Shown piece by piece: positions 1-64,000 of a DNA stretch of 64,000 nucleotides. The stretch is from contig NZ_PJCF01000002.1 of assembly GCF_002835935.1 (NCBI RefSeq), positions 186,001 to 250,000 on the forward strand, read 5' to 3'. The notes below the pieces were generated by a model that saw only the letters and a list, made by a program, of their open reading frames with translations, searched no databases and was not told the DNA's origin. The position numbers were made by a program, and so were the translations under genes. Source of the DNA: Paraglaciecola sp. MB-3u-78 (GTDB taxonomy: Bacteria; Pseudomonadota; Gammaproteobacteria; Enterobacterales; Alteromonadaceae). Within the stretch, counting starts at the first letter, position 1, and every line of letters starts with the position of its first letter.

Positions 1-141
1 CAATTAGCCAGAGGCACACCCATGAAACGTTTATCCAAACCACAAGAAGTGGTCAATGCCATGTTATTGATTTTGTCTCCGGGTAATTCTTATATGACGG
101 GACAATCTATCGCCATCGATGGCGGCGTGACGGCTTGGTAG
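1..141 (+). CDS. Short-chain dehydrogenase/reductase, C-terminal end (partial)
   Basis: The window opens inside this gene; only the last 46 codons before the TAG are visible. The fragment reads through a block containing RLSKPQEVVNAMLLILSP and then the ending TGQSIAIDGGVTAW. This is the usual end of classical SDR oxidoreductases, where an E-V/I-x-x-x-x-x-x-L-x-S-x-x-S-x-x-(I/M)-T-G-Q segment precedes the C-terminal strand that closes the Rossmann fold. The catalytic Ser-Tyr-Lys and the nucleotide-binding motif lie outside the window, so substrate and cofactor cannot be told. It lies upstream of an acyl-CoA ligase on the same strand, which suggests fatty-acid or related metabolism. Confidence 0.85.
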   Translation, partial: QLARGTPMKRLSKPQEVVNAMLLILSPGNSYMTGQSIAIDGGVTAW

Positions 142-192
142 GAAAACGTTACGAGCTTCAAGCTCAGAGATACAAAATATAAAAAGATTTTT

Positions 193-275
193 ACCACAGG
201 GACACCAAGAGCACAGATGAAAAGAAGACTTAGTTCTTAACTTTTTCCCTCTGCGCAGTGAAGCCTCTGTGGTTC
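193..275. repeat. Intergenic inverted repeat of the ACCACAGRG type
   Basis: Two degenerate copies of an ACCACAGAGG-like element lie head to head: one begins ACCACAGGGACACC near 193 and its inverted partner ends CCTCTGTGGT near 274, with purine-rich AAAAG/CTTTTT inner ends. Such elements are common between genes in many Proteobacteria and have no assigned function. A related single copy lies after the TonB receptor gene near 7212. It occupies most of the gap between the SDR and acyl-CoA ligase genes. Confidence 0.5.
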
Positions 276-323
276 CAACGCTTTATACTTTTATAGAAAC
301 TAGTTAATTTACAGGAAAAAAAT

Positions 324-1973
324 ATGCAAGCCTTGATGATGAATTCACAGTTAATGATCTCCTCCATACTTAGACATGCGGATAAGAACTTCCCGGATTC
401 GGAGATTGTTTCTGTCACTGCAGATAACCCAAGACACCGACATACTTTTAAAGACTTTGCTAATCGTAGTCGGCAGTTGGCTAATGCTTTAGCAGGGCTA
501 GGTGCTAAATTTGGTGATCGTATTGGCACTTTAGCTTGGAACGATTATCGCCATCTCGAACTTTACTATGGTGTTTCTGGCAGTGGCATGGTGTGCCATA
601 CCATCAACCCTAAATTGTTCCCTGAGCAAGTTAACTACATTATCAATCACGCAGAAGACAGATTTATCTTTGTTGATTTGTTAGTCGTCCCTTTACTCGA
701 AGCACTAAAAGAACATCTTCCCAAAGTTGAGGGTTACATCATTTTAACCGATGAAGCTCATATGCCCGAAACCACTTTACCTAACGTCATGTGTTACGAA
801 ACACTTTTAAGTAAGCAGTCTACCTCCTTTGATTGGCCTGAATTTGATGAGAATACTGCCAGCGCTATGTGTTACACCTCAGGCACAACGGGCAATCCCA
901 AAGGAGTGGTGTATAGCCACCGTTCGACTCTTCTACATGCATTGGGTGGCAGTATGCCAGACGTGGTTGCGGCTTCTTATAAAGAAACGACTCTGCCCAT
1001 AGTGCCTATGTTTCATGTCAATGCATGGGGCGCACCTTATGCCGCATTAATGGCAGGCTCTAAAATGGTGATGCCTGGGCCTAAAATGGCAGATGGTGAA
1101 TCACTACAAAACCTGATTGAAACCGAAAAAGTCACCTTTAGTTCTGGCGTACCTACCATATGGTTAGCTTTATTGGACTACCTAGAAAAAACCGGTAAAA
1201 CCATCCCTAGTCTCAAACGCGCCAGCGTGGGTGGTGCAGCTTGCCCTAGAATCATTATCGAAAGGTTTAAACATCAACATGAAGTAGAAGTCATCCAAGG
1301 CTGGGGCATGACCGAGACCAGCCCACTTGGCACCATTTTCTGCAAAAAAGCAGGCATGGAAAATATGTCTGAAGAAGAAGAAATCGATTTACAATGTCTA
1401 CAAGGCCGAGGTGTGTTTGGTATTGAGATGCGTATTGTTGACGATAATAATAATGAACTACCATGGGATGGTGTGGCCTTTGGGGCCCTTAAAGTACGAG
1501 GTCCTTGGGTATGCAGTGGTTATTATGGGTTATCTCAAGTGCCTGGCTCAGAAGGTTGTCCTGTGGATGAACTTGGCTGGTTTGATACAGGTGACGTGGC
1601 CACTATTAACCCACAAGGTTATTTGCAAATTACCGACCGTACCAAAGATGTCATCAAAACTGGCGGTGAATGGGTAAGTTCAATAGAAATTGAAAATGCA
1701 GCAGTGAATCATCCAGACGTCGCCGAAGCAGCAGCGATTGGACGTTACCACCCAAAATGGACAGAACGCCCTCTACTAGTAGTGGTTCGTCAAGCAGGAG
1801 CAAGCGTAACAACAGAACAATTGTTAGCGTTTTTGCGAAACAAACTACATAAAATATCCATGCCAGACGATGTGGTATTTGTTGAGGAATTACCCCATAC
1901 AGCCACTGGCAAACTCAATAAGTTGGCTTTGAGAAAAAGTTTAGCGGATTATCAGTTTCCTATCACAGCCTAA
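324..1973 (+). CDS. Fatty-acyl-CoA ligase (AMP-forming, AlkK-like)
   Basis: A 549-residue member of the adenylate-forming superfamily. It activates a carboxylic acid with ATP to an acyl-AMP and then forms the CoA thioester. The P-loop-like motif YTSGTTGNPKGV lies near residue 183, followed by a Y-S-H-R segment; GWGMTETSP is the A5 motif, WFDTGDVATI the A7 motif, and DRTKDVIKTGGEWVSS the hinge typical of medium/long-chain acyl-CoA ligases; the C-terminal lysine sits in TATGKLNK. Length and motifs match the AlkK/FadD3-like group. ATG at 324 is taken as the start, with an in-frame ATG three codons later also possible. Cytoplasmic. The exact chain length of its substrate cannot be read from sequence. 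A strong terminator follows, so it ends its transcript. Confidence 0.93.
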   Translation: MQALMMNSQLMISSILRHADKNFPDSEIVSVTADNPRHRHTFKDFANRSRQLANALAGLGAKFGDRIGTLAWNDYRHLELYYGVSGSGMVCHTINPKLFPEQVNYIINHAEDRFIFVDLLVVPLLEALKEHLPKVEGYIILTDEAHMPETTLPNVMCYETLLSKQSTSFDWPEFDENTASAMCYTSGTTGNPKGVVYSHRSTLLHALGGSMPDVVAASYKETTLPIVPMFHVNAWGAPYAALMAGSKMVMPGPKMADGESLQNLIETEKVTFSSGVPTIWLALLDYLEKTGKTIPSLKRASVGGAACPRIIIERFKHQHEVEVIQGWGMTETSPLGTIFCKKAGMENMSEEEEIDLQCLQGRGVFGIEMRIVDDNNNELPWDGVAFGALKVRGPWVCSGYYGLSQVPGSEGCPVDELGWFDTGDVATINPQGYLQITDRTKDVIKTGGEWVSSIEIENAAVNHPDVAEAAAIGRYHPKWTERPLLVVVRQAGASVTTEQLLAFLRNKLHKISMPDDVVFVEELPHTATGKLNKLALRKSLADYQFPITA

Positions 1974-1991
1974 CTACACCTTAGTTCAGAT

Positions 1992-2016
1992 AAAGGCGCA
2001 TTCGCGCCTTTTTTTG
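1992..2016 (+). terminator. Rho-independent terminator after the acyl-CoA ligase
   Basis: AAGGCGC (1993-1999), a four-base loop and GCGCCTT (2004-2010) form a perfect stem that runs straight into a T tract. It lies 18 bases after the stop codon. Confidence 0.9.
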
Positions 2017-2152
2017 TAAGCTTTTTTTGGCACTCAATTTATGACTAATACACATTTATTAACCATTTCAAGATTGCTTTTTTAAATATTTTATCTAGGG
2101 TGCTCAGGCTAGAGTCATTTGGGCTCACTATAAAACACTTTCAGGAAACTAT

Positions 2153-4729
2153 ATGAAGCTTAAACATTTATGTTTATGGCTGATGCTAAGTATGACTGTT
2201 TCAGTCAACGGCTATGCCAAAGAAACCGCCTTTCGATTATCCACTTTTATTCAACCCAGCTTTCAGCAGATTACATTAAAGGTTGACCCTGATAGCCCTA
2301 CATTTAGTGGTGAAACCACCATTACAATTGATGTGACAAAGGCTACAGATACAATTGGTTTTTACCAAAAAGATCTCAACATTCAACAAGCGTACTTAAC
2401 TAGCGGTGACACCCGCATACCGCTTACCGTTACGTCCCATGACTACGAGATCCAGCACGGTAAAGCTAGCCAAAACATTGCAGCCAACCGTTACACCTTA
2501 CATATTGTATTTGATGGAAATTTCAATACCACATCAGATGGCATGTATTTGTCAAAGTTTGAAGGGCTGAACTATGTATTTACACAATTTGAAGATATGT
2601 ACGCTCGACGGGCTTTTCCTAGTTTTGATGAACCAGGATTTAAAATTCCCTATCAAGTAACAGTGATATCCCCTGAGAAACACACTGTGTTATCCAATAC
2701 CTTAGTGAATAAACGCACAGTTAAAGACGGTTGGCAGACCGTAGAATTTAATAAGACCAAACCCATGCCTTCCTATTTAGTCGCCTTAGCTGTGGGAGAG
2801 TTGGACTCTTACGATATTCCAAATTTAAGTGTTCCAGGCAAAATATACACTCCCAAGGGGCAAGCACAACGCACTAAGTTTGCGGCCAAACACACCGCTG
2901 GCATATTACAAAAACTAGAAAGTTATTTTGGTTCTTCGTATCCCTACGAAAAACTAGATTTTATCGCTGTGCCTAATTTCACTTTTGGTGCGATGGAAAA
3001 CGTTGGCCTAGTCACCTTTCGCAGTAGTTTGTTATTGCTTAATGACGAACCTCGCTTAGCAGAACAAAGCAGCACACTAAACGTTATTGCCCATGAATTA
3101 GCACATATGTGGTACGGAAATCTTGTGACCATGGCATGGTGGGATGACTTATGGCTAAACGAAGCTTTCGCGTCATGGATGGCCAGTAAGGTGATGATGG
3201 ACTTGTATCCCGAACAAAATTTCAAAGGCAGGTTGGTGCAAGAAGGTGCTTTTGGTGCTGACGCCAGCCCAACGGTAAAGCCAGTTAAAAAAGTGGTGAA
3301 AAGCCAAACTGATGTCATGGATGGACTAGGCTTAAATTACAGTAAAGGTGAGTCTATTTTGCAACTAATTGAATCCATGGTGGGCGAAGAAGCCTTCCAA
3401 AAAGGCATACAGACCTACATGAAAAATAACGCGTTTAGCAATGCTCAGGCAGATGACCTGTGGAAAGTGTTATCCACTGTAGCCGATTTCGATGTGCCAG
3501 CCATGATGAAGACTTATTTAGAGCAACCAAGCTATCCATTAGTCGAATTTGCGGCAAATGGAGTGATTAGCCAATCTCGTTATCACCTTAAGGGAGCAGA
3601 AGTAAAAGAACAAACTTGGATTGTGCCTCTTGCGATTAGTTATAAGAAAAACGGTAAAATATCTCGCACTAATTTGTTCCTAAATACAGCCAAAACCACA
3701 GTCAGTGAACTTGCTGAGGCAGATTGGATTTTCCCTAACGAAAACGCTATGGGTTATATGCGCTGGAAAGTATCTGCGGACCAGCTCTCAGCCTTACTAG
3801 ACGACATGTCAGTATTAAATACACGAGAGAAAAAGTCCTTGCTCTACAATACAGAAGCACTGTTCTCAGCGGGTGAAATTGAGTTAGGCGAAATGATGGC
3901 GGTAATGGATGCCTTAGTCGACGACAAGGATCCTATGATTGGTAGAGCTGTCGTTAGTACTATGAGTGAATTTCTGTATCTAGTAGACAAAGATAACGAA
4001 GTCTTGTTTGGGCAATTTGTGGCTAAAAAACTCACGCCTTGGTTTGAACGCTTAGGTGTCGAAGATCAACCTTCCGACTCAACTGATACCACCCGTTTAC
4101 GTGGTGCTGTTTACGGTATTTTAAGTCGCTATGCCAACACCCCAAAAGTTGAAAAAACAAGCGCTGAGCTCGCTAATAAATATTTGGAAGATCCTACTAG
4201 TGTGCCCAGAAGTATCGCCACTAGAGCATTGAGGAATATGTCGCGTTTTAGTGATCAAGATTGGTTTGCCAAACTAAGAGACTTTTATGTCGCCAATACA
4301 GATGCGAATATTCGCGGTACAGTCAGCCGAGCGATGATTTTCACCGATGAGCAAAAAATAGCAAAAACCTTAGACTTTGCTTTATCGGATCATGTGAGTC
4401 CTGCTAACGCGATTACCAATGTGTATGTCGCGTCAAGTGGCTTAGATGATCAAACTATGTTCTACGCTTGGTTAGATAAAAACTTTGATGCGCTATCTAA
4501 AAAAATGCCGGCTTATCATATAGCGAGTATGCCAGAGTACTTTTCAAACTCGTGTAATGCAGACAATATTAAACTTGCCGAAAAATTTTATGCAAATAAA
4601 AAGGCAAACTTTGAGGGCATGGCACGCAGTTATGACATAGCCATCGACTCATCTAAACAGTGTTTATCGTTAAAAGAGGCTAACCAAGCTAATTTTAACC
4701 GTTACTTGAAGCAAGCAACTGAGAGCTAA
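2153..4729 (+). CDS. Secreted M1-family zinc aminopeptidase
   Basis: An 858-residue protein that removes N-terminal amino acids from peptides. The N-terminus (MKLKHLCLWLMLSMTVSVNG, followed by YAKE) is a signal peptide, so it acts in the periplasm or outside. The exopeptidase motif GAMEN is present, as is the zinc site HELAHMWYGN (His at about residue 314) with the third ligand in NEAF about 20 residues on, and a Tyr further down as expected. The long helical C-terminal half resembles the ERAP1-C-like domain of M1 enzymes. Its length fits the family. It stands alone, between two terminators, upstream of a TonB receptor gene. It is not the cytoplasmic PepN type because of the signal peptide. 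Confidence 0.92.
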   Translation: MKLKHLCLWLMLSMTVSVNGYAKETAFRLSTFIQPSFQQITLKVDPDSPTFSGETTITIDVTKATDTIGFYQKDLNIQQAYLTSGDTRIPLTVTSHDYEIQHGKASQNIAANRYTLHIVFDGNFNTTSDGMYLSKFEGLNYVFTQFEDMYARRAFPSFDEPGFKIPYQVTVISPEKHTVLSNTLVNKRTVKDGWQTVEFNKTKPMPSYLVALAVGELDSYDIPNLSVPGKIYTPKGQAQRTKFAAKHTAGILQKLESYFGSSYPYEKLDFIAVPNFTFGAMENVGLVTFRSSLLLLNDEPRLAEQSSTLNVIAHELAHMWYGNLVTMAWWDDLWLNEAFASWMASKVMMDLYPEQNFKGRLVQEGAFGADASPTVKPVKKVVKSQTDVMDGLGLNYSKGESILQLIESMVGEEAFQKGIQTYMKNNAFSNAQADDLWKVLSTVADFDVPAMMKTYLEQPSYPLVEFAANGVISQSRYHLKGAEVKEQTWIVPLAISYKKNGKISRTNLFLNTAKTTVSELAEADWIFPNENAMGYMRWKVSADQLSALLDDMSVLNTREKKSLLYNTEALFSAGEIELGEMMAVMDALVDDKDPMIGRAVVSTMSEFLYLVDKDNEVLFGQFVAKKLTPWFERLGVEDQPSDSTDTTRLRGAVYGILSRYANTPKVEKTSAELANKYLEDPTSVPRSIATRALRNMSRFSDQDWFAKLRDFYVANTDANIRGTVSRAMIFTDEQKIAKTLDFALSDHVSPANAITNVYVASSGLDDQTMFYAWLDKNFDALSKKMPAYHIASMPEYFSNSCNADNIKLAEKFYANKKANFEGMARSYDIAIDSSKQCLSLKEANQANFNRYLKQATES

Positions 4730-4759
4730 ATTGTTTAAAGGTCTATGACTTCAAAAATG

Positions 4760-4786
4760 AAAACCGGCATCTTGTCGGTTTTTTAT
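4760..4786 (+). terminator. Terminator after the aminopeptidase
   Basis: AAAACCG (4760-4766) pairs with CGGTTTT (4776-4782) across a nine-base loop, followed by further T residues. A 63-codon frame that overlaps this hairpin is not considered coding. Confidence 0.75.
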
Positions 4787-4939
4787 ATCCATTACTTTAT
4801 TCCACAATTCACAACAAACCCACCAATGACTCTTATTAAGAATCATTTGCATTTAGATTTATATTTACTTACTATCCATCCCGTACAAAATAATTCCATT
4901 AAACGTTTTATCCTTAACGTATCTACAGGTAGTTAATTA

Positions 4940-7156
4940 ATGAAAAAGAGCATTCTTGCATCCACCATTGCCCTTACATTATTGGCAAATAGTGCCCTTG
5001 CAAACTCCCCCAAAGCCGCAATCGAAACCGTGACTATTTACGGTAGCGCAACCAATGCACAAGCAGCCACAGGCGCTGCACAATATATTGGTGAAGAAGA
5101 CTTAGCTAAGTTTGTTTACAGCGATATTCAAAGAGTTATTCGCCAAATTCCAGGCGTATCTGTGCAAGTCGAAGACGGCTATGGCTTACGTCCAAACATC
5201 AGTATTCGAGGTGTGGCAACAGAACGCAGTGGCAGAATCACCTTACTTGAAGACAATATCTTGATTGCCCCAGCGCCCTACTCTGCGCCATCAGCCTATT
5301 ATTTTCCTACTATCGGGCGTATGAGTGCAATTGAAGTGGTGAAAGGCCCAGCGGCCATTACTCAAGGCCCCTACACTATAGGTGGCGCATTAAATATGGT
5401 GTCTACACCAGTTCCAGAAACACAAGGCGGACAAGTTACACTAGAAGCGGCTCAAGATGCGACCTACCGCCTTCACGCCAATTATGGTGAGACACTCGAT
5501 AACGGTTTTGGTTATCTGGTTGAGGCGCACCAATGGCAATCTGATGGGTTTCAAGATATTGACCGAAGTGACACCGATACAGGTTTGGACGTAACAGATT
5601 TCACTGCAAAGTTAGCCTATGCGCCTACCAACTCTGCCCACAGTATTGAGCTAAAATTACAAATGACCAATCAAGACTCTAATCAAAGTTATTTGGGGTT
5701 AACTGATGCCGATTTTAGCCTAAACAGTACTAGACGTTATGGCGTGTCTGAACTAGATAATATATCCACCGAACATAGCCAAGTCATTCTTCGTTATGGT
5801 TATGAGATCAACACAAATCTAAACATCACAGCCACAGCCTATAACAATCAACATGAGCGTAATTGGTTTAAAACCGAGGGCATAGATTTGGATGGTAGCG
5901 ACAATACCCAAGATTTTTCTGGTACTAGTTGGTCAAACGTTATCTCTGCACTGAATAATAATGAAAGCCTGAATGGTTTTAGCGCCAACCAGCTACAAGG
6001 TATATTAGATGGCAATATTGATACTACTCAGGGCAGTATACAATTACGCTCAAATGCCCGTGAATACTTCTCTCGCGGAGTTCAATTTGGTTTAAATTGG
6101 AACAAAAAAATTGGTGAAGTTAACCATCGATTAGAAGTAGGTTTAAGACTACACGAAGACGAAGAAGACCGTTTGCAACGCAATAACACTTATCAGCAAA
6201 TTAGCGGGCAACTGCAACTCAATGACGTTGGTGAATTAGGCAATGCTGGAAACAGAATCCAAGAAGCTCAAGCATTGGCCTTACATATCTATGATCGTAT
6301 TGAATTTGGCGATTGGGTGTTAACACCGGGCGTACGTTTCGAAGACATTCAACAAAAACGCACTCGTTTTAATGATGGTGAAACCCGTACTTTTCGGGAT
6401 GACCGTGAAAACGATACACAAGTTGTTTTACCAGGTTTAGGTGCATTGTACAAAATGGATGACAACTGGACATTAGTAGCAGGGGCCCATAAAGGATTTA
6501 CTGCCCCGAGCAATTCACCAGGGGCGCGAGAAGAAGAAGCAATTAACTACGAGTTTGGTTTTCGATTTGCCAATAATACTCTTAATGCTGAAGCCATTTA
6601 TTTCCTGAGTGATTACGACAACCTTATAGGTGAGTGCACCGCTTCATCAGGCAGTAACTGTGAAATTGGTGACGCCTTTAATGGTGATGCGGCAACGGTA
6701 CAAGGTATTGAATTTATCTTTAAAACAGAACTCACTGAAATCAATGGCATAAGAGTCCCACTCAATATTACTTATACCTATATTGACAGCAAATTTGATA
6801 CAGATATTGCCGATACGGCCTTTTTTGGTGACGTTAGTGCAGGTGATGCCATTCCATATATTCCAGAAAATCAAGGTCAAATATCCCTTGGTTTAGAAGC
6901 GAATAATTGGTCAGCTTACGTCAACGTCTTATATGTGGATGAAGTTTGTGTTCGAGCATCCTGTGCTGAGTTTGAACAAACCGACAACAGCTTTACTGTG
7001 GATATCAGCGGCAACTATCAAGTGTCTAATGACTTAAAATTATTTGCTCGTATAGAAAATTTAACGGATGAACAAGATATTGTCAGCAGACAACCTTACG
7101 GCGCGCGCCCCAATAAAACGCGAACCTTTTCTGTTGGTGCGCAGTATAGTTTTTAA
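4940..7156 (+). CDS. TonB-dependent outer-membrane receptor, FecA-like
   Basis: A 738-residue outer-membrane barrel with an N-terminal plug. The first 21 residues (ending ANSALA) form a signal peptide. The plug contains NISIRGVATERSGRITLLED and EVVKGPAAITQGPYTIGGAL, closely following the order seen in the ferric-citrate receptor FecA. The C-terminus ends FSVGAQYSF with a terminal Phe, as needed for barrel assembly. It probably imports a ferric chelate or a similar bulky ligand using TonB energy. No regulator/sigma-factor pair (FecIR type) lies beside it, and the short N-terminus has no signalling extension, so it is a simple transporter. Substrate unknown. A possible TonB box is ETVTIYG just after the signal peptide. 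Confidence 0.9.
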   Translation: MKKSILASTIALTLLANSALANSPKAAIETVTIYGSATNAQAATGAAQYIGEEDLAKFVYSDIQRVIRQIPGVSVQVEDGYGLRPNISIRGVATERSGRITLLEDNILIAPAPYSAPSAYYFPTIGRMSAIEVVKGPAAITQGPYTIGGALNMVSTPVPETQGGQVTLEAAQDATYRLHANYGETLDNGFGYLVEAHQWQSDGFQDIDRSDTDTGLDVTDFTAKLAYAPTNSAHSIELKLQMTNQDSNQSYLGLTDADFSLNSTRRYGVSELDNISTEHSQVILRYGYEINTNLNITATAYNNQHERNWFKTEGIDLDGSDNTQDFSGTSWSNVISALNNNESLNGFSANQLQGILDGNIDTTQGSIQLRSNAREYFSRGVQFGLNWNKKIGEVNHRLEVGLRLHEDEEDRLQRNNTYQQISGQLQLNDVGELGNAGNRIQEAQALALHIYDRIEFGDWVLTPGVRFEDIQQKRTRFNDGETRTFRDDRENDTQVVLPGLGALYKMDDNWTLVAGAHKGFTAPSNSPGAREEEAINYEFGFRFANNTLNAEAIYFLSDYDNLIGECTASSGSNCEIGDAFNGDAATVQGIEFIFKTELTEINGIRVPLNITYTYIDSKFDTDIADTAFFGDVSAGDAIPYIPENQGQISLGLEANNWSAYVNVLYVDEVCVRASCAEFEQTDNSFTVDISGNYQVSNDLKLFARIENLTDEQDIVSRQPYGARPNKTRTFSVGAQYSF

Positions 7157-7489
7157 CCGATCATCGCGCGATAAGAGCTGCGAGCGAAAAGATAAAAGCT
7201 AAATGAATTTGAACCACAGAGGAAAATGTGGGCACAGGGTGCCGCGCGCAGAGGTGAAGAAAAGAGATGCAGTATTACACTTTAATCATCAAGGCTGGAG
7301 CGAGGCTGACGACTTTTTTCAACACTGCAATTGCAAATGGGGATTTTTTCTGGCGGTCAGTTTAAAAAGTTATCTAGAAAAAGGTGTAGGCCAACCTCAC
7401 CCGCAAGATCCAAATATTTAGTTGGGTCGTTTAATAAATGTCATATGTAATAAAGGAAACGGATTTCCTTGCTGACTGACAAGATGTAA
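7157..7489. other. Non-coding gap with a single ACCACAG-type repeat
   Basis: After the receptor gene comes an imperfect hairpin-rich stretch and, near 7212-7262, one degenerate copy of the ACCACAGAGG element also seen in an inverted pair at 193-275. A 72-codon frame at 7203-7421 starts just before this repeat, has no family likeness and no ribosome binding site, and is not called. Nothing else recognisable was seen. Confidence 0.4.
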
Positions 7490-7717
7490 CAAGGGAAACT
7501 CTATGTACCTGCTCGAGGCAAAGTTATCAATAATATTGATAACTTATTTGTGCCTTTTTACACTACAAAGAAAGAAGGAAGCGGCATTGGTCTAGTACTT
7601 TGTAGACAAATAATGATGGATCACTGTGGCGATCTCACCATTAGAAATCGATGTATGGATAACGGAGCAGGAGTAGAAGCAACATTATATTTACCTTCTA
7701 ATAAAATAGACAACTAA
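7490..7717 (+). pseudogene. Remnant of a sensor histidine kinase (C-terminal ATPase end)
   Basis: The frame ending at the TAA at 7715-7717 encodes LFVPFYTTKKEGSGIGLVLC and then a block ending GVEATLYLP. This is the F box and G2 box of the HATPase_c domain of a two-component kinase, and the last part of it only. The frame is closed by a stop at 7487-7489 and there is no ATG or ribosome site giving a full domain; the N, G1 and H boxes are gone. It lies directly upstream of a sigma-54 activator. Kinases with this type of C-terminus often pair with NtrC-family regulators, so this is probably the decayed partner of that regulator or its former neighbour. Confidence 0.8.
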
Positions 7718-8005
7718 TCTATTTCCTCAATCTCAGTATAGTGCGTCAACTCTCCAATTTGGGTGTTTCCTTTCACTTTCAACAGGTTAATCATGCTAAT
7801 AAGCTACAAGCCTAAAAATTTAATTTAATATGCACTTTCGAGCTTTCATAATTAGCATTGTATTCCTATAATTTTTAGCCTGAAGCCAGTATTTATATTG
7901 TCTGCAGAAAGATACAGTGTTTTTTAAGGTTGATTTTTTGACCGTTTCAAGAAGATACAGATGCTTTCTAATAGACACTAAATAATTCTGCATGGAATGC
8001 TATCA

Positions 8006-9013
8006 ATGAAAAATAAATCAAAATATTTAGCAGATCTTTTTATCGGACAATCAACGGTTTTTATCGATGTTATTCAGCGAATTGATAAAATAGCCGAGTT
8101 CTCGGTGCCCGTTTTTGTATACGGCGAAACCGGGACAGGCAAAGAACTTTGTGCTCAGGCTATTCATAATTTAAGCCGTCGCAGTAATAAACCTTTTGTA
8201 GCAATAAACTGTGGTTCAATTCCCGATACCTTAATTGAAAACGAACTCTTTGGTCATGTTAAAGGAGCATATACCGATGCGCAGTCAAACAGCGGTGGCG
8301 TTATTGCTCATGCCGACGGTGGTACGCTATTTTTAGATGAAGTGGATACACTTTCTCAAAAAGGCCAAGTCAGCTTACTAAGGTTTATTCAAGAAAAAGA
8401 ATACAAACCTCTGGGCACTAACCAACCTTTTCATTCAGATGTAAGAATAATCTGTGCGACTAATGCTGATATCCTCTCAAAAATAAACACCGGTGAATTT
8501 CGACAAGATTTGTTTTTTCGCCTCAATATAATGGACGTGCATCTGCCACCACTTAGGGATAGAGGTCAAGACATCGAATTGCTCGCAGAGTATTTTATTA
8601 ACAAACACTGTGATGTATATAATATTCCTGGGAAAACCATCCATCCTGATGCATTGAAAAACCTTCAACGTTACTCATGGCCCGGCAACGTTAGAGAGCT
8701 TGAGCATGCTTTATTGAAAGAAATTTTATTGGCTGATACTCCTACTCTGTACCTCAACAATCTTGAATCCCAATACACCAAACAGCAACAGGATTTAGCA
8801 CAAATGAAACCGCTTTTTGATTTAGATTTTAGAGAAGCAAAAGAAAAAACAGTCATGAGCTTTGAGAAAAATTATCTTGATAATATGATGAAAAAAACTG
8901 CTGGTAATGTCACAAAAGCAGCAGAACTAGCGGGTACTGAACGAAGAGCCTTTGGCAAGCTGTTGAAAAAGCATGGTCTCATTCGAAGTTATTATGCAAG
9001 TTTTGCTTGTTAG
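8006..9013 (+). CDS. Sigma-54-dependent transcriptional activator without sensor domain
   Basis: A 335-residue bacterial enhancer-binding protein. It has a complete AAA+ domain: Walker A GETGTGKE, the sigma-54-contacting loop as GAYTDA instead of the usual GAFTGA, Walker B GGTLFLDEV, and arginine-finger region FRQDLFFRLNI. The C-terminal Fis-type helix-turn-helix is in TAGNVTKAAELAGTERR. Only about 20 residues precede the AAA+ domain, so there is no receiver, PAS or GAF domain; activity must be constitutive or set by another protein. The ATG at 8006 has a GGA at proper distance; an in-frame ATG at 7997 would add three residues. It is followed by an inverted repeat and a sigma-54-type promoter in front of the injection-system operon, its probable target. 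Confidence 0.93.
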   Translation: MKNKSKYLADLFIGQSTVFIDVIQRIDKIAEFSVPVFVYGETGTGKELCAQAIHNLSRRSNKPFVAINCGSIPDTLIENELFGHVKGAYTDAQSNSGGVIAHADGGTLFLDEVDTLSQKGQVSLLRFIQEKEYKPLGTNQPFHSDVRIICATNADILSKINTGEFRQDLFFRLNIMDVHLPPLRDRGQDIELLAEYFINKHCDVYNIPGKTIHPDALKNLQRYSWPGNVRELEHALLKEILLADTPTLYLNNLESQYTKQQQDLAQMKPLFDLDFREAKEKTVMSFEKNYLDNMMKKTAGNVTKAAELAGTERRAFGKLLKKHGLIRSYYASFAC

Positions 9014-9164
9014 TCTTTCTATACCCACACCACTTCGAAGTGCATTCTTAATTACTTTTTTAAGACATATCGTTCTTTGCTCTATCTCACTATTTTCTGC
9101 TACTAAATTAATCCTAAAATTTTCAAGTTAGTGCCCTATTGCAAAATAGCAAGTCATGCAGCAT

Positions 9165-9204
9165 GGGTAAAATCCAACCCTCAATAGTGGGTTGGATTTC
9201 ACCC
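9165..9204. promoter_or_regulatory. 16-bp-arm inverted repeat: activator site or terminator
   Basis: Positions 9165-9180 (GGGTAAAATCCAACCC) are the reverse complement, with one mismatch, of 9189-9204, around an eight-base centre. It lies about 150 bases after the sigma-54 activator gene and about 60-75 bases upstream of a sigma-54-like promoter. That is the place for an upstream activating sequence bound by the activator's Fis-type domain. A T-rich run at 9213-9219, nine bases past the stem, means it could instead or also be a terminator for the activator gene. Confidence 0.55.
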
Positions 9205-9245
9205 ACATAGTATTTTTTTACCATTAAAAACAGATAGATAAGATA

Positions 9246-9261
9246 TGGAACAACCTATGCT
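9246..9261 (+). promoter_or_regulatory. Sigma-54-type promoter before the injection-system operon
   Basis: TGGAAC at 9246-9251 and ATGCT at 9257-9261 match the -24/-12 consensus (TGGCAC-N5-TTGCW) in 9 of 11 positions, with the invariant GG and GC separated by exactly 10 bases. Transcription would start near 9272, leaving a leader of about 170 bases before the first structural gene. A 68-codon frame begins with this very element (ATG at 9245) and has no ribosome site, so it is regarded as leader, not gene. Confidence 0.6.
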
Positions 9262-9443
9262 TAGTGCTGAATATAAATTGATTACTAATTGCATATTAAT
9301 TTTTAAATTATTCATAAAACTAACAATAGGAGCGTTCAGGGAAGTGCTTAAGGATATTGGTAGAGCAACATATAGTTCATCGTCTGTATTGGAATGCCGT
9401 CAATCTGCACAGCATTATGTGCCTGTCTGTTTAAGGTGGGATC

Positions 9444-10436
9444 ATGCCTGAACCAGCTTTAAATGATGTAATGGATAACGTGATTAGTACCTTAAGTGGT
9501 TACCTAACGGCTTCTGGAGGTTCCCTGCCCTCGTCCACAGTATCGTTTTTATCCGTAGCGAAAAAGAATCCCGCTATTGGTAATCGTATTGCCACAGATA
9601 CTCGAGCTGGATACCCAATAGCTGCAATTAAGGCTGGGCATTTAGATGCCAATTTACAATTGCAAATTTGGCATACAAACCCAGACACCATTGAAGTTGA
9701 AATGAACGATTTACAGGGTCGAATTTTGGCTGATAAAACTTTATTACACGAGCAAGGTTTTATTAAGCTGAAAAGCGATGGCGGTAATATGTCTGAGCAT
9801 ATTTCAAACTTAAATGCCTGGCGTAAAACATCTCAGTTGAATGTCTTGTACGAATATAGATATCAAGATAACGATGACGCATTGAGCATTATCCATCGCA
9901 TTCCCATCACTAATGATCTCGAACAGAACAATTCTTCCTCTCAGGAATTAAGTACAGTCACAGATGTAATACAACGCTGGGATGACGAAGAAGCATGGTC
10001 ATTGAATATTTCCGCAAATAGCACTCAAACTAACAAGATTTACGGACTGTCAGTACTCGCATACCTACCTGGTGGCTGGAATGGCAATCAGGTTATTTTG
10101 CAAAAAACTAATTTAGATAATCCTAACCCTCCTAATCTATACGCTAATCTAGCGGATTTTATCGAAGCCGTTACCGACCAAAACAGCCCAGATCAAAATG
10201 CGCGAATTTTGTTTGCTTCTGTCACTGATTTTGTTGGTGCTTTAGAGCTCCAGGGTAGCAACTTTGAGCTAGGAGATTGGGATGAAGATAACATCCCTGA
10301 TCAATATCAGGCTTACCAAACTATTTTTGAGAATCCCATACAACTTAACCGAATGAACGATGAATTCAGGGTCAGCTACCAAGCTGCCCCTTTTGATTCA
10401 AAAGCGGTGGTGTATTTACGAGCAAAACTAACTTAA
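9444..10436 (+). CDS. Pvc16-like (DUF4255) cap/terminator protein of the injection system
   Basis: A 330-residue protein. Its N-terminus (NDVMDNVISTLSGYL) matches the start of Pvc16/DUF4255 proteins, which in extracellular contractile injection systems (eCIS) such as Afp/PVC belong to the distal cap or tail-terminator group. The second half, from about residue 150, is not recognised; it contains a Trp-rich stretch and the segment DWDEDNIPDQYQAYQTIFEN. A GGTGGG ribosome site precedes the ATG. It is the first gene of a 17-gene operon running on one strand to 33.1 kb. No signal peptide, as expected for a particle protein assembled in the cytoplasm. The assignment rests on the N-terminal domain and the neighbours. 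Confidence 0.7.
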   Translation: MPEPALNDVMDNVISTLSGYLTASGGSLPSSTVSFLSVAKKNPAIGNRIATDTRAGYPIAAIKAGHLDANLQLQIWHTNPDTIEVEMNDLQGRILADKTLLHEQGFIKLKSDGGNMSEHISNLNAWRKTSQLNVLYEYRYQDNDDALSIIHRIPITNDLEQNNSSSQELSTVTDVIQRWDDEEAWSLNISANSTQTNKIYGLSVLAYLPGGWNGNQVILQKTNLDNPNPPNLYANLADFIEAVTDQNSPDQNARILFASVTDFVGALELQGSNFELGDWDEDNIPDQYQAYQTIFENPIQLNRMNDEFRVSYQAAPFDSKAVVYLRAKLT

Positions 10437-10482
10437 CAATACAACTTGACCACAGGTGTGTGGTTCACGGAGGTAATGATAA

Positions 10483-12141
10483 ATGGCAGAGCAAATACTA
10501 CCCGGCGTATCCATTGAGGTACGACCAGAAGGTTTGATCATCCCTGGCCGAATAAGCATTGGCACAATTGGCATAATTGGCACAGCAAGTCGCGGTATAA
10601 TAGACACGCCTATAAGTGTAGGTAATCTCGCAGACGCTTTTGCCGTTTTCGGTGAATATGACAACTTCACCGATAATCAACCCAACGAACTCACCCTGAC
10701 TCGGGCACTTGAGCAAGCTTTTACTAATGCTGCACAAAATGTGATTGCAATCCGCATTGCTTCTGGAACAGTGGCTAGCGCAGACTCGCTATTAAGTTCC
10801 GCTAGCGGTGATTGTGTTACCTTAAGTGCGGACTCAGCTGGCACTTGGGGCAACGACATTTCAGTTAATGTCAGCGCCGCAGATGATAATAGTTTTATTA
10901 GTAACGAAGTGCATATTGGCCCAGCTCCTATCACCCTAGCCCATCCAGTGGTTGTAGAAAGCGCTAGGAATCGAATTAGTGTATTTCGTGATGCTACTCA
11001 ACAAACCAATCTATTGGTTGTTATTTACGATGGTGGCCCCCCGCCAGTCGCAGGCCAAGTAGAAGTTAACAGAGCAAGTGGAGTGCTCACATTTGTAGCA
11101 GGAGAAGAACCAGCAGCTGCAGATGTGGTAACCGCATCTTTCGTGGTTAGCGCCGCTAGCAGTGTAAAAGTCACGCTAAAACGTGATGGAGCAGAAGAAT
11201 CCTACAATGTAGCCAGTGGTAACGATTTAGTTGCTGATGTGAATGCAAATTCAAGCTTTGTTGTGGCCACCGCAGAAACTAATAGTGCTGAGTTGCCCAG
11301 CGAATTTGCTAGCGCAGACGAATTCCAAGTATTGACTGGAGGTGACAACGGCTCGATTGGCGCTAATTATATCGCTGGCCTAGATTTACTCAACAATAAG
11401 CCAGCTCATGTAATTATTGCTGCGGGACAAACCATTTCAACTATTGGTAGCGCCCTCACAGGCCATTGCAACGCGGCTTCTTCAGACCTAAACAAGCGGG
11501 AAAGAATTGGTGTTGTTGGCAGCGATGCAGGTGCATCTGTGGATGACGTAGCCGGACATCAGCTAAATAGTGACCGTATCATTTATGTGGCACCAGGCAT
11601 ACAAGCCACAGATCGCACTAACAGTGGTCCGGTAACCCTTTCTGGTGGCTATGCTGCTGCTGCAGTAGCAGGTTTGATATCCAGTTTTTCTTCTCACATA
11701 AGCCTTACCAACAAACAACTCACAGTCAACGGATTAGAGCAAAACTATACCAGTTCTCAACTTATTCAACTGATACAAAATCGAGTTTTGGCGTTGGAAA
11801 ACAAATTTGGTTTCCGAGTAGTCAAAGGGATCACCTCATCAACCAATACCGCATGGCACCAAATCACTACCCGGCGCACCGTCGATTTTGCCAAATTTGG
11901 GGTGCGTTCTGCTGCTAACTCTTACATAGGGCTTTTGAACAATGACAGAGTCCGTAGCGCCATGCGCTCAACCATTAACAGTTTCTTAACTGAGATGGTT
12001 GACGCCGAGCAGTTGATCAGTTACGAGCTTGAAGTCTCTGCTACCCGTGACGAAGAGATTAAAGGCATTGCACGGGTCACTTTGGTACTTAGGCCCACCT
12101 TTAGCATCGACTTTATCAAAGTCACAATGTTCCTTGAATAA
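10483..12141 (+). CDS. Contractile tail sheath protein
   Basis: A 552-residue sheath subunit. Sheath subunits polymerise around the tube and contract to drive it through the target envelope. The N-terminus LPGVSIEVRPEG is the typical sheath start (PGV-E). The middle has an inserted beta-rich region with AGTWGNDISVNVSA, a module of phage and eCIS sheaths. The C-terminus (from VVKGITSS to RPTFSIDFIKVTMFLE) is the conserved sheath core that makes the inter-subunit mesh. It follows a clear GGAGG ribosome site. Only one sheath gene is present, as in phages and R-pyocins, whereas Afp/PVC carry two or three. The gene end is followed by a 14-bp tandem repeat. Confidence 0.93.
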   Translation: MAEQILPGVSIEVRPEGLIIPGRISIGTIGIIGTASRGIIDTPISVGNLADAFAVFGEYDNFTDNQPNELTLTRALEQAFTNAAQNVIAIRIASGTVASADSLLSSASGDCVTLSADSAGTWGNDISVNVSAADDNSFISNEVHIGPAPITLAHPVVVESARNRISVFRDATQQTNLLVVIYDGGPPPVAGQVEVNRASGVLTFVAGEEPAAADVVTASFVVSAASSVKVTLKRDGAEESYNVASGNDLVADVNANSSFVVATAETNSAELPSEFASADEFQVLTGGDNGSIGANYIAGLDLLNNKPAHVIIAAGQTISTIGSALTGHCNAASSDLNKRERIGVVGSDAGASVDDVAGHQLNSDRIIYVAPGIQATDRTNSGPVTLSGGYAAAAVAGLISSFSSHISLTNKQLTVNGLEQNYTSSQLIQLIQNRVLALENKFGFRVVKGITSSTNTAWHQITTRRTVDFAKFGVRSAANSYIGLLNNDRVRSAMRSTINSFLTEMVDAEQLISYELEVSATRDEEIKGIARVTLVLRPTFSIDFIKVTMFLE

Positions 12142-12190
12142 AGGTTTCTTGAATAAGGTTCCTCGAATAAGGTTCCTCGAATAGGAGTTT
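12132..12190. repeat. Four tandem 14-bp units over the sheath gene stop
   Basis: About four copies of a unit like CCTYGAATAAGGTT begin inside the last sheath codons and run across the stop codon. Each copy repeats the GAATAA end of the gene; because 14 is not a multiple of three, the extra stops fall in different frames. The last unit, GAATAGGAG, supplies the ribosome site for the tube gene. Similar stop-spanning repeats of other sequence occur at 14446 and 21889 in the same operon. Confidence 0.85.
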
Positions 12191-12196
12191 CAAAAA

Positions 12197-12739
12197 ATGC
12201 CAATTTCTAATGTATTAACTGGCGCCCATGGCAGCTTAACCATTGCGCCTTTGGACACACTGCCGGGACAAGATGCCGAGCGTATTGCGGCAACGTACGA
12301 AATTCAACAAGCAGTGGGTCGAGTAACAGGCATTTGCCTGCGGATCAACACCGATTTGGAGGAGTTCCACGAGATAGGTTTTCGTCATGTTACTTCCTTG
12401 CACGAAGGTAATATCCATATAAGCGGCACGATTGACCGGGCCTACATTAACGGTGCCTTGCTTGCTTTATTAATGGGTCGAAAAGCGTTTAATGAAGAGG
12501 CAAAAAGTCAGCGCATATTTCAACCGGAATTTAACTTAACTATACAAATGGTAGATACCTCAGTCGCCGGACAGGCGGAGCTGGTGGTAAACGGCGTCAA
12601 ACTAGAAAACTGGAGCTACAGCATGCCAGAAGACGACTTCATCATGGAGCAGGTTAGCTTTAAAGCGAAAAGTATTGATATCCGTGACTCTGAAAGTTCA
12701 GTTCCTGCTGTACCTGAGTTTGTAGCCATAGACGCTTAA
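12197..12739 (+). CDS. Inner tube protein of the contractile system
   Basis: A 180-residue protein directly behind the sheath gene, the standard place and size for the tube subunit whose hexameric rings stack inside the sheath. The sequence is beta-rich. It includes GSLTIAPL near the start, and the C-terminal part LVVNGVKLENWSYSMPEDDF followed by EQVSFKAKSIDI is typical of phage tube proteins of the gp19/Mu-tube fold. An AGGAG ribosome site lies nine bases before the ATG, in the last unit of the upstream repeat. There is a single tube gene (Afp/PVC have two). Fold assigned by position and general pattern, not by a strict motif. Confidence 0.85.
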   Translation: MPISNVLTGAHGSLTIAPLDTLPGQDAERIAATYEIQQAVGRVTGICLRINTDLEEFHEIGFRHVTSLHEGNIHISGTIDRAYINGALLALLMGRKAFNEEAKSQRIFQPEFNLTIQMVDTSVAGQAELVVNGVKLENWSYSMPEDDFIMEQVSFKAKSIDIRDSESSVPAVPEFVAIDA

Positions 12740-12748
12740 GGAGATGTC

Positions 12749-13210
12749 ATGCATTTAACCAGTGACGACTTACTGGCTGGCAGCAGTTTACAGCACGATA
12801 TTGTGATCCCAGCTGATTTGATCAACACCTCAGATGAAGAAGCAAAAGTAACGCTTCAACCTCTAACGGTGCGGGATTTACAGTTGATTGCTAAAGCGGC
12901 TAATCAAGACGAAAACTTGTCAGCTTCGTTAATGATCCAGCGTGCACTACTTACGCCAAAAATGGAGCTAGAGCAAATAAGCAAACTACCTGCAGGTCTT
13001 GCAAAGTTTTTAATCGAGCAGATCAATCGGGTAAGTGGTATCAGTGCTTCACGCAATGCCTTAGAGGAAATGGTGCAAGCACCTTTGGCCAAAGCGTGTT
13101 TTATTTTGGCCAAAGAATTTGGCTGGACACCTGAAGAAGTCAGCGCCATGACCATAGGCCAAATTCTGATGTTTTTGCAGATGAGCAATCAAGCTGAGCA
13201 ATTGGCATGA
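12749..13210 (+). CDS. Tail assembly chaperone-like protein
   Basis: A 153-residue, mostly helical acidic protein in the slot between tube and hub genes where Mu- and P2-like phages keep the tail assembly chaperone (gpE/gp41 type). The beginning VTLQPLTVRDLQLIAKAA resembles the L-R-x-L-x-x-x-D-L pattern of these proteins. It would keep a tape-measure or tail protein soluble until assembly. AAGGAG lies six bases before the ATG. Its last codons overlap the next gene by ATGA, so the two are translationally coupled. A -1 frameshift fusion as in lambda G/GT was checked and does not fit, because a stop lies in the shifted frame at 13195. Confidence 0.6.
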   Translation: MHLTSDDLLAGSSLQHDIVIPADLINTSDEEAKVTLQPLTVRDLQLIAKAANQDENLSASLMIQRALLTPKMELEQISKLPAGLAKFLIEQINRVSGISASRNALEEMVQAPLAKACFILAKEFGWTPEEVSAMTIGQILMFLQMSNQAEQLA

Positions 13211-14451
13211 TCTCATCTGTCGAATTGCTCCATTCACAAAAACAAATGTCGCAGGTAATGTTTTGTGCTACCTCCCCCCAATGCTGGCAAAGAGCAATGT
13301 CACAAACATTAAAATCCAGCTATTCAGTGCTGTACGGCTATCAATGGCTCAAAGATATCAAGGTTGAGTCACAATTAAATCATGAGCCCTTATTGGGAAA
13401 ATATTTAAGCGAGATATTGGATGTCAGTGTAGATGATCTAATACAAGAGGCAGGCAAAGCAAACTTGCAAAGAAAACCCGCACCATCGGCAACTGAGACC
13501 GTCCAGACAAAAATAAACCCTCATCAAACTTGGGCAAATGCCTCGAAAAAACATGCAAGTGATACCACCACTAAAAGTGCAACAAAGTCTGCTAAGTTCA
13601 GTGAAATATCCCAGTCAAAAGCAGATCGTCAACTGCATCAGGTGATGTTGCAACAAAAAGCGGCAAAAGTGACATCCTTGCGTGATTGGATGCAAAAAAG
13701 TGCCGCCTCAGAGAAAGTTATTAGCCCAGCATTGGTAAACAAATCCCCCCATAAAAATCAGAAAAAGCTTAGGCAAGTTGTTAAGGGAAAAACATCAAAC
13801 TCATCTAAGAACTTAACTGCCCTAGCCTGCAATTCATCAAAATGGCAGCAACAAATAAATAGTAATATTCAAAGAATCATCAACCAAGTACTAACCAACA
13901 ATGTGTCTTTGTCCAGTAGACAAAAACAACAACTGAAACAAAATGTGGCCATTCAAAACGAGACCAACACTTTACCCTTGTGGCAACAAAAAATAGCCAC
14001 AGGCAATCATAAGGTGCAAGCGTCTCTCGAAACCTTGCAATACCCATTGCTCAAAAATGAACAACTGGTGAAACACAGCGATAAAAGTAATAAAACGGCA
14101 ACAGCTTTTGTCGAGCAACTAGCTAAATCAAATAGACAAAGAAGCGCCAGATCTCAAGACAACCCGGCTCCTCAATTAAAACAAACAGTGAAGCCAGCTT
14201 TATCTTTAAAAACCAGTGATGCCAAGCCGACGACACTTGTCCGTCCTGAGGTAGAAATGGCTAAACCTGAGTTTCCTCCGGTCAGCAAAATGATCAACCA
14301 ACAACTGCAAGTTTCAGGTAAGCGCACAGCCCTAATGCGTGAAAGCCAATTGCTCACACAGCATGAACATGACTTGGATGACGAAAAACTTGCCGAAGCA
14401 TTAAAACGTATTATCGATCAACAGGCCAGGAGGCATGGGATCAATGTTTGA
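13207..14451 (+). CDS. Lys/Gln-rich protein of unknown function in the CIS operon
   Basis: A 414-residue protein I do not recognise. The first 80 residues look folded (GYQWLKDIKVESQLNHEPLL and following), residues about 85-380 are low-complexity, rich in Lys, Gln, Ser, Thr and Asn and probably disordered or extended, and the end DEKLAEALKRIIDQQARRHG is a helical tail. It starts inside the end of the chaperone gene (ATGA overlap), so expression is coupled. In phages this position belongs to the tape-measure protein, which fixes tail length; the polar composition and lack of hydrophobic segments argue against a classical one. A scaffold or cargo-handling role is also possible. The stop codon sits inside a 12-bp tandem repeat. 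Confidence 0.6.
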   Translation: MISSVELLHSQKQMSQVMFCATSPQCWQRAMSQTLKSSYSVLYGYQWLKDIKVESQLNHEPLLGKYLSEILDVSVDDLIQEAGKANLQRKPAPSATETVQTKINPHQTWANASKKHASDTTTKSATKSAKFSEISQSKADRQLHQVMLQQKAAKVTSLRDWMQKSAASEKVISPALVNKSPHKNQKKLRQVVKGKTSNSSKNLTALACNSSKWQQQINSNIQRIINQVLTNNVSLSSRQKQQLKQNVAIQNETNTLPLWQQKIATGNHKVQASLETLQYPLLKNEQLVKHSDKSNKTATAFVEQLAKSNRQRSARSQDNPAPQLKQTVKPALSLKTSDAKPTTLVRPEVEMAKPEFPPVSKMINQQLQVSGKRTALMRESQLLTQHEHDLDDEKLAEALKRIIDQQARRHGINV

Positions 14452-14477
14452 TATAGCGTTTGATATAGCGTTTGATA
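14446..14477. repeat. 12-bp tandem repeat over a gene end
   Basis: Two full copies and a partial third of GTTTGATATAGC. The first copy contains the TGA stop of the 414-residue protein. It separates that gene from the next one, whose ribosome site lies just after it. This is the second of three stop-spanning tandem repeats in the operon. Confidence 0.85.
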
Positions 14478-14499
14478 AAAAACAGGAAAAGGCGAGCCT

Positions 14500-15054
14500 A
14501 TGAAACCCATGTTAGATGACTTAGCCCTGCCTCAAGTGCAAGTGGTGCGGAGCTATGACAAGCGGATGTTAGCCGAACATCGAGCGACTAACATGGATGG
14601 AAGTTTTTTACAGAACATGGGCAGAAAACCATCTTGTTTAATGTTGGCAGGCATTGCCTCAGGTGATGATGCACTTGGCTTTATTGAACAACTCGATGAC
14701 AAATTTAATGCTGGTGAGCCAGTCACCTTTATCACTGACATTATTGCTGATGCCGATATTGAACAGATGTTAATAGACGATTTTAAGCTAGAAGAACTAG
14801 CTGGTAAACCCAATCGTTTTGCCTATGTACTGACACTACGTGAGCACATTGAACCATTAGAACCAGAAGACGTTTCAGCACTTAACAGCGACATTTTAGA
14901 CGATGCAAACAGCCTACTTGAAGACTTAGTAGCCGGCTTAGATTTGGGCCTGTCATTTCCAACTGGCTTAGAGCAGTTTCTTGAGCCTCTTGGCAGCCTT
15001 CTCGGCCGACTACGTGCATTCAACCAAAGTGTTAATCAATCAAACATCCCATAG
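14500..15054 (+). CDS. Baseplate/hub-proximal protein, DNA-circularisation-N-like domain
   Basis: A 184-residue protein. Residues 1-125 share a pattern with the N-terminus of the 1222-residue protein two genes on: both start KPML-D-x-x-L/Q-x-Q-V, have a Gly-Arg followed by a beta strand, then E-P-x-x-F-x-(S/T)-D-I-I-x-x-x-D-I, and AGKPNRF-x-Y-x-x-T-L-R-E. This resembles the N-terminal domain of Mu gpN-type (DNA circularisation) proteins, which sit at the junction of tube and baseplate. The C-terminal 50 residues are helical and leucine-rich and differ from the paralogue. No signal peptide. The two genes are probably an old duplication, one of which gained extra domains. Confidence 0.65.
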   Translation: MKPMLDDLALPQVQVVRSYDKRMLAEHRATNMDGSFLQNMGRKPSCLMLAGIASGDDALGFIEQLDDKFNAGEPVTFITDIIADADIEQMLIDDFKLEELAGKPNRFAYVLTLREHIEPLEPEDVSALNSDILDDANSLLEDLVAGLDLGLSFPTGLEQFLEPLGSLLGRLRAFNQSVNQSNIP

Positions 15055-15072
15055 TTTAAGAGGAATGAAACC

Positions 15073-15492
15073 ATGGCAGATACAAACTTATTCGAGGAAT
15101 TAAAAGACGTATTACAGGATTTCAAAGACTTTTTGGATGAAAACATTAGTGTTATCCAACCTGCAATGGTGGCATTAAAAGCAATCATTCCGGATCAAAT
15201 TAATGACCTGTTGAGCAAGTTAATTGATTTAATTAACAAATTAAAGGCAGAAATTGAAAACCTCGATGTCAGCACTATTCCAGGGTTAGCCGAAGCGTCA
15301 GAATTTACCGAAAAAATTAAGGCGTTTCTAGAAGCAGCAAAAAATTTACTGCCTGAGAGCAGTGACGAAATCAATGATGTACTGTCGGTAGCTGACGTAG
15401 TAACAAGCTTGCCCTCACTTGATGAAATCAAGACTGAAATCATCGCATTGTTAGACGCCATAATTGGGCATTTGAATACGCTTAATTCTTAG
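15073..15492 (+). CDS. Small amphipathic helical protein of the CIS operon
   Basis: A 139-residue protein, almost wholly helical by eye, with heptad-like runs of Ile and Leu (DQINDLLSKLIDLINKLKAE). No Cys, no Trp, very acidic. It lies between the two paralogous hub-proximal proteins and has an AAGAGG ribosome site. I do not recognise a family. Its shape suits a short coiled-coil or membrane-active helix bundle, for instance a small tape-measure-like filler inside the tube or a chaperone for the large neighbour. Function unknown. Confidence 0.6.
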   Translation: MADTNLFEELKDVLQDFKDFLDENISVIQPAMVALKAIIPDQINDLLSKLIDLINKLKAEIENLDVSTIPGLAEASEFTEKIKAFLEAAKNLLPESSDEINDVLSVADVVTSLPSLDEIKTEIIALLDAIIGHLNTLNS

Positions 15493-15508
15493 TAAGGACA
15501 CGAGCATC

Positions 15509-18500
15509 ATGGAGCGTATCAAACCCATGCTTGGCGATATTGAGTTACAGCAAGTACAGCAACTCAACATAGATGCCGATCAGATGTTAACTGAGCATGA
15601 AATACCGGCTTTGGAAGGTAACTTCTATCAACCAGAAGGACGTCGCGGCACCTTAATCAAAGTGTCAGGGGTGTTGTCGGGCGTGAGTGTTGAAGAAGAT
15701 AATGTGGAAAATCCTGCAACCGGTTTAAAAGCGCTACGTGAAAAATTTAAAGCGGCTGAACCCTTATCTTTTGTCTCGGATATTATAAGTGCTACCGACA
15801 TCGATGAAGTCCTAATCGAAGATATGGAAGTCACCGAAATTGCCGGTAAACCTAACCGTTTTGAATACTCATTTACTTTACGTGAATTCACTGCTGCCCC
15901 CTCCAATCCGACTGAACCTCCAGAGATTATCCCTCCAGTAATCACAGAAACCGCAACCTTAATTGTTGAAGTAATAGTAATTGGCAACAGTGCTTTTGAT
16001 TTTAGCCGTGTGTCGGTCACAATAAGAGGCTCGCAAAGTGACGGTACAGATTTATTTCGTACCTTAACCAACCGCAATAACAATATTTGGACTGAAGAGG
16101 ATTTCCCACCAGGTCAATATACTTGTGATGCAGTGGTACTTGATACGCCACAAATGACAGGTAACGTGCCAGCCGAAGTACGTGCCGGAGAAACCACTAG
16201 CGTTAGCATAGAGTTACGTAGTGACGTCAAAATCGCACAAACCTTTATGATCCATTACCGCTTTGACAGCGCTTTTGTTGAACCTTGTATGCTCGATGTA
16301 CTTCAACAAGTCAGCGATTTTTCTCGGGCTAATTCTGATCTTAAATTGGTGATTTTAGGGCACACCGATCTGGCAGGTTCAACCAGTTACAATCAAGCGC
16401 TGTCAGAGCGCCGAGCACGCAGTGCATTTTCAGTACTTAGATTTGCCGACGACAACCAAGCAGCCATAGACGAGTGGGATCAAATCCGCCGCACTAGAGT
16501 GTCTGGCGCCAGCTTGGGAGATAGTTGGGGCGCACGTGAATATCAACAAATGTTGCAAGAGTTAGGATTTTACACCGGCACTATCAATGGTAACCATGAC
16601 TCGGCAACTGATAGTGCGGTAAGAGAATTTCAGCGTCAACACGGCTTAAATGACGATGGGGATGTAGGTGACTCAACTTGGCCTATGTTAATTCAAGAAT
16701 ATTTACATTTAAAAAACCTGTCTATAGCGGATAGTCAATTTTTACCTAACTGTTCTGGTGAATTACTAAAATGGCTAGGCTGCAGTGAACTCGATCCCGT
16801 AAAAGACATAACTTTCGCTTGGCGTCCTAACCGGCGTACTGAATTTCTTTTTATTAACGATGATTCGTTACCTAGCGACGTTGTGCAACCAGATACATTT
16901 AATAAACCCTCTGCTGGCGCCGTGAATAGTGCTTGGTGTTTAAATGATAGCGGCGTTTCTAGCCGTTGCTGCTTTGTTAAGCCTCATGTGGGTGCTGGCA
17001 AAGAGTCATGTGCTGCGACTCGCGACCCTTGGCCTCGAGAAGCCGCTGAGCCTGCGCCTGTTTTTGTGGTGCGCGGTTCAATTAAGTTTGAAGACGGCAC
17101 ACCTTTTGTTGGTCAATACACACTTATCGCCCCAGATGGAGAGTTTATGGATGGCGAAGTGCCTAAAACATCAGGCAGCTTACGCGCCGGCACTGGGATC
17201 AAGGCCACGACTAAAGCTGATGGCAGTTTTGAATACCCCGATGCAGATAAACACAAACGGCCAGGTATTTTCACATTAGAAGTCACAGGCGAAGTAGTTG
17301 TCCGGGGCACTGATCAACCTATTGAAGAGGCAAAAGGTCCCTTTGCCTGTAAAAGACTGGCCTCAGACCAAGATAGTTTTAATGTGGTTATTGTACCTGC
17401 GCTACTTGCCAATATTACACCGAGCATTACAGCTCCGCCAACCATAGTAGTTAAACGCCCGCACACCAGTCCGCAACGCCAACCCCTAGTGCTGAGTGTT
17501 AATCAAACATTTACTGGGACAGGGATATTTACTCGTTCACCTGATGACAAAGTATTGTTTTTTACCGCAGCAACGGGCGGCACAGCCTTGCAATTTGATG
17601 GTAACGACAACCTATTTACTGATGCCCAGTTACTAGCAGGAGTAACACTTTTTAGCGAAGGTGGCCCAAATCCCAGTGCTATATTAAGCGACATCACTTT
17701 GAGCCTACAAATAGTCGTATCTGGCCAAAATGGTCGTTCCACATCTGAGCAAATGACCTCAGTGTTGCTCACTTTGGACATAAGCAGCAGTCAGACAAAT
17801 GCGGCTGATGAGGTATTAATATTAAGTGACACCGACAAAATAGCGCCGGGTAGAATGTTACAAGTTCAAAATTCCTCAGCACAGGCGACTCGTGCCATGC
17901 TTATCTTGCGCAGAGCATTGCCCGAAACCTTCACAGGCTCTTTATCTGTGCAAGCCATCAGTAACAAAGTGCAATTATTTAGTGCCGCAGAAGAAGTCGC
18001 CACTGCCACACAAACACCTTTGAATTTGCCGCAATTAGTGGCTAATCAAGCTATATCTCAAGTAGTAGGTACACCCGCCACCCCCAATCATGTGGGCACT
18101 ATTTTTTGGGCAGAGGCCCGTGCGCCTAGTGATAACAGCCTAGATACAGGCTTTCAATTGGGTATAGATGGGCTGGAACAAGACGGCGATCGTGTGATGA
18201 TCACCGCAGCTGAGGTAATGATCAGCAATAATGTTGCACCATTTAACACCTCACAAACCAGAGTACAAATAGAAGGCGTATTAAATCGCCTTCGCAGCAG
18301 CTTCGACATTAGTGATTTATTTGGCACTCAAAACAATTCATTATTTAGAGCAAGAGTGACCATTGCTGGCATTACAGCAAACAGTATACAAGTGACACTC
18401 AATAGCGAGACGCAAGCAGGTGATACTCTTGAAAGCCTGTCAATAACACTAAATCGCACCTCGGGGAATGTATTTGTTTCGGCAACACCTATTATGGCGA

Positions 18501-19177
18501 TCCCAGATGCGATCCCTCGGGCTGACATTACTTTTGCAGCCCCTAAGTCAATAGAAATAATAAGGTGCCGGGCACAGGGCAAACTAAAACTTTCGGTCGA
18601 TGGGCCACACTCAGATGCAGGTGCAGTTGCAGTCAAAGTGCGCGGCAGAGTATTTCGATTTTGTACCATCACCATTCAAGGCGCAGCTCCCACCATAGCT
18701 GCAGATATGACAACAGCCAACAGAGTGGTGGCCCAGTGCGGCATTGAATTCAGAATTGTTTCCTCAACCATTGTTGATGATCCAGCACTGCTGGATATTG
18801 CGCAAACCGACTGCCCGTTGACCATAGGTGGCAATGTTAGCCGAGATCCTGAAGAAATTGCTTTGTTTGCGTTAGGACGGGACACCTGCCCCCACAATTT
18901 CCTTGTTTATTTTGTTCGTTCTAACAGCATGGGGTTGTTTGGTTGTTCCGCTTTTCCTGTGGGTCAGCCTGGCGTTTCAGTGGCTGACTCTGCCAGTCAA
19001 TACACTTTTGGCCACGAAATTTGTCATGTTTTACACCTGCCCCACGATGCCAGAACAAACAATTTAATGACAGGTGCAGGCACCACAACATTACCTTCGA
19101 CTCCAAACACTGTGCGCCTTGAGCCCGACCAATGTCAGACCATGGATGACGGCGGTTTTCTGGAAATTTTGGAATGA
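15509..19177 (+). CDS. Giant hub-proximal protein with OmpA-like, peptidoglycan-binding and metzincin protease domains
   Basis: 1222 residues. Order seen: 1-130, gpN-like baseplate domain (paralogue of the 184-residue protein); 140-235, beta-sandwich; 245-335, OmpA-like domain with ILGHTDLAGS and LSERRARSA; 341-400, inserted PG_binding_1 module (YQQMLQELGFYTG, FQRQHGLNDDGDVG); 441 on, the end of the OmpA-like fold (NRRTEFLFIND); 521-620, a carboxypeptidase-regulatory-like module; then beta-rich sequence; about 1040-1222, a zinc protease. The protease has HEICHVLHLPHD with His1169, Glu1170, His1173 and His1179 in HExxHxxxxxH spacing, and NLMTG as a Met-turn. Position 1176, usually Gly in metzincins, is His. 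No signal peptide. It is probably an effector carried on the particle that anchors to the cell wall and cleaves a protein. Structural and toxin roles in one chain are inference. Confidence 0.85.
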   Translation: MERIKPMLGDIELQQVQQLNIDADQMLTEHEIPALEGNFYQPEGRRGTLIKVSGVLSGVSVEEDNVENPATGLKALREKFKAAEPLSFVSDIISATDIDEVLIEDMEVTEIAGKPNRFEYSFTLREFTAAPSNPTEPPEIIPPVITETATLIVEVIVIGNSAFDFSRVSVTIRGSQSDGTDLFRTLTNRNNNIWTEEDFPPGQYTCDAVVLDTPQMTGNVPAEVRAGETTSVSIELRSDVKIAQTFMIHYRFDSAFVEPCMLDVLQQVSDFSRANSDLKLVILGHTDLAGSTSYNQALSERRARSAFSVLRFADDNQAAIDEWDQIRRTRVSGASLGDSWGAREYQQMLQELGFYTGTINGNHDSATDSAVREFQRQHGLNDDGDVGDSTWPMLIQEYLHLKNLSIADSQFLPNCSGELLKWLGCSELDPVKDITFAWRPNRRTEFLFINDDSLPSDVVQPDTFNKPSAGAVNSAWCLNDSGVSSRCCFVKPHVGAGKESCAATRDPWPREAAEPAPVFVVRGSIKFEDGTPFVGQYTLIAPDGEFMDGEVPKTSGSLRAGTGIKATTKADGSFEYPDADKHKRPGIFTLEVTGEVVVRGTDQPIEEAKGPFACKRLASDQDSFNVVIVPALLANITPSITAPPTIVVKRPHTSPQRQPLVLSVNQTFTGTGIFTRSPDDKVLFFTAATGGTALQFDGNDNLFTDAQLLAGVTLFSEGGPNPSAILSDITLSLQIVVSGQNGRSTSEQMTSVLLTLDISSSQTNAADEVLILSDTDKIAPGRMLQVQNSSAQATRAMLILRRALPETFTGSLSVQAISNKVQLFSAAEEVATATQTPLNLPQLVANQAISQVVGTPATPNHVGTIFWAEARAPSDNSLDTGFQLGIDGLEQDGDRVMITAAEVMISNNVAPFNTSQTRVQIEGVLNRLRSSFDISDLFGTQNNSLFRARVTIAGITANSIQVTLNSETQAGDTLESLSITLNRTSGNVFVSATPIMAIPDAIPRADITFAAPKSIEIIRCRAQGKLKLSVDGPHSDAGAVAVKVRGRVFRFCTITIQGAAPTIAADMTTANRVVAQCGIEFRIVSSTIVDDPALLDIAQTDCPLTIGGNVSRDPEEIALFALGRDTCPHNFLVYFVRSNSMGLFGCSAFPVGQPGVSVADSASQYTFGHEICHVLHLPHDARTNNLMTGAGTTTLPSTPNTVRLEPDQCQTMDDGGFLEILE

Positions 19178-19181
19178 TGTT

Positions 19182-19661
19182 ATGAGTATCAAAGAAATAA
19201 AAAGGCTGATTAGACTCATGTCCGATGATGAATTTCTCGGTTTGCCTAAAATAATAGACATGCAAAACAAGGCTGTGCCGTTATTACAAAAAATACTCAT
19301 GGACTCACAACAAGCTCACTTTATTCATCAACGTGCACTTATTTGTTTAGGCGAAATTGGCGCTGATGCAGGATTCGACACGGCTTCAAGTTATCTTAGC
19401 AGTCCAGATCCGGTATTTCGCATAGCAGCGGCTAGAGCCATAGTCAAAATCCATCCAGATAAAGCCGCGGATCTATTAATAGATAATCTAGATGATGAAG
19501 ATATCTCTGCATGCAATGTTAAAATTCAATGTTTGGCGGCCTCCGGTCAAACAAAAGCTAAACCCGTACTAAATAAACTTAAAAGGAATAGTGAGGATCC
19601 CTTTATACGCAAATCAGTATCCCTTGCATTAAAGCATTTAAGTCAAGAGGGGCAAACATGA
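19182..19661 (+). CDS. HEAT-repeat protein
   Basis: A 159-residue helical-repeat protein. Paired helices such as RALICLGEIGADAGFDTASS and FRIAAARAIVKIHPDKAADL are HEAT/PBS-lyase-type repeats, which bind other proteins. The ATG at 19182, a few bases after the stop of the giant protease-bearing protein, is chosen because the longer frame from 19074 would overlap that gene by about 100 bases. Its own end overlaps the hub gene by four bases (ATGA). A HEAT protein right behind a protease-bearing component could be its loading chaperone or an immunity protein; the sequence does not decide this. Confidence 0.8.
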   Translation: MSIKEIKRLIRLMSDDEFLGLPKIIDMQNKAVPLLQKILMDSQQAHFIHQRALICLGEIGADAGFDTASSYLSSPDPVFRIAAARAIVKIHPDKAADLLIDNLDDEDISACNVKIQCLAASGQTKAKPVLNKLKRNSEDPFIRKSVSLALKHLSQEGQT

Positions 19662-20698
19662 GTTTGACGCCCGCTTATAAATTCACTGTTGGTGGACAAT
19701 TAGTCGACACCACCGATGAGCCGCAAGCCAGCACTTTGGTAGACTTATTAGTGAGGTTGGATATGCATGTTGCCAGCAATGAATTTAAGTTAATTCTTGG
19801 CAATATAGGGCACTTCACGCCTGAGCGGGAAGATGAAGGACTCATCGAATTAGGTTACGCCGACCAGGAAGGAGAATTAATACAAGTTGCAAAGGGCAAA
19901 GTAGATGTTGTAGAACAAGGGTCTACTCTGGATCACATTCATGGTTACTCTGACGCCGCCATTTTGTTGCGCGCCTTCACTGACCAAACATTTGAAAGTA
20001 AAACTGCCGGAGATATTGTCAAGGATCTAGCCTCCCAAGCAGGCGTAGATACAGCCAATTTTGAATCAGGCATAGATTTCCCAGCTTACGTAATAGATGG
20101 ACAAAAGAGTTTCTATCAGCATATGCAAGATCTCGCAGTACTGTGCGGATTCGATTTGTATTTTAATAGTGACAATCAACTTGTATTCCAACAATTTTCT
20201 GGTGGAAATCAAGTGCATGTATTCAACCACGCCAGTCACATCATTGAGCTAAAAGTGGACTTTTCAGCACCGCTAAGTGCCAAAGTAGAAGCTTGGGGTG
20301 AAAGTGGTAGCAACAATGGCAATGAGTCATGGGCGTGGCTAACCAAGGATTTTTCTGGTCTAAGGGGTAATGCAGGCGGAATTGCTAACAACGGAGTTCC
20401 TAATAACAGCTCTTCTCTACGGCTCGAGAGATCCGCTTTGCGCACTGGTGAGGCGGCGCAAAAAGCAGCTGATGCAGCCTTGACTGAATTAGGTCGACAA
20501 ACTATGCGCGGTCATTTGCTGAGTGTCGGCCGTCCACAAGTTAAACTAGGCGATACGATTAGGTTAAGCGGGTTACCCGAAGACCCATTAAATCAAATTT
20601 ATCAGGTGCGAGGGGTAACTCACCGTATTACCAAACTGACTGGTTTTACTACCCAAGTGATGTTTCGTTCCATCGACAGCAATTTGGCGGGGTTTTGA
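19658..20698 (+). CDS. Baseplate hub protein (phage late control D/gp27-like)
   Basis: A 346-residue protein of the gpD family: trimer at the centre of the baseplate that joins tube and spike. Features: beta-rich N-terminus FTVGGQLVD, then the region DLASQAGVDTANFE and QKSFYQHMQDLAVLCGFDLY, which is the conserved 'S-x-(W/Y)-x-x-(L/M)-x-x-L-A-x-x-x-G-F-x-x-Y' block of these hubs, and near the C-terminus VRGVTHRITKLTGFTTQVMF. Overlaps the HEAT gene by ATGA and is followed two bases later by the spike gene, the usual gpD-gpV order. Cytoplasmic assembly, no signal peptide. Confidence 0.88.
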   Translation: MSLTPAYKFTVGGQLVDTTDEPQASTLVDLLVRLDMHVASNEFKLILGNIGHFTPEREDEGLIELGYADQEGELIQVAKGKVDVVEQGSTLDHIHGYSDAAILLRAFTDQTFESKTAGDIVKDLASQAGVDTANFESGIDFPAYVIDGQKSFYQHMQDLAVLCGFDLYFNSDNQLVFQQFSGGNQVHVFNHASHIIELKVDFSAPLSAKVEAWGESGSNNGNESWAWLTKDFSGLRGNAGGIANNGVPNNSSSLRLERSALRTGEAAQKAADAALTELGRQTMRGHLLSVGRPQVKLGDTIRLSGLPEDPLNQIYQVRGVTHRITKLTGFTTQVMFRSIDSNLAGF

Positions 20699-20699
20699 T

Positions 20700-21506
20700 A
20701 TGACCAACATAATCAATACCATTCAAGCCATAGTGCGCGACGAAATCCGTGGCATGCGGGCCACAGAACTAGGCCTAGTAAAAAAAGTCTACCCTCACAG
20801 TTCAGACTCAGACACGGATAATTATGCTTGTGATGTGGAAATTAAAAACAGCCAATTATTATTAAAACGTGTGCCTATCTCCACTGACCGTATCGGTACA
20901 GTGGCGATTCCCAATGTGAATGATTTAGTGCTGGTTGCCTTTGTCAAAAACGACGTTAATCAACCTATAGTCATTGGTCGTTTATACAACGACCAAGATC
21001 GCCCACCACTAAATAATAATGATGAGGTAATTTTCAGATTGCCGCTGGATGATGCAGACGACAAAACCCTCAAAGCCGCAATACGGAATTTACAGCAACA
21101 AACCTCTGAGCCAAGAGAAATAATCATCGAGATGGATCCCAAAATTACGGTACGCATCACAGACGGCACAATTAAAGCCACAGCAGGCAAATCAGAAATG
21201 ACCATTGACCAATCCAACACCAGCGGCGGTACAGTGACAATCCTCACTGGCAGCACCAAAATGACCATGAATCAAGACGGTGACATTCAAGTTGAAGCCG
21301 CAGGTTCAATTGCTTTAAAAGCCAACAGAGACTTTAGTGTTGACGCGATGAATATATCAATGAAGAGCCAGCTAGATACCACTATTGAAGCGGGCACCCA
21401 ACTAAATGCAAAAGGCGGTGTAACTGCAAAACTCGAAGCTGGCGCAAATACCACAGTACAAGGCGGTGTAGTGTCGGTAAAAGGCACAACACTGTTTTCA
21501 CCTTAA
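20700..21506 (+). CDS. Baseplate assembly protein V / VgrG-like spike
   Basis: A 268-residue spike protein. Residues about 20-100 form the gp5-type OB fold (DRIGTVAIPNVNDLVLVAFV, then VIGRLYNDQDRPP). After a linker, residues from about 150 are a series of short beta repeats rich in Thr, Gly and Ala, the triple-stranded beta-helix needle that pierces the target. Usually such proteins are trimeric and end in a flat tip capped by PAAR, and the PAAR-like gene follows directly. Starts one base after the hub gene stop. No toxin domain is fused to its C-terminus. Confidence 0.92.
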   Translation: MTNIINTIQAIVRDEIRGMRATELGLVKKVYPHSSDSDTDNYACDVEIKNSQLLLKRVPISTDRIGTVAIPNVNDLVLVAFVKNDVNQPIVIGRLYNDQDRPPLNNNDEVIFRLPLDDADDKTLKAAIRNLQQQTSEPREIIIEMDPKITVRITDGTIKATAGKSEMTIDQSNTSGGTVTILTGSTKMTMNQDGDIQVEAAGSIALKANRDFSVDAMNISMKSQLDTTIEAGTQLNAKGGVTAKLEAGANTTVQGGVVSVKGTTLFSP

Positions 21507-21531
21507 GCATTTAATCAAGATAACTGGAGAT

Positions 21532-21900
21532 TTGTATGCAGGACAACCAATTAACAATGAGAACAAAGTGCCCGGCCCTCCCGTTTCAATAGGCGCTATG
21601 GTGTTGCTTAGTCCAGGTGCAGCAGGAGCCCCTGACAGCGGCACCATAATAGCGGTGTTGCCGCCTTTTATTACAGCTAATGGCATGCCATTAGCTACAT
21701 CGGGCTCGATGTGTTTGATGATTAATTCGGTGACTGGCGTGCCTTACACTATCCCTATTGGCCCATTTGCCAGCACGGGAGTGTCTGTAGGGGGTAAACC
21801 CTTAGTACGCTTGGGAGATAACATCCCGTCACCACCAGGTATTTTGACTATTTTGGGGCCACCAGCAGCACCCTTTATTCTCGACCAGTGGCCTCCATAG
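21532..21900 (+). CDS. PAAR-like spike-tip protein
   Basis: A 122-residue Gly/Pro-rich protein following the spike gene. Contains GMPLATSGSMCLMINSVTG and VSVGGKPLVRLGD, spaced like the repeated beta loops of PAAR and PAAR-like (DUF4280/DUF4150-like) tips that sharpen the spike. The classical three-His-one-Cys zinc site is not evident; the frame contains one Cys and no His, so a metal-free or differently held tip is likely. The only in-frame early start is TTG at 21532, with GGAG just two to three bases away, an awkward spacing; translation may be weak, as fits one copy per particle. The end is covered by a 13-bp tandem repeat. Confidence 0.75.
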   Translation: MYAGQPINNENKVPGPPVSIGAMVLLSPGAAGAPDSGTIIAVLPPFITANGMPLATSGSMCLMINSVTGVPYTIPIGPFASTGVSVGGKPLVRLGDNIPSPPGILTILGPPAAPFILDQWPP

Positions 21901-21940
21901 TTGGCCTCCATAGCTGGCCTACTTAACTGGCCTACCTAAT
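21889..21940. repeat. Four tandem 13-bp units over the PAAR gene stop
   Basis: Four copies of TGGCCTCCATAGT-like units (21889-21901, 21902-21914, 21915-21927, 21928-21940). The first copy holds the stop TAG of the PAAR gene; later copies carry TAG or TAA in other frames. The fourth is followed by the AAGGAG ribosome site of the gp25 gene. Copies three and four are diverged, so this is not a fresh duplication. Confidence 0.85.
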
Positions 21941-21955
21941 TAGAAGGAGCAAATT

Positions 21956-22426
21956 TTGGCATTAGTGGAACAAAGATTTGGTACTGATTTGCAGCTATTA
22001 GGCAATTTAGAGAACCAACATGACCGCGATATAGGCCGTGACTTACGCACAGGCCCGCGACAAGAAACCGGACAAATTGATCTGCAAACCCTAACGGGCG
22101 TCGCTTCTTTTCAACAAGCATTGCTGCTGAGGTTTCTTACCCGTGCTGGCGAATTAAGTCAGCTAGGTCACCCTCACTACGGTTCTCGTTTACATGAACT
22201 TATTGGCGAGCTTAATTCCGCCAGCAATCGTAATCGCGCAAAACTTTTTGTGCTGCAGTCCTTAGCAGATGAACCAAGAATTGAAAAAGTCATTGGCATA
22301 TCTGTCAGCAAAAATGTGAGTGATCCTACTCGAGTAGATATCGATTTAACGTTAAAAGCACTGACCTTAGATACCCCTTTTAATTTGGTCTTTCCCTTTT
22401 TCCTTGAACCGGGAGTAACCCAATGA
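21956..22426 (+). CDS. Baseplate wedge protein gp25/GpW family
   Basis: A 156-residue wedge component, needed to start sheath assembly. The body contains TGVASFQQALLLRFLTRAGE and HPHYGSRLHELIGE, matching the gp25 fold in which a conserved Glu-Pro or Arg-rich block precedes 'G-S-x-L'. The start is TTG at 21956 with a perfect AAGGAG seven bases upstream; no ATG is available. Its last bases overlap the gpJ gene by ATGA. The order gp25-gpJ-gpI is standard for contractile systems. Confidence 0.88.
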   Translation: MALVEQRFGTDLQLLGNLENQHDRDIGRDLRTGPRQETGQIDLQTLTGVASFQQALLLRFLTRAGELSQLGHPHYGSRLHELIGELNSASNRNRAKLFVLQSLADEPRIEKVIGISVSKNVSDPTRVDIDLTLKALTLDTPFNLVFPFFLEPGVTQ

Positions 22427-24036
22427 ATCCGGACACGCTTAACTTGATAGAGCGGCCATACCAAGAAGTGGTGGATGATATTCTGACTGCTATGGTTGGC
22501 GGGGTCGTGAATGAACCGATATTTTTTGACAAAAAATCTGAGCGTTATCCTCTATCACAACCAGCAAGTGATGTGCGCGGTATCACTGGCAAGATAGAGC
22601 AAGAAGTGGATGGCGAACTAAAAATTTTTTCCCATAGTTTCCAAAAAAACATCGATTTTATTTACGAACCCGATGAAAACGTCATCGTCTGGCAAGAAGG
22701 TGCTAAGGCTCCTGTCGATGAGTCGGTTTTCTTTGCGGATTATTTTATTCCAGATGCTAACTCACCTCTGACTGACATCAACGTAGGCAGTGTTACTCGT
22801 ACATTGTCTGAGGCAATTGGCAGAGAAATCGCCACGGTTTACCAACAAATTAATCTAGCTTACTTAAATGGTTTTATTGATACCGCCACCGGAGTGTCAC
22901 TGGATCAAGTCGTTGCCATTCTAAATGTGAAGCGTAAAACCGCCGATTTCGCAGTGGGTTTAGTGACCTTTTTTCGCGATCCTCAAAGCAGCGGCAATAT
23001 CACAATCAGTTCAGGCACCTTATTGTCCACCACCAAAGGTGATACCACCTTTGAAACCACACAACTGAGAACATTACAAACAGGACAAGCGCGTATAGAT
23101 GTGCCTGTTAGAGCCACTAACGACTTTCGTAAGGAAGCGGGTCAAGTTGATTCGGCCAGCATTACGCAAGTGGCACAAACCATTGAAGGTATCGCGCGCA
23201 TCACCAACTTTGAAGCCACTTTTCTAGCCGCCCAAGATGAAACCGACGCAGAATTAAGGTTGCGAGCTAAGGCCGCTTTACGAGCATTGGGTAAGGCAAC
23301 CCATGCTGCACTAGCACAAGTTATTTTTGCGGGGCGCGGCAATTTATTAGAAATATGGGATCCCAATGGACCTGAGTTAAAACGCTCTGAACCGGGCACA
23401 ACCGTGTTGTTAATAGAAGCTGAACCTGAACGGTTTCCCAGCTTACAAACAGAAGTGCATAACACCCGGGCTGCAGGCATAGATGTCAGTTTAGTGGCTC
23501 GTTATGTGTTCTTTACACCCAAAATAGTCGCACAAATATCAGCAGGCATTACCAATCAAGGTAAAGAAAAGATAAAGCAGCAAATCATTGCCAACTTGCA
23601 ACTTTATGTTGACGAGTTGTCTAGCGGCGATCCTGCTAAAGGCGCCGCTCTATTGGATGCGATAAAAGCCACTGATGATGTCAAAAGCGCCAATATAGTA
23701 GATGTCATATCCTGGGTAAGTAATGTCACTCAACCAGGCACTTCAAAGTTAGTCGACCGGATAGTGGATTTGGTTGCCATCACTCCCTCTTCGGATGTTC
23801 AGGCTTTAAAGCAGGGTATTGAGAGTATTGTGAGTGAAGACGGGCCGATTGTTCCAGGCACTCAACGCATACCAGATCGCAGTCGCTTGCAATCAACCCT
23901 TGAACCACGCAACGCAACAGACGGCGAAATACTAGGCGGAGAATTTGAAATTGTTGCCGTCATAGATGGTGAAAATTGGTGGGTCAGCTTGGACATAGAT
24001 GCTGCGGATATTCTGTTACAGGAAAACGGTAGTTAA
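22423..24036 (+). CDS. Baseplate wedge protein J (gp6-like)
   Basis: A 537-residue gpJ-family protein, the main wedge subunit that forms the baseplate ring and links fibres to the hub. The central part has SVTRTLSEAIGREIATVYQQ and FIDTATGVSLDQVVAIL, the standard Baseplate_J region, followed by RKTADFAVGLVTFFRD and the beta domain with ISSGTLLSTTKGDTTFETT. The C-terminal half adds a domain with AALLDAIKATDDVKSANIVD, also known from gpJ. Starts within the gp25 gene end (ATGA), and the next gene starts two bases after its stop. Confidence 0.92.
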   Translation: MNPDTLNLIERPYQEVVDDILTAMVGGVVNEPIFFDKKSERYPLSQPASDVRGITGKIEQEVDGELKIFSHSFQKNIDFIYEPDENVIVWQEGAKAPVDESVFFADYFIPDANSPLTDINVGSVTRTLSEAIGREIATVYQQINLAYLNGFIDTATGVSLDQVVAILNVKRKTADFAVGLVTFFRDPQSSGNITISSGTLLSTTKGDTTFETTQLRTLQTGQARIDVPVRATNDFRKEAGQVDSASITQVAQTIEGIARITNFEATFLAAQDETDAELRLRAKAALRALGKATHAALAQVIFAGRGNLLEIWDPNGPELKRSEPGTTVLLIEAEPERFPSLQTEVHNTRAAGIDVSLVARYVFFTPKIVAQISAGITNQGKEKIKQQIIANLQLYVDELSSGDPAKGAALLDAIKATDDVKSANIVDVISWVSNVTQPGTSKLVDRIVDLVAITPSSDVQALKQGIESIVSEDGPIVPGTQRIPDRSRLQSTLEPRNATDGEILGGEFEIVAVIDGENWWVSLDIDAADILLQENGS

Positions 24037-24038
24037 AC

Positions 24039-27000
24039 ATGCCCACAAAAACCGAACGTATCCTTAGCTACCTACCTAGCACTTTTAAAGTATCGGGCAC
24101 ACGCTCGGCGCTAAAAACTGTGGTAGATACTTTTGGTAGAGAATTACTTCACGGGGAGAACAGTCTAGCCGCATTAATGCGAGCCCATTGGGTTGACCAT
24201 GCTGATAGTGGAGCCGATAAAATTGACGATTTGGCTAGAATTGCTGCGTTATTCGGTCTGGCGCCTCGGCCTCAACAAACAGTTGAAGAATTTAGAACCC
24301 ACTTAAAACAATATATAAAAACCGCCTTAGAAGGCACAGTGACAGTACAAGGTATTTTGCGCACTACTGCAAATAATCTGGGTCTGACAATTGCTGACAG
24401 CTATGACGATATAGACACTTGGTGGACACGGCAATCAGACAGCTTAGTCACCGAGCTGCACTGTGGGAATGATGCAGCTTATGGATTGTTTGGTGAAGAG
24501 TCCCTTGTTGCCCATGGACATGCTGCAACCGCAGCGCGTATTGTCGGTCTGGTTAATCTTGATAATCCATTAGATTTAAGCAGTTCAGGTACCTTTGCCA
24601 GCAGAACTTTAAACATTAAAGTAAATGCGAAAGCCAAAGTCAGTGTTGATTTGTTAGCAACTGCAGCCAACCCTAGCGCTGTAACCAATGCAGAAATAGT
24701 AGACGCCATCAATCAGGCATTTAATGCACCATTGGCTGCTATCCAAAACCACAAACTAGTGCTAACTGCCCTAACTAGCGGAGCCACAAGTAGCATATTG
24801 TTAGAAGAGCAGGTCAATGATGCGGCGCCTATTGTGCTTGGTTTTGCTGCCCATAGCGCTAAAGGTAAGGCTGCAACTGCCGCAATTTACACTGGCAGTG
24901 TCGACTTATCGGGCAACCATGATCTGAGCCAGACGCGCTTCCTCAGAGTTAAACTGAATACAGACAAACTCGCAGAAATTGACTGTGCTGGGCCTACTCC
25001 TGAAACCACTACAATCGAGCAAATTAGTGATGCCATCAATAGCGCCTTAGGGAGTTCAATTGCCAGTCATGATGATAAATTTCTGACTCTAAAATCGTCA
25101 TTAATAGGTGCTGGCAGTAGCATCACTTTTTTATCTGCCGCTGCACAAGATGCAAAAAATGCTCTCTTAGGCTCGCCGCCCAGCGCAGTAATGGGTCATG
25201 ATAAATTAGCGGCTACCTTGATAGGCAAAAGTGATCTTAGTAAAGGAGTAGATCTAACCGAATACTATATTCTGCGGATACGGGTTAATAATAGCAACGC
25301 GGTGAACGTGGATTGTCGCGGGCTTGCTCCTGAATCCTCTCAGTTACCTGAAATTACCAATGTGATTAACGACACTCTTGGTAAAAAAGTGGCCAGTCAT
25401 AATGGACGAAACTTAATTTTATCGTCTACCACATCAGGTATTGCCAGCAAACTGACTATCGAAGACCCGGCTCCTAATAACGGTGGGCCTAATAACGCAG
25501 CACAAGTGTTATTAGGGATAGTCTCAAGGAGCGCAAAAGGCAGCGACGCAACGGCAGCCAAAATAACCAGTCTGACTGATCTGTCTGGTGGGATAAATTT
25601 ATATGCTAGTCATCAACTTAGAATAACGCTGGACCAATCGCAGCCAGTCGACATCGATCTTAAACGTACAATTAAGGACCTAAAAAGCGTCTCAATCAAT
25701 GATATCACTAACAGCATAAATCATGTTTTAGGAGCCAATATTGCTAGTCACAATGGTTCGTTATTGACCTTACTAAGCCCTAAAAAAGGCAGCAACAGTC
25801 AACTTATTATCAGTCCGATCACAAATACTCACACCACTCGATTTGTTAGTCAGGCACCAATTAAAGGTGAAGCGAGTGAACGCATTTTTGGTTTTAACTC
25901 GGCCTTAGTACAAGGGCAAGACGCAATACCTGCCCGAGTCATTGGCACCACTAACTTAAGCCGTGGCGTTGATTTGCGAACTGCGCAATATCTGACCCTT
26001 AAAATGAATGACAACCTAGCAGTCACCATCAACTGCGCAGGGCCTAGACCAAGGGCCACCTTGTTATCTGAAGTCATTGAAAACATCAATAATCAATTAG
26101 GCAGCACTATCGCCAGACAAGAAGATGGAAAATTAATGCTGATTGCCGCCACTACTGACAGTGGAGCTATTGAGGCGAGTCGCATCGAATTTATTCCTCC
26201 AGAGGTGACCGATGCAAGCAGCCTAATACTGGATGTTGAAACAGGCCTGATACGTGGCCTAGATGCCCTTAGTGTCAACTTAGAAGGCACTAAAGACCTT
26301 GCAAACGGGGTTGATCTTAGTAGCAAATCCCATCTCAAGTTAATTATTGATGACACCGGTCCCTTAGACATTTCTTGTGTAGGGCCCATTCCTGCAAGTA
26401 CCACTTTGGCACAAATTACTATTGCGATAAATGTGGCTTTTGGCAAAAATGTTGCCAATCACGACGGTAAACATCTTATTTTAAGTTCCCAAAAAGCTGG
26501 GGCTGATAGCCGGATCGAAATTCTGCCTGCAGATGCCACTGAAATAATACTTGGCATTCACTCTCCCAGACTTTATGTAGGTAGGGAGGCAAGTCCGGCT
26601 ACTATCACAGGTAGAGTTGATTTCACGGGTATTTCACTTGATTTATCCGAGCAGCATTTCCTTGAAATAGCGCTGGACGGCAATGCCCCCTTAATCATTG
26701 ACTGTGCCAAAAATGCGATAGATGTTACCCAAGTATCTTTAGCTGAAATAGTAGACGAGATTAATAGCAGCGCAGGTCAAGGTATTGCGTCTGAAAAAGC
26801 AGGGGTATTAGTAGTCACCTCACCTACCCTTGGTTTGAGCAGCCGTATTAATCTCATTGCCCATACTGGCTCTGACGGGAAAAGTTTATTGTTTGGGGAT
26901 ATTGCCAGTGTATTTGAGGGTAGCAGCGCAACCTCTGCTGTATTAGAAAGCAACATCCCCTTAGCTGCTGGGGTAAATTTGAGTGAACGGAATCACATTA

Positions 27001-28964
27001 AACTGCGCATCGATCAACAACCAATAACCACTATAGACATAAAAGGTGGCAAGCAAGATCAAGTTTTTGTCGAAGAAGTCATTGCGGCAATTAATGCTCA
27101 GGTTCCTGGATTAGCGGAACTAAAAGCAAATAACCAATTACGTCTTATATCGCCATCAACGGGCAACAACAGTAGCATTGAATTATTTGCTATACGTTTT
27201 CTAAAGCTGCAAGAATATTTGCCTACAAAAAGCCCTATGAATAACGAGTTTGATGTTGAGCATGGCAGTCAATTTCCCTTAACTAACAGTGGTGCCGCAG
27301 AAGTACCAAGCAATATCCTTATTCAGGCTAAACACGGAGTACTGGGTGCTGGACTAGTTAACGACCAATTAAATTGGTATATCAGGCTGTTTTCACTGGT
27401 TCACCCAGAAGAACAGATCACCTTCTACACTCATGCTCAACATGGCGTTGCGGCACTTATCACCGGCAAGAATGGTCAAACACGCAAGATTACCGGGAGT
27501 CAGCTAGAAGTGGGCCCGCTGTTACCCCATATGACAGTGCCTGCCAAAAACATATGGCGATTAAGCAAAGGGTTGGAAAAAACACCGGCAATTACCTTGA
27601 ACAATGCTCTTAGCCCGAATATTTTAATTGTTAAATCTCAGGTAACTACAACAACCAGCTCATTCATAGATATTCAGGTCAAAACTACAGATTTGAACAG
27701 CGCTGGCATAATTTCCAAATATCAAATTAGCGATACACAAAGTCAGTTTATGGGAAAACTGTATTATCAGAGCGATCAGTACCAATTGTTTGACAAAGAT
27801 CAACAGTTATTGACCACACTTTTAATCAACACAGAGATAGATATTAACGCTTATCTAAACAAAGTGGTGATCGTGACAGGCACTTTGCTGTCTACACCAG
27901 GCATGTTAGTCGCAGAGCTTGTTACATCAACAATTGCATCTTTGTTTAGTGTACAAATCACCTCTCACTCATCAGAACAGCCTGATATCGAAGAGCTCTA
28001 TCCAGTGGTCACCATAGGTGAAAAAGACACCTCTGAGTATTGCCTAGAACAACAGCTTATCTTCAGTGATCCTCCATCGTCGCTGGTACGTGCTGTTTCC
28101 AGAGAAAAACAACAAATACTGATGCTACCCAAAGGACAATCAAACTGGCGATATGTTGAGTGCCATAACAGCCGCTTTGATCAAACCCATTTTGATTCTC
28201 CATCTACATATGCAGGACGGTTTGCCGGAGGCTTCAATCTAGAGTTAGGTCTGATGGGAATAAGCCAGGCTCATAACCAACCACCAGCACAAGTGTCTGC
28301 TTTGTATAGTCAGCCCCAGCCCAAACAGATACATACAACCAAAGTGACCTTTGACTATACGGTTCATCAAGCGGGTACCATGAGAGTAATATTACCCGTT
28401 GACTTGCCTGCGCGATTTGGTGGTCGATTTAATCAAGCTTTGTTTAGTGTGCCCGAGAATAAACCTGAAACGCATTCTAATGTTGTCACCGAGCCTGAAA
28501 CTGATAACCAATACTTAGTGACTATTGTGAATGCCAACTCCAATTTGATAAGGGCGAAGTTGGTTAATCAAGTACCTCTTGGTTTCTCAGCACAATCAAT
28601 TCCTTTTTCAAACGCTATTGCATTTATCGGCGGCTCTTCTAGTGAGCCTGCCAAGATTTTTCTTTCAGAGCCCGAGGTCTCAGGTTTTGTCGAGATATCG
28701 GCAAAAGCGCCCGGGATTTGGGGTAATCAAGTTTCAGTAGTGGTGTGTGAAACCCAGCCAGCCATTTTTGACTTATTAGTAAACTTTGCTGGTTCAAGAT
28801 TTGAAAGTGCCCGTAATGCTGTCCTTGGTGATGAAATCACTGGGGTCGTTAATGAATCACTTAGACCTGGAGCCATGGGTGTTAGGCAAGCCAAAGCTGC
28901 AGGCGTCAAGGTCGAAGTTGTTCGTGAAAACTGTGAAACCACTGTTGACCGCGGTGGGCAATAG
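24039..28964 (+). CDS. gpI-like baseplate protein fused to eight hook-IN-like repeats
   Basis: 1641 residues. The first 115 (ILSYLPSTF... LFGLAPRPQQTVEEFR) are a gpI-type tail protein that normally ends the baseplate wedge and holds fibres. From about 165 to 1060 come eight related units of 105-120 residues, each of the form D-L-S-x-G-V-D-L..., L-x-I-x-(I/V)-(D/N), I-D-C-x-G-x-x-P-x-(T/S)-T, (E/Q)-I-x-x-x-I-N-x-x-(L/F)-G, and I-A-S-x-(D/N)-G-x-x-L-x-L-x-S. This resembles the flagellar hook IN motif. Then comes a less regular fibre-like part, and at about 1555-1600 a GIWGNQVSVVV module also seen in sheath proteins. Probably a long arm or fibre around the baseplate, as in large eCIS. Cytoplasmic assembly. 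Confidence 0.82.
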   Translation: MPTKTERILSYLPSTFKVSGTRSALKTVVDTFGRELLHGENSLAALMRAHWVDHADSGADKIDDLARIAALFGLAPRPQQTVEEFRTHLKQYIKTALEGTVTVQGILRTTANNLGLTIADSYDDIDTWWTRQSDSLVTELHCGNDAAYGLFGEESLVAHGHAATAARIVGLVNLDNPLDLSSSGTFASRTLNIKVNAKAKVSVDLLATAANPSAVTNAEIVDAINQAFNAPLAAIQNHKLVLTALTSGATSSILLEEQVNDAAPIVLGFAAHSAKGKAATAAIYTGSVDLSGNHDLSQTRFLRVKLNTDKLAEIDCAGPTPETTTIEQISDAINSALGSSIASHDDKFLTLKSSLIGAGSSITFLSAAAQDAKNALLGSPPSAVMGHDKLAATLIGKSDLSKGVDLTEYYILRIRVNNSNAVNVDCRGLAPESSQLPEITNVINDTLGKKVASHNGRNLILSSTTSGIASKLTIEDPAPNNGGPNNAAQVLLGIVSRSAKGSDATAAKITSLTDLSGGINLYASHQLRITLDQSQPVDIDLKRTIKDLKSVSINDITNSINHVLGANIASHNGSLLTLLSPKKGSNSQLIISPITNTHTTRFVSQAPIKGEASERIFGFNSALVQGQDAIPARVIGTTNLSRGVDLRTAQYLTLKMNDNLAVTINCAGPRPRATLLSEVIENINNQLGSTIARQEDGKLMLIAATTDSGAIEASRIEFIPPEVTDASSLILDVETGLIRGLDALSVNLEGTKDLANGVDLSSKSHLKLIIDDTGPLDISCVGPIPASTTLAQITIAINVAFGKNVANHDGKHLILSSQKAGADSRIEILPADATEIILGIHSPRLYVGREASPATITGRVDFTGISLDLSEQHFLEIALDGNAPLIIDCAKNAIDVTQVSLAEIVDEINSSAGQGIASEKAGVLVVTSPTLGLSSRINLIAHTGSDGKSLLFGDIASVFEGSSATSAVLESNIPLAAGVNLSERNHIKLRIDQQPITTIDIKGGKQDQVFVEEVIAAINAQVPGLAELKANNQLRLISPSTGNNSSIELFAIRFLKLQEYLPTKSPMNNEFDVEHGSQFPLTNSGAAEVPSNILIQAKHGVLGAGLVNDQLNWYIRLFSLVHPEEQITFYTHAQHGVAALITGKNGQTRKITGSQLEVGPLLPHMTVPAKNIWRLSKGLEKTPAITLNNALSPNILIVKSQVTTTTSSFIDIQVKTTDLNSAGIISKYQISDTQSQFMGKLYYQSDQYQLFDKDQQLLTTLLINTEIDINAYLNKVVIVTGTLLSTPGMLVAELVTSTIASLFSVQITSHSSEQPDIEELYPVVTIGEKDTSEYCLEQQLIFSDPPSSLVRAVSREKQQILMLPKGQSNWRYVECHNSRFDQTHFDSPSTYAGRFAGGFNLELGLMGISQAHNQPPAQVSALYSQPQPKQIHTTKVTFDYTVHQAGTMRVILPVDLPARFGGRFNQALFSVPENKPETHSNVVTEPETDNQYLVTIVNANSNLIRAKLVNQVPLGFSAQSIPFSNAIAFIGGSSSEPAKIFLSEPEVSGFVEISAKAPGIWGNQVSVVVCETQPAIFDLLVNFAGSRFESARNAVLGDEITGVVNESLRPGAMGVRQAKAAGVKVEVVRENCETTVDRGGQ

Positions 28965-28996
28965 TATGTGTAAACTCAACAACAGGAGTCACTCTA

Positions 28997-29908
28997 ATGG
29001 CCAATGACTGTAAACCCTATGTAGAATTTGCCCCCGGTGATTTAATTACCGCTGAAGGCATGAACGAAATGCAAGTATTAGTTTGTGAAGATATATGTAA
29101 ACAGGTTGAAGACGGAGTGGCTGGCGTCACTGAAGTCGAGACTGCTAGAAATGCATTAAAACTAGGAGGGAAAACCACCGAAGAAATATGCAAAGAATGG
29201 TTAGAAAAAGCGCTGCAAGCTATTCCTAAAAGATCAGGATACTTAAAAGTATTTAAGCGTCTTAAAGAAAATGAGATCAATCTTATCGAGCACAATCTAA
29301 AAGCCTGCCCACTAGTAGATGTGTATCAGCTGCTACCTTTTCAAGTGGTCTGCGCTATAGATGAGGACAAGGAAGCCACTGAAGCGTACTTTTACCTCTA
29401 TCACACCAGCGAGAAAAAAATTAAGGCTCCTGATGGCACTTCAGTTGAGATAGAACATGGCGATTTGCCTATACAATTTAAGATGCCCCTATTCGAAATA
29501 TTGGAATTATTTGAAGTCCCTTATACAGACGATTCTAGCTTAGGTGACTTAGAAACCGAACTGTGGAAAGCAATGTTCTCATCACCTAATGATGATTTTG
29601 ATATGGACGACTATTGTCACTCTCCATGGTTTGAACGCTGTTGTAGAGAGGAACGCACTGTGGGCAGTATACGTAAAAAGGGCGATGCTGATGATTTATT
29701 TATGAAATATATACCTAAAAAAACCATCAATATGTCACCTAGTTTGAGAGACGGGGATGGTAACAATAGTCAAAACAATTCTTGCCCAAAAGATTTGACT
29801 GTGGCGCACTTTAATATGAACACCACTGGCTTGATGTGGGAGCCGTCCGATTCAAATACCGAACGAGAGACTCAAGAGCAAAAAGTCATGGTGTTGTTAA
29901 AGGTGTAA
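28997..29908 (+). CDS. Cys-rich protein of unknown function in the CIS operon
   Basis: 303 residues, acidic, with eleven Cys spread through the chain, including CEDIC, ERCCREE and an early CKPY. I do not recognise a family. Visible pieces are FAPGDLITAEGMNEMQ at the start, which resembles the opening of phage tail-fibre modules that read 'x-G-D-x-I-T-A-x-x-(M/W)-N', and a following helical stretch. It has a good AGGAG ribosome site and lies between the gpI-like arm and the last large protein, which is the usual place for fibre or fibre-tip genes. A fibre adaptor is the best guess. The Cys content may reflect metal binding, as the next protein has a zinc ribbon. Confidence 0.6.
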   Translation: MANDCKPYVEFAPGDLITAEGMNEMQVLVCEDICKQVEDGVAGVTEVETARNALKLGGKTTEEICKEWLEKALQAIPKRSGYLKVFKRLKENEINLIEHNLKACPLVDVYQLLPFQVVCAIDEDKEATEAYFYLYHTSEKKIKAPDGTSVEIEHGDLPIQFKMPLFEILELFEVPYTDDSSLGDLETELWKAMFSSPNDDFDMDDYCHSPWFERCCREERTVGSIRKKGDADDLFMKYIPKKTINMSPSLRDGDGNNSQNNSCPKDLTVAHFNMNTTGLMWEPSDSNTERETQEQKVMVLLKV

Positions 29909-29962
29909 AGATTTTGACTCAAGTGGAATGGCAAACGGCAGCGAACGAAAAGGAGCTACCCT

Positions 29963-32900
29963 ATGAAAATTAACGAGCGCTTTGTTGGTAACAAAGCGCT
30001 GTTCCAAGGTGATCGTTCGTTGCTGCTGCGTCGAATTCCCCTTAATGCCAAAATAACTAAAGCACAGGCAAGCATTATACCCATTGATCGCTCAGGAAGA
30101 ATTGGCCCGTCTGAAGACTATGTGGTTTTTGAAGCATCCTCAGCAACAGGTACAAATGGCGAAACGATCATCAGAGTAATGGGTTCATCCGTCATCCCTA
30201 TCACGCCTAGCTGGATAGAAATTGATTTCCATCGAAAAGTGACACTTTTGCGGATGATAGGAACAGACTTGGGTGGCGCAACCTTACAAGTGGATATTGG
30301 CGGAGGCACCTTTATAGAAGTCAACGCTAATGGAGCATTTAAGACGCCGGGGGATGACAGTTTTACATTGCCTGTCGGTTCAGTGTCATTTCTACCTAGC
30401 CTCACTGTGCAAAAAATCAGAGTGACAAAAGCAAACGGAACAGCAATAGATGTCACTCAAGTATTGGTAAGAAATACTGCCACTAATGTGACTTTGAGAA
30501 TTGCCGAATCTGCGCCCTTTTTTGTGCAACCGGGCGACTTAGTTAATGAACAATCCAGTATTGATTTCAGCAAAATGTTAGAGGCTAGTTTAGCCACGGC
30601 TAAGCAAGAAAGTGGTTTTTACTTAGTATCCCTAAACCTAAGTACTAGCACGCTTGCTCGCGTAGAGCTGAATCTCGAAATTGACACGGTTAACCAGCAA
30701 AGTGCACTACCTGACAAACTTGCTTCGGTAAAACTACCCTATACCTTTAATGCGGTAAGTGAGTCTGCGAACAAGAGTTTAGATCTAGCTATTCCAGTTG
30801 GAGCGCGTTTAGTCAGCGCTGATACCCGCGCTAAAATAGAAGGCCGCTTTACCAACTCAACGGTTGTTCAGGGTAGCTTGGATCAAATAAATGAGAGTGC
30901 TATACCCATAGTTATTAACACGGCGCTAACGCAAGCTCAGGCATTTAGCCTGATGGATAATACCGATACCCCCGACATTGCAATCGATGCCTTTGATTTA
31001 TTGCTAACCAGTGTTAGCCCAGTCGCAAAGTTGCACCTCGACTTAAGAGCCGATTTAGACGGCAAACCTGACTCTGTTTCATTACTCTCAAAAGCGATAG
31101 AACTTAGTATTAATACCGATACGTCCCCCTCGCCCACTTGGGCTAATGTGGTACTTTCACAACCGATTAAACTGGCTAAAGTACGCGCTGAAAGCGCCAA
31201 ACCAGCTCGCTATTGGTTAATGCTGCAAAGTATTGAAGGTGAAGCACAGTGGAGTCTCGCAGATTCAGCAGAAGATCCCTTAGCATTATTACAACAATCT
31301 ACTGATGGCGGCCTGTCGTGGCGAGAGAATGTACAAACCGAAATCTCCAATCAAGCTTACGCAGAGTTTCGCCTGAGGCAAAAAACAGCAACCTTCAAGA
31401 TCCCGCTAGAAGTAAAAGTAGGTAAAGGCGAACAAGCCACTAGGTTAAAATTGAACAAATTTGAACCCTTAGGCCGAGTTGACTTTGAATTGGACAGCCA
31501 AGAGTTGACTGAAACAGTTAATCATTTTCTTAATGCCGTTGAGCAACAAAGATGCCCTGAAGGTGAACAACTGCTTAATTATGATTTCCAACTTGAATTG
31601 AATATGCCAACATTTACCTTGCTCGGGTGGCAGCAGATTGGTCCAGGGTTGGCACCCTCTGGCTCTCCTCTTGACGCTATTATCATCAGTAGTGACATAG
31701 AGACTGGCGGTATTTCACAAACCGCAGCGGCAGTAGCCGGATGTCATTACGAGCTCAGTGCCGAGGTTAATGTTGATGGCGAAGACGCTAGAATTGACAT
31801 TATCTGGCGTGGCGACAGCTGCAACCTTGTCAAAACAGAGGAATTAACCTTACCCAATGGCATTTATCAGTCAGATGATAGAAAAACACCAGTTTACCGG
31901 CTACGCACACAAGCACCTGAAGGGGTTGAGCAAGTTGAAATTAGGTTAGTGGTGCCTAATTCCAGTAGTGTTTTAGTGGATAGAATCTCGTTAATTGCCA
32001 CACCTCAATCATTGCTAAATGCAGATTTATTGGAAAGGCATGACGATGAGCTAATTGGTTGGCATCTTACCCCTGCAGATGCACAACCTGGAAAGATGTT
32101 TGTTGCCAATATTAGTAATGGACAGCGATTTTTGAGCAACATAAGTGATTTTTTACAGCCGGTATTTTTAGCTCAAAAGGCTGAAGTACAAGCAGGGAAA
32201 AATTTCGACTTTGAGTTCATCGGAAGTGCCACACTTGATGATGCCAGTGCAACAATGCCGCCAGAAATACATCTAAGTTTTTTAAGGGATACTGGTGAAA
32301 CTATCTTTAAGCATAACCCGCTCATCATTAACCCTGACAGTGCTGAAACCCATGTGTTAAGAGGTACCATTCCGGACACCGCAAGCCACGCAGAAATACA
32401 ATTTTTGTTACCCCAAAGCACAACATTAACAGTCAAAAACACTTCACTAGTCACCCAAACACTGCAAGATATTCCCATTACTTTTTTGTCCCAAGCACCA
32501 GGAGATTTGACTGTCACCGACTTAACAATAGGATTTGAAGAACAACCTGCTGCGCCACCCGCTTTACCGACGCTAGGTTTTTGTGATGCGACACCCGCTT
32601 CCCAATTGCCCAGTGACGAATGTTGTGACAAAAACAGCAGCTGTTTTTGCAATAAATGCCAACAAGAAACCACCTTAGATCAAACCACAGCGGTATTGTT
32701 ACCAGACGATCGCCCTGCAACAATAGGACTTTGCCATAAATGCCGGCTACCATTATTAACCAATACAGGGCGACTTGTATATGAGGCAACATCTATCCCC
32801 ATAAGAAGAATCAACCGCTCTAATATTGCTCAGACCGACACCAATATCGCACTCACAGATATTGCTTATATTGGCGAAGTAAGAGCTCTGAGATTGCAAG

Positions 32901-33073
32901 AAAATGGCCTAACCCGCATCAACCAATTAGCCACTGCCAGAATAGAATACTTAGTGGAAATTCTTGATGTAAATGAAGATTTAGCTGAAAGTTTTGTTAT
33001 TCAAGCTAAAAAACTTTTGATTGAGACACAATTAAAAACCGCAAGCGTTTTAGTACATACACGCACAACTTAA
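29963..33073 (+). CDS. Large fibre-like protein ending in zinc ribbon and helix-hairpin-helix domains
   Basis: 1036 residues, last gene of the CIS operon. The first 850 residues are beta-rich with repeated sandwich-like modules (ITKAQASIIPIDRSG, VQKIRVTKANGTAIDV, VEIRLVVPNSSSVLVDRIS), suggesting a fibre or carbohydrate-binding arm. At the C-terminus CNKC (896-899) and CHKC (924-927) form a zinc ribbon. Residues about 968-1022, including AYIGEVRALRLQENGLTRIN and then QLATARIEYL, follow the pattern of helix-hairpin-helix modules found in DUF4332 and DNA-repair proteins. A DNA-binding-type fold on a particle protein is unusual; it may simply be a protein-binding helix bundle. The ribosome site AAGGAG is good. 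No terminator was found behind it. Confidence 0.75.
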   Translation: MKINERFVGNKALFQGDRSLLLRRIPLNAKITKAQASIIPIDRSGRIGPSEDYVVFEASSATGTNGETIIRVMGSSVIPITPSWIEIDFHRKVTLLRMIGTDLGGATLQVDIGGGTFIEVNANGAFKTPGDDSFTLPVGSVSFLPSLTVQKIRVTKANGTAIDVTQVLVRNTATNVTLRIAESAPFFVQPGDLVNEQSSIDFSKMLEASLATAKQESGFYLVSLNLSTSTLARVELNLEIDTVNQQSALPDKLASVKLPYTFNAVSESANKSLDLAIPVGARLVSADTRAKIEGRFTNSTVVQGSLDQINESAIPIVINTALTQAQAFSLMDNTDTPDIAIDAFDLLLTSVSPVAKLHLDLRADLDGKPDSVSLLSKAIELSINTDTSPSPTWANVVLSQPIKLAKVRAESAKPARYWLMLQSIEGEAQWSLADSAEDPLALLQQSTDGGLSWRENVQTEISNQAYAEFRLRQKTATFKIPLEVKVGKGEQATRLKLNKFEPLGRVDFELDSQELTETVNHFLNAVEQQRCPEGEQLLNYDFQLELNMPTFTLLGWQQIGPGLAPSGSPLDAIIISSDIETGGISQTAAAVAGCHYELSAEVNVDGEDARIDIIWRGDSCNLVKTEELTLPNGIYQSDDRKTPVYRLRTQAPEGVEQVEIRLVVPNSSSVLVDRISLIATPQSLLNADLLERHDDELIGWHLTPADAQPGKMFVANISNGQRFLSNISDFLQPVFLAQKAEVQAGKNFDFEFIGSATLDDASATMPPEIHLSFLRDTGETIFKHNPLIINPDSAETHVLRGTIPDTASHAEIQFLLPQSTTLTVKNTSLVTQTLQDIPITFLSQAPGDLTVTDLTIGFEEQPAAPPALPTLGFCDATPASQLPSDECCDKNSSCFCNKCQQETTLDQTTAVLLPDDRPATIGLCHKCRLPLLTNTGRLVYEATSIPIRRINRSNIAQTDTNIALTDIAYIGEVRALRLQENGLTRINQLATARIEYLVEILDVNEDLAESFVIQAKKLLIETQLKTASVLVHTRTT

Positions 33074-33227
33074 ACCATTGTCATTTACTGATTAAAAATC
33101 ATACGCAAATACCTTTATTCACAGCCAATCTGTGACATGCCAGTTAATTTAGCCTGCTAATGTTACCGGCTTTTAATTACCTTCTAAATATTATAACGTC
33201 ATACACTTGTTCTCTTTAAAGAAAAGT

Positions 33228-33923
33228 ATGATGAAAACGATTGGCTTAATTGGTGGCATGAGTTGGGAGTCTACGGCTAGTTATTATCAATTAATTAACC
33301 AGGGCATTAAACAACAGTTAGGCGGTTTACATTCTGCAAAACTTGTAATGGTCAGCGTAGACTTCGCAGAAATAGAAGCGTTGCAACATCAAGGTGATTG
33401 GCAAAAAACGGCAGACATTTTAAGTGACGCCGCGACATCCCTTGAAGCGGCAGGAGCTGATTTCTTTCTGATTTGTACAAACACTATGCATTTGGTGGCA
33501 TCCCAAGTCGCCGATGCTGTCAATATCCCCTTATTACACATTGCCGATGCTACAGGTGCACAACTTGTAACAGACAAAAGGACCACAATCGGCCTGATCG
33601 GCACCAAATTCACTATGCAACACAGCTTTTACAAAAATAGATTAATCGATAAATTTTCCATTGATGTGTTGCTTCCCACAGACATCGAACAAGACATTAT
33701 TCATCGCGTTATCTACGAAGAATTATGCTTGGGGATAGTGGACCAAAAATCCCAGGCTCAATATTTGCAAATCATTCAAAACTTAACCCACAGAGGCGCT
33801 CAAGGGATCATTCTAGGCTGCACTGAGATAGGTTTATTACTGAATAAAAACGACACTGCAACCAAGCTTTATGACACCACGATCATCCACGCACAGTCCG
33901 CAGTCGAAGAATCATTAAAATAA
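33228..33923 (+). CDS. Aspartate/glutamate racemase family protein
   Basis: A 231-residue cofactor-independent amino-acid racemase of the YgeA/RacX group. N-terminus TIGLIGGMSWESTASYY is the conserved start of the family. The two catalytic cysteines are in ICTNTMH and LGCTEI, on the two halves of the pseudo-symmetric fold. Adjacent ATGs at 33228 and 33231 are preferred to the longer frame from 33207, which lacks family resemblance. It converts L- and D-aspartate or a related acid, possibly for cell-wall or signalling D-amino acids. Stands alone behind the injection-system operon; no reason to link it with that system. Confidence 0.93.
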   Translation: MMKTIGLIGGMSWESTASYYQLINQGIKQQLGGLHSAKLVMVSVDFAEIEALQHQGDWQKTADILSDAATSLEAAGADFFLICTNTMHLVASQVADAVNIPLLHIADATGAQLVTDKRTTIGLIGTKFTMQHSFYKNRLIDKFSIDVLLPTDIEQDIIHRVIYEELCLGIVDQKSQAQYLQIIQNLTHRGAQGIILGCTEIGLLLNKNDTATKLYDTTIIHAQSAVEESLK

Positions 33924-33979
33924 TTTTATATATATTTCAGTTAGTTAAATATTTTTAAAAAATAAATATTCATATTAAC

Positions 33980-34008
33980 ATTGAAAAAAGCATTGCCAAC
34001 TACATATA
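33980..34008 (+). promoter_or_regulatory. Possible sigma-32 (heat-shock) promoter of the small heat-shock gene
   Basis: ATTGAAA at 33980-33986 and CTACATATA at 34000-34008, 13 bases apart, resemble CTTGAAA-N13-CCCCATNTA. The -10 is imperfect. Transcription would begin near 34015, giving a long structured leader that ends in an RNA thermometer. Confidence 0.45.
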
Positions 34009-34085
34009 TATCTTGTCGACGCCGAAAGGGTTGATACAGAAACACAGGATATGTTTCTGACGTGTTAACTACATATAGATAGCAT

Positions 34086-34187
34086 AACCCATACTGGGTT
34101 TGGTGACAGGGAATCCATACCAAAAACGCCGCCGATTTATCGGGGCAACTTAAATTTTATATTGCTTACTTTTAAAGGATATACACA
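34086..34187 (+). promoter_or_regulatory. ROSE-like RNA thermometer in the leader of the small heat-shock gene
   Basis: Three hairpins are visible. AACCCA-TAC-TGGGTT at 34086-34100 and CCGAT-TT-ATCGG at 34132-34143 are simple stems. The last, at about 34158-34183, pairs TAT-T-(G)-CTT (34160-34167) with AAGGATA (34175-34181) and so hides the ribosome site AAGGA. Within it TTGCT faces AGGA with one bulged G (34164), the hallmark of ROSE thermometers in front of ibpA-type genes. Melting at higher temperature would free translation of the gene starting at 34188. Confidence 0.75.
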
Positions 34188-34649
34188 ATGCGTAACATCG
34201 ATCTATCTCCACTTTACCGTTCATTTATTGGTTTTGACCACTTAGCATCAATGATTGACACGGCTTCAAAAAATGAAAAACAAACTACCTACCCTCCATA
34301 TAATATTGAATTGTTAGCTGAGGATAAATACCGTATTACCATGGCCGTTGCCGGATTTGCTAAAGATGAAGTTAGCATAGAAGTGCAAGAAAACACCTTA
34401 CAGGTAATAGGTATTAAAGCAGCAAAAGAAGGTAATGATTCTTCCTCAAAAGAAGAACGTAAGTTCCTACACAAAGGCATATCAGAGCGAAGCTTTGAAC
34501 GTAAATTCCAATTAGGAGACCACGTTAAAGTATTATCTGCTGACTTAGAAAATGGTTTATTACATGTTGATTTAGAGCGTGTAGTACCTGAGTCGAAAAA
34601 GCCAAGAAAAATAGAGATTGGCAGTAAGCTTATTGAAAATAACGAATAA
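34188..34649 (+). CDS. ibpA: Small heat-shock protein, Hsp20/IbpA family
   Basis: A 153-residue holdase chaperone that binds unfolding proteins in the cytoplasm and hands them to the DnaK/ClpB system. Start MRNIDLSPLYRSFIGFD is the IbpA beginning; the alpha-crystallin domain spans about residues 36-130 (YPPYNIELLAEDKYRITMAV, AGFAKDEVSIEVQENTLQV), and the C-terminal tail has the I-E-I motif (PRKIEIGS) used for oligomer formation. The single copy and its size agree with IbpA of Alteromonadales. Its leader carries a ROSE-type thermometer, and a terminator follows the gene, so it is a monocistronic heat-shock gene. Confidence 0.93.
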   Translation: MRNIDLSPLYRSFIGFDHLASMIDTASKNEKQTTYPPYNIELLAEDKYRITMAVAGFAKDEVSIEVQENTLQVIGIKAAKEGNDSSSKEERKFLHKGISERSFERKFQLGDHVKVLSADLENGLLHVDLERVVPESKKPRKIEIGSKLIENNE

Positions 34650-34685
34650 GCGTTAAACACACCTCCCTGTTTTATGTGTAAAAAT

Positions 34686-34714
34686 AACGGCGCCTAGTGA
34701 GCGCCGTTTTTTAT
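34686..34714 (+). terminator. Terminator after the small heat-shock gene
   Basis: AACGGCGC (34686-34693) pairs with GCGCCGTT (34701-34708) across seven bases and is followed by a run of T. Because the next gene converges from the other strand, the hairpin may serve both. Confidence 0.9.
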
Positions 34715-34743
34715 ATTTAATAGTATCGCCCATAAAATATTAC

Positions 34744-35133
34744 TTAGCGGTATAAAATCAATATATTCATCACTGACAACGTTATCAATGATGCAAAAGT
34801 CAGCAACATTCCCGATACTCTCTGCCAACTTGGACCCGAGTGACGGCGTAATCCAAAAGCGTGTATGAAACGCCCAGATAACAACGCAGTGCCCGCCAGA
34901 TGTAAAATGATAGGGTTACTTATATTTACCTCGGCAACAAAAAGCAAGATAAGCACGATAGGCGTATATTCGCTAAAGTTACCATGGGCACGTATCACCT
35001 GTTGAAAATGATGATCGCCCCCGTCCCCCAGTAATATTTTTTTATTAAGTCGGCCTTTAACAACCAAAACTGAAAAATAAAAAAACAAAATTCCCAACAA
35101 GCCCGCATAAAAAGCAGTAATTGGAGTATGCAT
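34744..35133 (-). CDS. MAPEG family membrane protein
   Basis: A 129-residue integral membrane protein with four hydrophobic segments. The block RAHGNFSEYTPIVLILL is the MAPEG signature (R-x-x-x-N-x-x-E-x-x-P), the glutathione-binding region of microsomal glutathione transferase-like proteins. The ATG at 35133 is chosen because it has a strong GGGAAAGG ribosome site and matches the family length; the longer frame begins inside the upstream terminator. Its role in bacteria is not settled; detoxification or eicosanoid-like chemistry are the known eukaryotic activities. Lies behind adk but after a terminator, so it may have little read-through. Confidence 0.9.
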   Translation of the reverse strand: MHTPITAFYAGLLGILFFYFSVLVVKGRLNKKILLGDGGDHHFQQVIRAHGNFSEYTPIVLILLFVAEVNISNPIILHLAGTALLSGRFIHAFGLRRHSGPSWQRVSGMLLTFASLITLSVMNILILYR

Positions 35134-35163
35134 AAAACCTTTCCCTAAAAATGATAAAAGCCC

Positions 35164-35191
35164 ACAAAAAAGCCCACTAAAAGCGGGCTTC
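35164..35191 (-). terminator. Terminator between adk and the MAPEG gene
   Basis: On the minus strand AAGCCCGC, a five-base loop and GTGGGCTT form a stem with one G-U pair, followed by six T residues at 35165-35170. It ends the adk transcript. Confidence 0.85.
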
Positions 35192-35214
35192 AATCAAACT
35201 AAAATCAAGTATCA

Positions 35215-35937
<723 letters not shown>

Positions 35938-35994
35938 TTAAGGCTTTAAATATAAGACATAGGTCGTATTAAGCAAACTTTTAAGCTGTTTAAA

Positions 35995-36022
35995 CAAAAA
36001 CGGGCCCGTAAGCCCGTTTTTG
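35995..36022 (-). terminator. Terminator after htpG
   Basis: ACGGGC and GCCCGT flank a short loop, and runs of A and T lie on both sides, so the hairpin can work in both directions. It sits between htpG and adk. Confidence 0.85.
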
Positions 36023-36048
36023 TTATATTAACTTAAGCCTTAATGGGA

Positions 36049-37971
36049 CTATTTGGCTAAGCTTACTAGTAGCTTGTTTAAGTTTTGCACAAAGCTAGCA
36101 GGGTCTTTCAAACTTCCCTGTTCTGACAATGCAGCCTGATCAAAAAGAACATCTGTCCATTGAGAAAACTGCTCTTCATCTTGCACTTCAGCTAATAACT
36201 TAACTAATTGATGTTCAGGATTCATTTCAAAATGATACTGTGCTTCAGGTACAGGTTGTCCTGCAGACTGCATCAATTTAATCATTTGGGTTGTCATACC
36301 TTGTTCATCTGCAACGATACAAGCAGGGGAGTCTGTTAAGCGGTGCGTGAATTTAACATCTTTCACTTTATCACCTAATGCCGCTTTAACTCGTTCAGCT
36401 AAACCCTCGACCTGCTTTTCTGCTTCTTCTAAGGCCTTTTTACTGTCTTCGTCTTCTAAATCACCTAAATCTAACGCACCATGGGTGACAGATTGGAAGG
36501 ATTTTTCATCGAATTCAGTTAAATGCGACATTAACCACTCGTCTACGCGATCAGCCATTAACAACACTTCGATACCTTTCTTACGGAAGATTTCTAAGTG
36601 CGGGCTAGATTTAGCCGCTTTATAGTTGTCTGCAGTGATGTAGTAAATTTTATCTTGTTTTTCTTGCATGCGACCAATGTAGTCAGCAAGAGAAACCGTT
36701 TGTGCTTCAGAATCTGTATCCGTTGAAGCAAAACGCATTAACCCAGCAATTTTATCTTTATTAGCAAAATCTTCAGCAGGGCCTTCTTTTAAGGCATTAC
36801 CAAATTCAGCCCAAAATGCCTGATACTTTTCGGCATCATTTTTGGCAATTTTTTCAAGCATCTGCAATACACGTTTAGTGCAACCTTGACGCATCGCCTG
36901 AGTGACTTTGTTGTCTTGTAATATTTCACGAGATACGTTTAATGGTAAATCGTTAGAATCCAGCAAACCTTTCACAAAACGAAGATATGCTGGCAACATT
37001 TGCTCAGCGTCATCCATGATGAATACGCGTTGTACATAAAGCTTAAGTCCGTGTTTGTGATCACGGTTCCACATGTCAAAAGGCGCTTTGCTTGGAATAT
37101 ATAACAAGCTGGTGTATTCAGTTTTACCTTCAACCTTATTATGTGACCAAGTCAATGGATCACTAAAGTCATGGGATATGTGTTTATAGAATTCTTTGTA
37201 TTCGTCTTCACTCACATCAGACTTATCACGGGTCCAAAGTGCTGTCGCTTTGTTCACTGCTTCCCAAAATCCCGGAACTGCTGGGATCTTAGTATCATCA
37301 GGACCATCACGCTCAGGCTCTTCTTCCTTAAACATTTTCACTGGAATACTAATATGATCAGAATATTTACTCACGATTGAGCGTAAACGCCAATCATCTA
37401 AAAATTCTTTTTCTTCTTCTTTTAGATGAAGAGTGATCTCTGTACCGCGTTCCGCTTTTTCAATATCGGTGATAGTAAACTCACCTTCACCGGCTGATTC
37501 CCATTGCACACCTTGTGCCTTGTCGTCGCCCGCAGCACGCGTGCGCACTGTGACGTTATCAGCAACGATAAATGAGGAATAGAAACCGACACCGAATTGA
37601 CCAATAAGCTGTGAATCTTTGGCATCGTCCCCAGACAATTTACCAAAAAACTCTTTGGTACCAGACTTAGCGATCGTACCTAAATGTTCAATCACATCGA
37701 CTTTATTCATACCAATGCCGTTATCGACAATGGTAATGGTACCGGCGTCTTTATCGATGCTGAGCTTAACGTGTAAATCACCATCACCCTCGTAAAGACT
37801 GTCGTTAGACAAGGCTTTAAAGCGTAATTTATCTGCAGCATCAGCTGCGTTGGAAACTAGTTCACGTAAAAATATTTCTTTGTTTGAGTAAAGCGAATGG
37901 ATCATCAATTGAAGTAATTGTTTTACTTCGGTTTGAAATCCATGAGTTTCTTGATGGGCTGATTCAGCCAT
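36049..37971 (-). CDS. htpG: HSP90 chaperone HtpG
   Basis: A 640-residue ATP-dependent chaperone. The GHKL nucleotide site is complete: [23 protein letters not shown] and [13 protein letters not shown]. The middle domain has the catalytic Arg region ([12 protein letters not shown]) and the C-terminus the dimerisation domain. Length matches E. coli HtpG (624) with slight expansion. The ATG at 37971 ([13 protein letters not shown]) is preferred; a TTG two codons earlier is closer to the AGGAG ribosome site and cannot be excluded. A near-consensus sigma-32 promoter lies 40-70 bases upstream. Confidence 0.97.
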
Positions 37972-38014
37972 GGACAAGTATCTCCTAAGTTGTGGTTACT
38001 AAAATGATGATTTG

Positions 38015-38043
38015 TAAATGAGGTCGGTTAGTTAGTTTTCAAG
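38015..38043 (-). promoter_or_regulatory. Sigma-32 promoter of htpG
   Basis: Read on the minus strand: CTTGAAA (38043-38037), a 13-base spacer, then CCTCATTTA (38023-38015). This matches the heat-shock consensus CTTGAAA-N13-CCCCATNT in all -35 positions and nearly all -10 positions, and lies at the right distance from the htpG start. Confidence 0.85.
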
Positions 38044-38499
38044 GATAACTTCACAATTTGTTTTTATTTGGCCGCGAAACAGGCATCGCTGATGTTGCTT
38101 GAATAAACAAGTTCAGCCATTGCGCTCACAGAAAATGTATTGTTGAGGGTTTGTTGCAGCAGATTCACCTGCCAAGCAAGGGTTAAATGAATATGGATGA
38201 TTTAGACAGCGGTATTCGTCTTTGGCATATTGGCATAGCATACCCACCTCTGTCTTAAACGTTGATAGAGTATTTTAAAAAAATCGGAAAATAATGCTGT
38301 CACCTGAAAGTGTAGGCAAACACTAGTGAATTCAGTGAATATGAAAAGTTTGATTGAGGGTATTGAGACACAGAATCTGTTAAAGGCTCAGTCAGACATC
38401 CTTGTTGCAAAGTCATTGAGCAACTTACAATAGGGGAAAGGTCATGGCAGGCCAAAACCACTAGATGATGACTTACCTAAGTCCTTTACTCGCAGACAC
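38044..38499. other. Gap between recR and htpG with no recognisable gene
   Basis: About 450 bases. Short plus-strand frames occur (for instance a 30-codon one from the ATG at about 38341) but have no ribosome site or family likeness. The gap separates recR from the heat-shock promoter of htpG. No hairpin terminator was evident. Confidence 0.4.
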
Positions 38500-39099
38500 C
38501 TAAATGTCTCTGCGCCCAGCGAAAGCATGAGTCAAAGTATTTCCATCGATATATTCTAACTCACCGCCAACAGGCACTCCATGAGCAATACGGCTAGCTT
38601 TGATATCTTGGGACTTACACATCTGTGCGATGTAATGTGCAGTAGCTTCGCCTTCTACAGTAGGATTGGTTGCCAAAATCACTTCTTTAATATCGTCGTT
38701 TTCAAATATCTTGGATAGCTGCTCTAAACCAATGTCCGCTGGACCAATACCATCTATTGGCGATAAGTGCCCCATCAATACAAAGTAGCGGCCTTTATAC
38801 TCCAGAGTTTGCTCGACAGCCAGCATATCTTGAGGAGATTCCACAATACATAATGTTTGGTTTTCTTGACGTTTAGGGTTTGCACAAATTTCACAGAACT
38901 TATTTTCACAGAAGGTTCGGCATTGCTCACAATGTTTGACGTGTTCCATGGCATTGTGCAACACATGACTTAACTGCAGCGCCCCTTGACGATTTCGCTC
39001 TAAAAGATGAAACGCCATACGTTGAGCACTCTTGGGACCTACACCAGGTAGTATCTTAAAGGCATCAATCAATTCTTTAATTAAAGGGCTAAACTGCAT
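38500..39099 (-). CDS. recR: Recombination mediator RecR
   Basis: A 199-residue protein which with RecF and RecO loads RecA at gaps. It begins with a helix-hairpin-helix ([20 protein letters not shown]), then a four-cysteine zinc finger ([16 protein letters not shown]), then a TOPRIM domain ([15 protein letters not shown] ... [13 protein letters not shown]) and a C-terminal Walker-B-like end ([11 protein letters not shown]). The length equals E. coli RecR within two residues. Placed downstream of ybaB as in E. coli. Confidence 0.97.
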
Positions 39100-39151
39100 C
39101 CATCACCTACGGTTTTTGTTTTGCTTATCGAAACATCATGCAGCTACTGGC

Positions 39152-39478
39152 TTAAAAAGGCATCTTAAAACCTGGAGGCAAAGGCATTCCGCCGGTCACA
39201 TCAGCCATTTTTTCTTTAGTCGTTTCTTGTACACGTCTCACACCATCATTAAAAGCTGCCGCGACCAAATCTTCGATCATTTCTTTATCATCTTCCATCA
39301 GGCTTGAGTCGATATCCACGCGACGTACTGCATGACTGCATGTCATAGTGACTTTAACCATACCCGCACCAGACTCACCGGTGACTTCTGTTTTGGCTAA
39401 CTCTTCTTGATTTTTTTGCATGCGCTCTTGCATTTGTTGCGCCTGCTTCATCATGTTCCCCATTCCACCTTTCATCAT
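39152..39478 (-). CDS. ybaB: YbaB/EbfC nucleoid-associated protein
   Basis: A 108-residue DNA-binding dimer. The sequence [13 protein letters not shown] and [12 protein letters not shown] and PPGFKMPF at the end agree with E. coli YbaB over the full length. Two neighbouring ATGs (39478 and 39475) are possible starts; both lie behind an ACAGG ribosome site, and the longer upstream frame is rejected. Gene order dnaX-ybaB-recR is conserved in gammaproteobacteria, and the short gaps suggest one transcript. Confidence 0.95.
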
Positions 39479-39522
39479 AACCTGTCTCTCTTTCTCTATA
39501 ATCAATATTTAATTTTGGCCGT

Positions 39523-42042
39523 CTATCTAGCTTGGATACTTTGTTCATCTACCTTGGCAGCAAACTGTTGTTGTAACAATTGAATGCCGGGATCACCTTT
39601 CACCACTTCCCGAGCATATTCATTACGCACTTGATTCACTTTTAGTTGCAAGGCATAAGGAGTGTTAATGGGTTTCCCTAGCTCAATTTCAAGATCAATA
39701 GGCCCATTAAGTGCGAAACAAAGCGCGTCTTTAAGCTGTTGCTGCGCGGTATCTGAAATAAGATGTGCTTTAGTCTCTAAAAGTGTCAATTTAACAGTGT
39801 TACCCTGTTGATTAAAAGCAGAGTGTAAAGCCAATTGTTTCGTCAATGCAGTCACTTGCATATCTTCAATTAACTTACTCCATGCATCAATTTGTAACGC
39901 TTTTAGGACTTTTTGTTTGTTAGGCAAAAAAGCAGTTACCTCTAAGGTAACGTCCCCAACATTTTCTTCATCTAAATGCGCATAAGAGTCAAAATACTCA
40001 GCTTCCTGTAATGTTTTTTCTGCTGAGAAGGGGCTGACCGCGGTTGTTAGCAAAGTAGTAACCACGGGGGTTTCGGTTGGTGAAGCGGGAGACTCGTTTT
40101 CAACCGGCCATGGCGGTATATTATCGATGACATGATCTGCGCTAGAAGACGTGAGTTGTGGTTCAGAAATGGGATCTGATGGTGGCTGTATATCCTGACT
40201 TGGCTTTTTATCATTAGCCACATCAGATTTATTTTCAGCTTCTTGGTTTTGCTTACGGATCGCAGCTAAATTGAATGGCGCTGAACTTTCAGACTTTTTT
40301 ACCTGTTCAGCCCCTTCCCCCTCTTCACGTTGGCTTTGTTTTAGCTTATTACGAAGTGCTATTAATTCAGCGGTAGAGGTATTTGGTTTTGTATCCGTTT
40401 GCTGATGAGATGACTCCTGAGTAGGCTGTGTATGCATTGCATGATCTTCATAACCCGATGGCTTATGCTCACTATCAAACCCAGGATACTGCTGTTCTTC
40501 CAACGAAACAGGTTGGTATTGATCATAATCTATTGGCTGATGACCAAAATTTTCTGCCTGCGCCATAATATCTTGTTGCTGAGCAAATAATTCAACGTCT
40601 GAGAGTGTTGCTTGATCATTCTGAGGTTGTCTACTTTGATCTTGTTTTGGTTCAGGTGAAAGTTCGGGTGAATGCTCTTGTGAATGTTCAGATGAAGGCT
40701 CAGCACTGAACTCTTGATGAAGCACAGGACTATTTTCAGCTATCACTTCAACCGGACCGTTTTGGAGAGCCAAACCCTCAACAATAGGTTCTTGTAAAGG
40801 TTCGCTTTGATTTATCAGATCATTAGCGTTATGTGTTATGGGATCGGTAGATAAGGATCCTAATGTGACATTGTCTGTTGCTTGACTAGTGGGTTGTTGT
40901 AAAACCACTTCAACATCTGGCGTTAAAGCGACAATATCTAGTGCATCTAGTTTTACATTATTCGGACAAAAAGCCAGCATACGCAACAATGTCATTTCTA
41001 GACCGGTTCTGGCATCAGCTGCATGGGGTAAGTCTTTTTTACCTGTCAGGGCAATTTGATAGAGCAATTGAATTTGTTCAGCAGGTACAGATTGGGCCAG
41101 TTGAAAAATAGCTCTGGCAGAAATAGTTTCTAACTTACAAGCGTCGGGCACAAACTGTGTTAAGGCAATTTGATGGAACAGACTCATGATTTCAGCCAAT
41201 ACCAATCCATAGTCGGGTGCTTGATTAGCCATAAATTCGACTTGCTGCATAACTTTTTCGCTATCTTTTTGAACCACAGAATGAACCAGTTTTAGTACTT
41301 GGTTTTTATCCATTAGTCCCAGCATATCGGTGACTATTTGTATCCCTACTACGCCATTACCTTGAGCGATGGCTTGATCTGTCAAACTTAACGCATCACG
41401 CATACTACCTTGGGCAGCTCTAGCTAATTGGTTGAGCGCTTCTTTATCAAACTCAATGCCTTCTTCGCCAAGTACAAAATCTAATTGCTGGCTTATTTGT
41501 GAACGAGACAAGGCTTTAAGATTAAATTGCAAACAACGGGATAAAATCGTAACAGGTAGTTTTTGCGGATCAGTGGTAGCCAATAAAAACTTGACATGAG
41601 GTGGTGGCTCTTCAAGGGTTTTCAACAAAGCATTAAAGCTATGCTTTGATAACATGTGCACTTCATCAATCAAATAGACTTTGTAGCGACCACGGCTGGG
41701 TTTGTACTGGACGTTGTCAAGCAACTCGCGGGTATCTTCTACCTTGGTCCGCGATGCAGCATCGATTTCAAGTAAATCAATAAAGTTGCCATTCTCGATT
41801 TCTTTACAGGTACTGCATTGACCACAAGGTTTGGCACTTAACCCTTGTTCACAATTTAAACTTTTTGAAAAAATTCGAGCAATAGTGGTTTTACCCACAC
41901 CTCGGGTGCCGGTGAACAAATAAGCATGGTGCAGCCTATTGTTATCAAGAGCATTGGAAATAGCGGTGACAACATGTTCTTGCCCTACTAATTCGCCAAA
42001 ACGATTAGGTCGCCATTTTCTTGCTAAAACTTGATAACTCAT
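39523..42042 (-). CDS. dnaX: DNA polymerase III subunits tau/gamma
   Basis: 839 residues, the clamp-loader ATPase that also ties the polymerase cores together. Walker A GTRGVGKTT, zinc cysteines (CEQGLSAKPCGQCSTC), LIDEVHMLS, and the SRC motif (LSRCLQF) are all present in the first 250 residues. A long acidic Gln/Ser/Pro-rich linker (about 390-690, mostly of low complexity) precedes the C-terminal polymerase-binding domain, making the protein about 200 residues longer than in E. coli. An A AAA AAG slippery site at 40300-40294 should yield the shorter gamma form (about 584 residues). Confidence 0.97.
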   Translation of the reverse strand: MSYQVLARKWRPNRFGELVGQEHVVTAISNALDNNRLHHAYLFTGTRGVGKTTIARIFSKSLNCEQGLSAKPCGQCSTCKEIENGNFIDLLEIDAASRTKVEDTRELLDNVQYKPSRGRYKVYLIDEVHMLSKHSFNALLKTLEEPPPHVKFLLATTDPQKLPVTILSRCLQFNLKALSRSQISQQLDFVLGEEGIEFDKEALNQLARAAQGSMRDALSLTDQAIAQGNGVVGIQIVTDMLGLMDKNQVLKLVHSVVQKDSEKVMQQVEFMANQAPDYGLVLAEIMSLFHQIALTQFVPDACKLETISARAIFQLAQSVPAEQIQLLYQIALTGKKDLPHAADARTGLEMTLLRMLAFCPNNVKLDALDIVALTPDVEVVLQQPTSQATDNVTLGSLSTDPITHNANDLINQSEPLQEPIVEGLALQNGPVEVIAENSPVLHQEFSAEPSSEHSQEHSPELSPEPKQDQSRQPQNDQATLSDVELFAQQQDIMAQAENFGHQPIDYDQYQPVSLEEQQYPGFDSEHKPSGYEDHAMHTQPTQESSHQQTDTKPNTSTAELIALRNKLKQSQREEGEGAEQVKKSESSAPFNLAAIRKQNQEAENKSDVANDKKPSQDIQPPSDPISEPQLTSSSADHVIDNIPPWPVENESPASPTETPVVTTLLTTAVSPFSAEKTLQEAEYFDSYAHLDEENVGDVTLEVTAFLPNKQKVLKALQIDAWSKLIEDMQVTALTKQLALHSAFNQQGNTVKLTLLETKAHLISDTAQQQLKDALCFALNGPIDLEIELGKPINTPYALQLKVNQVRNEYAREVVKGDPGIQLLQQQFAAKVDEQSIQAR
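40294..40300 (-). promoter_or_regulatory. Programmed -1 frameshift site in dnaX
   Basis: On the minus strand the codons read GTA AAA AAG TCT GAA, giving the heptamer A AAA AAG in the proper frame (codons 581-583). After slipping back one base the ribosome meets GTC TGA, so gamma ends one residue beyond. A purine-rich GAGGGGGAAGGGG stretch lies about 10-22 bases upstream, like the stimulatory Shine-Dalgarno element of E. coli, and a small CTGAA/TTCAG stem follows. The 256 residues lost correspond to domains IV-V. Confidence 0.85.
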
Positions 42043-42051
42043 CTTACTTAG

Positions 42052-42588
42052 TTACTCGCCATCGAATTCACAAATAGAAAAACTAGTGACACCACAATCG
42101 GTGAGTTTTTGAACGCCACCGAGTTCCGGTAAAGAAATAACAAAACCTGCGTGTTCAACTACACCACCTAAGCGTCTGAGCAAATTAGCCGTGGCGATCA
42201 TGGTGCCGCCAGTTGCTAACAAATCATCCAACATCAATATTTTTTCGCCGGGCTTCACTGCATCTCTATGGATCTCTAAACAGTCAGTACCGTATTCAAG
42301 TTCATAACTTTCGCTAATCACTTCCCGAGGCAGTTTATTTGGCTTACGCACAGGAATAAATCCTATACCTAACTCTATGGCTAAAGGTGCGCCAAACAGA
42401 AATCCACGGGCTTCGGTACCCGCTACTTTATCAAAACCCATTGGCGCATAATGCTTCAATAATATTTCGATAGTGGCTGAATAGGCTTTGTGATCTTCTA
42501 AAACTGAGGTCACATCACGAAACATGATCCCAGGTTTGGGGTAATTAGGAACGGTTTTAATAACCGATTTTATATATTCGGCGGGCAC
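42052..42588 (-). CDS. apt: Adenine phosphoribosyltransferase
   Basis: A 178-residue purine salvage enzyme making AMP from adenine and PRPP. The PRPP motif is [14 protein letters not shown]; the substrate loop has [14 protein letters not shown]. The start is GTG at 42588 with a GGGGA ribosome site. It lies just upstream of dnaX (nine-base gap), as in E. coli, and 48 bases downstream of a 40-codon membrane-protein gene likely in the same transcript. Confidence 0.96.
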
Positions 42589-42636
42589 GAATTTCCCCGT
42601 AATTTAGTAATAAGATAAGTAGAGTAGTTACGGATA

Positions 42637-42759
42637 TTAAAGGTAAAAAACGAACCAACCCACTATGACATGCATTAATGGCAAAGCTAGCAGTACAACT
42701 AAGGCGGCAATCAAATAGCCCCAATTAAATGGGTCGTGGGGACTGTTATCATCTTGCAT
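42637..42759 (-). CDS. 40-residue single-pass membrane protein upstream of apt
   Basis: A short frame on the minus strand encodes 40 residues: a polar start (MQDDNSPHDPFNWG) and two adjoining hydrophobic stretches (LIAALVVLLALPLMHVIVGW) ending FVFYL. A GGAG ribosome site lies nine bases before the ATG at 42759. Composition, length and the good translation start suggest a true small membrane protein. It precedes apt-dnaX on the same strand. I do not recognise a family. Confidence 0.65.
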   Translation of the reverse strand: MQDDNSPHDPFNWGYLIAALVVLLALPLMHVIVGWFVFYL

Positions 42760-43013
42760 TACTGCACTCCAAACTTTAAGGGTATGCACCCTTATTTATC
42801 AACTACAATTAAGGCGCAGATGTTAATCCAAAGTTTCATAAATTGATAGTCCTAAAAAGCTAGACCAGTGATGTCTAGACTCAAGATCATGGCGCTACAT
42901 GGCGACGGTGAGTGCATAAGACACCATGATATTAGTGCGCTAAGTACGAAGTGTGTTAACGATTAGGGCGAATAAGTGAAGCCGACAAACACTTAGGTTC
43001 AAAGGTTATAGAG

Positions 43014-43760
43014 CTATTTGTCTGCAGGAACTAATATTTGTTGTTGCAACAACAGCTGAAGTACTTGTTGAAGTGATTCAGTGATTTGTTGAACCTCAAG
43101 TTGCGGCATGGCTTCAATCATAGTTTTAGTGAGCGAATCAGTGGTTGCCACGCCTTGTTGCGTAATGATATTTAACAAGTGTGCAGATACCGCATTAACT
43201 AGAGTGAAATTCACCTCGTCTGTGGTATCTCGATAAATCACTAGATACACCACCTCATTAGCCTGTGTGGGTTGAAAATCAGCACTTATTTGATGAACCG
43301 GATATTGGTAACTCACCAAGCTAGCTAAGTCTGACATTTGAACTTGGGTTATCTGTGAATGTCCATCCCATGCTTTAGCTATTTGACTCGATTGACGCAC
43401 ACTAACATCTAACTCTAGCCATTCGTAATGGGCTAATTCGCCCATAAAGACTGGATCGAACTCGTCTAATTCGTATTCACTGCTTAAATATTCTACAAAT
43501 TCTTTGCTGATATCAATGAAGTAAGGAGAACGACATTCATGTTCAATAAAAAATTTTCGTGCTAGGGCTTGCCATTGTTGTTCAGAATACAAACTTTCCA
43601 AGACGGGGAATCCTGAGCTAAGAAAACCCAAAATATTGTTAAAAAATAACTCTTGATAGATTTTTAAACGTCTGTCTTCGATATCACCAGCAAACGGATT
43701 AGCTTGAGGGTTTTTTATATGCTGAATAAAATCATGCTGGATAACTTGGAAAGACTTCAT
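43014..43760 (-). CDS. hvfC: HvfC-like partner protein (DUF2063)
   Basis: A 248-residue protein with the DUF2063 N-terminal domain (FIQHIKNPQANPFAGDIEDR, then IYQELFFNNILGFLSSGFPV), a helical domain that binds the MNIO enzyme and presents the precursor peptide. The C-terminal half is a winged-helix-like region ending in Gln-rich helices. The ATG overlaps the hvfB stop (TAATG), so both are co-translated, which matches their work as a complex. Together with the upstream genes it forms the hvfABC arrangement known from Haemophilus; a DoxX-type hvfD is not present. Confidence 0.88.
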   Translation of the reverse strand: MKSFQVIQHDFIQHIKNPQANPFAGDIEDRRLKIYQELFFNNILGFLSSGFPVLESLYSEQQWQALARKFFIEHECRSPYFIDISKEFVEYLSSEYELDEFDPVFMGELAHYEWLELDVSVRQSSQIAKAWDGHSQITQVQMSDLASLVSYQYPVHQISADFQPTQANEVVYLVIYRDTTDEVNFTLVNAVSAHLLNIITQQGVATTDSLTKTMIEAMPQLEVQQITESLQQVLQLLLQQQILVPADK

Positions 43761-44608
43761 TAGGCTCTAAATTGTTTAGGTTGTTGGGAAGACACTTGCT
43801 GCTGAATTGTTCTAATTTTTTCCATTTCCACTAACAATTCATTAATGGGCGGAATATTAAAATCTCTTTCTAACAAAGTCGGAAACACACCATGAATTTC
43901 ATAGGCCTTTTTAAGTAATTGCCAAACAGGTTCAATCACATCTGCACCGTGAGTATCAATTTTTAAATCATCCGCTTCGTCATAGTGCCCTGCGATATGT
44001 CCATAAACAATTTTACCGCTGGGCATAGCGGCCAAAAAAGCCTCGGGATCGTAACCATGATTAATGGAATTAACGTAAATATTATTCACATCCAGCAACA
44101 TCAAACAACCTGACTCATTAAGCACCGACAATGTAAATTCTTGTTCGCTCATATCTTGTCCAGGTGCGGCATAATAAGACACGTTTTCTAACAACAATGG
44201 CCGCTCGATAATATCTTGTACTTGTTTAACCCGCTCGACTACATGTTTGACTGCTTCTTCGGTAAATGGAATAGGCATCAAATCATACATGTGGCCTTGA
44301 CCCGAACAGTAACTTAAATGTTCACTGTAATACAAAATTTGATGTCTATCTAAAAACGTTTTAACGCTTTTTACAAATTTGATATCAAGGGGTTCAGGGC
44401 TGCCGATAGACAAAGACAAACCGTGACTAACAAAGTTACCGACAGAGGTAAATTGGTTGAGGTTTTTCTGATACTTTCCCCCAAGAGGGATCCAGTTTTC
44501 GGGCGCAACTTCCCAAAAATCCACAGAAGTAGGAATATCAGGTAATAGCTCATCGAGCATTTCTCGCCGTAAACCTAAGCCTACCCCTGAAAGATGTTTA
44601 TTCGTCAT
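43760..44608 (-). CDS. hvfB: MNIO family multinuclear iron peptide-modifying enzyme (HvfB, DUF692)
   Basis: A 282-residue TIM-barrel enzyme. Metal-binding segments are visible: SHGLSLSIG, YYSEHLSY, LLLENVSYY, LLDVNNIYVNSINHG, HIAGH and DTHG. MNIO enzymes use two or three irons and oxygen to turn cysteines of a precursor peptide into oxazolone-thioamide pairs that bind copper. ATG at 44608 (start TNKHLSGVGLGLRREM) is chosen since homologues begin near LSGVGLGLR; a GTG four codons upstream is also open. It lies downstream of the hvfA peptide gene and a hairpin between them, and upstream of hvfC. Confidence 0.9.
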   Translation of the reverse strand: MTNKHLSGVGLGLRREMLDELLPDIPTSVDFWEVAPENWIPLGGKYQKNLNQFTSVGNFVSHGLSLSIGSPEPLDIKFVKSVKTFLDRHQILYYSEHLSYCSGQGHMYDLMPIPFTEEAVKHVVERVKQVQDIIERPLLLENVSYYAAPGQDMSEQEFTLSVLNESGCLMLLDVNNIYVNSINHGYDPEAFLAAMPSGKIVYGHIAGHYDEADDLKIDTHGADVIEPVWQLLKKAYEIHGVFPTLLERDFNIPPINELLVEMEKIRTIQQQVSSQQPKQFRA

Positions 44609-44633
44609 TAGATTGGTCACCCTGAACTTTTTC

Positions 44634-44666
44634 TAAGAAAAAGGCCGACATGAGCCGGCCTTTATC
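44634..44666 (-). terminator. Partial terminator between hvfA and hvfB
   Basis: AAAGGCCG and CGGCCTTT form an eight-pair stem with an eight-base loop, and TTTTTCTT follows on the minus strand. It lies between the peptide gene and the enzyme genes. Such a hairpin lets much of the transcription stop, so that the peptide is made in excess over its enzymes. Confidence 0.8.
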
Positions 44667-44690
44667 ATTTAGCTAAATCTTAATCAGTTA

Positions 44691-45224
44691 TTAAGCTTGG
44701 CCACCGCATTTGCCTTCTTTCATGGTTTTGGCTGCTTTTTCGGCTTTATCACCGCCGCATTTGCCTTCACCACATTTGCCTTCTTTCATGGTTTTGGTTG
44801 CTTTTTCGGCTTTATCACCGCCGCATTTGCCTTCACCACATTTGCCTTCTTTCATGGTTTTGGCTGCTTTTTCGGCTTTATCACCGCCGCATTTGCCTTC
44901 ACCACATTTGCCTTCTTTCATGGTTTTGGCTGCTTTTTCGGCTTTATCACCGCCGCATTTGCCTTCACCACATTTGCCTTCTTTCATGGTTTTGGCTGCT
45001 TTTTCGGCTTTATCACCGCCACATTTGCCTTCTTCCATGGTTTTAGCCGCTTTTCCGGCTTTATCACCGCCGCATTTGCCTTCTTCGGCACTGAGCATAT
45101 AGCCAGATTCTAAAGAATGAACGCTAAACGGGTTAGTGTTAGCTTGAACACTAATAGAAGTAAGTGAGCCGATAACAACTGCACCAAGTGCAGTGGCGAT
45201 TGCTGTTTTTTTAATTTGTTGCAT
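44691..45224 (-). CDS. hvfA: HvfA-like secreted precursor peptide with eleven EGKCG motifs
   Basis: 177 residues. The first 28 form a signal peptide (IATALGAVVIGSLTSISVQA), so the product is exported. The rest is almost only the repeat: four units of KEGKCGEGKCGGDKAEKAAK, flanked by simpler copies, totalling eleven EGKCG motifs and eleven Cys. In Haemophilus HvfA and related bufferins, these Cys become oxazolone-thioamide groups that bind copper. The ribosome site AAAGGAA is strong. The neighbours hvfB and hvfC are the modifying pair. The 66-bp DNA repeat makes copy-number change likely between strains. Long open frames on the other strand are only the repeat read backward. Confidence 0.92.
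   Translation of the reverse strand: MQQIKKTAIATALGAVVIGSLTSISVQANTNPFSVHSLESGYMLSAEEGKCGGDKAGKAAKTMEEGKCGGDKAEKAAKTMKEGKCGEGKCGGDKAEKAAKTMKEGKCGEGKCGGDKAEKAAKTMKEGKCGEGKCGGDKAEKATKTMKEGKCGEGKCGGDKAEKAAKTMKEGKCGGQA
44714..45085. repeat. 66-bp coding tandem repeat within hvfA
   Basis: Four nearly identical 66-bp units start at 44714, 44780, 44846 and 44912, and a shorter variant unit follows from 44978. Each encodes 22 residues with two EGKCG motifs. A single base change (Ala to Thr) marks the unit at 44780; otherwise the copies are almost the same, which points to recent expansion or continued homogenisation. Confidence 0.9.
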
Positions 45225-45410
45225 ATTAGATTTCCTTTAAAATTATTAGTCTATCAAAAAACGATTATTAAACATTGTAGTCAGGTTTCAGTACATTAGA
45301 CCTAAGAGCATTAATTATTATTTCAGTTTTTTCCCAAACAAATATCTTTTCGATGAACCACTGTTTTTTCAGATGAATGACCTATTTAAAGTAAAGGGCG
45401 CTTTTTTGTA

Positions 45411-45761
<351 letters not shown>

Positions 45762-45787
45762 TTAGTCTGGCTTATTAATTTAAAAAA

Positions 45788-46621
45788 TCACTGGTCATAT
45801 ATGGTTGGAATGGGGACGCGTTTATGTTGCGTTTTTTCAAAGATAGCGACCAGTTTTTCAGCAATATTGTCTGCTACTACTTTACCCTCTAAAAAATCAT
45901 CAATTTGGTCATAACTCATTCCGAGAGCCTGTTCATCAGATTTTTGTGGGGCTAACGTTTCTAAATCGGCTGTTGGCGCTTTATAGATAATATTTTGCGG
46001 CGCACCTAAAAATTCAGCAACCTGTCTTACTTGGCGTTTATTTAGACCAAATAGAGGAGCAAGATCGCATGCGCCATCCCCATACTTGGTATAAAAACCT
46101 GTAATATTTTCTGCTGAATGGTCTGTCCCCAAAACTAACCCGTCTAGTAAACCGGCGACTTGATATTGCGTCACCATGCGGGTACGTGCTTTAACATTAC
46201 CTTTGACAAAATCGCACTTACTTTCACTACCAGTAAGCAACCCAACAGCATCAAGCGCTAAACGTGTTTGTTGATCAATCGCATCTGCACCTGGTTGGAC
46301 ATTCACTGCAATATGTTGACTTGGCTGAATAAAATCTATTGAGGCTTGGGCGTCAGCCTCATCTGCTTGCACATTGTATGGCAATCTGACAGCAATAAAC
46401 TGATAGTGTTTTTGATATTCTTGGTTTAGTTGGTTTACGGCAAGTTGAGATAATTTTCCCAAAGTACAAGAATCGACTCCCCCACTTATACCTAAAACTA
46501 AAACTGTCATCCCGCTACTAATAAGCTGAGATTTAATAAAATTGACGCGACGCTCAACTTCATAATGAACATCGATTTTAGGTAAAACCCGCATTTGTTC
46601 TATCACAGTACTCGTTTGCAT
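45788..46621 (-). CDS. nadE: Ammonia-dependent NAD+ synthetase
   Basis: A 277-residue enzyme that amidates deamido-NAD+ with ammonia and ATP, the last step of NAD synthesis. The PP-loop motif is [10 protein letters not shown]; the ammonia/ATP region has [19 protein letters not shown]. There is no nitrilase domain, so it uses free ammonia. ATG with GAGGTG ribosome site. Same strand as glnB, 38 bases upstream of it, probably one transcript. Confidence 0.95.
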
Positions 46622-46830
46622 TTTTCACCTCAATAATGTCATGCCAATCAAAAAACTCAGCTAGGCTGGTGTTTCCGCCATTATGACTCTCTAGCGTTTA
46701 TAACTGGAAAGGTAACTTCAGTTTAATATTATCAACATGTGTATGTTAATCCTAACCTTTGATAACTATTTCATACCCTAACATCTCAAAAATAGTTTAT
46801 CTTGGTACAACAAACATTGGAGTGAATAAC

Positions 46831-47373
46831 ATGAAACAGCAAAAAGGTGTCACACTGGTTGAGTTAATGATCACTGTTTCCATTATTGCAATAATCCTGA
46901 CATTTGTCGGCCCAAGTATTCAAAGCATATTAATAAAAAATCGGGTTGTCGCAGAAATTAACGAAACAAGTTCGTTGATCCAGTATGCCAGACACCATGC
47001 AATAGATGAACAAGCACAAGTCGTGGTATGCCCGTCTGCAGATTACTCTATCTGCTCAACAGACTGGAATGATCCCAAAATAGTTTTTATTGATGAAGAC
47101 GATAACGCTATTCGAGGTGACTCAGAAGAATTACTAGTCACTATAGGTGCCACCTCTTCGACTAGTTTGATGACCAACACAACCGATATCATTAAGTTTA
47201 CCGGAACAGGTGAAGCCAATGAAACCACTGAAATTTTACTTTGTCATAAAGATGGAGAAGCAGAATATGCTCGCTCTTTGTCTGTTACCTTGCAAGGAAG
47301 GGTTAAAATGAGTAACGACAGTGACAGAAATGGCATAAACGAAAATGCTTCAGGTACCGAACTGTCTTGTTAA
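46831..47373 (+). CDS. Type IV pilin-like/pseudopilin protein (GspH/FimT type)
   Basis: A 180-residue protein with a class III prepilin signal: MKQQKG followed by VTLVELMITVSIIAII, i.e. cleavage after Gly with Glu at mature position five, then the hydrophobic helix. The remainder looks like a GspH/FimT minor pseudopilin with two or three Cys pairs (VVCPS...SIC, LLCHK ... LSC). ATG at 46831 has GGAG eight bases upstream; the longer frame from 46759 lies in AT-rich non-coding sequence. Exported to the inner membrane, processed by PilD. No other pilus genes are nearby; it is an orphan minor pilin. Confidence 0.9.
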   Translation: MKQQKGVTLVELMITVSIIAIILTFVGPSIQSILIKNRVVAEINETSSLIQYARHHAIDEQAQVVVCPSADYSICSTDWNDPKIVFIDEDDNAIRGDSEELLVTIGATSSTSLMTNTTDIIKFTGTGEANETTEILLCHKDGEAEYARSLSVTLQGRVKMSNDSDRNGINENASGTELSC

Positions 47374-47650
47374 GCGTCATAGCTAACTTAATTGATAATC
47401 CTAGATTCAGATTATGTGTAGCTAATGACTCATGACAACTTAATCCCTCTTCTAGTCCACATCAAGTCCACTCAGCGACATCAATAACCTAGAATGCTCT
47501 GCATCAAAGCAAATAAGCTAAATCGAAACTAAAGAACCTATAAAAAACTGCCTTCTTGTCATATTCTGTTCCTATTATTGGCCTACTATGGTCAGATCCT
47601 TCACTAATAGACATCAACAACTATTACTCAAAACTAAAAAAGGGATGAAT

Positions 47651-48034
47651 ATGCGGTTACTACACACCATGCTGCGGGTCAGCAACCTTCAAAACTCAAT
47701 TGATTTTTACACCAAGCTTATGGGTATGAAACTGCTAAAACAAAGTGAAAACAAAGAGTACCAATATACTTTGGTCTTTATTGGATATGGTGAAGAGTCC
47801 GATACAACTGTGTTGGAGCTAACCTATAACTGGGGCAAAGAACACTACAATATGGGTGATGCCTTTGGTCATATCGCTATCGGAGTCGATGATATCTATG
47901 CCATATGTGAATTTATTGAGCAACAAGGTGCAGATGTATACCGTAAGCCGGGTCCAGTAAAAGGCGGCAAATCAGTGATCGCTTTTGTGCGTGATCCCGA
48001 TGGTTATGCTATCGAATTAATTGAACGTAAATAA
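47651..48034 (+). CDS. gloA: Lactoylglutathione lyase (glyoxalase I)
   Basis: A 127-residue metalloenzyme that converts the methylglyoxal-glutathione adduct into S-lactoylglutathione. [20 protein letters not shown] is the canonical start with the first metal His5; the other ligands lie in TVLELTYNW (Glu), FGHIAI (His) and YAIELIE (Glu). AGGG lies in front of the ATG at 47651, chosen over the longer frame from 47588. Full length agrees with Ni-type bacterial GloA. glpQ follows after ten bases, so they form a small operon. Confidence 0.96.
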
Positions 48035-48044
48035 AGTGAATATT

Positions 48045-49022
48045 ATGAAATTATATCTATTAGGGCTACTCATGCTCGCCTTTACCGGCCAAGTGATTGC
48101 CGCTCAATCTTTAGTCATTGCACACCGAGGAGCCCCAGGTTACTTACCGGAACATACCCTTGAGTCTGTGACTTTAGCCTACGCATTAGGCGCTGACTTT
48201 ATTGAACAAGATTTGGTAGTAACCAAAGATTCAAAATTAATAGTGTTACATGATATTCACCTTGAAACAGTGACGAATGTAGAGCAAACATTTCCCAGCA
48301 GAAAGCGTGAAGATGGACGTTATTATGCTTTGGACTTTACTTTGGCAGAATTGAAAACACTTAACGTCCATGAGCGTCAAGATGCAAACGGCAAACAAGT
48401 GTTTCCTAATCGCTATCAGGGCAAGGGCACGTTTCACATTGTCACTTTTGAAGAACAAATTGAATTGATCCAACAACTTAATCGGCAGTTCAATAAAACT
48501 ACCGGCTTCTATCCAGAAGTAAAATCCCCTGCTTGGCATAAGCAGCAAGGTGTGGATATAAGCCAACTGGTAATGGCCGTTTTACGAAAGCATGAGCTAG
48601 ACGATGAGGATAAAGCAATTTATGTGCAGTGTTTTGACTTTGCTGAAACTCAGCGGTTACGCAATGATTTAGGCGCGAAAGTAAAACTAATACAACTCAT
48701 TGGCGAAAATGATTGGCAAGAGTCACCTACCGATTATGACTTTTTAAAGACACCAGCGGGATTAAAAGCAATAGCTAAAGTCGCTCAAGGGATCGGCCCA
48801 TGGATACCTCAACTCGTCGATCTAAAAACCATGCAGCCTACAGGATTTGTTGAACAGGCACATATTGCTGGCTTAAAAGTGCATCCTTATACTTTTCGCA
48901 AAGACGCATTACCAGAAAATATCAATACACAACAAACACTACAACTATTGTTTAAGGATTTAAAAGTGGATGGTTTGTTCACCGATTTTACCGATACTGT
49001 GGTGACTTATCTTGCGGAATAA
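48045..49022 (+). CDS. glpQ: Periplasmic glycerophosphodiester phosphodiesterase
   Basis: A 325-residue enzyme releasing glycerol-3-phosphate from deacylated phospholipids. The start MKLYLLGLLMLAFTGQVIAA is a signal peptide. AHRGAPGYLPEHTLES and DFIEQDLVVTKDSKLIVLHD contain the catalytic His pair and the metal-binding Glu/Asp. VKSPAWHK and GLFTDFTDT close the TIM barrel. ATG at 48045 is taken because it starts the signal peptide; the eight codons before it overlap the end of gloA. Downstream of gloA on the same transcript; the methylglyoxal pathway and glycerol phosphate are metabolically linked. Confidence 0.94.
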   Translation: MKLYLLGLLMLAFTGQVIAAQSLVIAHRGAPGYLPEHTLESVTLAYALGADFIEQDLVVTKDSKLIVLHDIHLETVTNVEQTFPSRKREDGRYYALDFTLAELKTLNVHERQDANGKQVFPNRYQGKGTFHIVTFEEQIELIQQLNRQFNKTTGFYPEVKSPAWHKQQGVDISQLVMAVLRKHELDDEDKAIYVQCFDFAETQRLRNDLGAKVKLIQLIGENDWQESPTDYDFLKTPAGLKAIAKVAQGIGPWIPQLVDLKTMQPTGFVEQAHIAGLKVHPYTFRKDALPENINTQQTLQLLFKDLKVDGLFTDFTDTVVTYLAE

Positions 49023-49113
49023 TTGACCTTTGCTGGAGGCTGTTGTTGAAAATAGCAACACGCCTAGGTGATCTGAATTTTCTTGGGTAATAATAAGCGT
49101 CTCTTTAATTTCT

Positions 49114-49673
49114 TTACGCTGAAATCTCCGTGACTTTTGAAAAAAAATTGAAATTTATCTTCGCTAACTTTAGCAAGTGTGTGGACATGAGTTTGAACAC
49201 GGAAAGAAACAGTATAATAAAATCATGACGTAAGTAATCAGGTCTTAAATTAACTTTATGATACTCAAATTTAAGGCCGACTAAAGATGCATATGCCTTA
49301 CTTAAAATGGCCAGTGATAGACAGTTTTCTGCTTGTTTAGTAGAAGCCAAATCAGCATTATAAATGTTGCCCTTATCAGAGAACCCACTAAGAAAATCAT
49401 CAATATATTGAGCCAATCGTTTGTAACCACCAACACTTTTATTTGCTGGGGCATTATAAAACCATAAAAATATTGTTTGTTGTCTTTGTTCAGATAAAAA
49501 ACATCATTAATTTGAGGAACTTCTATTAGCATATAAGCATCACTTTGCCAATTAATATGCAGAGCACTGGGAGTAGAGTTAATATCTGCAGATGAAGATA
49601 CACCATGGTGAGTTGCACACCTCGTGATCGATAACAATAACAACAAAGTTGCCAGCTTTATCATCCAAGTCAT
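49114..49673 (-). pseudogene. Frameshifted lipoprotein-like gene
   Basis: Two overlapping minus-strand frames form one former gene. The first part (49673 down to about 49450) begins with a signal sequence LATLLLLLSITRC, lipobox-like, and runs to YFYGFI. From there the sensible reading continues in another frame (PANKSVGGYKRLAQYIDDFL and on to the stop at 49114). A one- or two-base indel near 49450-49465 joins them. The product would have been about 185 residues. I know no family. It could also be a sequencing error, although no other such case is seen nearby in this reading. Confidence 0.6.
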
Positions 49674-49785
49674 TTCGTAATCCCTTGACTTGCGTTAAAC
49701 AATGTCTAATAAAAAGATATCGGATTTAACGCAAACTATCTATACAAATAAATTACCTTGTTTATTTCTGTTCAACCGTCGCCCC

Positions 49786-51402
49786 TTATTGGTGTTCTTG
49801 CTTAATCAAATCAGCACAACGTTCTGCAATCATGATAGTGGGGGCGTTAGTATTTCCGCCAACAAGAGTGGGCATTACAGAGGCATCTACCACTCTTAAG
49901 CCTTTTATACCTTTTACTTTTAGTTCTGAGTCTACGACAGCCATAACATCGCTTATATCCCCCATTTTACAGGTACCTACTGGGTGATAAATGGTTTCGG
50001 CTTTCTTGCGGATAAAAGCTAATATTTGTTCATCCGTTTGCGCTTCAGGGCCAGGACCAATTTCCCAAGACTGATATTTTTCAAAGGATGGTGCTGCCAG
50101 AATTTTTCTCGCACGGCGCACACCGTCAATCATCACTTTTTGATCATCAGGGTGTTCAAGATAATGCGGGTCAATCATGGCCGGATCGTTTGGTTTATTT
50201 GAACGTAAGGTGATTTCACCTCGACTTTTAGGATACAAACCACATACATGCACCCCATATCCATAACCAAAGGCAGTTTTACGTCCGTGCTCAAGTAAAA
50301 TAGCGGGCAGAAAGTGATATTGAATATCAGGAATATCTGCAGAACTTTGGGTCTTATCAAAGCCTCCCGCCTCAGCAACATTACTGGTAAAAATACCTTG
50401 TCGATCAAACATATAATTAAAGGCATTTTTGACATAACGTGGAATAAGAGCAAGTGAAATCGAATAACTGTCACGGTTTCTGCAGCGATGTTGCACTATG
50501 GCGTCAAGGTGATCTTGTAAGTTTTGCCCTACCCCAGGTAAGTCTGCTTTTACTTCAATACCTTTTTCAGCTAGATGTTCTTTTGGCCCTAAACCTGACA
50601 ACATTAATACTTGAGGAGAGTTGATCGCACCAGCGGATAACAAGACCTCTTTGTTGGCTGTGAGTTCATAAGATTGACCATCTAATTGCAGTTTTACGCC
50701 TGTCGCTACGCCATCGTCAATTTGAATTTGTTCAACCAACGCCTTGGTTAACACGGTTAAATTTGGCCGAGTTAACGCGGGTGTTAAATAACCTTTTGCT
50801 GTAGAACAACGTTGCCCATTTTCCTGGGTAACCTGATAAAAGCCCAACCCTTCCCGGTTAGCACTATTAAAATCAGTGACTTTAGTCAAACCAATATCTT
50901 CAGCGGCTTCAACAAAAGAATCAGACAGGGGATTAGTGTGACATAAGTCGCTGACGCTAAGATAACCGTCTGCACCGTGCAGTTCGCTCTCACCATGCTG
51001 TTGTTTTTCCGACTTTTTAAAATAAGGTAACACTGTTTTCCAATCCCACCCTTTGGCCCCCAAATCACTCCATCGGTCATAATCCTCAGGCACACCGCGT
51101 ATATAACACATAGCGTTGAGTGAGCTTGAGCCACCTAAGACTTTACCTCTAGGCCAAAAAAGCTTGCGATTATTCAATTGAGATTGTGGCTCAGTATCGT
51201 ATTCCCAACCTAAATTAGTCATACGGGAAAGAAAGGCCAGACCGAATGGGATATGAATAAAAGGACTTTTATCTTTACCACCCGCTTCAATTAAGCATAC
51301 ACTGAATTGGTTATTTTCAGTTAAGCGCGCCGCTAAAGTAGCACCTGCTGAACCGGCGCCGATAATAATAAAGTCGAACTGTGTTTGATAAAGTTTTTGC
51401 AT
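49786..51402 (-). CDS. GMC-family FAD-dependent alcohol/choline dehydrogenase
   Basis: A 538-residue flavoprotein of the glucose-methanol-choline family. FAD motif IIIGAGSAGATLAARLTE at the N-terminus; the first GMC signature WPRGKVLGGSSSLNAMCYIRG; second signature GAINSPQVLMLSGLGP; C-terminal HPVGTCKMGD with the catalytic His and the Asn of NTNAPTIMIAE. Resembles AlkJ- and BetA-like enzymes, so it probably oxidises an alcohol (aliphatic or choline-like) to the aldehyde. No betB, betI or transporter adjoins, so choline is not favoured. Cytoplasmic or membrane-associated. Confidence 0.92.
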   Translation of the reverse strand: MQKLYQTQFDFIIIGAGSAGATLAARLTENNQFSVCLIEAGGKDKSPFIHIPFGLAFLSRMTNLGWEYDTEPQSQLNNRKLFWPRGKVLGGSSSLNAMCYIRGVPEDYDRWSDLGAKGWDWKTVLPYFKKSEKQQHGESELHGADGYLSVSDLCHTNPLSDSFVEAAEDIGLTKVTDFNSANREGLGFYQVTQENGQRCSTAKGYLTPALTRPNLTVLTKALVEQIQIDDGVATGVKLQLDGQSYELTANKEVLLSAGAINSPQVLMLSGLGPKEHLAEKGIEVKADLPGVGQNLQDHLDAIVQHRCRNRDSYSISLALIPRYVKNAFNYMFDRQGIFTSNVAEAGGFDKTQSSADIPDIQYHFLPAILLEHGRKTAFGYGYGVHVCGLYPKSRGEITLRSNKPNDPAMIDPHYLEHPDDQKVMIDGVRRARKILAAPSFEKYQSWEIGPGPEAQTDEQILAFIRKKAETIYHPVGTCKMGDISDVMAVVDSELKVKGIKGLRVVDASVMPTLVGGNTNAPTIMIAERCADLIKQEHQ

Positions 51403-51663
51403 GAAATCGGTTACTTATTTGAACTGAATATTAACACTTGTTGCTGTGTAGTATACCGTTGAAACAAGATTATCAGCGGTAACAATATTAACAACACTCA
51501 TCTGATGTCATACCAGTAGTGTATCAAAAAAGCTATCTGAGTGTTACTTTCTTGTAAACTCGAGCCTTGTCCAGCAAAATAACTTTATACAATAAAATTC
51601 AATTAGTTATAAAATGAATGTTGCATAACGCGTTATCACAAATATCTATGGAGCAGCATTAGT

Positions 51664-52380
51664 TTGGGTTCACAATCGTTCAAAACCTCAATTCGGATGT
51701 TTCTTGCTAAGTGTCTTATCCGCTTTAAAAAACTTAAGCACGTGGATTATTCAGTGAATGATATTAGTCAATTAATTGAGCCTCACTTACCGCTTTCATT
51801 TCCTATTTCTGTCCCAAGAGGTGACGGACGCTTTACCCTCTCGAAAGTCAATATTTCCATGCCTAGCGACTCAAATTTCATTCAAGGGGAAGTATTAGGC
51901 GGTATTGAAGTTACCTATCTCGCCAATCCCATTTACCGTGCCCATGTTATGTTGGTGGTGCAAGCCAAGCCCCAATATGAACACACCACAAATAACGTGC
52001 TTTTAACGGATATTCGTATTACTGATATTCATATGTTGAACGACGAATATTCCATTTTAAAAGATACCTCTAACCTTATTAATCAATTCGTCCCTAGCCC
52101 GGTGCTGTCGATGGTTACGGGAACCATGAAAACCGCCTTTAATATTATGACAGGCACTACAGCTTCCGAAGCCAATAGTTATTTACAAATGTATCTAAGT
52201 GGCAGCAAAAAGAAGGTACTGGATTACCACAAACCACAAATAGAAAATATCATTGTTGAATTGGCAGCCAGTGAAGATATGCAATACACCTTGGACATAA
52301 ACGACTTTGAAGAAAGTTTATTTATTCAATATGGCAAAGAAGTGAATATTGAAGATGGTCATTTGAGATTTAAATTCTAG
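51664..52380 (+). CDS. DUF1439/YceB-like protein
   Basis: A 238-residue protein. The pattern of an N-terminal helix followed by a lipid-binding-like beta sheet (DISQLIEPHLPLSFPISVPR, VEVTYLANPIYRAHVML-like segment, DIRITDI) resembles YceB/DUF1439 proteins of the BPI-like or SRPBCC-like class. It lacks the usual lipobox, having MFLAKCLIRFKKLK near the N-terminus. The start is probably TTG at 51664 with GGAG ten bases upstream; ATG at 51697 would shorten it by 11 codons. Convergent with a degenerate gene and the wax-ester synthase. Function unknown; lipid binding would fit the neighbourhood. Confidence 0.65.
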   Translation: MGSQSFKTSIRMFLAKCLIRFKKLKHVDYSVNDISQLIEPHLPLSFPISVPRGDGRFTLSKVNISMPSDSNFIQGEVLGGIEVTYLANPIYRAHVMLVVQAKPQYEHTTNNVLLTDIRITDIHMLNDEYSILKDTSNLINQFVPSPVLSMVTGTMKTAFNIMTGTTASEANSYLQMYLSGSKKKVLDYHKPQIENIIVELAASEDMQYTLDINDFEESLFIQYGKEVNIEDGHLRFKF

Positions 52381-52389
52381 GGGGAACGT

Positions 52390-52690
52390 TTAAGCCCTGC
52401 GACGCCATAAATTCTGATTTCCCTGATCAAAAGAGTACTCCTGAGGTTCCCAAAAATAAGGAATAAGTGGTTTACTCTCTTCAACCCGATAATTATGTGA
52501 CAACTTTTCCGTTACATCAGCCAATCGTTTGGGACCAATTTTGATTATCTTTTTTTCTTGCAGCGTTTAACTACTCTAGTTGTTGTTCTAAGACCCGTGT
52601 ACTTTTACCAAGCTGTGTTTGTAGTACTAACTTAATGTCATGTATTTCAACTTTTAGTTGAGCCAGTTTTTGTTTATTTGCAGGCTCATT
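52390..52690 (-). pseudogene. Degenerate small gene downstream of the wax-ester synthase
   Basis: Minus-strand sequence decodes in pieces: NEPANKQKLAQLKVEIHDIK and following coiled-coil-like residues to QQLE then TAG; past an A-rich run, in a shifted frame, IGPKRLADVTEKLSHNYRVE and on to NLWRRRA and TAA. An ATG lies directly behind the wax-ester synthase stop but in the wrong frame. So a gene of roughly 95 codons has at least two frameshifts and one nonsense codon. Family unknown; the helical start could have been granule-associated or regulatory. Confidence 0.6.
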
Positions 52691-54108
52691 TATGTAGACA
52701 CTTCATTACGTTTCTCGCCAATATCCTCAATATTAAGATTGGGATCATCGATACATTTTTCCAACATATCAAACGCCTCGATGCAGTAACGTGCCAATGG
52801 CTCTAAACTATCAATATTATTATTACAGCAAACAAGTCCAATATTGGCATCACCATTATAAGTCACCATAGTAATGTTCACTCCACCACCAGGGGTAATC
52901 GTTGAAATAGGGTAAGCAGCTAGCATTTGGCTATCTTTAAAATACATAACGTCAGGAGGCCCTGGCATATTTGACACCAAAATATTGGCAATAGGTTTGA
53001 CCCAATTCGACAAACCTAACATTTCAAAGATTAATGCATAGGTCTGAATTAACAAGGTGTAATAACTAAATGAGGCCGGATGAGAAGTCATTGCTGCTCT
53101 TTTAACTTTTCGGTGATTTTCAATTATTTGTCTGAGTCTAAGATAAGGATCAGTGTGTCCATGAGCCAGCTCAACTGGCACTATAGCTATTTTATTGCCA
53201 TAGGTTGTCTCACCAGGTTTACGAAGATTAATAGGCATATTGGTAAACAGCGCCTTTTCAAATACCTGCCCATAGTCAGCGAGTTGCCTATGCACGGCAA
53301 TATCAAACACACATAACATCACTTCATTGGCGGAGGCTCTTAAACGTTTGCTCAGCACTTTAACACGGGCAAAGTCGATATCTAAGGTAGCCACTGCACG
53401 GCCTTTTTTCACTTGCCCCGTTAGCACTGTTTTAGTGCCTGTAAAAGGCAACGGCATATAATCTTTATTTATCCTAAGTAGCTTTATTAATAACCTAAAC
53501 CAGATCCAAATAGAATCCTTAATGGCAATAAATAAACCACATAGGCCACCAAATACCGCTTTAAACCATGGTATTTTATGCCGTGTTTTTTGGGTTCTGT
53601 CCATTGCCCAAACGGGTACAAACCCCTTACTAATCGGGCTCTGGTTATAACCTGCCTGAAACCAACGGATTAAGGTGCTGCCATCTCCGCACATATGATG
53701 AATTTTGATATATAAAGCGAACTGCTCGGTATTGATGTCTTTAATTAAATGGAATTGCCAAAGTGGCTTATCCCTGTCTAGCCAAGTTTCATGCAAACTA
53801 GCGACAAATATATTTAAGGCAGGCTTATCGTTCAAATCATCGATATGATGCAATTGAACATGGTATTGCATATCTAACTGCTCAACAGGTACGAACTTAA
53901 TCGGGTAACCCATTACCGTCTTGACGCGACAATTAAAGGGCGCGGTAGCTTGATCAAAAGTGTGCATTTCTGCCAACAATTTATCGACATAATCCCTTGC
54001 CGCATCAGCGGGTATTTTCAGCAGTTGCAAAATGGCGACATGTTTAGGGTTAGCCTCCGTCTCAGTGATCCAAAAGGTCTTATCGAGAAATGTTAGTTTT
54101 TTACTCAA
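52690..54108 (-). CDS. Wax ester synthase/diacylglycerol acyltransferase (WS/DGAT)
   Basis: A 472-residue acyltransferase that joins acyl-CoA to fatty alcohols or diacylglycerol to make storage lipid. The catalytic motif is HHMCGDG at residues 137-143 (HHxxxDG). The start LTFLDKTFWITET is a variant of the usual 'L-S-x-x-D-x-x-F' beginning, and the SNMPGPPD and NITMVTYNGDANIGL segments of the C-terminal domain are present. Acts at the inner membrane and on lipid droplets. On the same strand, 42 bases from the stop of a TetR regulator gene, which likely controls it. A patatin-type lipase is encoded further downstream on the other strand. Confidence 0.92.
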   Translation of the reverse strand: MSKKLTFLDKTFWITETEANPKHVAILQLLKIPADAARDYVDKLLAEMHTFDQATAPFNCRVKTVMGYPIKFVPVEQLDMQYHVQLHHIDDLNDKPALNIFVASLHETWLDRDKPLWQFHLIKDINTEQFALYIKIHHMCGDGSTLIRWFQAGYNQSPISKGFVPVWAMDRTQKTRHKIPWFKAVFGGLCGLFIAIKDSIWIWFRLLIKLLRINKDYMPLPFTGTKTVLTGQVKKGRAVATLDIDFARVKVLSKRLRASANEVMLCVFDIAVHRQLADYGQVFEKALFTNMPINLRKPGETTYGNKIAIVPVELAHGHTDPYLRLRQIIENHRKVKRAAMTSHPASFSYYTLLIQTYALIFEMLGLSNWVKPIANILVSNMPGPPDVMYFKDSQMLAAYPISTITPGGGVNITMVTYNGDANIGLVCCNNNIDSLEPLARYCIEAFDMLEKCIDDPNLNIEDIGEKRNEVST

Positions 54109-54150
54109 AACGTTATCCTTGTATACTGATACCCAACAGGCTCTAGTTCT

Positions 54151-54801
54151 TTATGCTTCATTGGAGAATTCGCGATTGACTATCGCTTTTTGCAAACGAT
54201 GTAATTCACTCGGCTCGATGATGATGTAAGGCAATAACGCGAACAAAATTGCTGACAAACTTTTATATAAATACTCATCACCATTGATATCATGACCTTT
54301 TAAAGCGTAATAATTTCCCGCTTGACTAAAGACTAATCCGATAATTTCGACCATTTGATTACACTGACCAACAGAAGCAGTAATGGTGCCTTGTGTCACA
54401 AACTGCGCCAAAAGCTTAGTAATGCAACGTTCTTGGGCGGCCATCAACTTGATAAATCCTTTGGCCACACTAGGGTATTTATCGGTTAAATCGGTAGGGT
54501 TTCGATATAAAAAACGAAACAAATGATTTTTTTCAATAATCAGGTATAGATAATAAAAAAAATCTTCAATACTAAGAGAAGTATCTCTTTGATTGTTCGG
54601 AGCATCAATAATGCCGCGCAACTGTTGTTGATAAAGATCAAACAATGCACCAACTATGACTTCTTTACCTTTAAAATGATAATACAAATTGCCAGGACTG
54701 ATATCTAATTCCATTGCAATCTCGACACTGCTAACGTTGTTTTCCCCTTGATGATTAAAAATATCAAGGGCAGTTATTAATATACGTTCGGCCGTTTTCA
54801 T
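54151..54801 (-). CDS. TetR-family transcriptional regulator
   Basis: A 216-residue repressor. The HTH is in ILITALDIFNHQGENNVSSV and ELDISPGNLYYHFKGKE, the classical TetR pattern where the recognition helix precedes NLYYHF. The ligand domain is unlike well-known members, with several aromatic residues (DFFYYLYLII). ATG at 54801 is preferred to the longer frame from 54837, which would begin inside the operator. A perfect palindrome overlaps its promoter region. It is upstream of the wax-ester synthase on the same strand; fatty acid or acyl-CoA sensing is plausible but not shown. Confidence 0.9.
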   Translation of the reverse strand: MKTAERILITALDIFNHQGENNVSSVEIAMELDISPGNLYYHFKGKEVIVGALFDLYQQQLRGIIDAPNNQRDTSLSIEDFFYYLYLIIEKNHLFRFLYRNPTDLTDKYPSVAKGFIKLMAAQERCITKLLAQFVTQGTITASVGQCNQMVEIIGLVFSQAGNYYALKGHDINGDEYLYKSLSAILFALLPYIIIEPSELHRLQKAIVNREFSNEA

Positions 54802-54831
54802 TTTATTATTACCAATAAGTGTGATGGGACA

Positions 54832-54856
54832 TGTCAATCTGATTGATAGATTGACA
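54832..54856. promoter_or_regulatory. Palindromic operator of the TetR gene
   Basis: TGTCAATCT (54832-54840), seven bases, AGATTGACA (54848-54856): a perfect nine-base inverted repeat. TTGACA elements on both strands are part of it, so binding would cover promoters for tetR (minus) and possibly for parA (plus). It lies 31 bases before the tetR start and 90 bases before parA. Confidence 0.8.
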
Positions 54857-54945
54857 TACTGTTTACATCCAGTGCAAGTATTTGAAAATAAAGCTTTTGC
54901 TTCTTTAATAATATGACAAGACTAAAATATTAACCGGGGTAGAAA

Positions 54946-55713
54946 ATGATAAGAGTGTTGTTCAACAAAAAAGGCGGTGTGGGCAAGTCAAGTTTAGCAG
55001 TAAACCTTGCAGCGATTTCTGCCAGTCAGGGATACCGAACCTTACTCATTGACTTGGATACACAATGTAATAGTACAGCTTATCTGAATGTGACAGATCT
55101 GCCCAATGACTGCAGCATAGCGGATTTATTTGAACAAACCATTACCTTTCATCTGCATCGTCGCCCTGCCAGTGACTTCTGTCATCCAACACAAGTTGAA
55201 AACCTGGATATTATTGCAGGCTCAGAACGTCTTTCAGAGATGGAGAGCGAGTTAGACAGCAGGCACAAAATTTATAAACTGCGAGAAGCCTTAGATTCAT
55301 TAAAAGATACCTATCAGCACATTTTTATCGATACCGCACCGGCTCTGAACTTTTACAGCATGTCAGCGTTAATTGCTGCACAACGATGTTTAATACCTAT
55401 TGATTGCGACGACTTCGCTCGGCAAGGTTTATATAGCCTGCAAAAAAAGATTGCTGAGATAAAAGAAGATCATAATGAAAGTTTGGAAATAGAAGGGATC
55501 ATTGCCAATCAATATATGACTAACGCGAACTTACCGAAACAAATCGTTAATGAATTAATAGCAGAAGGTTTTCCGGTGTTGTCAGAGTATATCGGTCAGT
55601 CAGTTAAGATGCGCGAGTCACACCAAGCTAAAAAACCGCTCATTTTGCTTGCCCCTAAACATAAACTCACTCAGTCTCTGATAGGTATTTTTAATTTGTT
55701 AGATAAAAGTTAG
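54946..55713 (+). CDS. Orphan ParA-family ATPase
   Basis: A 255-residue deviant Walker ATPase. The motif KKGGVGKSSLAVNLA contains the signature lysine; IDLDTQCNSTAYL and FIDTAPAL are the further motifs. It binds nucleoid DNA in an ATP-dependent way to position cargo. No parB, parS or plasmid gene follows it, so it is not a plasmid partition cassette. It diverges from the tetR/wax-ester-synthase unit across a shared operator. Positioning of storage granules is an attractive possibility without direct proof. Confidence 0.92.
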   Translation: MIRVLFNKKGGVGKSSLAVNLAAISASQGYRTLLIDLDTQCNSTAYLNVTDLPNDCSIADLFEQTITFHLHRRPASDFCHPTQVENLDIIAGSERLSEMESELDSRHKIYKLREALDSLKDTYQHIFIDTAPALNFYSMSALIAAQRCLIPIDCDDFARQGLYSLQKKIAEIKEDHNESLEIEGIIANQYMTNANLPKQIVNELIAEGFPVLSEYIGQSVKMRESHQAKKPLILLAPKHKLTQSLIGIFNLLDKS

Positions 55714-55740
55714 TTGATATGTAAAGGTTTTAAAGTGGTG

Positions 55741-56277
55741 TCATTGACCGATGTTTTTTATCGCCAATTGAAATGGACCAGATTGTTTATCCGCAAGCAT
55801 GAAGCCTATTTGTCTGACATCAGAAAATGACAAAGCCGGTGCTCGACTAACAATACGTCCACGGAATTGAGGGACAAAATCCGCTTCATTAAAGGTCAAA
55901 GTTTGCCAACTGCTGCTGCTAGAAAATGTGGCGACATATGCCACACCATCGAACCCTTTATTGGTTCTAAGACGCAATTGATAACTGCGCCCATCACCAT
56001 TAATTTCAATGAAAATTGGCGTGATGCCGCTTTTGAGTGTAACTGGCCCGACACGCCTTACAGAGGCAAACCCGCCATTATTTTTTAAAGAAATTTCACC
56101 TTCGAAATAAGCAACCTTATCAACCACACGTAAGTTCGACTGTGATAATCCTCCCATCACACTGTCGTTAACTCGATACCAGTAATTGCGTTCTTCGGCA
56201 CTTGAAAAATCGACTTTCCACTGGGCTGATACATGGGTGCATTTCATGATAAATAGGACAATTAAGATAGTTTTCAT
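55741..56277 (-). CDS. CIA30-domain protein, secreted
   Basis: A 178-residue protein with a signal peptide (IVLFIMKCTHVSAQ). The mature part is a CIA30 (complex I intermediate-associated 30) jelly-roll: YWYRVNDSVMGGLSQSN is the signature W-x-x-V-(N/D)-D-x-V-M-G-G-x-S, and DVRQIGFMLADKQSGPFQL the end. In bacteria these domains are thought to bind ligands such as sugars or cofactors; the exact role is unknown. Placed convergent with the ParA gene, 27 bases from its end. Confidence 0.88.
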   Translation of the reverse strand: MKTILIVLFIMKCTHVSAQWKVDFSSAEERNYWYRVNDSVMGGLSQSNLRVVDKVAYFEGEISLKNNGGFASVRRVGPVTLKSGITPIFIEINGDGRSYQLRLRTNKGFDGVAYVATFSSSSSWQTLTFNEADFVPQFRGRIVSRAPALSFSDVRQIGFMLADKQSGPFQLAIKNIGQ

Positions 56278-56348
56278 AACGACTAATACGTCAAAAGTAA
56301 GGAATTAGATTAATGTCTCAACTTTGACTTTGGAATAATAAGGTTTTG

Positions 56349-57566
56349 CTACATAAAGACTAAATACAACTGCATAAACCCAGCCCCCATGCCTAATAAG
56401 GCCCCCGTTAAAATCAACTTCCATTCATCAGCCTCGTAAGCGGGACGCAATACACCTTCAAACTCTTCAGGTGACAATGCCTGCATACGCTCGCACAGAT
56501 CATCAGCAATTCTCAGGGCTTTATTGGTGTATTCGTAGGCATAAGCCAAGTATTTTTCTGAGTCTTTAAAAATGCGCTGGGTAGCGAGTTCTTTCATTTT
56601 ATAATAAGAGTCTGAGCCTACTCCTAAGGCAAAATAGGGTTGTGCAATAGCGACATAACGTTCAATGGCATCATTCACATGCAATTCAATCAATTCCAAC
56701 AATTGCCCAGAGCCTGAACCATGTACCGCAATTTCCATGATGTTTTTTGACGTCATAAGTTTAGACTCAATGATGTCTGAATACACACGCGACACTTCTT
56801 TCTGGCGCTTTAAAAACATGCCTTGAATGGTAAACCCCATAAACTTGATAGGATGTTTAGGTTCAAAAATGATCTTCAACGCTATCCAATTTGTGGCATA
56901 CCCGACTATCAAGCCTCCCACTGGCAATACCCACCAAGTAGGATAAAACATCCAAACAGCCATAGTCGGCAAACCAAATAAAAAGCCAAAATAAAAGCCT
57001 GATTTTTCTATAAAAGGAAATTCCTTCTCACCAGACTTTAAGAAAATTTCGTTGATAAGTTCGGGAGCGTTAACCAATTGCCCAACCACTAGCTCTTTTA
57101 TATCGACTATTTCTTCAATGTTGTACTTGAAGTCATTCACCATATTGGTCACAACATTCGGAATATCAGCTTCTACCCTCGCATACACAAGGTTTTTACC
57201 GTGCACAGGCAAGGATGCCCACAACTGTGGAGCAGACTCCCTCATCACTTCGTTGATAATAGTCCGAATAGTTTGCTTAAGACGTCTTTCAATTGCTTTA
57301 GTCAGTTCAATGGGGTCAATGCGGTCCGCTAATTCTTTCACACTGAGCAATTTGCCCAATACCAATTCAACTTCAATCTCTGCCATTTCTCGGCGCTTAG
57401 CAGGTATTAAACCTTGCCAACCTAAAAAAGGTTTGAGTCCGATAAATTCAATAGGGTAAAACATCATTTTGACAGCTAAAAAATTAGTCGACCATCCCAC
57501 TATTGCACTAATGATAGGAATAGAAAACAAAGGAAGATAAGTGATGAGTTGATCAATTAATTGCAT
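56349..57566 (-). CDS. DUF445 family inner-membrane protein
   Basis: A 405-residue membrane protein with hydrophobic segments at the N-terminus (FSIPIISAIVGWSTNFLAVK), in the middle (WVLPVGGLIVGYATNWIALK) and at the C-terminus. The repeated G-W/Y-x-T-N-(W/F)-x-A-(V/L)-K motif twice is the DUF445 hallmark; the regions after each are long helical domains. Function not known; bacterial members are linked with membrane or envelope structure. Alone in its transcript. Confidence 0.9.
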   Translation of the reverse strand: MQLIDQLITYLPLFSIPIISAIVGWSTNFLAVKMMFYPIEFIGLKPFLGWQGLIPAKRREMAEIEVELVLGKLLSVKELADRIDPIELTKAIERRLKQTIRTIINEVMRESAPQLWASLPVHGKNLVYARVEADIPNVVTNMVNDFKYNIEEIVDIKELVVGQLVNAPELINEIFLKSGEKEFPFIEKSGFYFGFLFGLPTMAVWMFYPTWWVLPVGGLIVGYATNWIALKIIFEPKHPIKFMGFTIQGMFLKRQKEVSRVYSDIIESKLMTSKNIMEIAVHGSGSGQLLELIELHVNDAIERYVAIAQPYFALGVGSDSYYKMKELATQRIFKDSEKYLAYAYEYTNKALRIADDLCERMQALSPEEFEGVLRPAYEADEWKLILTGALLGMGAGFMQLYLVFM

Positions 57567-57836
57567 AAAAAGCAGCTGCGCCTAGTCAATATTATTATTT
57601 GGTATGTATGAACCCCCATACTAACTCATCCTAGGCTAACTATTGGAATTAGAATGGTCAAACTAAAAATACCATAGGTTGAAAATTATCCATACAAAAC
57701 TCTTTGTAAATACAACTAGTTATCTCAGATGCTAAATACATGCAAATGGCTATTACCCACTATCTTTAAATTTTGGGTAGCATTTTCTAATTAATTACGG
57801 TTATATCTGGTCAGACTAGTAAATTGAGAAACTTGT

Positions 57837-59309
57837 ATGTCAAATAAACCTCTTTCTGAATTACAAGACATCATGACACAAGCCGCTTCATATGAAGAGT
57901 ACCTTGAAGCAGCAAAAGCTCATGACGAATTGTCTGGCGCCCAAGAATGGAAAGCCAAAGATCCATGCAAGGACTATGACTACCGGCTCATTCGTAAACG
58001 AGTACAGCGTATTAAACAAGCCAGACTTAGTGGTGACGCTGCAGGCTTAATGTATATTTTACATGAAGGCTTACATGGCAACTTAGGTAATATTGCTTCG
58101 TCGGCAATAAATCAACACGCTAAACTTGGCACTAAACATCTGATTGAAGAGTTTATTCTAGAAGTCTGCGGGGCTTTAGATTACATCTATCAAGCCGACG
58201 AAAATGAAATCGACTTTTACGAAAAACTATCCTTTTTTGAAGAAACGGCACAGGCATTTGGTCGTAGCTGCTTGATGTTAAGTGGTGGTGCGGGTCTTGG
58301 ATTTTTTCATTGTGGTGTTATCAAATCATTAGTAGAGCATGATTTACTTCCTAAAGTCATCTCAGGTGCCAGCGCAGGAGCAATCATTGCGGCATTAGTG
58401 GGTACACGCACTAATGAAGAACTATTAGAAGTTATGCAACCCCGGAGCATTCAACAAAAATTTAAGCAATGGCGTTTATGGCAAGGCTTTGGCAAAGACA
58501 GCTTGCTGGATAGTAGTAACCTAGAAAATGCGTTAATTGAGCTGTTTGATTTAACCACTTTTGAAGAAGCCTTCAAAAAGACCGGTCGTCATATGACAAT
58601 CACCGTATCTCCGGCTGATTTGCATCAACATTCACGCTTGTTAAATGCTAAAACCTCGCCTAACGCTATTATTACTCAGGCCGTCAGAGCTTCAACGGCT
58701 ATTCCAATACTATTTAAGCCGGTGCAACTAAAAGCCAAAAACAGAGCGGGTGAGATAGTCCCTTATATTCCCAACCGTCGTTTTGCCGACGGCTCGATTA
58801 TGGCAGACTTACCTTTTGAGCGTTTAGCCCGTCTATATGGTGTGAATCATAGTATTGTGAGTCAAACAAACTTGATTGCCGTTCCCTTCTTAGCCCGTGA
58901 CAAAAGAGATACCACTGGCTTGATAGGATTAACATGGCGTTATGCTGCAAAAATTGCCAAAGTAAACAGTATTTTTGCTTTTGATATACTTGAAAATCTT
59001 ATTAGCCACCGTGCTGCTAGATTAGGTATTCACAAAGTGCGTTCTGTTATTGATCAACAGTATGTTGGTGATATCAATATATTGCCTAGCGCAACGTTTG
59101 CAAATCTTAAACATATCGCTTCAAACCCTAGTTTAGAAAGTATCCAAGAGATTATCCACAATGGCGAACGAGCTACTTGGCCGCAGCTCGATTTAATTAA
59201 GAGAAATACCATGATAAGTAAAACGCTAAGGGGTTACCTAACCCAATTAAAGCAAAGAGAAGCGAGATTACTTAGTGAGCACAATGGATTACGAGTAGTT
59301 AATAGTTAA
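57837..59309 (+). CDS. Patatin-like phospholipase with DUF3336 domain
   Basis: A 490-residue serine lipase similar to yeast triacylglycerol lipases (Tgl3-5). The N-terminal 130 residues form DUF3336. Catalysis: oxyanion loop SGGAGLGFFH near residue 148, nucleophile Ser179 in GASAG, and the Asp in ADGSIMADLP near 317. It cleaves acyl chains from phospholipids or neutral lipids. No signal peptide, so it is intracellular or peripheral to the inner membrane. With the wax-ester synthase at 52.7-54.1 kb it might mobilise storage lipid; this link is inference. Confidence 0.93.
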   Translation: MSNKPLSELQDIMTQAASYEEYLEAAKAHDELSGAQEWKAKDPCKDYDYRLIRKRVQRIKQARLSGDAAGLMYILHEGLHGNLGNIASSAINQHAKLGTKHLIEEFILEVCGALDYIYQADENEIDFYEKLSFFEETAQAFGRSCLMLSGGAGLGFFHCGVIKSLVEHDLLPKVISGASAGAIIAALVGTRTNEELLEVMQPRSIQQKFKQWRLWQGFGKDSLLDSSNLENALIELFDLTTFEEAFKKTGRHMTITVSPADLHQHSRLLNAKTSPNAIITQAVRASTAIPILFKPVQLKAKNRAGEIVPYIPNRRFADGSIMADLPFERLARLYGVNHSIVSQTNLIAVPFLARDKRDTTGLIGLTWRYAAKIAKVNSIFAFDILENLISHRAARLGIHKVRSVIDQQYVGDINILPSATFANLKHIASNPSLESIQEIIHNGERATWPQLDLIKRNTMISKTLRGYLTQLKQREARLLSEHNGLRVVNS

Positions 59310-59526
59310 GCGTAATGACGGGTGACTACGCTGATTCAATTTGGTTAGCTTATTAAAGTCATTCGTCATGTTTGTAAATGCTTTAAATCACTATTTCACT
59401 ACCATAAACAGTCCTGGCAGCGAACTTCCCCACACTGCTAAAGGCAGTTATAAAGCTTAGTGCAATGCTCTACCGAGTTAAGTCTGGTGAGAAAATTAAC
59501 TCAGTAGCGCCGCACTAGTTCATTGT

Positions 59527-61206
59527 TTAATAAGGTTTGTCGGTCACCGCACCAGTAGAAGCAGAGCTCACTGTTCTGGCATATTTCGCTAGCAGTCCTC
59601 GGATGTATTTAGGTTCAGGCTGCTGCCAGTTTTGCTTCCTTCTAGCCATTTCTTGAGCTTCAATATTCAACGTCATCAGGCGACTTTGTGCGTCAATGGT
59701 AATGCTATCACCATTTTCTACCAGCGCGATGGCCCCACCCTCGTAGGCTTCAGGTGTGATATGCCCGACAACAAAACCTCTGCTGCCACCTGAAAAGCGA
59801 CCATCAGTGATAAGCGCCACGTCATTGCCTAAACCTTTGCCCATGATAGCAGAAGTAGGACTTAACATCTCGCGCATACCAGGCCCGCCTTTAGGGCCTT
59901 CGTAACGAATGACAACCACATCACCAGCTACAACTTGACCATCTATAATAGCGGCAAAACCTTGCTCTTCTGAATCATACACTTTAGCCGTGCCCGTAAA
60001 ACGTAATCCTTCTTTACCAGTGATTTTTGAAACTGCACCTTCTGGGGCTAAATTACCGTTCAAAATAACCAAATGGCTGTCTTTTTTAATAGGCTTATCA
60101 AAAGGTAAAATAATGCTCTGACCTTCAGGGTAATCCGCTACACCCGCTAAATTTTCAGCCATGGTTTTACCGGTGACGGTCATGCAATCTCCGTGCAACA
60201 TGCCCGCATCTAATAAACGTTTCATCAGTGGTTGAATGCCACCAATTTCAATTAATTCAGACATCAAGTATTGGCCGCTTGGACGTAAGTCAGCAATCAC
60301 CGGTGTTTTCTCACCAATGCGCACAAAATCATCCAAAGTCACTTCAACGCCAATGGCATCGGCCATCGCAATTAAGTGCAGCACTGCATTGGTAGAGCCA
60401 CCTAAGGTAATGGTCAGCGTAATCGCATTCTCGAAGGCTTTTTTAGTCATGATGTCGGACGGCTTAATATCATGTTCAAGCAAGTACACAACAGCTTTTC
60501 CGGCATCAATACAGTCTTGCTTTTTGTTATCTGAAACCGCATTTTGCGCAGAGCTATTTGGCATGCTCATGCCCAAAGCTTCAATCGCAGAGGCTAAGGT
60601 ATTTGCTGTGTACATACCACCGCAAGAGCCCGCGCCTGGGATCGCCGTTTTTTCAATATGTTCCAATTGAGTGATGGGGATATCGCCCGCAGCATAACTG
60701 CCGACTGCTTCAAATACCGACACGATATCAGTGTGGTTTTCGCCTGGTAAGATCGTACCACCATAGACAAAAATAGAAGGACGGTTCAAGCGTGCTAAAC
60801 CCATCAAACAACCCGGCATGTTTTTATCACAGCCACCAATGGCAATAATACCATCGTGCCCCATACCGGCTGATACTGCTTCTATAGAATCGCAAATAAC
60901 TTCCCGAGAGACCAAAGAATACTTCATACCTTCAGTGCCCATAGAAATACCGTCAGATACAGTAATAGTGTTATAAATAACGCTTTTAGCACCTGCGCTA
61001 TCTACACCTTTACCTACCTCTTCTGCCAAGGTATTAATATGCATGTTACATGGCGTCACCATTGACCACGTTGAGGCAATGCCCACCTGAGATTTTTTGA
61101 AATCCTCGTCGCTAAACCCTACAGCCCTTAACATTGAGCGACTGGGTGCCTGAGCGGCACCGTCTACGATTTTTTGTGAATATTTGCGCGGTTTATCTGT
61201 ATTCAT
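59527..61206 (-). CDS. ilvD: Dihydroxy-acid dehydratase
   Basis: A 559-residue iron-sulfur enzyme of valine, leucine and isoleucine synthesis. The three Cys ligands are in [18 protein letters not shown] and [13 protein letters not shown]. The C-terminal swivelling domain ends with [20 protein letters not shown]. The start at 61206 ([16 protein letters not shown]) is chosen because homologues begin here; an upstream ATG 18 codons earlier lies in poor sequence. It belongs to the shorter IlvD type (about 560 residues) unlike the E. coli 616-residue form. No other ilv gene lies in the window. Confidence 0.95.
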
Positions 61207-61680
61207 ATCTTTTTCTGCATTTTCAACATCGATAAGCGCACTATAGAATTGTATAAACAAATTGACAATCTAAGCGCATGAATTAATTAGTCTTATTTAG
61301 ATTGTTTTTGTACAAGGATCGCCATCTGAGCATCTTGAAAATGTAAAGCCTGATGGATCAGCAAACCTGAGGGGCCAAGAGCCGATGAAGCATGGAATGG
61401 GTGTTTGTTGCTTTTTTTGAATTTACCATCCTACAAAAGTGAATGAGTGTGATCCCCAAGGGAAACTGTTGGTCTCATTAACAAGCGGCGTTGTTGTAAA
61501 TAGCATATCAGCCAGTTACGAAATATGACAGTCAGCTTTGTGCCCAGACTGTGTAAAAACTATTGATCAACTTTTGGCCTAAGTACAAGATACTTATGAT
61601 CAATGAATCTTAGTTAGCGATCCAACTTCGAGACCGAGTTTAGTATAATAAGCGGGTAAGCCAAACAAGAGAAAAGCTGA
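61207..61680. other. Gap between ilvD and the transposase remnant
   Basis: About 470 bases without a supported gene. It holds the ilvD promoter region (minus strand) and degenerate sequence leading to an insertion-sequence remnant. No clear terminal inverted repeat or target duplication could be seen by eye. Confidence 0.35.
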
Positions 61681-61990
61681 TATGTCTCATCATATTAAAG
61701 TCCATTCAAGACACCAATCGACACTCTTCCCAGAAGCAATAGATGACTTTGTTACCGAAGACAATCCAATACGAGTTATCGATATGTTTGTCGGCCCACT
61801 TGATTGACTAAGCCTAGGTTTTGAAAGTGTTAATGCAAAGCTCGCCCAAGCTATCATCCAGCAACAATGCTAAAACTCTACATTTATGGTGACTTAAATC
61901 GCATTTAATCATCTCGTCGGTTAGAAAAAGAGAGTCACCGCAACGTTGAATTGACCCACCTTAACGCTACAAAACTATCATTCTGTGATA
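61681..61990 (+). pseudogene. Degenerate IS1182-type transposase fragment
   Basis: Reading from the ATG at 61681 gives RHQSTLFPEAIDDFVTEDNP and then VIDMFVGPLD before a TGA; after a frame change near 61840, PSYHPATMLKLYIYGDLNRI, a TAA, then SSRRLEKESHRNVEL. These blocks are the N-terminal part of IS1182/IS5-like DDE transposases. At least two stops and one frameshift are present and the catalytic domain is missing. A dead remnant, marking past insertion of mobile DNA at the edge of the accessory region. Confidence 0.85.
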
Positions 61991-62187
61991 ACGCTAATAT
62001 TCGGTGACTAAGACATTTGATAGGTTGGGTATGACTCGGGACTAAGTTTAGTGATCGTATTCTGAATTTTTACACAGCCTGTGCCAATAGCCGCCATTGA
62101 GCTTTTGAAAAATCAACTTCACTGACCCCATCGATTTCATTCAGCTTCAATAATTATATCAACTGCTCTATCTAAAATCTTTTAGAG

Positions 62188-62246
62188 TGAAACCTTAAGG
62201 TTTCATTTGACACTTTAAGGTATCATCTGATACCTTAAGGTTACAT
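62188..62246. promoter_or_regulatory. Three operator-like CCTTAAGG repeats at 20-bp spacing
   Basis: CCTTAAGG occurs at 62193-62200, CTTTAAGG at 62213-62220 and CCTTAAGG at 62233-62240, exactly 20 bases apart, each in a larger dyad of the form TGAWACCTTAAGGTWTCA. Two helical turns per step place all sites on the same DNA face. They lie just upstream of a membrane-protein/XRE-regulator gene pair, so they are likely the regulator's operators. Confidence 0.75.
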
Positions 62247-62266
62247 TGTAATTTAGAGGAATTAAT

Positions 62267-62764
62267 ATGCAAACTAAAACGGAATTAACGCCTGCGATCG
62301 AACAACACTTCTTAACACTCATTGCTAAGTTATCTACGATATTCGGGCTTCTTTTCATCACTGACAGTATCTATACCCTAATAGAAAGTGTATTCCCAGA
62401 CTCTACATGGTTAAAAATTATCGTCGGAACGTTTGGGCTAATTCTATTCATCGCTATGGGAGTGAGTTTATTTAAAGATCTGAAATTTCAAGGTAAATTA
62501 AATCGCAAGACACTTTGGTATGGTAAATTTACCGATGAATATATTAGCTATGCCAGTATGAAGGGCTACCAATACAGCTGGAATGTAATGAGTATCCTAC
62601 TGCCTATACTACTGATACTCGCAAGCTTGAATGAACGAATTGAATACTTACCTGAATTTCTCAGCAGCATCTCAATTCTTGAATTTATTAAACTGAACTT
62701 TGCGATATTAATGCTTAGTTATGGTTTGCCCATACTATATATGCTGCGTAGAGAGCAGGATTAG
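62267..62764 (+). CDS. Membrane protein paired with an XRE regulator
   Basis: A 165-residue integral membrane protein with four hydrophobic segments (ATIFGLLFITDSIYTL region, IIVGTFGLILFIAMGVSLF, SILLPILLILASL, LNFAILMLSYGLPILYML). Family unknown to me; the arrangement resembles DUF2975- or DUF2178-type proteins that also occur with a small HTH regulator. An AGAGGA ribosome site precedes the ATG. The next gene starts one base after its stop. Three operator repeats lie upstream. The neighbour context suggests a two-gene self-regulated unit. Confidence 0.8.
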   Translation: MQTKTELTPAIEQHFLTLIAKLSTIFGLLFITDSIYTLIESVFPDSTWLKIIVGTFGLILFIAMGVSLFKDLKFQGKLNRKTLWYGKFTDEYISYASMKGYQYSWNVMSILLPILLILASLNERIEYLPEFLSSISILEFIKLNFAILMLSYGLPILYMLRREQD

Positions 62765-62765
62765 C

Positions 62766-62963
62766 ATGCTTGACAATAATATTGCAAAGCTTCGGGGGAA
62801 ACTTAAAATATCTCAACAAGACCTAGCGGATGGTATTGGGGTATCTAGGAAAACCATAAGTACAGTGGAAACGGGACGTTTTACGCCATCGGTAGTGATT
62901 GCATTAAAACTGGCGGCTTATTTTCAAGTTACAGTAGAGAGTATTTTTAGCTTCGAAGAGTAA
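62766..62963 (+). CDS. XRE-family transcriptional regulator (small HTH protein)
   Basis: A 65-residue protein made of one HTH: KLKISQQDLADGIGVSRKTI and VETGRFTPSVVIALKLAAYF, the classical Cro/CI-type pattern, ending with VTVESIFSFEE. Such YozG-type regulators are typically beside a small membrane protein. ATG at 62766 is taken; the upstream 15 codons of the long frame overlap the preceding gene. It probably binds the three repeats at 62188-62246. Confidence 0.93.
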   Translation: MLDNNIAKLRGKLKISQQDLADGIGVSRKTISTVETGRFTPSVVIALKLAAYFQVTVESIFSFEE

Positions 62964-63004
62964 AAAATAAGCTGTTATATGTTGTTCACAAAATGGAGTT
63001 TCAA

Positions 63005-63301
63005 ATGAGAAAAGAATTCGAATTCAATGTTAAAGATCATAAAATTAAAGTTACTAATTCATGGCTTCATGGGGCCAAGCTCTATGTAGATGGTGATTTT
63101 CGCGATTTTGATAAGAGCCTATCTGCAAATGGAAAAGTTGCACTTTTATCTGCTAACCTAGGTGACTTTGGTATTTTAGAAATATTTCCTGTGGCATTTT
63201 TTACTGTAGAGATAGATGCTTATTTAGTATTTGATAATACAAAGCAGCATATTTTTAGTTCTCATAAACGCTTGAGTTTAACTGAACAAAGAACAGCGTA
63301 A
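63005..63301 (+). CDS. Small protein of unknown function
   Basis: A 98-residue protein, no signal peptide, no obvious membrane helix. Beta-rich beginning KEFEFNVKDHKIKVTNSWLH, then LYVDGDFRDFDKSL. The ATG at 63005 has GGAG seven bases upstream; the frame from 62993 places the start over that ribosome site, so it is rejected. No family is recognised. Lies behind the XRE gene in a region of remnants and small orphan frames, possibly a former gene cassette. Confidence 0.7.
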   Translation: MRKEFEFNVKDHKIKVTNSWLHGAKLYVDGDFRDFDKSLSANGKVALLSANLGDFGILEIFPVAFFTVEIDAYLVFDNTKQHIFSSHKRLSLTEQRTA

Positions 63302-63445
63302 TAAACTTATAACAATAACTTCAAACAGAAAAAATACAGTTGACTATTTACACTCTGTTCAAAATTTATCCAACTATATTTTTATGCTTAAGTAAGCATA
63401 ATGATAATTTACTCAGAATAAACAAGTTAAGTATGGAGATTTAGA

Positions 63446-63616
63446 ATGTAGGGTCAGATATTTATTTTTATTATTGGAGTTTTTGGTTTAATCGTAGGGC
63501 TTCAGACAGGTGATTATTTTTGGGCCTTTTGTGGTTTAGTAACTTTACCCTCTGGTATTCACCTTATTTACAAGTTAAAAACAGATAAAAACATCTGGGA
63601 TAAATCAAACATATAA
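63446..63616 (+). pseudogene. Small membrane protein gene with a stop at codon 2
   Basis: ATG at 63446 with GGAG nine bases upstream is followed at once by TAG (63449-63451). The frame then stays open for 54 codons: GQIFIFIIGVFGLIVGLQTG, then DYFWAFCGLVTLPSGIHLIY and a Lys-rich end with TAA at 63614. The protein would be a two-helix membrane peptide. A single base change in codon 2 would restore it. The sequence after the stop leads straight into an attC-like element. Confidence 0.55.
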
Positions 63617-63680
63617 CAAGTAGTTTAACGAATTCGCCAGTAAACAACGCTCGTCCGCTAACTCGGCGTTAATGTGCGCT
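63612..63680. repeat. attC-like site (possible integron cassette end)
   Basis: ATAACAAGTAGTTTAACG at the left and CCGCTAACTCGGCGTTAATG at the right, about 65 bases in all, look like the R''-L'' and L'-R' ends of chromosomal-integron attC sites, with the left part starting at the stop codon of the small frame as usual for cassettes. The R' end GTTAATG deviates from GTTRRRY, and the stem between is imperfect. No integrase is in the window. Confidence 0.35.
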
Positions 63681-63868
63681 TTAGAGCTATAGCTCAATCA
63701 TAAACCGAATATCCCCTATGTCTATAATTCGCTCAAAAAAGCCTATCGTATTTGAGCATATTTTCGTGTTTGAACGCTTAAATCAGATGTGTGGTGTTGC
63801 CCAAAAAGCGATAATAATTATCATTCTGTGAGGCTTTCACTAATTACTCGAAACTCACGGTTGCCTTT

Positions 63869-64000
63869 TCACTTATTTATCACCATCGATATAAATATTG
63901 TTTTACTCACCCATTCAGCATCAGGATCTGATTCCCATCCTATTTTATAGTCTAAACGGTTGATACCAAAGCTTGTGCTTAACTGGTCTTGACTATCTAT
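63869..64000 (-). CDS. YceI-like protein, C-terminal end (partial)
   Basis: The last 43 codons and stop of a minus-strand gene cut by the window end. The visible sequence (SFGINRLDYKIGWESDPDAE, then WVSKTIFISMVINK) matches the end of YceI-type lipocalin-like periplasmic proteins, where 'F-x-I-x-R-x-D-(F/Y)-x-(I/V)-G' is followed by a Trp-Val and a beta strand. The front with the signal peptide is outside. Family call is likely, function (isoprenoid binding) not tested by this fragment. Confidence 0.6.
   Translation of the reverse strand: MDSQDQLSTSFGINRLDYKIGWESDPDAEWVSKTIFISMVINK

What the first reader, a model, noticed from the sequence alone, without database searches (positions are those of the whole stretch)
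15509..19177. A baseplate-type protein fused to wall-binding modules and a metzincin zinc protease
One chain has a gpN-like structural domain, an OmpA-like domain with an inserted peptidoglycan-binding module, and a C-terminal HExxHxxxxxH protease with a Met-turn (His1169, Glu1170, His1173, His1179, Met1187). A structural particle part carrying its own protease would be a built-in effector. The Gly of the metzincin motif is His, hinting at a divergent family.
Basis: partly seen in the sequence, partly recalled or inferred. Interest (0 to 1): 0.9.

Follow-up and report, generated by a model that had tools for sequence, protein, structure and literature searches.

The report
Tail-needle protein carrying a protease
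A bacterium's phage-tail-like injection machine appears to have a zinc protease built into one of its own structural parts, made next to a small partner protein that accompanies this protease in many phyla, and a related machine carries a different protease in the same place.

Summary
The 1222-residue ORF at 15509-19177 lies in a contractile-tail locus without recognised head genes. It joins a tube-initiator-like domain, an OmpA domain with a peptidoglycan-binding module inserted, a long middle region of unknown fold, and a C-terminal metzincin. In 31 aligned sequences the three His, the Glu and the Met are invariant. AlphaFold gives pLDDT 86.7, and all 50 listed PDB matches are metzincins. 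The Gly-to-His change is tolerated: 7 of 31 lack the Gly.

(1) The protease sits beside a HEAT-repeat gene in 35 of 35 distinct metzincin loci from about eight phyla, immediately downstream in 34; the window has it at 19182-19661. (2) A Chromatiales MAG has the same particle, fusion, HEAT gene and His. (3) A third particle keeps the trunk but ends before the metzincin. A separate subtilase fills that slot, with a weak prodomain match and no HEAT gene.

Best reading: a particle-borne protease effector in an exchangeable slot, held in check by its HEAT partner until delivery. HEAT-type immunity proteins are known for other toxins. Activity, target and inhibition are untested.

The parts
15509..19177 (+). 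1222-aa fusion protein: tube-initiator-like domain, OmpA with inserted PG-binding module, middle region, C-terminal metzincin
   Evidence: ORF; Pfam; homologues L080/L058 and L089
15509..15886 (+). gpN/DUF6046/Dit-like N-terminal domain (residues about 1-126), paralogous to the gene at 14500-15054
   Evidence: DUF6046 1.2e-6; 41% identity to the 14500 ORF over 124 residues; DNA_circ_N 0.0057 on L080, below cut-off; alignment A9
16229..16858 (+). OmpA-like peptidoglycan-binding domain (residues about 241-450), split by the insertion
   Evidence: OmpA 2e-6; NCBIfam YiaD and Pal matches at 1e-11 and 2.3e-10, below those models' cut-offs; motif positions
16535..16684 (+). PG_binding_1 module (residues 343-392) inserted in the OmpA domain
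   Evidence: PF01471 2.6e-15
17075..18628 (+). Middle region (residues 523-1040), fold unknown, conserved in L058
   Evidence: Aligned with L058; AlphaFold failed for residues 523-1222, pLDDT 29.8 with only 2 sequences
18629..19174 (+). Metzincin protease domain (residues 1041-1222)
   Evidence: A5; model pLDDT 86.7, pTM 0.85; Foldseek; profile vs PDB
19013..19045 (+). HEICHVLHLPH zinc-binding motif, residues 1169-1179
   Evidence: Invariant His, Glu, His, His in 31 of 31
19067..19069 (+). Met1187 of the Met-turn (NLMTG)
   Evidence: Met in 31 of 31
19182..19661 (+). HEAT-repeat protein (159 aa), constant partner of the metzincin; starts 4 bases after the protease stop codon
   Evidence: HEAT_2 1.3e-13; partner in 35 of 35 distinct loci; gap
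14500..15054 (+). 184-aa bare copy of the tube-initiator-like domain
   Evidence: Paralogy
15073..15492 (+). 139-aa ORF, conserved in the sister loci
   Evidence: 59% identity to L080, 56% to L089 over 72 residues
7997..9013 (+). Sigma-54-type activator (AAA+ and HTH_8) upstream of the locus, possible regulator
   Evidence: Pfam Sigma54_activat 5.7e-64
9444..10436 (+). 330-aa protein conserved before the sheath
   Evidence: 39% in L072, 36% in L081
10483..12141 (+). Tail sheath
   Evidence: Phage_sheath_1C 5.2e-11; phrog_279 2.5e-53
12197..12739 (+). Tail tube
   Evidence: Phage_tube_2 0.0028, below cut-off; position; conserved in L073, L081, L082
12749..13210 (+). Tail-assembly-chaperone-like protein
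   Evidence: Phage_TAC_7 0.0078, weak; conserved in L073, L080, L081, L082
19658..20698 (+). Baseplate hub (gpD-like)
   Evidence: phrog_52 1.5e-11, phrog_196 3.9e-7; 57% in L058
20700..21506 (+). Spike (gpV/VgrG OB-fold)
   Evidence: Phage_base_V 4.4e-6; 66% in L058
21532..21900 (+). PAAR-like tip
   Evidence: PAAR_motif 0.0036, below cut-off; 70% over 83 residues in L058
21956..22426 (+). gp25-like sheath initiator
   Evidence: phrog_975 6.6e-17
22423..24036 (+). Baseplate wedge (gp47/gpJ-like)
   Evidence: phrog_6 9.3e-31

Best explanation
The locus encodes a stand-alone contractile injection particle. Its 1222-aa protein is an armed tube-initiator: the N-terminal domain assembles at the junction of tail tube and baseplate hub, the OmpA and peptidoglycan-binding domains act as an envelope-contact or baseplate-spacing module, and the C-terminal metzincin is a protease effector that travels with the needle. 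The HEAT protein encoded next to it binds the protease made in the producer's cytosol and keeps it inactive or out of harm's way until the particle is built and leaves. On contraction the ring and its proteases enter the target envelope or cytosol, where they cut proteins. The protease position is a slot: in one sister particle it is filled by a separate subtilase, with a weak prodomain match and no HEAT gene. Shown here: the domains, the metzincin fold (by model), conserved catalytic residues, constant HEAT partnership, the same fusion in a second genome, the swap in a third. Inferred: copy number (six, from Mu gp43), delivery with the needle, HEAT as inhibitor, target proteins.
For: Domains and locus. 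Metzincin: 31-row alignment with invariant ligands; model pLDDT 86.7, pTM 0.85; all 50 listed Foldseek matches are ADAM/ADAMTS, snake-venom, fragilysin or pappalysin entries, best E 9.7e-8, query TM-scores 0.52-0.64, 10-16% identity (class names partly recalled); profile search of PDB sequences led by 4on1 putative metalloprotease II (5.3e-6), then fragilysin (4e-4) and trimerelysin II. HEAT partner: HEAT-family hit in 33 of 33 loci plus 2 of 2 loci found later and not used to build the model; protease and HEAT identities correlate, r 0.77, 0 of 2000 permutations as high, 28 pairs. HEAT repeats are a described immunity-protein type, Imm-HEAT, for other toxins (PMC3482391, passages). Same fusion elsewhere: L080 (N-terminal part) and L058 (C-terminal part, HEAT, hub, spike, PAAR) are two contigs of one MAG, 43% and 45% identical to the window protein. 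Slot swap: L089 has the trunk (42% over 661 columns), stops before the metzincin, then a subtilase (PF00082, 1.9e-45), then hub, spike, PAAR; no HEAT hit on that contig. Hydropathy shows no signal-peptide-like N-terminus. Tube-initiator role of gpN/gp43 from phage Mu (PMC11915804, abstract and passages).
Against: No activity, target or inhibition is shown. The gpN-like domain has no PDB sequence match and only weak or just-above-cut-off Pfam matches, so the ring position rests on gene order and DUF6046/DNA_circ_N. The protease module is not CIS-specific: a tblastn of 13 window CIS proteins found a hit in 1 of 32 relative loci (L058 only, which detects close relatives only); 15 of 31 genomes have no sheath match; in the 16 that do, sheath and protease are never on one contig, though L058's own particle is split over contigs in just this way, so fragmentation can hide linkage. 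The window protein has a hydrophobic stretch around residue 140 (mean hydropathy 1.95 over 19 residues), which could be a membrane segment rather than a beta strand. The correlation of protease and HEAT distances is partly expected from shared descent. In L057 a 97-aa ORF lies between protease and HEAT gene. Only one genome shows the subtilase arrangement.
Confidence: 0.5

Rival explanations
1. The protease is a penetration tool, not an injected toxin: fixed on the baseplate, it digests surface or periplasmic proteins of the target so that the needle can pass, as tail-associated enzymes of phages digest capsule or peptidoglycan.
For: It is covalently attached to OmpA and peptidoglycan-binding domains, which would hold it in the envelope. 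Of 10 stand-alone relatives scanned, six carry other repeat or binding-type modules: DUF346 (2), LGFP (2), FG-GAP (1), DUF6623 (1).
Against: The constant HEAT partner, a predicted cytosolic protein, suggests that the protease is dangerous in the producer's cytosol. This does not exclude an envelope target.
Confidence: 0.28
2. The protease is an assembly, maturation or releasing enzyme that processes particle proteins or frees a payload, and the HEAT protein is an assembly chaperone or scaffold.
For: It is part of the structural operon, 4 bases from its partner. HEAT repeats are general binding scaffolds. PMC3482391 lists proteases, PVC-metallopeptidase and Peptidase S8 among them, next to toxin domains, and reads most PVC-metallopeptidases as releasing peptidases (passages).
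Against: More distant particles with the same core show neither trunk arms nor HEAT nor metzincin in the stretches fetched (L073, L074, L082), and a sister particle uses an unrelated subtilase, which is odd for a specific maturation step. Relatives of the pair occur away from CIS genes.
Confidence: 0.12
3. The HEAT protein is a loading or folding chaperone of the protease rather than an inhibitor or immunity protein; the rest of the best explanation holds.
For: Constant adjacency fits a chaperone as well as an inhibitor.
Against: The sister subtilase, with a weak prodomain match (PF22148, E 0.0031, below cut-off), has no HEAT gene; this fits inhibition better than a general need for a chaperone, but it is one case. 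HEAT repeats are a described immunity type for other toxins.
Confidence: 0.3
4. The metzincin domain is catalytically dead and serves as a binding domain.
For: The Gly of the motif is His and the residue before the second His is Cys in the window.
Against: All three zinc ligands, the Glu and the Met are invariant in 31 of 31; other members also lack the Gly.
Confidence: 0.06

Closest known systems
Specialised (evolved) effectors of CIS and T6SS, where a toxin is fused to a structural part
   Same: An enzyme domain is covalently part of a particle component. Zhang et al. 2012 (PMC3482391, passages) describe a PVC-metallopeptidase domain that might occur at the C-terminus of a T6SS baseplate/tail polypeptide in Burkholderia.
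   Different: The carrier here is a tube-initiator-like protein, not VgrG, PAAR or Hcp (these carriers recalled); it also carries OmpA and PG-binding domains; the enzyme is a metzincin with a HEAT partner. That paper's domain has an HExxHxxQ-E signature, a different zincin.
Imm-HEAT immunity proteins of polymorphic toxin systems
   Same: A HEAT-repeat protein encoded with a toxin and read as its immunity protein (PMC3482391, passages).
   Different: There the partner toxins listed are Tox-REase-7 and Ntox34, in the passages seen; no metzincin or other protease toxin is named with it. The paper says such versions are not widely used across toxin types.
Phage Mu gp43 (gpN, DNA circularization protein, tube initiator)
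   Same: Gene next to hub and spike genes, a related N-terminal domain (weak), and a peptidoglycan-binding-type module attached: LysM in Mu gp43 (PMC11915804, passages).
   Different: Here the module is OmpA plus PG_binding_1, the gene is duplicated into a bare copy (14500-15054) and an armed copy, and the armed copy carries a protease.
eCIS effectors with DUF4157 (PVC-metallopeptidase)
   Same: HExxH proteins tied to contractile particles (PMC8213781, PMC11297309, passages).
   Different: DUF4157 is a separate domain, found on cargo proteins or nearby genes; none was found in this operon.
Adamalysin/reprolysin (M12B), matrixin (M10) and fragilysin metzincins
   Same: Fold and motif: best Foldseek matches ADAMTS-1, venom metalloproteases, ADAM33, fragilysin; some relatives reach the cut-offs of Reprolysin_3, Reprolysin_4, Reprolysin_5 or Matrixin.
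   Different: The window domain alone reaches none of these cut-offs. No signal-peptide-like start; a HEAT gene and no recognised prodomain.

Membership tests
Metzincin clan of zinc peptidases | HExxHxxG/NxxH/D zinc-binding motif with catalytic Glu | tested here: met
   Three His and Glu invariant in 31 of 31; the Gly position is His in the window and non-Gly in 7 of 31
Metzincin clan of zinc peptidases | Met-turn after the motif | tested here: met
   Met1187 position is Met in 31 of 31
Metzincin clan of zinc peptidases | Metzincin fold and element order | tested here: met
   Model pLDDT 86.7; all 50 listed PDB matches are metzincins, query TM-score 0.52-0.64
Metzincin clan of zinc peptidases | Zinc-dependent proteolysis | not testable with these tools
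   Needs an assay
Named peptidase families M10 or M12B | Window domain above a family's curated Pfam cut-off | tested here: not met
   Best is Reprolysin_5, 15.1 bits against a cut-off of 27; several relatives do reach a cut-off
Contractile injection system (in general) | Sheath, tube, hub, spike, gp25 and wedge genes together, without head genes | tested here: met
   no capsid, portal or terminase in the 29 window ORFs scanned with Pfam, of 68 ORFs of at least 100 aa
eCIS (Afp/PVC/MAC type) | Afp15-type AAA+ ATPase, Pvc16-type cap, LysM baseplate protein, DUF4157 | tested here: not met
   No Pfam match for any of these at E 0.1 in the 17 ORFs from 9444 to 33073 that were scanned; a divergent cap or ATPase could be missed. 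The marker list is partly recalled
Mu gpN/gp43 tube initiator | Sequence match to DNA_circ_N or a solved tube initiator | tested here: inconclusive
   DNA_circ_N E 0.0057 on L080, below cut-off; DUF6046 just above cut-off; no PDB sequence match
Toxin-immunity pair (Imm-HEAT type) | Toxin gene always next to the partner gene | tested here: met
   35 of 35 distinct loci, 34 immediately adjacent
Toxin-immunity pair (Imm-HEAT type) | Partner neutralises the toxin | not testable with these tools
   Needs co-expression and binding tests

The most novel reading that the evidence does not exclude
A class of contractile particles uses the ring protein at the tube-baseplate junction as a loading dock for exchangeable protease warheads: a metzincin with a HEAT antidote in two genomes, a subtilase in a third. 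The metzincin-HEAT pair is itself an undescribed toxin-antidote module that occurs in about eight phyla, often on lectin-like or repeat-bearing carriers without signal peptides, and was captured by this particle.
Probability: 0.35. Interest if true: 0.86.

Novelty: new variant of a known kind. Interest (0 to 1): 0.72.

Why it matters
CIS effectors are known mainly as tube cargo or as extensions of spike, tube or PAAR proteins (recalled). An enzyme on the tube-initiator ring, exchanged in a relative for an unrelated protease, would add a new attachment site for payloads and allow a direct test of what moves into the target with the needle. The constant metzincin-HEAT pair gives a marker to find such proteases in many phyla. 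HEAT-repeat immunity proteins are known for other toxins; one that restrains a metzincin would be new as far as I know (recalled, and not found in the searches).

Tried and rejected
Chance HExxH motif: rejected, because 31 aligned sequences share ligands and Met-turn and the model is a metzincin. Assembly or frame artefact: rejected, because L080/L058 carry the same fusion independently. Phage origin with a near relative: no tblastn match of the protein in 50,697 phage records at E 1e-5; viral-contig scans with the metzincin, the trunk and the spike found no relative, and the sheath scan found one distant one; phage sheath matches (36 records) are all below 60% identity, none covers 80% of the query, and the 8 listed cover 47-53%. 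Spike in plasmids: 35 records, all below 60% identity, the 20 listed mostly VgrG. Linkage of the stand-alone proteases to CIS genes: 16 of 31 genomes have a sheath match (the tool's control gave 3 of 14 and I ran no other background); all 16 were re-searched and 0 of 16 have sheath and protease on one contig; 13 window CIS proteins hit only L058 among 32 loci. Structure of residues 523-1222 from two sequences: failed, so I claim no fold for the middle. Wider sampling of the trunk: only the window genome among 398 phylum genomes, the window plus one OmpA-only match among 394 order genomes, only G370 itself among 12 genomes of its order. The metzincin: 2 of 369 class genomes with a single-sequence query, the window included, and 3 of 326 genomes of one phylum with the alignment at E 1e-20, the centre included, so the pair is sparse. 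Rows dropped: the correlation uses 28 of the 31 rows of A5; L032 had no HEAT row, and L033 and L042 had wrong-frame HEAT rows in A4; L059 is not in A5, as its contig holds only a fragment of the protease. The Pfam scan of A4 matched HEAT_2 in 29 of 32 rows, two of the 32 being those wrong-frame rows. L027 is a duplicate of part of L055 and is counted once.
Full report
What is there. The window lies in a gammaproteobacterial genome: a stretch of its class-mate G222 is identical over 2,890 bases to a record titled Gammaproteobacteria bacterium PMV_7.24. The ORF at 15509-19177 is as described. It sits in a run of same-strand genes: sheath 10483, tube 12197, chaperone-like 12749, unknown 13207, bare tube-initiator-like 14500, small 15073, the 1222-aa ORF, HEAT 19182, hub 19658, spike 20700, PAAR 21532, gp25 21956, wedge 22423, then three ORFs (1641, 303, 1036 aa) without matches worth naming. 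A sigma-54-type activator precedes it. No head genes were seen among the 29 window ORFs scanned with Pfam, of 68 of at least 100 aa.

The protein. Pfam finds DUF6046 (residues 56-124), OmpA (263-310) and PG_binding_1 (343-392) above their cut-offs. The N-terminal 126 residues are a paralogue of the gene at 14500-15054 (41% over 124 residues). In the fetched stretches of related particles of the same genus (L073, L074) and of a class-mate (L082) only one such gene is seen, and no OmpA, HEAT or metzincin match. The armed copy therefore looks like a duplicate that gained domains. A hydrophobic stretch at about residues 140-158 (mean hydropathy 1.95) lies in the link between the first domain and OmpA; whether it is a strand or a membrane segment is open.

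The protease. The single-sequence searches are weak: Reprolysin_5 E 0.027, and no significant PDB sequence match. A class-wide search found one relative besides the window, in G222, and a plasmid search found a Spirosoma protein annotated as matrixin family metalloprotease. An alignment of the three found 31 loci in genome contigs. By record titles they include members of Bacteroidota, Acidobacteriota, Pseudomonadota, Actinomycetota, Cyanobacteriota, Nitrospirota, Chloroflexota and Gemmatimonadota (phyla of named genera recalled). In the 31-row alignment A5 (window and 30 of those 31 loci) the three His, Glu and Met are invariant. The Gly position is Gly 24, Asp 3, His 2, Ser 1, Asn 1; the two His are the window and L058. 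AlphaFold with A5 gives pLDDT 86.7 and pTM 0.85, with order beta-alpha-beta-alpha-beta-beta-beta-alpha(HExxH)-alpha-beta. Foldseek reports 63 PDB matches at E 0.001 or better; the 50 shown are all metzincins, led by ADAMTS-1, venom metalloproteases, ADAM33 and fragilysin, with query TM-scores of 0.52-0.64.

The partner. In each locus a HEAT-repeat gene follows the protease on the same strand. A HEAT model built from 30 partner rows hits exactly once per locus in 33 of 33 (31 loci, Spirosoma, window), including four loci not used to build it: L032, L033, L042, L059. Two further loci from a sample of the Streptomyces phylum (3 of 326 genomes with the protease, the third being a known one) also have it. 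So 35 of 35 distinct loci have the partner. From the protease end to the end of the HEAT frame there are 434-684 bases in the others, just room for the HEAT gene, and 797 in L057, where a 97-aa ORF lies between. In L059 the contig starts inside the protease. Protease and HEAT identities correlate (r 0.77; 0 of 2000 permutations; 28 pairs), which shared descent also explains in part. In the window the HEAT start codon lies 4 bases after the protease stop. HEAT repeats are a described immunity-protein type: PMC3482391 names Imm-HEAT, listed with Ntox34 and Tox-REase-7, not with a protease in the passages seen.

Stand-alone relatives. Of 10 relatives scanned, six carry a recognised module before the protease (DUF346 lectin-like repeats in two, LGFP in two, FG-GAP in one, DUF6623 in one), three show only the peptidase, and L046 shows neither at E 0.01 except two weak unrelated matches. 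A hydropathy check, not a signal-peptide predictor, showed no clear signal peptide in the window protein or in 30 of 31 relatives (L044 has one hydrophobic stretch in a probably over-long start). Proteases made in the cytosol with a constant neighbour suggest that the neighbour protects the maker.

Two sister particles. In the genome of L058 (a Chromatiales MAG, G455), contig L080 carries the chaperone-like gene, one with the conserved tail of the 414-aa ORF, the bare initiator, the 139-aa gene and the first 549 residues of the armed protein, to the contig end. Contig L058 carries its C-terminal 719 residues with HEIGHVLHLPH, then HEAT, hub, spike and PAAR; the last 28 residues of the one contig equal the first 28 of the other. 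Contig L072 carries the 330-aa gene and the sheath (60%). So the whole architecture is conserved, as far as a MAG's contigs can show. In G370 (same class), contig L089 carries the armed trunk (688 aa, 42% over 661 columns), which ends before the metzincin. Next comes a 606-aa subtilase (PF00082, 1.9e-45, with the usual Asp, His and Ser motifs and a prodomain match below cut-off), then hub, spike, PAAR, gp25 and wedge. A search of G370 with the whole 1222-aa protein found the trunk and OmpA matches but no metzincin, and that contig has no HEAT hit. Two unrelated proteases in one slot are hard to explain unless proteolysis itself is what the slot is for; a releasing or processing role remains possible (rival 2).

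Mechanism. In phage Mu, gp43 (gpN) is a hexameric tube initiator between tube and hub, with a LysM module in its second domain (PMC11915804, abstract and passages). If the window protein takes that place, about six proteases would sit next to the hub and move with the tube on contraction. That is inference: the domain match is weak and has no PDB sequence match. The OmpA and PG-binding domains might bind the target's wall, the producer's wall, or act as baseplate filling as LysM does in Mu.

Known or new. Effectors fused to structural parts are known, and a different metallopeptidase at the end of a T6SS baseplate protein is noted in PMC3482391 (passages); HEAT immunity proteins are in the same paper. 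I found no paper that describes a tube-initiator protein carrying a protease, or a metzincin-HEAT pair, in ten searches of an open-access library (listings) and passages of eight papers (with 115, 96, 99, 103, 104, 105). Subscription papers are not covered. The armed particle is rare: besides the three genomes, no full-trunk match appeared among 398 phylum or 394 order genomes.

Limits. No activity, target, inhibition or particle was observed. The middle region has no usable model. The slot swap rests on one genome, and the second fusion on contigs of one MAG.

Noticed in passing
L035, L038, L039, L040, L041, L043, L050, L032: HEAT gene after the protease: HEAT partners in seven Actinomycetota loci and one Chloroflexi MAG have C-terminal tails with 2-6 copies of the motif MPGE, often GLMPGE; possibly a decoy or binding repeat.
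   Followed up: partly
L073:9891-12569: The same-genus CIS locus (G016) carries an 892-aa protein with a zinc-dependent phospholipase C domain (8.6e-9) shortly before the sheath: another candidate effector.
   Followed up: no
L028:11416-13593: On the Spirosoma plasmid the protease and HEAT genes are followed by an Hsp20 gene, and the protease carries three Cys-rich repeats before the domain (by eye). The window also has an Hsp20 gene downstream of the CIS locus (34188-34649).
   Followed up: no
window 43014-44620: A MbnB/TglH/ChrH-type RiPP modification enzyme next to a DUF2063/NGO1945 protein: a possible RiPP locus.
   Followed up: no
window 24039-33073: Three ORFs (1641, 303 and 1036 aa) at the end of the CIS locus have no Pfam or PHROG match worth naming; they may be fibres, length control or further effectors.
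   Followed up: no
L072:212-541 and L072:994-2004: Beside the sister CIS locus lie a repeat array that looks CRISPR-like in translation and an ORF with a serine-protease-like GDSG motif (both by eye).
   Followed up: no
L080:512-1918: The ORF in the place of the window's 414-aa ORF is 468 aa, proline-rich, and matches it only in its last 24 residues: a fast-evolving protein with a conserved tail.
   Followed up: no
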